Source: a virus. Taken from it: DNA of 22,970 bases. Both the position numbers and the translations under genes were made by a program. Below, piece by piece: positions 1 to 22,970 of the stretch; within the stretch, counting starts at the first letter, position 1, and each line of letters opens with the position of its first letter. The stretch lies in the IMG/VR virus record IMGVR_UViG_3300030333_003492, positions 501-23,470 of that record. The stretch is one strand, 5' to 3'. Below the pieces are notes generated by a model. The model was not told where the DNA came from and did no database searches. It worked only from the letters and a program-made list of their open reading frames with translations.

Positions 1-233
1 TGATAGACTGTCAGAAAGTACAGGGCTGCTATTTAAAAGAAAGAAACCCTCTCTATCCAGAAAGACCAAGTAAAGGTAGATTATTAACACAAAAACTAGT
101 GGGCAACACTATAATGTACTATATGATAGATAGATCATCACCCCTACAAAGAAAAAGAAGATTAAAAGCAATGATAATTGTAGGAACAGCTGTAGTTTTA
201 AATAACGGATTTTATCTTGAAACGCGTTTTTAA
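1..233 (+). CDS. Small membrane protein, DUF5658-like, C-terminal part
   Basis: An open frame runs in from the window edge (first full codon at 3) and stops with TAA at 231-233, giving the last 76 residues. The start lies upstream of the window. Seen: a motif of the form ID...YLKERNPLYPERPS, then a moderately hydrophobic stretch, a basic patch (QRKRRLK) and a second hydrophobic stretch ending near NNGFYLETRF. The pattern of Asp, then E-x-NPL, then PS, then hydrophobic helices resembles small DUF5658-like phage membrane proteins of unknown function that I recall from aquatic phages; this is from memory of the pattern. It overlaps the cyclase start downstream by 17 bases, so the two are probably translationally coupled and in one operon. 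Function unknown. Confidence 0.6.
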   Translation, partial: IDCQKVQGCYLKERNPLYPERPSKGRLLTQKLVGNTIMYYMIDRSSPLQRKRRLKAMIIVGTAVVLNNGFYLETRF

Positions 234-2046
234 TAAATTTTTAAACTTAGTTATAGGTATAGCATTTCTTGCATTACTAGCTTGGAATCCATACCCTTTT
301 CAAGTTCTTGAACTAAAATCGTTTGACTGGATAATGTCAACACAGGAAAAAGTACAAAACGAGAATATTCTTCTAGTAGACTTAGATGAAGAAATAGTTA
401 AAGAATATGGAGGTTATCCACTACCAAGAACTCTCTATAAAGATCTAATTTGGAAAACAGACGCTATTCCAGGTATAACCGTTTTAATGCCAGACCCAGA
501 TATTAGAGATCCAATAAATGACGCAGAGCTGTCAACAGCTATGACACTTAAACCAACTGTACTTGCCTACGCGGCATCAGTACAAGCATCTGAAGGTGGG
601 CCGCATGTAGGTACTACTCAGATAGGAGCATCACCCATACCATGGCTATATCAATACCCGGGAATTTTACGACAAACACCCGCCCTAGCAGAGTCCGCAA
701 AAGGCGTAGGACTAATAACAAGCGCACCAGAACTAGACGGAGTCGTAAGACGCGTTCCTCTCGCCGTTAGTTCACAGGAAAAACTATATCCATCTTTCGC
801 ATTAGAAATGCTGAGAGTTGGAGTAGGTGATCCAAGCTATCAAATTAAAGTTCAAGAAGCAGGGGTAGAGTGGTTACGAATACCCAACTATCCAACTATA
901 CAGACTGATGCAAATGCACGAGTATGGTTAACTTCAAATGTAGAATTTTACAGACAATCAGCAAAAGAATATTTAGAAAACCCACTACAAGGAGCAAACT
1001 TTGTAATTTTTGGTGTTACAGCAGAGGGTGTTGTAAACCCAGTACCTACTGCAAAGGGTATGGTTTACCCACATGAGATACAAGCACAAATTTTACACCA
1101 TCTTATTTATGGAACTAGTCCAGTACAACCTGTTTGGACTCAAGCTGCAGAGCTTTTAGTAGCTTTCATACTAATACTAGCAGTTATGTTTACTGCAAGT
1201 AGAGTATATTTTTCACTTCCTATACTTGTAGTAAGTTTATTTTTAACTTATGTTGCAAGTTTATACTATTTTGTTCAAGGTTTCCTACTAGATGTATCAG
1301 GTATATTTGTAGTTGTCTTTTTATACTGGTCAATTGTTACATTTAGAGCGTTTGTAGAGCAATTTTTCTTACGCAGACAAGTTAAAAAGCAGTTTGGCAC
1401 TTATTTATCACCAGACATGGTAAAAATGCTACAAGATGACCCATCTTTACTCAAACTGGGCGGGGAAAGAAAGGAAATGACCTTCCTATTTACTGATATT
1501 ATGGGCTTTACGCCAGTTTCGGAAGCATTTAAGAAGAATGACGATCCAGAAGGTCTAGTAGATTTGATAAATACTTACCTAGACAGCATGACAAAGATAA
1601 TTTTAGACAATGGTGGAACAATAGATAAGTATATGGGCGACTGTATCATGGCATTTTGGAATGCACCACTCTTTGAACCAGCTCACGCAGACAGAGCAGT
1701 TAAGAGTGCAATAGAGATAAAAGCAAAAACTATCGAATTGAACAAACAATTTAAAGAGCAAGGACTTGACCTACCACCAATAAATGTTGGTACAGGTGTT
1801 AATACTGGTACTTGTATCGTAGGAAACATGGGTTCTGAAACTCGATTCGATTATTCCGTAATTGGAGACGCTGTTAACCTTGCAGCGAGATTAGAGGCAA
1901 CAGCAGGTAGAGGAGATTATGCACAATGGCCAATTATAATATCAAGAGATACCGTAGCCCAATGCAGATATCCTCACAGATTTGAAAAGATTGGTGAAAT
2001 CTTAGTAAAAGGTAAGTCAGAACCTGTGGAAATATATTCTGTATAA
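217..2046 (+). CDS. CHASE2-domain class III adenylate/guanylate cyclase (phage-encoded)
   Basis: A 609-residue membrane cyclase, full length for CHASE2 cyclases. Layout: N-terminal membrane helix (about 9-23), CHASE2 sensor domain outside the inner membrane (about 30-300; LELKSFDWIM entry, GVGLITSAPELDGVVRRVPL core), three membrane helices (about 311-328, 333-352, 357-376), a short linker (QFGTYLSPDMV), then the class III cyclase domain (about 418-609). Catalytic residues are intact: metal aspartates D427 (FTDIMGFT) and D475 (DKYMGDC), purine-selecting K471, and transition-state N554 and R558 (VNLAARLE). The second purine-selecting position is S547, where class IIIb enzymes usually have Thr, so ATP is the likely substrate with cAMP the product. 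The start is TTG at 217, chosen because it keeps the first membrane helix; its RBS is weak. The segment around 590-780 looks richer in G+C than the rest of the gene. Surrounded by phage genes, so carried by the phage. The signal sensed is unknown. Confidence 0.93.
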   Translation: MKRVFNKFLNLVIGIAFLALLAWNPYPFQVLELKSFDWIMSTQEKVQNENILLVDLDEEIVKEYGGYPLPRTLYKDLIWKTDAIPGITVLMPDPDIRDPINDAELSTAMTLKPTVLAYAASVQASEGGPHVGTTQIGASPIPWLYQYPGILRQTPALAESAKGVGLITSAPELDGVVRRVPLAVSSQEKLYPSFALEMLRVGVGDPSYQIKVQEAGVEWLRIPNYPTIQTDANARVWLTSNVEFYRQSAKEYLENPLQGANFVIFGVTAEGVVNPVPTAKGMVYPHEIQAQILHHLIYGTSPVQPVWTQAAELLVAFILILAVMFTASRVYFSLPILVVSLFLTYVASLYYFVQGFLLDVSGIFVVVFLYWSIVTFRAFVEQFFLRRQVKKQFGTYLSPDMVKMLQDDPSLLKLGGERKEMTFLFTDIMGFTPVSEAFKKNDDPEGLVDLINTYLDSMTKIILDNGGTIDKYMGDCIMAFWNAPLFEPAHADRAVKSAIEIKAKTIELNKQFKEQGLDLPPINVGTGVNTGTCIVGNMGSETRFDYSVIGDAVNLAARLEATAGRGDYAQWPIIISRDTVAQCRYPHRFEKIGEILVKGKSEPVEIYSV

Positions 2047-2231
2047 AAAATTTTTCTGCTACATACATACTACAAATAAAAATTGTAACAAATTTTTTTG
2101 TAAACATCGAGAACATTGTAGGTTAAAGTAACGATGTGATTTTTAAATATCTGGAAAAATATTCAAAAAATAAAAAAGTAGAAAAAACTGAGACGTTTCA
2201 AGTAAAGATAATTACCTCAGGAAAATAGTTC

Positions 2232-2260
2232 TTGACAAGGATCTTTAATTTTGATATACT
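2232..2260 (+). promoter_or_regulatory. Sigma70-type promoter P1
   Basis: TTGACA at 2232-2237, a spacer of exactly 17 bases, and TATACT at 2255-2260 (one mismatch to TATAAT). It lies in the longest gap between genes of the window (2047-2306), upstream of the lysis/small-gene block, which has no other obvious promoter until P2. It shares the ten bases TTCTTGACAA around its -35 box with P2. Transcription should begin near 2267. The consensus sites suggest use of the host housekeeping polymerase. Confidence 0.85.
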
Positions 2261-2268
2261 ATCATAAA

Positions 2269-2284
2269 TGAATTTTAAAATTCA
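2269..2284. promoter_or_regulatory. 16-bp perfect palindrome at the P1 start site (possible operator)
   Basis: TGAATTTTAAAATTCA is a perfect inverted repeat without a spacer, starting 9 bases after the P1 -10 box, so it covers the predicted transcription start and the first transcribed bases. A repressor bound here would block P1. It is all A/T apart from one G and one C, so chance in AT-rich DNA remains possible. No similar palindrome follows P2. Confidence 0.4.
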
Positions 2285-2306
2285 AAGTTAACAACAGGGC
2301 AAAGTA

Positions 2307-2513
2307 ATGAGTGATAATTTAAACGAGATAGAGCGCAGATTATCTGTTCACGAAGCTCAATGCGAAGAGAGATGGAAGACTATCTTTGGTCGTATGGAGG
2401 GTCAAGAGGAACAGCTAAAACGCATGGAAAATATACTAATTGGTATAGCGGGTGCTGTTATCTGTGGAGGAGGCTCTGTAATTATCACAATAATGGCCAT
2501 GCATAGTGGCTAA
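2307..2513 (+). CDS. Small coiled-coil protein with C-terminal membrane helix, XhlA/holin-like
   Basis: A 68-residue protein. Residues 1-43 are charged and helical (NEIERRLSVHEAQCEERWKT, then GRMEGQEEQLKRME), and residues about 44-65 form one membrane helix (ILIGIAGAVICGGGSVIITIMA). This soluble-helix-then-anchor plan resembles XhlA-type phage proteins that work with holins, and other small phage membrane proteins. First gene after P1 and close to the spanin pair, which supports a role in lysis, but no catalytic or diagnostic motif is present. ATG at 2307 with a weak AGGG upstream. Could equally be an unrelated membrane-anchored phage protein. Confidence 0.6.
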   Translation: MSDNLNEIERRLSVHEAQCEERWKTIFGRMEGQEEQLKRMENILIGIAGAVICGGGSVIITIMAMHSG

Positions 2514-2525
2514 AGGAGAAAGAAC

Positions 2526-2720
2526 ATGGCATTGAAAAATTATGCAACAAAAGAAATGAAAGCCGTAGACAGTAAAGTTCCTACTTCAGATGGAGTAATC
2601 TGGAAAGAAGGAAGTGTTTGGAAATTTAAGTGGAAAGGTAGTGAATGTGGATATACTACTGAAAACGATGCGAAAAAAGGACTGGCTAAAGTAAGTGGCA
2701 CGTCTAAAGAAAAGTCTTAA
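2526..2720 (+). CDS. Small hypothetical protein (64 aa)
   Basis: I do not recognise a family with certainty. Lys-rich, no membrane segment or signal peptide. It has a central Trp/aromatic segment (GVIWKEGSVWKFKWKGSECG) suggesting a small beta-rich fold, and a charged tail. The ATG is preceded by a strong ribosome binding site (AAAGGAGAAAGAAC), which makes it a confident gene despite its size. It follows the holin-like gene by 12 bases and overlaps the next gene by 26 bases, so it is part of the P1 operon. Confidence 0.65.
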   Translation: MALKNYATKEMKAVDSKVPTSDGVIWKEGSVWKFKWKGSECGYTTENDAKKGLAKVSGTSKEKS

Positions 2721-2934
2721 AACCTTTTGGTTATGGCTAGTTAGCTGGTTTTCAAAGCGTTGGAGACTAGATGTTAGTTATAATAAACAATGGGGTGATG
2801 CAGACGATAGACAATATATTGTCAAAAAATTTCTTATTAAAAAAGATAAGCATTTAAAATTTATAACTCATACAAAAGAAGTTATAGAAATTAGAAGCCC
2901 CTCTGGACTAAACTACAGGATTACATCTTTATGA
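2695..2934 (+). CDS. Small hypothetical protein with Trp-rich N-terminal helix (79 aa)
   Basis: Starts with GTG at 2695, inside the end of the previous gene, with AAGGA about 13 bases upstream. Residues 8-20 (LKTFWLWLVSWFS) form a short amphipathic or membrane-associated helix rich in Trp. The rest (YNKQWGDADDRQYIVKKF, then KHLKF...SGLNYRITSL) looks like a compact beta-rich domain. I recall similar uncharacterised proteins in aquatic phages, but no function. Its stop overlaps the ATG of the next small gene (ATGA), implying coupled translation. Confidence 0.65.
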   Translation: MARLKKSLKTFWLWLVSWFSKRWRLDVSYNKQWGDADDRQYIVKKFLIKKDKHLKFITHTKEVIEIRSPSGLNYRITSL

Positions 2935-3080
2935 AAATATTAGTACTACTATGTCTAATTTTTCCCGCTAGTGAAAGACCTATTGATGTAAAGGACTGTA
3001 CAATGTGGAAGTATGGTGAACCAGAAGTATATGAGTGGTGTTTAGAAAAACCAACTCCAGAAATTATTAGAGAATTATGA
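2931..3080 (+). CDS. Tiny exported protein (49 aa) with signal-like N-terminus
   Basis: ATG at 2931 overlaps the TGA of the previous gene, and its own TGA at 3078-3080 overlaps the ATG of the i-spanin gene. This two-sided ATGA coupling is the best evidence that it is real. The N-terminus (MKILVLLCLIFPASE) looks like a short signal peptide or membrane anchor. The remainder contains two cysteines (residues 23 and 37) within CTMWKYGEPEVYEWC, possibly a disulfide in the periplasm. Function unknown; the position next to spanins suggests an envelope location. Confidence 0.55.
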   Translation: MKILVLLCLIFPASERPIDVKDCTMWKYGEPEVYEWCLEKPTPEIIREL

Positions 3081-3472
3081 ATCAATTACTTATAGGAATA
3101 ATACTAATTATGGGCTTTTTAGGCTACGGGTTGTATATAGAAAATGAAAACCTAAAAGCAGAAAACGCAGCCTATGTACTAAGAGATAAAGAACAAGACG
3201 CAGCAATAAATCAACTTCAAGGAGATTTAGAACTGCAAGGTAAGGGTTTACAGGAAATGCAAGCAAGAAATGCTGAAATTCAAGGTGAGATGAACCGTTA
3301 CTTAGATATATTTAAAAGACACAATTTAACAAAGTTAGCAGCAGCAAAGCCTGGGCTAATTGAACCAAGAGCAAACAAAGCTACTAAGGAGGTATTCGAT
3401 GGAATCGAAGAAGATAGTCGCAATATTGACGATCTCGATGATGGTATCCAGCTGCAGTCTGGTACCAACTAA
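3077..3472 (+). CDS. Rz-like inner-membrane spanin (i-spanin)
   Basis: A 131-residue protein with an N-terminal membrane helix (residues 2-20, NQLLIGIILIMGFLGYGLY) followed directly by a long Gln/Glu-rich coiled coil (about 21-90). This is the standard plan of an i-spanin: anchored in the inner membrane with the coil in the periplasm. The decisive context is the overlapping lipoprotein gene in another frame starting inside its 3' end, the classic Rz/Rz1 arrangement. With its partner it would span the periplasm and fuse the two membranes in the last step of lysis. Translation starts at an ATGA overlap with the previous tiny gene. Confidence 0.75.
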   Translation: MNQLLIGIILIMGFLGYGLYIENENLKAENAAYVLRDKEQDAAINQLQGDLELQGKGLQEMQARNAEIQGEMNRYLDIFKRHNLTKLAAAKPGLIEPRANKATKEVFDGIEEDSRNIDDLDDGIQLQSGTN

Positions 3473-3773
3473 AAAAGAAGTTGAAATAAAAACAAAAGCG
3501 ATTGAGCGGACTATAATTCAGCCCGTTATGCCTCGAGAAATTGATTTAAAAGAACCATATTGGTATGTAGTTTCAGATAAAAACATTGATGAATTTCTAG
3601 CAAGAGTGGAAAAAGATCAAGGACAGGTAGTCTTTTTTGCGATGTCAGTTCCAGATTATGAACTAATGGCATATAATATGCAAGAACTAAAAAGATATAT
3701 AAATGAATTAAAAGAGGTGGTAGTCTATTACAAAAAAGTAACTACACCACCTAAAAAAGATGACGAATCATAA
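3399..3773 (+). CDS. Rz1-like outer-membrane lipoprotein spanin (o-spanin)
   Basis: A 124-residue lipoprotein. The signal peptide (residues 1-18) ends in a lipobox, V16-S17-S18-C19, so Cys19 should be lipidated and the protein sorted to the outer membrane. I chose the ATG at 3399 because it has a full AAGGAGG ribosome binding site and gives a correct signal peptide; an upstream in-frame ATG at 3360 would bury it. It overlaps the i-spanin gene by 74 bases in a different frame, as in Rz/Rz1 pairs. It is longer than typical proline-rich Rz1 proteins and has a folded C-terminal part (VVFFAMSVPDYELMAYN, RRYI-like KRYINELKEVVVYYKK). The context supports spanin function; the C-terminal domain is unassigned. 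Confidence 0.72.
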   Translation: MESKKIVAILTISMMVSSCSLVPTKKEVEIKTKAIERTIIQPVMPREIDLKEPYWYVVSDKNIDEFLARVEKDQGQVVFFAMSVPDYELMAYNMQELKRYINELKEVVVYYKKVTTPPKKDDES

Positions 3774-3912
3774 AAGAAGATTAGAAATCTGTTATCGTTG
3801 TCAATATATAACAGCTTTGAAGGTGTGTAAAGTATGTAAGTGTTTTATGCCCCTAAAAGTACGATCATCAAGGGCAAAATGCCCTAAGAACTTATGGGGA
3901 GAAAAGTTATGA
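3760..3912 (+). CDS. Cysteine-rich mini-protein, zinc-ribbon-like (50 aa)
   Basis: ATG at 3760 overlaps the end of the o-spanin gene, and the stop at 3910-3912 overlaps the start of the next gene. The 50 residues contain six cysteines: C11-x2-C14, C23-x2-C26-x-C28 and C41, a spacing fit for one zinc site with extra ligands. It ends in KCPKNLWGEKL. Small phage proteins with this C-x2-C...C-x2-C-x-C...CP...W pattern are familiar to me but uncharacterised. Predicted to bind zinc; the partner is unknown. The cysteine pattern and gene coupling on both sides argue against chance. Confidence 0.65.
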   Translation: MTNHKRRLEICYRCQYITALKVCKVCKCFMPLKVRSSRAKCPKNLWGEKL

Positions 3913-4094
3913 TGAATAAAATAATGGCAGTCAAAGACTGGGTAATGGCTAGAGTAGCCGAGAGGACTTCGTGGGACGGAGCAACTATCATTGGTGGTAG
4001 TGTTCTAATTCTCATGGGAGCACCAATAATCGAAATGCTTGCATGGCCAGCACTAGCTTGGGGTGTTTATACTCTGATCAAGGAGCAATCGTAG
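3909..4094 (+). CDS. Small membrane protein (61 aa), possible holin
   Basis: Start taken as ATG at 3909, overlapping the previous stop (ATGATGA), with GGGGAG 8 bases upstream; an in-frame ATG at 3894 would swallow that site. An amphipathic N-terminus (VKDWVMARVAERTSWDG) is followed by two hydrophobic stretches, GATIIGGSVLILMGAPII and MLAWPALAWGVYTLI, which could be a hairpin of two membrane helices. I recall similar ERTSWDG-type proteins in aquatic phages without a known role. A two-helix membrane protein close to spanins could be the holin, but nothing in it is diagnostic. Confidence 0.6.
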   Translation: MMNKIMAVKDWVMARVAERTSWDGATIIGGSVLILMGAPIIEMLAWPALAWGVYTLIKEQS

Positions 4095-4180
4095 TGCCTT
4101 ATCATTACAAACCTAAAAAGGGTAAAAAGAAAAAACGCGGTAAAAAGCGTAAGAAAAGAATGAAACACCATGGCTGCTAG
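4094..4180 (+). CDS. 28-residue ultra-basic peptide
   Basis: GTG at 4094 overlaps the previous TAG by one base and has AAGGAG 9 bases upstream, a well-placed ribosome binding site. The peptide has 15 Lys/Arg among 28 residues (GKKKKRGKKRKKRMK core) and no acidic residue, like a protamine. Its end overlaps the start of the next basic gene (ATG at 4170). First of six consecutive genes for basic proteins. Real translation is likely from the RBS and gene packing, but at this length it cannot be certain. Likely binds DNA or RNA by charge. Confidence 0.5.
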   Translation: MPYHYKPKKGKKKKRGKKRKKRMKHHGC

Positions 4181-4367
4181 AAGACGCACAACTAGAAGGA
4201 AAAAACGAGCTTCTAAAAAGAAACGTAATATTCCTACTAATAAAAAGCTATACGCACGGATAAAAGCAAAAACTAAAAGAAAATTTGCTGTTTATCCGAG
4301 TGCGTATGCTAATGCATATCTTGTACGAGAGTATAAGAAAGCTGGTGGGAGATATAGACGTGGCTAA
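4170..4367 (+). CDS. Basic protein with DUF5872-like domain (65 aa)
   Basis: An Arg/Lys-rich N-terminal tail (residues 1-26; about 26 of 65 residues in the protein are Lys/Arg, only one acidic) precedes a compact motif at about 26-64: LYARIKAKTKRKF, then VYPSAYANAYLVREYKKAGGRYR. The PSAYAN...YKKAGG(R/K)Y pattern is that of DUF5872, a small domain I know from phages and giant viruses, with no established function. The gene overlaps its neighbours on both sides. A nucleic-acid-binding or virion DNA-packing role is inferred only from charge. Confidence 0.75.
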   Translation: MAARRRTTRRKKRASKKKRNIPTNKKLYARIKAKTKRKFAVYPSAYANAYLVREYKKAGGRYRRG

Positions 4368-4515
4368 AAAGTTAACTAAAAGACAAACAAACGCACTTAG
4401 AAGACATAGTCGTCATCATACTAAAAAGCATATGAAGTTTATGAGAGCACAAATGAGAAAAGGTAAAACCTTTACTCAAGCTCACAAAGCTGCTATGAAA
4501 AAGGTAGGACGATAA
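4360..4515 (+). CDS. Small basic Lys/Arg/His-rich protein (51 aa)
   Basis: I chose GTG at 4360, with GGGAG 8 bases upstream and overlapping the previous stop; a longer in-frame reading from 4285 would lie almost wholly within the previous gene. The sequence (KKLTKRQTNALRRHSRHH, then KFMRAQMRKGKTFTQAHKAAMKKVGR) has about 18 Lys/Arg of 51 residues, several His, and no Asp or Glu. The RxMRKGKTFTQAHKAAMKKVG motif recurs in small phage and giant-virus proteins of unknown role that I recall. It would fold as one or two helices. Stop and next start overlap (TAATG). Confidence 0.7.
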   Translation: MAKKLTKRQTNALRRHSRHHTKKHMKFMRAQMRKGKTFTQAHKAAMKKVGR

Positions 4516-4805
4516 TGGCTAGAGGAGGCTTAGGCAAATGGTTTGGTCAACGTTGGGTTAACATTGGAGCACCAAAGAAAGGCGGTAAATACCAACCTTG
4601 TGGCAGGAGAAAAGCCAAGAAAAATAGAAGAGGGTATCCGAAATGTGTTCCAGCAGCGAAAGCCGCAGCGATGACAAAAGCTCAAATAAAATCAGCAGTC
4701 CGAAGAAAAAGGGCTAAGAAACAGGGAGTAGGTGGTAAACCCACTAACGTCAAAACTGTTGTAAGAAGGAGAAGACGCCGTGCCACGAAAACGAAGAGGA
4801 GGTAG
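4515..4805 (+). CDS. Basic protein with KWF...WVNIGAPKKGG motif (96 aa)
   Basis: Starts in a TAATG overlap. Conserved-looking N-terminal motif GLGKWFGQRWVNIGAPKKGG, a CG...YPKCVP segment (two cysteines, residues about 29 and 44), an AAKAAAMTKAQIKSAV helix, then GGKPTNVKT and a six-Arg run near the C-terminus. About 35 of 96 residues are Lys/Arg and none is acidic. Close relatives of this motif order occur in aquatic phages and some giant viruses as I recall, without a known function. A virion or DNA-associated role is plausible from charge and from position just before the terminase; unproven. Confidence 0.75.
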   Translation: MARGGLGKWFGQRWVNIGAPKKGGKYQPCGRRKAKKNRRGYPKCVPAAKAAAMTKAQIKSAVRRKRAKKQGVGGKPTNVKTVVRRRRRRATKTKRR

Positions 4806-5082
4806 GAAACGAGACCCTCGGCTTAAAAGAGCTGGAGTGTCTGGTTACAACAAACCTAAACGTACGCCTAAACATAGAACTAAATCACACGTTGTTGTTG
4901 CAAAAGTAGGAAAGAGAGTAAAAACTATTCGATTTGGACAACAAGGAGTTAGGGGTGCTGGTAAAAAACCTAAGTCAGCAGCACAGAAAGCAAGACGTAG
5001 ATCTTTTAAAGCTCGTCATGCTAAAAACATACGCAAAGGTAGATTATCGGCTGCGTACTGGGCAAACAAGGTTAAATGGTAA
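4780..5082 (+). CDS. Basic conserved phage protein with FGQQGVRGAG...AYWANKVKW motif (100 aa)
   Basis: GTG start at 4780 inside the end of the previous gene, with AAGGAG 8 bases upstream. A basic head (KRRGGRKRDPRLKRAG) is followed by GYNKPKRTPKHRTKSHVVVA, KTIRFGQQGVRGAGKKPKSA, and RRRSFKARHAKNI...LSAAYWANKVKW. I recognise this C-terminal motif set from uncharacterised proteins shared by aquatic phages and giant viruses. Only one acidic residue in 100. The defined motifs suggest a folded domain, so this is more than a charge-only peptide. It may bind nucleic acid in the virion. Confidence 0.78.
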   Translation: MPRKRRGGRKRDPRLKRAGVSGYNKPKRTPKHRTKSHVVVAKVGKRVKTIRFGQQGVRGAGKKPKSAAQKARRRSFKARHAKNIRKGRLSAAYWANKVKW

Positions 5083-5225
5083 TGCCAATCACCAAAACAA
5101 AAAAAGGTTGGAAAATAAACAATACTTCTGGAGTTTCTAAAACCAAGAAAGCAGCAAAGCGTAGACTTCGAGCAATTAAATGGAAACAGAAACGCAGGAA
5201 AAGACGTAGAACATATACTACGTAG
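5082..5225 (+). CDS. Small basic protein, KTKKGWK...RLRAIKW type (47 aa)
   Basis: ATG at 5082 shares its A with the previous stop (TAATG). The sequence follows the pattern PITKTKKGWK, SGVSKTKKAAKRRLRAIKW and a basic tail (KQKRRKRRRTYTT). The first two parts match a short motif common in tiny phage proteins (a beta-turn followed by a Lys-Ala-rich helix ending in RAI). No acidic residue. Last of the six basic genes; a 9-base gap then leads to a normal, non-basic gene. Function unknown. Confidence 0.65.
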   Translation: MPITKTKKGWKINNTSGVSKTKKAAKRRLRAIKWKQKRRKRRRTYTT

Positions 5226-5234
5226 GAGACAAAA

Positions 5235-5498
5235 ATGTCAATAAAATTTTTAGGAGTACAAGCAGCATGTGGAACAAGTGTGGGGGCAGCCTCAACATTT
5301 GAAAATGCCACAGAAGTAAGACTTATTAATACAGGAGCAGCAGAGTACCTAGTCACTATAGCAAATAGTGCAGATACTACGCTTGCTACTTTTACTTTGG
5401 AAAGTTTAGCAGATATTATAGTTACTAAAGGCGCTACTGATCAGATATTTGCAGCAAATGCAGCTGTTCTTGGTGTACCTTGTAATATAGGCAGGTAA
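5235..5498 (+). CDS. Small beta-rich phage protein (87 aa), possible virion decoration protein
   Basis: Good ribosome binding site (TAGGAGA, 5 bases before ATG). The protein is Ala/Thr/Val-rich, uncharged by comparison with the preceding genes, with alternating hydrophobic stretches (ATEVRLINTGAAEYLVTI, TLATFTLESLADIIVTKG), which suggests a small beta sandwich or barrel. Two cysteines (residues 12 and 84). The MSIKFLGVQAACGTS opening is of a kind I recall in uncharacterised marine phage proteins. A structural role is suggested by composition and position before the terminase, not by any definite motif. Confidence 0.6.
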   Translation: MSIKFLGVQAACGTSVGAASTFENATEVRLINTGAAEYLVTIANSADTTLATFTLESLADIIVTKGATDQIFAANAAVLGVPCNIGR

Positions 5499-5501
5499 TT
5501 T

Positions 5502-5726
5502 ATGATTCAAGATAACTGGTTAGAAGATGTAGGAGATCTTTGTGTTACAACATTAGAGATGTTAAACACAAAAGTTCAAAGTGGTTCTGTCGTTACTAAT
5601 GATGACAAACTCTTAAGAGATATTTGTCTGGGTTATTTATATATGTTAAGCATATGTAATGAAGAAGGACTAATATCTGAAACACACATACCCCTTAATT
5701 TAAGAAAAAATATAACAATACACTAA
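5502..5726 (+). CDS. Small helical protein upstream of terminase (74 aa)
   Basis: Acidic-to-neutral, predicted mostly alpha-helical (NWLEDVGDLCVTTLEMLNTK, LLRDICLGYLYMLSICNEEG). No recognisable DNA-binding motif. Its TAA overlaps the terminase ATG (TAATG), and it sits where a terminase small subunit is often found. At 74 residues it is short for that role, so the small terminase assignment is only a possibility. The RBS is weak (AGG). I cannot name a family. Confidence 0.55.
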   Translation: MIQDNWLEDVGDLCVTTLEMLNTKVQSGSVVTNDDKLLRDICLGYLYMLSICNEEGLISETHIPLNLRKNITIH

Positions 5727-7027
5727 TGTTAGATGTAAGTAGGAAAGATATACTACGAGATAGTATAATGGAGTTTGATGCAGCTTCACGCTTTATCAAA
5801 TTACCCATATCCGAATACTTAAACCTTTTAGGGGTTACACCAAATTCAGCGCAGGTAGCATTGATCAATGCTATAAATAATCCAAAGTATAGATTCGTAT
5901 GCGCAGCTTTATCTAGGCGGCAAGGGAAAACATATATAACTAACGTCATTGGACAACTGGTTTCACTCGTGCCTAATTCCCACATTCTAATAATGTCACC
6001 TAACTATGCACTATCACAAATTTCATTCGATTTACAAAGACAACTAATTAAACACTTTGATCTTGAGGTGGTGAGAGATAATGCAAAAGATAAAGTTATA
6101 GAACTATCTAATGGTTCAACTATCAGAATGGGTTCAGTTAATCAAGTAGACTCTACTGTCGGTAGATCGTACGACTTGATTATATTCGACGAGGCTGCAT
6201 TGGCAGACGGCAAAGACGCTTTCAATGTAGCCTTGCGACCTACTCTAGATAAAGAATTAAGTAAAGCAGTGTTTATTTCCACCCCTCGTGGCAGAAATAA
6301 CTGGTTTGCAGACTTTTACCATAGAGGCTTTAGTGATGAGTTTAAAGACTGGTCATCTATTCGAGCTACTTATCATGAAAACCCAAGAATATCACAAGAA
6401 GACATAACTGAAGCAAAGAAAAGTATGTCTTCAGCAGAGTTTGCTCAGGAATATTTAGCAGACTTTAATACTTATGAAGGTCAGGTCTGGAACTTTGATT
6501 ATGAAACTTGTGTAGCTGATTTAAGTCAGTTAGATACTAGTAAAATGGACGTTTTTGCAGGAATGGACGTTGGGTATAAAGATCCAACAGCTTTTTGTGT
6601 TATAGGATATGATTGGGACGAGCAAAAATTTTATCTTCTAGACGAGTATCTAGACGCAGAAAAAACTACTGAACAACACGCTACCGAAATTAGAAAAAGA
6701 ATTAATAAATATGATATTGATTGGATTTATATAGATTCGGCGGCACAACAAACTCGCTATGACTTTGCACAAAACTATGATATTTCAACTATAAATGCAA
6801 AAAAATCAGTATTAGACGGCATAGGACATGTTGCGGGTATTATAGATAATGATTTATTAATAATAGATCAAAGATGCAGACACACTTTAGAATCCGTTGA
6901 TCAATATCAATGGGATCCGAATCCTAACTTAATAAAAGAAAAACCAAAACACAATATGGCAAGTCACATGGCAGACGCGCTTAGATATGCGCTTTATACC
7001 TTTGAGACATCTGCCAGTACATTTTAA
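5726..7027 (+). CDS. terL: Terminase large subunit (TerL)
   Basis: The 433-residue motor and nuclease that packages DNA into the procapsid through the portal. ATPase domain: Walker A-like SRRQGKT at 63-69, Walker B LIIFDEAA at 151-158, coupling motif STPRG at 185-189. RNase H-like nuclease domain: D281 (MDVGYKDPTAF), D337 (IYIDSAA) and D417 (HMADALRYAL), the expected metal-binding aspartates. All motifs are intact and in order. Short but complete for the family. Translation is coupled to the preceding small gene by TAATG. It appears to be the last gene of the P1 block, because P2 begins 27 bases after its stop. The packaging type (cos or headful) cannot be read from the sequence. Confidence 0.95.
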   Translation: MLDVSRKDILRDSIMEFDAASRFIKLPISEYLNLLGVTPNSAQVALINAINNPKYRFVCAALSRRQGKTYITNVIGQLVSLVPNSHILIMSPNYALSQISFDLQRQLIKHFDLEVVRDNAKDKVIELSNGSTIRMGSVNQVDSTVGRSYDLIIFDEAALADGKDAFNVALRPTLDKELSKAVFISTPRGRNNWFADFYHRGFSDEFKDWSSIRATYHENPRISQEDITEAKKSMSSAEFAQEYLADFNTYEGQVWNFDYETCVADLSQLDTSKMDVFAGMDVGYKDPTAFCVIGYDWDEQKFYLLDEYLDAEKTTEQHATEIRKRINKYDIDWIYIDSAAQQTRYDFAQNYDISTINAKKSVLDGIGHVAGIIDNDLLIIDQRCRHTLESVDQYQWDPNPNLIKEKPKHNMASHMADALRYALYTFETSASTF

Positions 7028-7053
7028 AAATATGACCTGCCAAAAAATTATTC

Positions 7054-7082
7054 TTGACAACAAGGTAAATTTTTGGTATAAT
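7054..7082 (+). promoter_or_regulatory. Perfect consensus sigma70 promoter P2
   Basis: TTGACA at 7054-7059, a spacer of exactly 17 bases, and TATAAT at 7077-7082: both boxes match the bacterial consensus completely. Located in the 74-base gap between terminase and HNH genes. It should drive HNH, portal and capsid genes up to the hairpin at 11013-11040. It shares TTCTTGACAA (7051-7060) with P1. Confidence 0.9.
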
Positions 7083-7101
7083 TTTTAATAAATAGGAAAT
7101 T

Positions 7102-7473
7102 ATGAATTTAAAAAGAGATTTAGTCAAGTACGTTAGAGACAAAGCGAAATCAGGTTATAAGAAAGAGACTGAATGCTATATCTGTGGACACACAGAGAAG
7201 CTAGAGTTTCACCACTTCTATGGAATGACTGAGCTTTTAGAAACTTGGCTGAAAACGAATAAAATTACGATAAATTCAGCCGACGAAATAATGAATGTTC
7301 GGGAAACTTTTATTGCAGAACATATAAATGAAATTTATCACGAAGCTGCTACACTATGCAAATCCCATCATATGCGGCTACACAGTATTTACGGTAAACG
7401 ACCAAAGCTCGTAACTGCCGCAAAACAAAAGCGATGGGTAGATAAACAGAGGATAAAAAATGGCATGGTATGA
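7102..7473 (+). CDS. HNH endonuclease
   Basis: A 123-residue nuclease with an HNH/zinc site: C25-x2-C28 (CYICG), the His pair H37-H38 (LEFHHFYG) and C86-x2-H89 with H90 and H94 (TLCKSHHMRLH). HNH proteins beside the terminase support DNA cleavage during packaging in several HK97-like phages; others are homing endonucleases. Here the gene lies between TerL and portal, directly behind a perfect promoter, with an RBS of TAGGAAA. Its last 14 bases overlap the portal gene, which favours an integrated packaging role over a recent homing insertion. The substrate is unknown. Confidence 0.88.
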   Translation: MNLKRDLVKYVRDKAKSGYKKETECYICGHTEKLEFHHFYGMTELLETWLKTNKITINSADEIMNVRETFIAEHINEIYHEAATLCKSHHMRLHSIYGKRPKLVTAAKQKRWVDKQRIKNGMV

Positions 7474-8677
7474 CAGACTTTTAGGTAGAAATACGGAGAC
7501 GGAGGAGAAATTAAATCCTGCGCAGTCGTTTATAGCTCTAGAAGAAGGACTAACACTAGACACTCGTGAAACGAAAGATAATTATCGATCAGCTTACGAA
7601 GAGTTAGAGGTAGTTAACCGTGCTGTGAATATGATAGTAGATGATGTTTCTGATATATCGTTTCAAGTTGGGGATAAAATTAAAGGAATCACGCCTATCA
7701 AGAATAATGTTCGAAGAAGTCGTGTAGATTTAATACTGAATAGAGAGCCTAACCCATTTCAAGACATAAGTAACTTTAAAAGAAATTTAATAGTAGACTT
7801 ATTAATAGATGGAAATATTTTTATTTATTATGATGGTGCTCATCTATATCAATTACCTGCAAATAACGTAACGATTCATAGTGATACTCAAACTTATATA
7901 GAAAAATTTGAGTACGACGGACACATAGATTACGCTCCTAGAGAAATTATACATATTAAAGAAAACTCATTTAATTCAATCTATAGGGGCGTTCCAAGAT
8001 TAAAACCAGCATACAGAACTATGTACTTGTTGGATAATATGAGGAAGTTTCAAGATAACTTCTTTAAAAACGGAGCCGTACCAGGATTAGTGCTTAAAAG
8101 TCCTAACACTCTTTCTGAAAAAATCAAAGAAAGAATGCTGCAAGCTTGGCAAACTAGGTATAATCCTAAAAATGGGGGTAAAAGACCTCTCATATTAGAT
8201 GGCGGTTTGGAAGTAGATGCTTTAACAAAAGTAAACTTTAAAGAACTAGACTTTCAATCTTCTATTGCGGCAAATGAAAAAATAATTTTAGAAGCAATGG
8301 GTGTACCACCTATACTTCTTGATGGTGGGAATAATGCTAACATTAGACCAAATCATCGACTTTACTACTTGGAAACAGTTTTACCAATAGTAAGAAAAAT
8401 GTCTTATGCTTTTGAAAGGTACTTTGGATATAAACTAGTAGAAGATGTAACAGATATTCCTGCTCTACAACCAGAGCTAAGAGATCAAGCAGCTTATTAC
8501 CAATCTTTAGTAAATACAGGCATAATGACACCAAACGAAGCTAGGGAAAGCTTAAACTTAGAAATGATCGAAGGTCAAGACGAGTTAAGAGTCCCAGCTA
8601 ATATAGCGGGTAGCGCAGCAGACCCCCAAGAAGGTGGGAAACCGCCCCAAACAGAGGAAGAAAATAATGGCGAATAA
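7460..8677 (+). CDS. Portal protein, HK97-like family
   Basis: A 405-residue protein that would form the dodecameric DNA channel at one capsid vertex, docking TerL outside and the neck proteins after packaging. Supported by length, gene order (after TerL/HNH, before protease-capsid) and motifs typical of the HK97-type portal family: NRAVNMIVDDVSDI near the N-terminus, FKRNLIVDLLIDGNIFIYY, FFKNGAVPGLVLKSP mid-protein and NNANIRPNHRLYYLETVLPI in the C-terminal half. The C-terminal tail (from about residue 385) is Pro/Glu-rich and probably disordered. ATG at 7460 is inside the HNH gene with AGAGGA upstream. The 3' end overlaps the next gene by 11 bases. Confidence 0.9.
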   Translation: MAWYDRLLGRNTETEEKLNPAQSFIALEEGLTLDTRETKDNYRSAYEELEVVNRAVNMIVDDVSDISFQVGDKIKGITPIKNNVRRSRVDLILNREPNPFQDISNFKRNLIVDLLIDGNIFIYYDGAHLYQLPANNVTIHSDTQTYIEKFEYDGHIDYAPREIIHIKENSFNSIYRGVPRLKPAYRTMYLLDNMRKFQDNFFKNGAVPGLVLKSPNTLSEKIKERMLQAWQTRYNPKNGGKRPLILDGGLEVDALTKVNFKELDFQSSIAANEKIILEAMGVPPILLDGGNNANIRPNHRLYYLETVLPIVRKMSYAFERYFGYKLVEDVTDIPALQPELRDQAAYYQSLVNTGIMTPNEARESLNLEMIEGQDELRVPANIAGSAADPQEGGKPPQTEEENNGE

Positions 8678-8957
8678 AAAAGCAATACTCAAACAATTAG
8701 CAGATTATTTTGCTGACAAAGGGAAAATGATGACCCCCGCAGAATATAAAGCAATGGAAGATAAGCCAATCAGGTTTATGGTTGCAAAGAGACCTTTTGG
8801 ATCTTGGGCTCGTATGCAAGGCATGATCAAAGCTAATTTTCCAGAACAGTGGGAAAAGGCTATGGGTACAACAACCCCAGCACCTGCCCCTAAAGCAGCG
8901 GCTCCTAAAGCCAAAGCTAAGCCAGCCGCGGCTCCTAAAGCCAAAGCTAAGAAATAG
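8667..8957 (+). CDS. Small protein with histone-H1-like Lys/Ala/Pro tail (96 aa)
   Basis: ATG at 8667 chosen: it has AGAGGAAG upstream and overlaps the portal stop; an earlier in-frame start at 8634 lies in the portal tail. Residues 1-66 form a compact domain (MTPAEYKAMEDKPIRF, RPFGSWARMQGMI) of a kind I recall beside portals or capsid genes of other phages, of unknown role. Residues 67-96 are a low-complexity tail built from PAPKAAAPKAKAKP-type units, encoded by a 24-bp direct repeat. The tail resembles histone H1 and would bind DNA or other polyanions. Position between portal and capsid suggests a head protein. Confidence 0.7.
   Translation: MANKKAILKQLADYFADKGKMMTPAEYKAMEDKPIRFMVAKRPFGSWARMQGMIKANFPEQWEKAMGTTTPAPAPKAAAPKAKAKPAAAPKAKAKK
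8898..8951 (+). repeat. Two 24-bp direct repeats encoding the Lys/Ala/Pro tail
   Basis: GCGGCTCCTAAAGCCAAAGC followed by TAAG occurs identically at 8898-8921 and 8928-8951, a 30-base period equal to ten codons (AAPKAKAK unit). The exact match at DNA level suggests recent duplication or slippage; length variation between related phages would be expected here. Confidence 0.85.
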
Positions 8958-8965
8958 GACTTATT

Positions 8966-10999
8966 ATGAAAGAAAAAATATTTCATTGGACTAATACATT
9001 TAAAACACTAGGTGAAGATGATGACGGTAGCGTTAACATTAGAGGCTTAGCTAGCACAAACTCAATAGATCGAGTAGGTGATGTTATTAACCATGATGCA
9101 TGGACAAAGTCGGGAGGACTGAATAATTTCGAGAAAAACCCGATAATTTTGTTTAATCATAATTATGATAAACCTATTGGTCGAGCTACTTCTATGGAAG
9201 TAAACAAATCAGGTCTGGAACTTGGAGCGAGAATCTCTAAGTCAGCAGGCGAAATTAAAGATCTAATTAAAGATGGCGTTCTTGGAGCCTTTTCCGTTGG
9301 TTTTAGAGTCAAGGATGCTGAATATAATGAAGAAACCGACGGATTAGAGATAAAAGACGCCGAACTTTTTGAAGTATCAGTTGTTAGTGTTCCAGCTAAT
9401 CAAACTGCTATGTTTTCTCTTGCTAAATCTTTTGATAGTGAAGCGGAGTACCAGGAGTTCAAAAATCTTTTTAAGAATAACAATGAGGCTAATCAAGTTA
9501 ATAAACTTGAGACGCCACAAGCGACGGATAAAACCGTTTCACAGGAGAAACCTATGTCTATTGACAATGACACTCCTAACGCTAATGTAGACTTAAAAGC
9601 GTATGCAGAAGAAGTAGCAAAAGCAACTGCTGCTAAAATTGCTATGCAACAAGCCGAAACAAAAGCTAAGGAGAAAGCAGAAGCAGAAGAAGCAGCACAG
9701 CTAGAAGCTGAAGAAAAAGCTGCTATCGAAGCTGAGCACGAAAAAGTCAAGACGATAGTAGAAGTCGGAATGGAAGGCGCTGAGCGTCTTACTAAAGACC
9801 TAGAGGAGCGTGTTTCTGAAAAACACGAAGACCTTGAAAAAGTCGTCGATGAACTTAAGGCTGATCTTACCGAAAAGAAACAAGAAATCGAAGCAATTCG
9901 TGAATCTAAAAGAGTTTTCGGAAGAGAAAGCACTTCTGACTGGAAAAAAGCCTATGAAGCAGACATCAATGATGCCTGGACTATGGGTCTTGCAACAGGT
10001 AAAGGTTGGAACACAAAACTTGCACAAGCTACTGTAGAAAAAGTTAACGCACATTCAGGCGTTGGCGTTTCTTCAGCTGACTTTGAGCAAACTGTTTCAA
10101 CTGGTGTCGAAAGAGATATTCAATTAGAGCTAGTAATGGCTCCTCTCTTTAGAGAAATTCCTATGCAGTCAGCAACTCAAATCATACCTATCCTACCAGA
10201 TAGTGGTTATGCAGAATTTGCATCTGGTCAAACTGCTAGTGGATCATCTCCACATGGTAACCTAGCCCAAAGAGGCGACACTTATGGTTCACCATTCGGT
10301 GGTATTGATATGACAGAAAGGACACTTTCTACTAAAAAACTAATTTCACAATCTTACTTAGGTAACGAAACTGAAGAAGATGCAATTCTACCGATTCTTC
10401 CTTTAATCAGGGAGTCAATCATTAGATCTCATGCAAGAGCTATGGAAAACGCGTTACTATTAGGTAACAACGCTGACGGTCAATTTGGTACTTCAGGCGC
10501 TTCTTTCGATGGTATCTGGCACCTAGCTGAAGCTGACAGTGATGTCACTCAATCAGCTACTGCATTTGCTTCTGATACAGTTACAGCTGCTGAACTATTG
10601 GCACTAAGAAAGAACATGGGCAAATACGGTATCAACCCATCTGATGTTGTTTATATCGTTTCTTCTACAGTTTACTACAACTTGCTAGAAGATGCTGAGT
10701 TCCAAGATGTGAACCTAGTTGGTGATATGGCTACTAAGCTAAATGGAGAAATCGGAATGGTATTTGGATCTAAAGTCCTAGTATCTGACGAATTCCCAGC
10801 TGCTGCAACTAATATGCCTGCAGCAATCGCTGTGTATCCTAAGAACTACGTAATGCCTAGACTCCGCGGTGTAACCATCGAGTCTGATTACGAAGTTGCG
10901 AATCAGCGCAGAGTGCTCGTTGCTTCACAAAGAATTGGCTTCACCGATCTAATCGATGGCGCTACTTCTAAGTGGGCTTATCAGTACAAAGGTAGTTAA
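8966..10999 (+). CDS. Fused prohead protease and HK97-fold major capsid protein
   Basis: A 677-residue fusion. Residues about 1-155 form a U35-type prohead protease: H65 (LFNHNYDKPIG), S110 (LGAFSVGF) and an acidic partner in the ELFEVSVVSVPAN segment (E133 or E136). Residues about 200-315 are Ala/Glu/Lys-rich coiled coil, the scaffolding 'delta' part. Residues about 320-677 are the HK97-fold capsid protein (GVGVSSADFEQTVSTGVERD, YVMPRLRGVTIES, then RRVLVASQRIGF near the end). Protease normally matures the capsid by removing scaffold and then itself. A strong internal in-frame start at 9554 (residue 197) would yield scaffold plus capsid alone. ATG at 8966 has TAGGAC upstream. No separate scaffold or protease gene is present. 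Confidence 0.93.
   Translation: MKEKIFHWTNTFKTLGEDDDGSVNIRGLASTNSIDRVGDVINHDAWTKSGGLNNFEKNPIILFNHNYDKPIGRATSMEVNKSGLELGARISKSAGEIKDLIKDGVLGAFSVGFRVKDAEYNEETDGLEIKDAELFEVSVVSVPANQTAMFSLAKSFDSEAEYQEFKNLFKNNNEANQVNKLETPQATDKTVSQEKPMSIDNDTPNANVDLKAYAEEVAKATAAKIAMQQAETKAKEKAEAEEAAQLEAEEKAAIEAEHEKVKTIVEVGMEGAERLTKDLEERVSEKHEDLEKVVDELKADLTEKKQEIEAIRESKRVFGRESTSDWKKAYEADINDAWTMGLATGKGWNTKLAQATVEKVNAHSGVGVSSADFEQTVSTGVERDIQLELVMAPLFREIPMQSATQIIPILPDSGYAEFASGQTASGSSPHGNLAQRGDTYGSPFGGIDMTERTLSTKKLISQSYLGNETEEDAILPILPLIRESIIRSHARAMENALLLGNNADGQFGTSGASFDGIWHLAEADSDVTQSATAFASDTVTAAELLALRKNMGKYGINPSDVVYIVSSTVYYNLLEDAEFQDVNLVGDMATKLNGEIGMVFGSKVLVSDEFPAAATNMPAAIAVYPKNYVMPRLRGVTIESDYEVANQRRVLVASQRIGFTDLIDGATSKWAYQYKGS
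9543..9556 (+). promoter_or_regulatory. Internal in-frame ribosome binding site and start for capsid protein without protease
   Basis: AGGAG at 9543-9547, a 6-base spacer and ATG at 9554-9556, in the same frame as the fusion and exactly at the junction between protease and scaffold (MSIDNDTPNANVDLKAY). Initiation here would give a 481-residue product ending at 10999. Its signal is stronger than that of the upstream start, which fits the need for hundreds of capsid subunits per few proteases. The sequence is seen; its use is inferred. Confidence 0.65.
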
Positions 11000-11012
11000 T
11001 ACCTAATGATTT

Positions 11013-11040
11013 TTATGTGGGGAGTTTTCTCCCCACATAA
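11013..11040 (+). terminator. Hairpin terminator after the major capsid gene
   Basis: TTATGTGGGGAG (11013-11024), loop TTTT, and CTCCCCACATAA (11029-11040) form a perfect 12-bp stem with a GC-rich upper half, followed by TTTCT. It lies in the 57-base gap between the capsid stop and the next start. The U-tract is short, so it is probably a partial terminator, or a 3'-end stabiliser of capsid mRNA, that lets a fraction of polymerases continue into the neck and tail genes. No promoter fits between it and the next gene. Confidence 0.82.
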
Positions 11041-11056
11041 TTTCTAAAAGAGAATT

Positions 11057-11668
11057 ATGGCAAACTTAGTAACATTACAGGAATATAAAGATTTTACGGG
11101 CTTAACAGGGGTAAAGACTGACGCACGTATTACTACTATTATACCTCAAGTTACTAAAGTTGTAAAAAACTATTGTGGTACTTCATTTATCGATTATTAT
11201 AGTTCTGATAAAACTGAATATTTTGATATAAATGATAATTTTACTACTAGAATTATGTTAGATGAAAGTCCTTTAGTTTCAGTAAGCCAAGTACAAGAAA
11301 GAGATAGTCAATCAGACGCATATGTTACACTAATCACAGAAAATTCTGACAGTAGTGGTAAATATGAGTATGTAATTGATACTACAACAGACAGTATACT
11401 TCGTACTAGTGCTACAGGTCAAAAAGTTTGGAAAAAAGGAATAAAAGCAGTAAAAGTTGTTTATAGAGCTGGTTATAGTGCTACTCCAGATGATTTAAAA
11501 CTTGCCTGTTTTGACCTAATAAAATATTATTTAAAAGATGAAAGAAAAGCGCGTATGCAAATAGCAGGTGCTATGGTAGAAAATCCAGTATCTTCTAGTA
11601 TTACTCGTAATATAGGCTTTCCAGATCATATAAAGAGGATTTTGGACTTTTATAAGATATATAAGTAA
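11057..11668 (+). CDS. Head-tail connector / adaptor protein (HK97 gp6-like)
   Basis: A 203-residue protein placed directly after the capsid gene, where the ring-forming adaptor beneath the portal is usually encoded. The N-terminus (LVTLQEYKDFTG, then DARITTIIPQVTKVVKNYCG) matches the helical opening of gp6-like connectors (short helix, then a long helix ending near a conserved Cys/Tyr). A beta-rich insert (about 55-145) follows, then a C-terminal helical region (DDLKLACFDLIKYYLKDERK) as in that family. Recognition is by pattern and position. RBS is AAGAGAA. Stop overlaps the next start (TAATG). Confidence 0.78.
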   Translation: MANLVTLQEYKDFTGLTGVKTDARITTIIPQVTKVVKNYCGTSFIDYYSSDKTEYFDINDNFTTRIMLDESPLVSVSQVQERDSQSDAYVTLITENSDSSGKYEYVIDTTTDSILRTSATGQKVWKKGIKAVKVVYRAGYSATPDDLKLACFDLIKYYLKDERKARMQIAGAMVENPVSSSITRNIGFPDHIKRILDFYKIYK

Positions 11669-13158
11669 TGGCTATTTCTAATATTGAAAAAGACCTCAAT
11701 GAGTTCCTAAAGAAGATGAAAAATGGAAAGCATAAAGAGGTTCATGCAAAATTAGATGACATACTACCATTAGGTAAGTGGCATAAAGTTACTATGAGCT
11801 ATAAAAGAGTTTCAGATGGAATGATCATAGCCAATTCTAGAGCTTTAGTAATGCAAACGGGTATGCCTAAAGCAGAAGTTGATCAAATATTAAATTCTGC
11901 AGTTTATACAGATGCATTTAGAGATGCTTTTGATATTGAAGTAGACAAATTTAGTACTAAACATGATTCAATATTACAAGGAGATATGTTTATATCAAAA
12001 GAATATGGTCTTATAATGAAACAAGGAGGTCATACTAAAGCACAATGTCATTTTTATATTCAACCAGATAATAAAATAGACTATGCACAATTTGTTGAGA
12101 TGTTTAGAAATAATATGCAAGAGTCTTTTTTTGATATAACAGAAACTAACCTACAACTAGATTTTGGTACGTCTAACTATAAAGTTAGTCATAAAGGTCA
12201 GAGAAAATATTTAGGGTCTGCAACTCAATTAGGTAGAGATGAAATACAAGGAGGGGTAGAAGCAGCCCATACTAGAGGAAAACTTTTATCTTTTGTAGAA
12301 TTACGAGCCGAACAAGTACAAGCAAATATTCCAGCAGGTATTGTTGAATATGATTTAATGGAAAACTTGTTAGCAGAACTTAAATGGACATGGAAAGAAG
12401 ATGAAAATTTAAAAGGTAATCCTTCTACTTGGAGTTCTTATAGAGCTATTGGAATAAAACCAGGAAGTAATCCAATTACACCCTATGATGGTCAGAAAGC
12501 AATTAGGAAAATACTAAGAGCTTTAAAAAATGTAAAGGCTGATATAACTGGAGCATTAGACCCACAGTCAGCAGCTTTCTATAAAGGTAGCAAACCTTTT
12601 GCAGAAAAAGTTAAAGACGCCTCAAAACTGCACTTAGTAAAAGCTATAGAAAAGAAAAATAAAAAACGTATAACAAAGAAAAAAATAAGAACTAAAGTAC
12701 CTAAACCAAAGAAAGGAACAAAAAAATTAAAAACTAATCTTACCTCTAAAATTAAAAAAAGTAACTATATTACTGCTGGTAGCATTAAAGTAGCTAAAAA
12801 AGGTAAAGAAAAAGGTGGTGGTAAAGAAGCTTCTACTTTTGATGCCGCAGAGTTAGCAAGACTTAAAAAATATATTCAAGGTAGATTACCTGCAGAGGTT
12901 AGAAGAAATATGGGAAGACCTGCCCTTATAAATAGAACAGGTAGGTTTTCAAACTCAGTACAATTACTTAGTTTAACAGAAGCTCAAAACAGTATAATGG
13001 CAAGGTATACATACCTATTAAGTCCATATCAAACATTTGAAAATACAGGCAGAAAAAGATGGCCATTAGCTTACAACCCTAAGCCGCTAATAGCCAAAAG
13101 TATAAGAAATTTGGCTCAGGGAAGAATTGACGGAAAATTATCAGTTAGGAGAGTATAG
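11668..13158 (+). CDS. Neck / tail-completion protein with HK97 gp10-like C-terminus and Lys-rich linker
   Basis: A 496-residue protein in three parts. Residues 1 to about 320 are a helical/mixed domain I do not recognise. Residues about 325-382 are a lysine-rich, low-complexity linker (KKNKKRITKKKIRTKVPKPK and on to GKEKGGGKEA). Residues about 395-485 carry a pattern typical of HK97 gp10-like head-closure/tail-completion proteins: INRTGRFSNSVQLLS, YTYLLSPYQTFENTGRKRWP and YNPKPLIAKSIRNLA. The family is normally 100-200 residues, so the first 390 residues are an extension. Position between the connector and the tail terminator candidate supports a neck role. Coupled to both neighbours by 1-base overlaps. 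Confidence 0.75.
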   Translation: MAISNIEKDLNEFLKKMKNGKHKEVHAKLDDILPLGKWHKVTMSYKRVSDGMIIANSRALVMQTGMPKAEVDQILNSAVYTDAFRDAFDIEVDKFSTKHDSILQGDMFISKEYGLIMKQGGHTKAQCHFYIQPDNKIDYAQFVEMFRNNMQESFFDITETNLQLDFGTSNYKVSHKGQRKYLGSATQLGRDEIQGGVEAAHTRGKLLSFVELRAEQVQANIPAGIVEYDLMENLLAELKWTWKEDENLKGNPSTWSSYRAIGIKPGSNPITPYDGQKAIRKILRALKNVKADITGALDPQSAAFYKGSKPFAEKVKDASKLHLVKAIEKKNKKRITKKKIRTKVPKPKKGTKKLKTNLTSKIKKSNYITAGSIKVAKKGKEKGGGKEASTFDAAELARLKKYIQGRLPAEVRRNMGRPALINRTGRFSNSVQLLSLTEAQNSIMARYTYLLSPYQTFENTGRKRWPLAYNPKPLIAKSIRNLAQGRIDGKLSVRRV

Positions 13159-13607
13159 TGTCAGAGTATAGAACAGCAAGAAAAAGGGTTGTTGATGCTT
13201 ATGTTGATGAACTGAAAAAAATTAACGGACAAAGTCCATATAACTCAAATTTATTTAATAATGTCGAGGGACACACGGTATTTCTTGATCAGATTACTCA
13301 ATACCCAAAAGTATGTGTAGTAGCTGGTGACGAAACTAGAGAATATCAACCCGATGGATTTAAATGGAGATTTCTTCAACTTGAATTTAGAGCATATGTT
13401 GAAGATGAAAATGATCCGCAAGAAGAATTAGCTCTTTTGTTAGAAGATATCGAAAGGGTTATTGATAATAACGATGTTTTGGTATATGACGATACAGTCG
13501 ATCCAAGCCTCAAAACAACTTCCTCAACTATATTGAACATTTCTACAGACGAAGGTGTACTATCACCACTAGCTCTTGGCGAAATAGCAATACAAGTTAG
13601 GTATTAA
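13158..13607 (+). CDS. Tail terminator / minor tail protein (gpU-like)
   Basis: A 149-residue protein starting with GTG that shares its G with the previous stop; TTAGGAGA upstream is a good ribosome binding site. It has a helical start, a VFLDQITQYPKVCVVAGDET segment, a strand pair (KWRFLQLEFRAYVEDEND) and a helix (EELALLLEDIERVIDNN), ending in a strand (GEIAIQVRY). This alpha-beta order is typical of tail terminator proteins that cap the tail tube. It lies directly before the tail tube gene, the usual place. Assigned by fold pattern and order. Confidence 0.75.
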   Translation: MSEYRTARKRVVDAYVDELKKINGQSPYNSNLFNNVEGHTVFLDQITQYPKVCVVAGDETREYQPDGFKWRFLQLEFRAYVEDENDPQEELALLLEDIERVIDNNDVLVYDDTVDPSLKTTSSTILNISTDEGVLSPLALGEIAIQVRY

Positions 13608-13672
13608 AAGTGAAATTACAGGCAGATAAATATCTTGCTTAGTACTTTCAAAGAAGAAATAGGAGAAAAGCA

Positions 13673-15307
13673 ATGGCTTTAAATCTTTCACGTAATACGA
13701 AAGTATTTGTAAGCTCAGTAAACGGAATCCCTACTGCCGGTGGCGGTATTCTTACTGCATATGTAAGTACTAAAGGTACTGGTTATGCTGTAGGCGATAT
13801 TGTTACTTTAGGTACTACTTCTGGTTCAGGAGCAAATGCAAAATGTACAGTTCTCTCTATCTCAGGCTCAGGTGCAGTAGAAACAGTAGCAATCCCAAAT
13901 AACTTTAGAGGTAATGGATTTGTTGCAGACGAAACAGCAACAGAAACAGCAGTAGAAGCCTACGATGGAACTAATAATGGTTCCGCAAGTGGACTAGTCA
14001 TTACTGTTAAAACAGTTACTGGAACAACTACAGCTGACGGAGCAAGAGCAGGATTAGGACGTTTTGTTGGAAACGGTACAAGTGCAAACTGTTTCAGAAT
14101 AGGTGTATTAGATGGGTATAGTTTCTCTCAAGGAAGTGAATCTACAGATGTAACCATCAACGAAGCGGGTTCAGCGCCAAACCGTGGATCTAAACGATTC
14201 AACGACGCGTTACCACCTGCAGAATGGTCTTTTGCAACTTATGTAAGACCTTTTGTTCATGGTTCAGCAAGTTACAGAGCAAATGGAACACATGATATGG
14301 TAGAAAATATTTTGTGGTCAGCATTAGCTGGTACAGGTCTATCAGACGCCTCAGGTGCTGCAGTAGCAACTAGTACTGGTACTGCAAATGGTGCTCTAGT
14401 TGACTTTTTGGAATCTGATGTTCACGAACTTATGAAACTTAACATCTACTTCGCACTAGAGAATACAACTTATCGTCTAAATGAAGCACAAATCGGAACT
14501 TGTGAAATCGATTTTTCAATTGACGGTATTGCACAGATTACCTGGTCTGGTAGTGCAACTACTATTGACCAAGTAACAGAAGCATATGATGATCCTTCTA
14601 AGTATAAGATTGAAGCGTATGACGCTGATGGTGCTAGTTTAACACATTCTAGTGGCACAACTGATACATATGTAGAAGGTTTTAATTATGTCGATACTAC
14701 TGGCCCAAGTGATGCAGATTACTTGAGAAACAAACTTTCTAGTTTATACCTTGATGCAGACGCACAAGGCGGTGGTTCAAGCTCAGGTGGCTTGGACAAT
14801 CGAACATACGATATCAATATAACTGGCGGCTCTATTAGTATAGAGAACAACGTTACATATGTAACTCCAGAAACTATTGGTGTTGTCGACAAACCAATCG
14901 GTTCCTTTACAGGATCCAGGACTATTAGTGGTTCACTAACTATGTATCTTGATACAAAATCTAATGGTTCAAACCAATTACTTACTGACTTGGCAGCTGC
15001 AACTGACCTTGTTACAAACGTTTTTGATATGCGTTTATACATGGGTGTAGCTGGAGCGGTTGGTTCAGATGGTGACGCTATGGGGTCAGATGACTTTACA
15101 GCACCTGGTGTAGAATTTAATATGCCAAAAGCTCACTTAACTGTACCAGTTATCGAAGTCGGTGACCTAATCTCAGCTTCTGTAGAGTTCGCGGCTCACG
15201 GAACAGACCTATTAACAGGTGATGAAATGAAGGTTAAATATCTAGGTTCTACTACACATAGTGAAACATCTAAGTATGGTACTACGCATAGAGCAAACGC
15301 TGCCTAG
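13673..15307 (+). CDS. Major tail tube protein with inserted glycine-rich beta module
   Basis: A 544-residue protein with a strong RBS (AGGAGA), after the longest gap in the tail region. The tube-type core starts at residues 1-20 (NLSRNTKVFVSSVNG) and resumes at about 138 (NCFRIGVLDGYSFSQGSEST), followed by AEWSFATYVRPF, a strand-rich middle (IGTCEIDFSIDGIAQITWSG) and SISIENNVTYVTPE...SRTISGSLTMYL. Between them, residues about 20-135 form an inserted Gly/Thr/Ala-rich unit with GTGYAVGDIVTLG and GSGANAKCTVLSI motifs, like beta repeats displayed on other phage surfaces. The next gene has the same core without this insert. Expected role: polymerised tube for DNA passage, with the module projecting outward. 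Confidence 0.8.
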   Translation: MALNLSRNTKVFVSSVNGIPTAGGGILTAYVSTKGTGYAVGDIVTLGTTSGSGANAKCTVLSISGSGAVETVAIPNNFRGNGFVADETATETAVEAYDGTNNGSASGLVITVKTVTGTTTADGARAGLGRFVGNGTSANCFRIGVLDGYSFSQGSESTDVTINEAGSAPNRGSKRFNDALPPAEWSFATYVRPFVHGSASYRANGTHDMVENILWSALAGTGLSDASGAAVATSTGTANGALVDFLESDVHELMKLNIYFALENTTYRLNEAQIGTCEIDFSIDGIAQITWSGSATTIDQVTEAYDDPSKYKIEAYDADGASLTHSSGTTDTYVEGFNYVDTTGPSDADYLRNKLSSLYLDADAQGGGSSSGGLDNRTYDINITGGSISIENNVTYVTPETIGVVDKPIGSFTGSRTISGSLTMYLDTKSNGSNQLLTDLAAATDLVTNVFDMRLYMGVAGAVGSDGDAMGSDDFTAPGVEFNMPKAHLTVPVIEVGDLISASVEFAAHGTDLLTGDEMKVKYLGSTTHSETSKYGTTHRANAA

Positions 15308-15315
15308 GTAAAACA

Positions 15316-16251
15316 ATGTCTTATAGTTTTCTTCGCGAGAGTAAGCTATATATAGTGTATAGCGGAAATAAGTATAGAATATATACTACTTCCGCTATCA
15401 CTTTTGATCAAACATTTGCGGAAGATGCGTACTCAGTAAAGACTTTGCACGATCAATCAAAAATGTTTGAAGGTTCAAGCATAACAAAAGCAAATCCTGC
15501 TTCGTTTAGTTTTGATATACCTTTAACAACAGAAAAAGACGAGTCTATAATGGTAGACTTAGCTTGTGACTTAGTTGCTACATCGGAAGCTGATATAGAA
15601 ACACAGCAACTTAAGTCATTTGATATTTACGTACAAACTGGAAGCAGCACTTTTAAATTAGAGGGAGCTGTTATTACAGGAGCTACATTTGATTTTGTAC
15701 CTACTAATCAATTTCAAATGAGGCTTGAAGGACAAGGTAAAAAACTAACAAGAGCAGGAGATGAATCATTTTCAATCCCAGGCAGTGCTCAATCTGAGTC
15801 TGCCACGAGAAATCCTCTCATAGTATATCCAGTTATTGAAATAGATAGTTTAAATATGAGCAGTATTATAAGCTGTAATCTACAACTTCAAAATAATATA
15901 ACTTGGACACCATACGAAACTCTTAATGATAGCCTTGAAGTAACAGACTCTAGTAATGCAATGTTTCCAACAACTTACACTTTAGGTAAGCGTATTATAT
16001 CGGGAGAAATACGTCAATACCAAACCGACAATAATGTCACACAATTTGATGATTTTAATACTGATAGTACTTTAATAATAAAAGCAATAGAAGTAGGAAA
16101 AGCAAGTAATGCTACTGCTTTCTTTCAATTAACTATAAATCCTTGTATGTATACAGCAAGAGTACAACCTGGCGAAGTATACAGTCAAAGTTATGATTTT
16201 AGATCGCTTGATAATAGTGCATTAAGTAGTATAATCACACAATATTCATAG
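15316..16251 (+). CDS. Second tail-tube-like protein (paralog of the upstream tube protein)
   Basis: A 311-residue protein. Its order of motifs mirrors the upstream tube protein: ESKLYIVYSGNKYRI (against NTKVFVSSVNG...NCFRI), ITFDQTFAEDAYSV (against YSFSQGSESTDV), GATFDFVPTNQFQMRLEG (against CEIDFSIDGIAQITWSG) and LQLQNNITWTPYETL...RIISGEI (against SISIENNVTYVTPETI...RTISGSL). The insert of about 115 residues is absent. It could be a tail-tip or initiator ring protein closing the tube, or a tube variant; the sequence does not decide. Start ATG at 15316 with a weak AGG; the gap of 8 bases suggests coupling to the upstream gene. Confidence 0.68.
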   Translation: MSYSFLRESKLYIVYSGNKYRIYTTSAITFDQTFAEDAYSVKTLHDQSKMFEGSSITKANPASFSFDIPLTTEKDESIMVDLACDLVATSEADIETQQLKSFDIYVQTGSSTFKLEGAVITGATFDFVPTNQFQMRLEGQGKKLTRAGDESFSIPGSAQSESATRNPLIVYPVIEIDSLNMSSIISCNLQLQNNITWTPYETLNDSLEVTDSSNAMFPTTYTLGKRIISGEIRQYQTDNNVTQFDDFNTDSTLIIKAIEVGKASNATAFFQLTINPCMYTARVQPGEVYSQSYDFRSLDNSALSSIITQYS

Positions 16252-16260
16252 GAGAATAAA

Positions 16261-16713
16261 ATGGAACTAAAATCCCTGTTGGTCGACACTAAGACCGTTT
16301 GGGTCGAGTTTCCTGGTCTTGATGGATTTGAAGTCGAACTGGCGAACCTCTCCCGAAAAGAACTTGTTGCACTTAGAAAAAGATGCACTCAAAATAAATT
16401 TAACAGAAAAACTAGAGCATTTGAAGAGTCTCTCGATGATGATAAGTTTGTAAAAAACTTTACTGAAGCAACGGTTAAAAGTTGGAAAGGTTTAAAACTT
16501 AATTATCTCGAAGACTTAGTACTTGTAGATTTAGGCGGACAAGACGGTGAAAAAGAATTGCCTTTTTCTATAGAAAATGCACTCCAACTTGTAGAAAATT
16601 CAAGTGAGTTTGATAACTGGCTCAACGAGGTAGTCTTTGATCTTGAGAATTTTCGTACTTCAGAGCAAGCAAAAAATAGAGAAAAAATTAAAACTGTTCC
16701 TAGACCACAATAG
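16261..16713 (+). CDS. Tail assembly chaperone (gpG-like)
   Basis: A 150-residue protein placed between tail tube and tape measure genes, the constant position of tail assembly chaperones. The N-terminus is beta-rich (TVWVEFPGLDGFEVELANLS) and continues with KELVALRKRCTQNKFN, then a helical, acidic C-terminal half (ENALQLVENSSEFDNWLNEVVFD). RBS is TAGGAGAA. In many phages this gene and the next overlap and are joined by a programmed frameshift. Here the second frame stays open from about 16637 to this gene's stop at 16713, so a shift of +1 or -2 could extend the protein. A run of six A lies in that overlap. Confidence 0.78.
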   Translation: MELKSLLVDTKTVWVEFPGLDGFEVELANLSRKELVALRKRCTQNKFNRKTRAFEESLDDDKFVKNFTEATVKSWKGLKLNYLEDLVLVDLGGQDGEKELPFSIENALQLVENSSEFDNWLNEVVFDLENFRTSEQAKNREKIKTVPRPQ

Positions 16714-16720
16714 TATAGGA

Positions 16721-17047
16721 ATGACAAAAGACCAGTATCTCCTAATGTGTGAGCAAACTGGTCAAGAGATTGATTGGGAAAGATGTCCTCCAGATATAGA
16801 TGACTTTCCTGAATCAGTTCATACAGCTATACAAATATTTAATACATTAGGTGATAGAGTTTATGCAGACGTAGGCTTTACTGGTAAAGACTTTACAAAT
16901 TTAGATTTTTTGTTAGATAATTTTTACATAACTGAAAAAACAGAAAAAGATTGGATTATTGAATTACTATCTTTTTTAGAGAAGACTTCTATTAAGCAGT
17001 CGCAGGAGCAAATAAAAGCTCAATACGATAAGATTAAGAAACGATAA
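16721..17047 (+). CDS. Second tail assembly protein (gpGT-like partner)
   Basis: A 108-residue protein from ATG at 16721. The sequence (TKDQYLLMCEQTGQEIDWER, CPPDIDDFPESVHTAIQIFN, LGDRVYADVGFTGKDFTNL) belongs to a small family I recall next to tape measure genes, usually as a separate gene. The ATG has AGGA immediately in front, too close for a normal ribosome binding site, and lies 7 bases after the stop of the previous gene. It is therefore made either by reinitiation after that stop or as a +1/-2 frameshift extension of it; the open frame upstream allows both. Probable role: tape-measure chaperone. The start codon remains uncertain. Confidence 0.72.
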   Translation: MTKDQYLLMCEQTGQEIDWERCPPDIDDFPESVHTAIQIFNTLGDRVYADVGFTGKDFTNLDFLLDNFYITEKTEKDWIIELLSFLEKTSIKQSQEQIKAQYDKIKKR

Positions 17048-17048
17048 A

Positions 17049-20000
17049 ATGGCAACATCAGATGAAATCAATATAAAACTAAAGATAGACGATGGAGAGT
17101 TAAAACTCGCTGACGCTAATATCAAAAAACAATCTGCTGCCTTAGATAAAAATACAGGTAGTAAAAAGAAAAATGAACAGCAAAGTAAAAGAAACTTTGC
17201 TGTAGAAAAATCTTTACATCAAACAACTCTTAATAGTACAAAAGCTTTTTCAAAACAAGCTAGAGACATGGGTGGCTCTTCTGGACTAGTTGCCGCCTAT
17301 GCAACTTTAGCTGCTAACGTCTTTGCTGCAACCGCAGCTTTTGGGGCACTTTCTCGTGCTGCACAATTCGAACAATTAAAAATAGGTTTGGTAGAACTAG
17401 GTGCAGCTAGTGGTCAAACTCTTTCTGTTATGGCTAATGGTTTAAGAGAAGTAACTGGAAATGCTATATCTGCAGAAGAAGCTATGAGAGGAGCAGCTTT
17501 AGGTATTTCGGGTGGATTCTCGGGGGTAGAACTAGAAGGTCTTGCTAAAGTAGCAAAAGGGGCTTCTATAACTCTTGGAAGAAACTTACCAGATGCATTT
17601 GATAGATTGACTCGAGGTGCTATTAAGCTAGAGCCTGAAATTCTTGATGAATTAGGTATTATGGTTAGGCTAGATGATGCTGTAGAAAAATACGCAGCAC
17701 AACTAGGTAAATCTGTTGGTTCATTAACACAAATGGAAAGAAGACAAGCATTTATGAATGAAATTTTAGAGCAAGGTGCTTTAAAGTTTGGAGCAATAGC
17801 TGATGAAGTAGATGCCGATGTATACTCTCAATTAGGAGCTACATTCTCTGATTTAACAAAAGATATCTTTACATTTATTAATGATACATTAAGATTAACA
17901 ACAGTAATTAAATTTTTATCAGAAAATACAATGATTTTATTTGGTACTATGGTTCTTTTTGGAAGTACCATAGCAGGAAAAATGTTACCAGTTTTAGGTC
18001 AAATGGGAGAAAAAGCAAGAGCAACAGCAGATAATTTACATAGATTAGCAGACAGTCAAAAAGCATCAATTAAAGCAGCAAAACTTTCCAAAGCTGAAGG
18101 AATTATAGAATCGGGTGTAGGATCCGATGCTTTTAAAGATATAATGAAAAGTTATAAAGAGGGAACAGCAGGAGCCAAAGAACTAACAGAAGCAGAAAGA
18201 AAGATAGGCATTGGTTTAGGAAGGCTAAGATCTAAACGAAAATTTAATTCCGAACAAGAAAGATTAGAACACCTAGCAAGAATAAAACAATATGAGACTG
18301 AAAAAGCAGAGCTAGGACAGCTTATAGCATTAGAAGAGGGCAGGGCTAGAGGCGCTGTCGCAGCAGAATCAGCAGAAGTACTTGCAAGAAATGCAGATAC
18401 TGCGGCAGATGCTATTGGTTCATACTCTGCTGGAGCCGCAGGTTTAGGAGCAACCTTTGCAGCATTAAAAGAGAATAATAAAGGTCTTTCAAAAGCATTA
18501 TTTGAGCAGAATATGAAAATGTCAAGTGGTGGTGCAATTTCAAAATTATATAATAAGGCATTGGCAAAAGCAACAGCATTTACAACTTTATTAGGTCAAC
18601 GAGTTAAAGTACTTGGTGCTGCATTTTTAAAAGCATTACCTTTAATAGGTTTAGTTACAGTAGCTTTAGGTGCTGCGTATCTTGCATATAGAAAATTTTT
18701 CCTTACAGAAGAACATGAAGCATTCATGAAACAACAAGAAGAAACTCAAAAAATATTAGAAAATCAAGTAGAAATACAAAGAAAATTCTTACAAAACCAA
18801 GAGAGAATAACAAGTTCAGCAAACAGACAGACAGCTGCTTATGTTGCTATGAGTGGTATGATAAAAGAAACAAACCAAGCTCTAAGAGAGGAAGTAAGAC
18901 TTAGAAAACTTTCGGCACGAGACCAAGAAAACTTAGGAAGAAGAAACGCTGATAGAGCTGCAGCTAACTTAGTGGAACAGGACTCAACTTTGGTAGGGGG
19001 ATATATGGGTATTGGAGCTACTACATTATATGGAGATACGGGAGATGAAAAAGTTATAAATGAGTTTGGTGATAAGTTAGGTGGAATTATTAACGAAATA
19101 TCTAACAAAGCTGAAAAGATAGACTTTATAGAAAGATTATTTGGTATAGAAAAATCTGCAGAATTTAAATTCTTTAAATCTGCTATCAATAGTGATATAC
19201 CTAAAGTTGCAGAAATGGCATCTAAACAATTTAAAAATATAATGGATCGAGGTTTAAGTGGAGCTGAATTAGCTGCGGCTTTAGAAGCAGGATACGCTAA
19301 CTTAGAAGAAATATTAGGTGGAATAGGAGCAGCAGCTCAGGGTGTAGCGAATGGCTTGAGAGAGTCTGAAAAAGAAGGCTCTAAGTTTTTAGCTTCTTTT
19401 TCTAGAAAAACAAAAATTTCTGAATTTGCTCGTCAAGTAGAAGGAATGAGAAAAAATTTAAAAACCATGAGAGGCGAAGTAGATATACTTTTTGATCAAG
19501 GTGGTGAAGGTGCTTCAGCAGACAGAATGGCTTTAGAAATGGGACAAGCTTTAAGTGGAGTTGGATCAAGGACAGCTGATTTAGTTGGTCCAGAGTTTGC
19601 CCAACAAGTTAGAGATATAAAGAAAGAAGAAGATGAGATGAGAAAAATCAAACTAAAAACGTTTGATACAGAACAAGAAAGACTAGATGCAATAGATGCT
19701 CAACAAGCTATTATAGACGAACAAGTAAAATCTCTAGGTAAGATGGACGGTGAATACGAGAGTATGATTGACAAAGTTCTTGAAATAGAAAGAGCAGAAA
19801 TAAGTAATGCACAGGCTTTAAAAGCAATGCAAGAATCTACAAAAATAATAAACTCTCTTAAAAAACAAAATGTAAATTTAGCGAAAGAAGAAAATAGAAT
19901 AGCACAAGCTCAATTAGCTTTAGAAGTAGATTTGGCTGAAAAACAATTACAACTTTTAGAAAGACAATTTACAGGATCAGCAGCTTTAAAAGAAGAATTT

Positions 20001-21734
20001 AAATTTGGCAAAGATTTGGTAATACTGGCAGGTCAAAGAGTAAGTGAAGCTCATTTGGAAGAAATGTCTTATGAAGACAGAATAAGATTAGCTGAGCAAT
20101 TAGGTATAAGTGCAGATAAAGTTTTTTCAATGGAAGAACTCCATTTAAAAATAACAGAAAATTTAAGAAAGAAAGACTTTAAAGCAAGAATAAGAGAAGA
20201 TGAGTTTAGAATAGCTGAACTAGAAAGACTTCAAAAAATACAACAACAAGAAACTGCAATATTTAAGTTAAGACAAGAACAACTAAAAATTACAAAGATG
20301 GAAAATAACTTTAATAAGGGTGATGCATCTAAATTAACAGCAGTTGAAGAATCCGAACTAAGAATAGCAGCAGCTAGAGAAGAATTAAGAACAGCAAAAG
20401 AAAGAGAAGAGGCTGAAAAAGAAGCAGCATTAGCTAGACAGTTTATAGCACTACAAGAATTAGAAGAATTAAAGAAGAAATTACAAGAGGCTAAAACTCC
20501 TATGTCGGAAGAAGTAGAAAATATACTAGCTGAACAAATAAATAGACAAGCTGGTCTTGATTTTGAAAAAATTGAAGAAGATATAAAAACTTTTGGATCA
20601 AAAGTAGAAATGGAAGTTCTTAAAGCTTTTGACGCCGCATTACAATTAGCAGCTGAAGGTAGAGGTATGGAAGCCTATGCAGCAGCTTTAAAAGCGGCTA
20701 CTGATGCAGCTTCTCCTGGTGGGGAAGATATAACAGCAGGAGAAGCCGTACAGCTTATGGAAACTCAGGTAGCTAGTGCAAAAGAAGCTTTATTGGAACT
20801 AGGCCCTCAGGGCGAAGCTTATGCAGGTGTACTAGAGGGAATGAATGGTATAGCTAATTCTATACTTTTAATAGGTCAAGCAGGAGATAATTCTGCACAA
20901 AAAATTAGAGGAGTTACTGGTACTCTTAAAGGGATAGGTCAAATGATTATGCAATCTTCTAAAGCACAATCAGCAGAAATAGAAAATCAAATAAAAGCAG
21001 AAGAAAAGAGAGATGGTAAATCAAAAGAATCCTTAGCAAAAATAAAAGCAATGAAAGCAAAACAATATGCTATAGAGAAAAAAGCTTTTGAACAAAACAA
21101 AAAGATACAGTTAGCAAATGCAATTGTAAATGGTATGGCGGCTATACAAAGTGCTTTTAAAACAGATCCATTTTTCCCTCTTGGTTTAGCCATGGGAGCT
21201 TTAGCTACTGGAATTACTATGATGCAAATAAAAGCTATACGAGGTCAAACATTTCAAGGTGATAATCCAAACGCAGGAGCAGCACCGCCAGCATCTATAA
21301 GTGTAGGGGCTAGAGATAATAGAGTAGATGTATCACAAAGAGCAACTGCAGGAGAACTCGCATACCTTAGAGGTGATAAAGGGGTTGGAACGACAGCAAA
21401 CCAGTTTCAATCAATGAGCGGGGCAGCAGGACTACGTAAAGGTTACGCAAGTGGTGGTGTACTCGTAGGAGAGCAAGGACCAGAAGTAATTAAACCATAT
21501 GCTGGATTTGAAGTTGTACCAAATGATCAACTAGGTGGAAAACAAGTTAATGCGCACTTTACAATAAACGCAATAGATGCACGAGGAGTAGAAGAAGTAC
21601 TTCAAGAACAACAAGGAAATATAATAGGTATGATCAGAGCAGCAGCAAACGATTATGGTCAAGAGTTTTTAGAAGCAGTAGAGGTAGATCACTTAGCGGG
21701 TACACCTAAATCAGCAGGAGGAATTGATTACTAA
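17049..21734 (+). CDS. Tape measure protein
   Basis: The 1561-residue tail length ruler, packed inside the tail tube and released at infection. Long helical/coiled-coil stretches rich in Lys, Glu, Gln and Ala cover most of it. Hydrophobic segments stand at about 74-105 (AAYATLAANVFAATAAFGAL), 290-315 (NTMILFGTMVLFGSTIAG), 525-548 (LPLIGLVTVALGAAYLAY) and 1357-1398 (LGLAMGALATGITMMQIKAI). The C-terminal tail carries a typical tape-measure signature at about 1457-1490, YASGGVLVGEQGPEVIKP followed by VVPNDQL. By the rough rule of about 1.5 angstroms per residue the tail would be about 230 nm long (inference). Starts one base after the upstream gene's stop; stop overlaps the next start (TAATG). 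Confidence 0.95.
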   Translation: MATSDEINIKLKIDDGELKLADANIKKQSAALDKNTGSKKKNEQQSKRNFAVEKSLHQTTLNSTKAFSKQARDMGGSSGLVAAYATLAANVFAATAAFGALSRAAQFEQLKIGLVELGAASGQTLSVMANGLREVTGNAISAEEAMRGAALGISGGFSGVELEGLAKVAKGASITLGRNLPDAFDRLTRGAIKLEPEILDELGIMVRLDDAVEKYAAQLGKSVGSLTQMERRQAFMNEILEQGALKFGAIADEVDADVYSQLGATFSDLTKDIFTFINDTLRLTTVIKFLSENTMILFGTMVLFGSTIAGKMLPVLGQMGEKARATADNLHRLADSQKASIKAAKLSKAEGIIESGVGSDAFKDIMKSYKEGTAGAKELTEAERKIGIGLGRLRSKRKFNSEQERLEHLARIKQYETEKAELGQLIALEEGRARGAVAAESAEVLARNADTAADAIGSYSAGAAGLGATFAALKENNKGLSKALFEQNMKMSSGGAISKLYNKALAKATAFTTLLGQRVKVLGAAFLKALPLIGLVTVALGAAYLAYRKFFLTEEHEAFMKQQEETQKILENQVEIQRKFLQNQERITSSANRQTAAYVAMSGMIKETNQALREEVRLRKLSARDQENLGRRNADRAAANLVEQDSTLVGGYMGIGATTLYGDTGDEKVINEFGDKLGGIINEISNKAEKIDFIERLFGIEKSAEFKFFKSAINSDIPKVAEMASKQFKNIMDRGLSGAELAAALEAGYANLEEILGGIGAAAQGVANGLRESEKEGSKFLASFSRKTKISEFARQVEGMRKNLKTMRGEVDILFDQGGEGASADRMALEMGQALSGVGSRTADLVGPEFAQQVRDIKKEEDEMRKIKLKTFDTEQERLDAIDAQQAIIDEQVKSLGKMDGEYESMIDKVLEIERAEISNAQALKAMQESTKIINSLKKQNVNLAKEENRIAQAQLALEVDLAEKQLQLLERQFTGSAALKEEFKFGKDLVILAGQRVSEAHLEEMSYEDRIRLAEQLGISADKVFSMEELHLKITENLRKKDFKARIREDEFRIAELERLQKIQQQETAIFKLRQEQLKITKMENNFNKGDASKLTAVEESELRIAAAREELRTAKEREEAEKEAALARQFIALQELEELKKKLQEAKTPMSEEVENILAEQINRQAGLDFEKIEEDIKTFGSKVEMEVLKAFDAALQLAAEGRGMEAYAAALKAATDAASPGGEDITAGEAVQLMETQVASAKEALLELGPQGEAYAGVLEGMNGIANSILLIGQAGDNSAQKIRGVTGTLKGIGQMIMQSSKAQSAEIENQIKAEEKRDGKSKESLAKIKAMKAKQYAIEKKAFEQNKKIQLANAIVNGMAAIQSAFKTDPFFPLGLAMGALATGITMMQIKAIRGQTFQGDNPNAGAAPPASISVGARDNRVDVSQRATAGELAYLRGDKGVGTTANQFQSMSGAAGLRKGYASGGVLVGEQGPEVIKPYAGFEVVPNDQLGGKQVNAHFTINAIDARGVEEVLQEQQGNIIGMIRAAANDYGQEFLEAVEVDHLAGTPKSAGGIDY

Positions 21735-22468
21735 TGGCAACATTTACTAGTTTTTTAGATATACTACCTGATCCAAATAATAAAATTGGAGACGCAGGAC
21801 AAGCACTTGGTTCAGGAACAGCTGGGCCTGGCTTTGCTTCCGTTAAGTTTTCTTCTCAAGCACCAACACAAGTTTCTAGAACAAACAGCGGTAGAGTTAT
21901 TACTCGAAGAGTGGCAGGTCAAAGATGGGATATAGCAATAACTTATAATCCAATGACTCGAGACGAATTTGAACCTGTCTATAATTTTTTATTACATAGA
22001 GGAAGATTAGATCCTTTTTATGTACAACTACCAAATCAATATAAAGGTAGAGTATCTGCGTTTGCTACTCACACATCTAGTAATACACCTACAGCTGCAT
22101 CTGCTTTAAATCAGGGTGCTCAATTTATGTTACAGGCAGGTCACTCTACTACTCAGACAACTACACCAAAACCGGGTGATATGTTTACAATAACAGATAC
22201 AAATGATTCTTTGCATACTAAAGCATATAGAGTTACACGGGTTATGAATAATGCTGATTATCATAGTGGATTACATTCGCAACCTACAACAGCTCAAAGA
22301 ATTGTTTACTTTTCACCACCTCTTCAAAGAAGTGTAAGTTCTGGGTCAGGTATAGATTATTACCAACCACTATTCAGAGTCATACTAAAAGGTGATGTAC
22401 TTGAATATAGTTTAGGTACTAATAATTTATATCAATTTCAACTTAACTTAGAGGAAGCACAAGCATAA
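21734..22468 (+). CDS. Distal tail / minor tail protein
   Basis: A 244-residue protein directly after the tape measure, where distal tail proteins are encoded. The N-terminal half has a recognisable pattern: SRTNSGRVITRRVAGQRWDI (Arg-rich beta hairpin) and NPMTRDEFEPVYNFLLHRG followed by PFYVQLPNQ. The rest (about 105-230) is Thr/Ser-rich beta structure with a hydrophobic C-terminal strand (FRVILKGDVLEYSLG). Similar proteins are found after tape measures in aquatic phages as I recall. It probably forms the ring joining tube and tail tip. No receptor-binding or enzymatic motif is seen. Confidence 0.7.
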   Translation: MATFTSFLDILPDPNNKIGDAGQALGSGTAGPGFASVKFSSQAPTQVSRTNSGRVITRRVAGQRWDIAITYNPMTRDEFEPVYNFLLHRGRLDPFYVQLPNQYKGRVSAFATHTSSNTPTAASALNQGAQFMLQAGHSTTQTTTPKPGDMFTITDTNDSLHTKAYRVTRVMNNADYHSGLHSQPTTAQRIVYFSPPLQRSVSSGSGIDYYQPLFRVILKGDVLEYSLGTNNLYQFQLNLEEAQA

Positions 22469-22970
22469 TGAGTGAAAGAGCTTTAAATGTAGCAACAAAA
22501 AAGCGGCTTATAAATAATGAGCCGTTTGCTTATGCACACCTAATAAAATACGAAAGACCTCGTAAAATACCTGGTAGTAGTAGTCTTGTAAATACAGACG
22601 CAGCAAGATATACTTATTTAACAGATGCTGCCTTTAATATCTCTTTTGATGACGGAACCTCAGATGTAGCTGGAAATAGTAATGGTGCTCAAACCTATGT
22701 TGCAGATAAAGTTTTTTCTGTAGGTGGATATCAAGAAACAACTGATCCAAAAGCTACTTCAATTACTCTTACTTTAGCCGCAGAAAATTTATATAACTCT
22801 ATTACTAATAGTGCTATTACTATGTCAAATAGTAATAGTAGCATTACTGTACCTAGTCATATAAACCTTATTGAAGAAGGCTTTAGAGAAGGCGATAAAA
22901 TTTTAATTACGGGTGGAACTAACTCTGGAAAAACAGCAATTATAACAGGAATCAAGACAAATGGTACTGT
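22468..22970 (+). CDS. Minor tail / tail-tip protein, N-terminal part
   Basis: Starts at ATG 22468 (TAATG overlap) and runs off the window end; 167 codons are visible. N-terminal segment FAYAHLIKYERPRKIPG, then RYTYLTDAAFNISFDDGTSD and ADKVFSVGGYQETTDPKATS followed by ITLTLAAENL, a strand-rich layout typical of tail-tip proteins (in the style of DUF2163 or gpL-type proteins). From about residue 125 a GDKILITGGTNSGKTAIITG segment looks like a P-loop at first glance but sits in a beta-repeat context. The family is not certain from the visible part. Position after the distal tail protein supports a role in the tail tip or baseplate. Confidence 0.65.
   Translation, partial: MSERALNVATKKRLINNEPFAYAHLIKYERPRKIPGSSSLVNTDAARYTYLTDAAFNISFDDGTSDVAGNSNGAQTYVADKVFSVGGYQETTDPKATSITLTLAAENLYNSITNSAITMSNSNSSITVPSHINLIEEGFREGDKILITGGTNSGKTAIITGIKTNGT

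Follow-up and report, generated by a model that had tools for sequence, protein, structure and literature searches.

A CHASE2 adenylate cyclase gene at the end of a curli module in a T5-like marine siphovirus, and its possible role in signalling

Why a phage should carry a membrane sensor joined to an adenylate cyclase is the question raised by the locus discussed here, which lies in a stretch of 22,970 nucleotides (the window) beginning 500 bases into an IMG/VR record of 33,691 bases. The reading that we prefer, with a probability of about 0.55, is that the product, a membrane class IIIb-type adenylate cyclase, does the signalling for the curli (type VIII secretion) module that a T5-like marine siphovirus carries. 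Features of the window are given in Table 1.

Table 1. Features of the window, with window coordinates, strand and basis of assignment.
Feature	Position	Strand	Basis or remark
3' end of 110-aa ORF, between second curlin gene and cyclase	1..233 (starts L082:401)	+	ORF list
CHASE2-class III adenylate cyclase gene	217..2046	+	TTG start, 609 aa; closes phage curli module; ORF, Pfam, PHROG, alignment, AlphaFold2
Cyclase membrane helix 1, residues 2-23	220..285	+	AlphaFold2 helix, hydropathy
CHASE2 sensor domain, residues 16-323, predicted periplasmic	262..1185	+	PF05226 7.7e-29
Three membrane helices and signalling helix, residues 308-393	1138..1395	+	AlphaFold2
Ancestry switch zone (sensor to cyclase) in viral copies, residues ~395-403	1399..1425	+	L005, L081 identity profiles
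Class III cyclase domain, residues 419-602; D427, K471, D475, S547, N554, R558	1471..2022	+	PF00211 1.8e-18; PDB CyaB 3r5g 6.5e-40; residue counts
Extended sigma70-type promoter TTGACA-17-(TG)TATACT, predicted start of lysis/packaging unit	2232..2260	+	Consensus match, conserved in relatives
68-aa coiled-coil and membrane-helix protein, first gene past promoter in most relatives; possibly lysis-related	2307..2513	+	Gene comparison with L002 and relatives
Rz-like inner-membrane spanin	3077..3472	+	phrog_739 2e-14
Rz1-like spanin, overlaps Rz-like gene	3396..3773	+	phrog_812 9.6e-13
Large terminase, T5-like	5726..7027	+	Pfam, PHROG, homologue comparison
Portal protein, T5-like	7460..8677	+	Pfam, homologue comparison
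Prohead protease fused to major capsid protein, T5-like	8966..10999	+	Pfam, PHROG, homologue comparison
T5 p140-type baseplate tube protein	15316..16251	+	PF23779 2e-18
Tape measure protein, T5-like	17049..21734	+	PHROG, homologue comparison
Distal tail protein, T5 pb9-like	21734..22468	+	Pfam, PHROG

With regard to the protein itself, the ORF, Pfam and AlphaFold2 agree on a complete CHASE2 and class III cyclase with four membrane helices amid phage genes, as in the original prediction. Both Pfam matches, to CHASE2 and to Guanylate_cyc, are well past cut-off. The AlphaFold2 model (mean pLDDT 89.4) has helices at residues 2-23, 308-326, 330-353 and 361-393, and in it a first membrane helix leads to a mixed alpha/beta domain, after which come three further membrane helices and then the cyclase fold, so that the CHASE2 domain is flanked by membrane helices and predicted to be extracytoplasmic. 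In structure comparison the cyclase part resembles CyaB of Pseudomonas aeruginosa and CyaC of Spirulina, with the adenylyl cyclase CyaB as the nearest solved structure, in line with an adenylyl type, and a PDB sequence search with the sensor half gave no match. The protein belongs to PHROG 35576 (1.6e-168).

The catalytic residues originally listed (D427, D475, K471, N554, R558) are all present. D427, K471, D475 and R558 are identical in 32/32 viral and 71/71 bacterial relatives aligned, and N554 in all of these except the copy in the Melnitz methylophages; two metal-binding Asp, the transition-state Asn and Arg, and a fold like that of CyaB and CyaC place the protein in class III. Adenylyl as against guanylyl cyclases have Lys together with Asp, Thr or Ser, and Ser or Thr fits the class IIIb adenylyl cyclases. 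Here the lysine is the invariant K471, and position 547 is Ser in 31 of the 32 viral and 63 of the 71 bacterial proteins and Thr in the other 8 bacterial ones (Ser 94/103 and Thr 8/103 overall). The enzyme is predicted to be active, of adenylyl and class IIIb type, and we infer that it makes cAMP. Ser547 had been put forward as a hint of odd specificity, but as Ser is normal in this family it gives no such pointer. It seems quite unlikely that the main product is another nucleotide (cGMP, cCMP or cUMP): sequence cannot prove specificity and one structural neighbour is the guanylyl cyclase Cya2, but K471, which selects for adenine, is invariant and residue 547 is as expected for class IIIb adenylyl cyclases. 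The Melnitz protein (L085:8971-11019) has D at 547 and S at 554, and is the sole viral copy to keep the bacterial C-terminal tail discussed below; with N554 lost and S547 replaced by D, it may be inactive or altered in activity or specificity.

In the case of the virus, the 33.7 kb fragment has terminase, portal, capsid, p140, distal tail and tape measure genes all of T5-like type, and on this gene content the source is a marine T5-like siphovirus, among relatives of the Demerecviridae. The prohead protease and major capsid protein are in one ORF (window 8966-10999), whereas the T5 relatives matched have two genes. In L083 a 1776-aa protein encoded past the tail genes (L083:462-5792) has collagen-like repeats near its C-terminus. 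In 75 of the closest 80 viral loci, a sample biased toward the query, the cyclase is followed by T5-like terminase, portal, capsid or spanin genes as found in the window, and when T5-like contigs were selected by terminase all 7 with at least 6.5 kb of upstream sequence were found to carry the cyclase. What is added here is that a common lineage of T5-like marine siphoviruses has the curli-FecR-cyclase module built into its gene plan.

The cyclase gene is near the left end of the contig, and the window therefore hides the curli genes that precede it. In the record itself (L082) the C-terminal end of a curlin-repeat gene is present before the window at L082:3-401, with 68% identity to the curlin of L002, the nearest relative, which is from another metagenome and collinear with the window (90% nucleotide identity over 232-4368 and 95% over 5502-10762; 95% protein identity for the cyclase). 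The order in L002 is TonB-dependent receptor, small terminase (phrog_3802, 6.5e-40), two small membrane proteins (phrog_18771), CsgF (6e-16), CsgG (1.5e-52), curlin-like protein, FecR (5e-10), second curlin-like protein and cyclase, followed by the 68-aa membrane protein, spanins, large terminase, portal and protease-capsid. This second independent assembly, and the same neighbourhood in about 75 further contigs, confirm that the gene is contiguous with phage genes.

The order of the core module is constant in viral loci with sufficient upstream sequence, with the second curlin gene shifted or absent in some; CsgF-CsgG-curlin-FecR-curlin is found in L002 and about 50 other loci, and our record has the curlin end. 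Of 51 viral records, Pfam detected FecR in 47 and CsgG in 39, the misses being mostly in records that end short of these genes. Judged by gene order, the cyclase is the final gene of a phage curli module, which is predicted to export curli fibres during infection; Melnitz infections showed no clumping (PMC9004378). For the two small proteins ahead of CsgF the match is to PHROG 18771, whose function is unknown, and to no kinase domain, and we rejected their identification with the "HK" of published modules.

A promoter of the TTGACA-17-TATAAT type is present within 300 nt past the cyclase stop in 75/79 loci, usually 4 nt past it, the call requiring at least 11 of 12 consensus matches, which a control stretch inside the cyclase gene gave in 6/79. 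In many loci a second consensus promoter stands 35 nt ahead of the small terminase gene, and there are almost none on the opposite strand. These promoters are consensus matches across related sequences, without mapped transcript starts, and on this basis the module is predicted to be a single transcription unit that begins at the promoter ahead of the small terminase gene and ends with the cyclase stop. The lysis and packaging genes are predicted to have a transcript of their own because a consensus promoter follows that stop. The suggestion that the cyclase times lysis, with cAMP or the sensor reporting the state of the envelope to the lysis genes downstream, had been based on the nearby spanins, which are 1 kb downstream, and a lysis-timing role for the phage curli pore was proposed by the Melnitz authors (PMC9004378). 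However the predicted separate transcript speaks against it, the invariant neighbours are the upstream FecR, curlin and CsgG genes, and the genes annotated downstream of the cyclase in HTVC008M and Melnitz encode tail, baseplate or hypothetical proteins rather than spanins, and we consider lysis timing improbable. Between the spanins and the terminase (window 4515-5225) there is a run of small, very Lys/Arg-rich proteins; the first, for which Pfam gave no match, is kept by many of the T5-like relatives. An Rfam search of the window gave no match.

The bacterial relatives offer a guide to what the sensor might respond to. A FecR gene is within 10 kb of the cyclase in 26/48 bacterial loci, against about 0.8 expected from a genome density of 171 per 229 Mb, the 26 not being independent as many are from related Nitrobacteraceae. 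FecR stands alone directly upstream of the cyclase in Thalassospira, and in Bradyrhizobium and Pelagibius it is a domain of giant cadherin/RTX adhesins, again directly upstream. Afipia has HlyD adaptors upstream of a CHASE2 cyclase, and marine single-cell genomes have a fusion of cNMP-binding and HlyD domains in the directly upstream position (L118:8270-9985, L135:1500-3218, L137:2753-4477 and L138:8256-9980; Pfam-checked in L118 and L138), which looks like type I secretion under direct control by cAMP. With these FecR, adhesin and HlyD neighbours, it is evident that a pairing of CHASE2 cyclase, FecR and adhesin export exists in bacteria with type I secretion. In a Burkholderia biofilm operon a FecR protein is paired with a CHASE2 kinase (PMC5192318), and the CHASE2 cyclases of S. 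meliloti receive a protein signal via outer-membrane NsrA, their output being relayed by the CRP-type regulator Clr (PMC13001267). Partial correlations of distance matrices did not single out FecR-CHASE2, as the value for FecR-cyclase given CsgG (0.30) was nearly equal to that for FecR-CHASE2 (0.35), and FecR-CHASE2 given the cyclase domain was 0.15.

We suggest that the periplasmic CHASE2 domain would read the state of fibre export, most likely by a signal from the FecR-domain protein encoded just upstream, and that the cyclase would then make cAMP inside the infected cell, to act on a host protein that may be a CRP-type regulator or a cyclic-nucleotide-gated channel. FecR is the likely route because its pairing recurs in the bacterial relatives and with the Burkholderia CHASE2 kinase. 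Sensing of fibre export, FecR as ligand, cAMP as the nucleotide and a host receptor are all at the level of what we infer from the locus and its relatives.

The history of the gene bears on whether the sensor is used. In close pairs the dN/dS is about 0.04-0.16, indicating strong purifying selection on both halves, with 0.07-0.16 for the CHASE2 half. Mean distance is 0.24 for the cyclase half and 0.44 for the sensor half, which drifts. In L005 the sensor half has 83% identity to L055 and the cyclase half 82% identity to the window, and in L081, a phage without T5 markers nearby, the two halves have 31% and 79% identity to the window respectively. On these profiles the two halves of the viral protein have been exchanged by recombination at a point near residue 395, across T5-like and other phages. 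About 80 extra C-terminal residues are present in 71/71 bacterial relatives and missing in the aligned viral copies except Melnitz, and by this alignment the phage copies have lost the bacterial tail. In an unrooted tree, with the best 80 hits as bacterial sample, viral and bacterial proteins are on the two sides of one branch (SH-aLRT 100).

Several of these observations could also fit a cyclase that is mostly a signal-independent source of cAMP for reprogramming host metabolism, with its position beside curli genes due to shared origin or transfer and not to function: loss of the tail could have removed a control, the halves recombine, and it is the cyclase half that is conserved while the sensor drifts. 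We regard this as a serious possibility but rather unlikely, as purifying selection acts on the CHASE2 half and the FecR-curlin neighbours do not vary. That the gene is a hitch-hiker with no function in the phage is scarcely credible given the low dN/dS and its presence in all 7 terminase-selected contigs with at least 6.5 kb of upstream sequence, although the Melnitz copy is substituted at two active-site positions.

Signalling of fibre export by cAMP would require a receptor in the host, as the phages carry no recognisable one: Pfam found no cNMP-binding domain (PF00027) in 51 phage records including G000. The TonB-dependent receptor gene that adjoins the small terminase gene in L002 (L002:2241-4679, + strand; Pfam 4e-41) occurs in only 1 of about 80 loci, and could be a host marker or serve to alter receptor display. 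It matches 36/81 genomes of the SAR86 order with up to 53% identity, and the few other gammaproteobacterial matches are at about 30%, which suggests a SAR86 host, from one receptor on one contig. A cNMP-binding protein is present in 24/81 and a CHASE2 protein in 21/81 SAR86-order genomes, and all 21 of the latter also have the cNMP protein, 2-4 kb away. In two such loci checked by Pfam it is an ion channel, with a DUF481 protein adjoining the cyclase and, in one, MscS between. G505 and G493, which have the nearest TonB receptors, both have this locus. In L254 (5247-10406), L255, L256 and L257, all of the SAR86 order, there are genes for a TetR regulator, CHASE2 cyclase, DUF481 protein, MscS and cyclic-nucleotide-gated ion channel. 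As the native SAR86 CHASE2 cyclase adjoins such a channel, the phage cAMP might act on the host channel and not on a transcription factor; we think this very doubtful, but if it is so then a phage cyclase coupled to fibre export would directly change membrane potential.

An alternative also raised in the original prediction is counter-defence, in which the wrong nucleotide would flood the receptors of cyclic-nucleotide systems such as Pycsar. Nothing specific points there and we give it almost no weight: the known anti-Pycsar proteins are nucleases (PMC9117128), PycTIR answers cUMP and not other cyclic mononucleotides (PMC11224242), and the conserved partners of the phage gene are curli genes, against a similarity to PycC cyclases found by PADLOC that is only at superfamily level. 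Membership of the PycC group was itself considered and rejected, given that level of match and the lack of a PF00027 effector in the 51 phage records.

Few ligands of CHASE2 domains are known, and this module from a phage provides a compact, linked candidate. It would also make of a curli-FecR-cyclase "auxiliary gene" a testable circuit, in which a phage may monitor the export of its own fibres and signal it by cAMP.

With regard to earlier work, a paper of 2022 described T8SS clusters that include FecR and adenylate cyclase in pelagiphages of podo- and myovirus type, noted their alphaproteobacterial affinity and suggested transfer across families (PMC9599517), and curli pore genes were described in PMC7029224 and PMC9004378, in which the cyclase is not named in the text. 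HTVC008M, a Pelagibacter phage, and the Melnitz methylophages have the cyclase gene, annotated and in the same order. A phage CHASE2 cyclase is thus not without precedent, as had been supposed, given these annotations, PMC9599517 and PHROG 35576; what stands is the lack of a characterised example, our literature search having found no paper on the biochemistry of one. The surprise is limited, as the window is a further member of a published module. Our additions are the T5-like lineage, the predicted transcription unit between its promoters, the FecR pairing seen in bacterial relatives too, the recombining halves and the tail lost from phage copies.

The protein is of the same family as that of HTVC008M (AGE60353; 42% identity), the modules of PMC9599517 and PHROG 35576, and in pelagiphages too the cyclase ends a CsgF-CsgG-CsgA/B-FecR-curlin-AC series. 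The differences are that those are myo- and podoviruses and ours a T5-like siphovirus, and that here the module separates the small terminase gene from the large one and has a consensus promoter at either side. The module of Melnitz, a Methylophilales phage, is alike in order, but its cyclase has 35% identity and differs in the retained tail and the two substitutions. The cyclases of Alphaproteobacteria (S. meliloti CyaD1/CyaD2/CyaK type) and SAR86 share the CHASE2 and class III layout and catalytic residues, and many have FecR or adhesin-secretion neighbours, as the phage gene has FecR; they differ in having 30-40% identity, the C-terminal tail in all sampled, and a place on the other side of the tree. 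Pycsar PycC has the class III cyclase fold in common, but the phage protein has a membrane CHASE2 sensor and adenylyl-type residues and no cyclic-nucleotide effector gene nearby. The Burkholderia BiofilmReg operon likewise has a periplasmic FecR protein beside a CHASE2 sensor, with biofilm as output (PMC5192318), although there the sensor acts through a histidine kinase and response regulator and not a cyclase.
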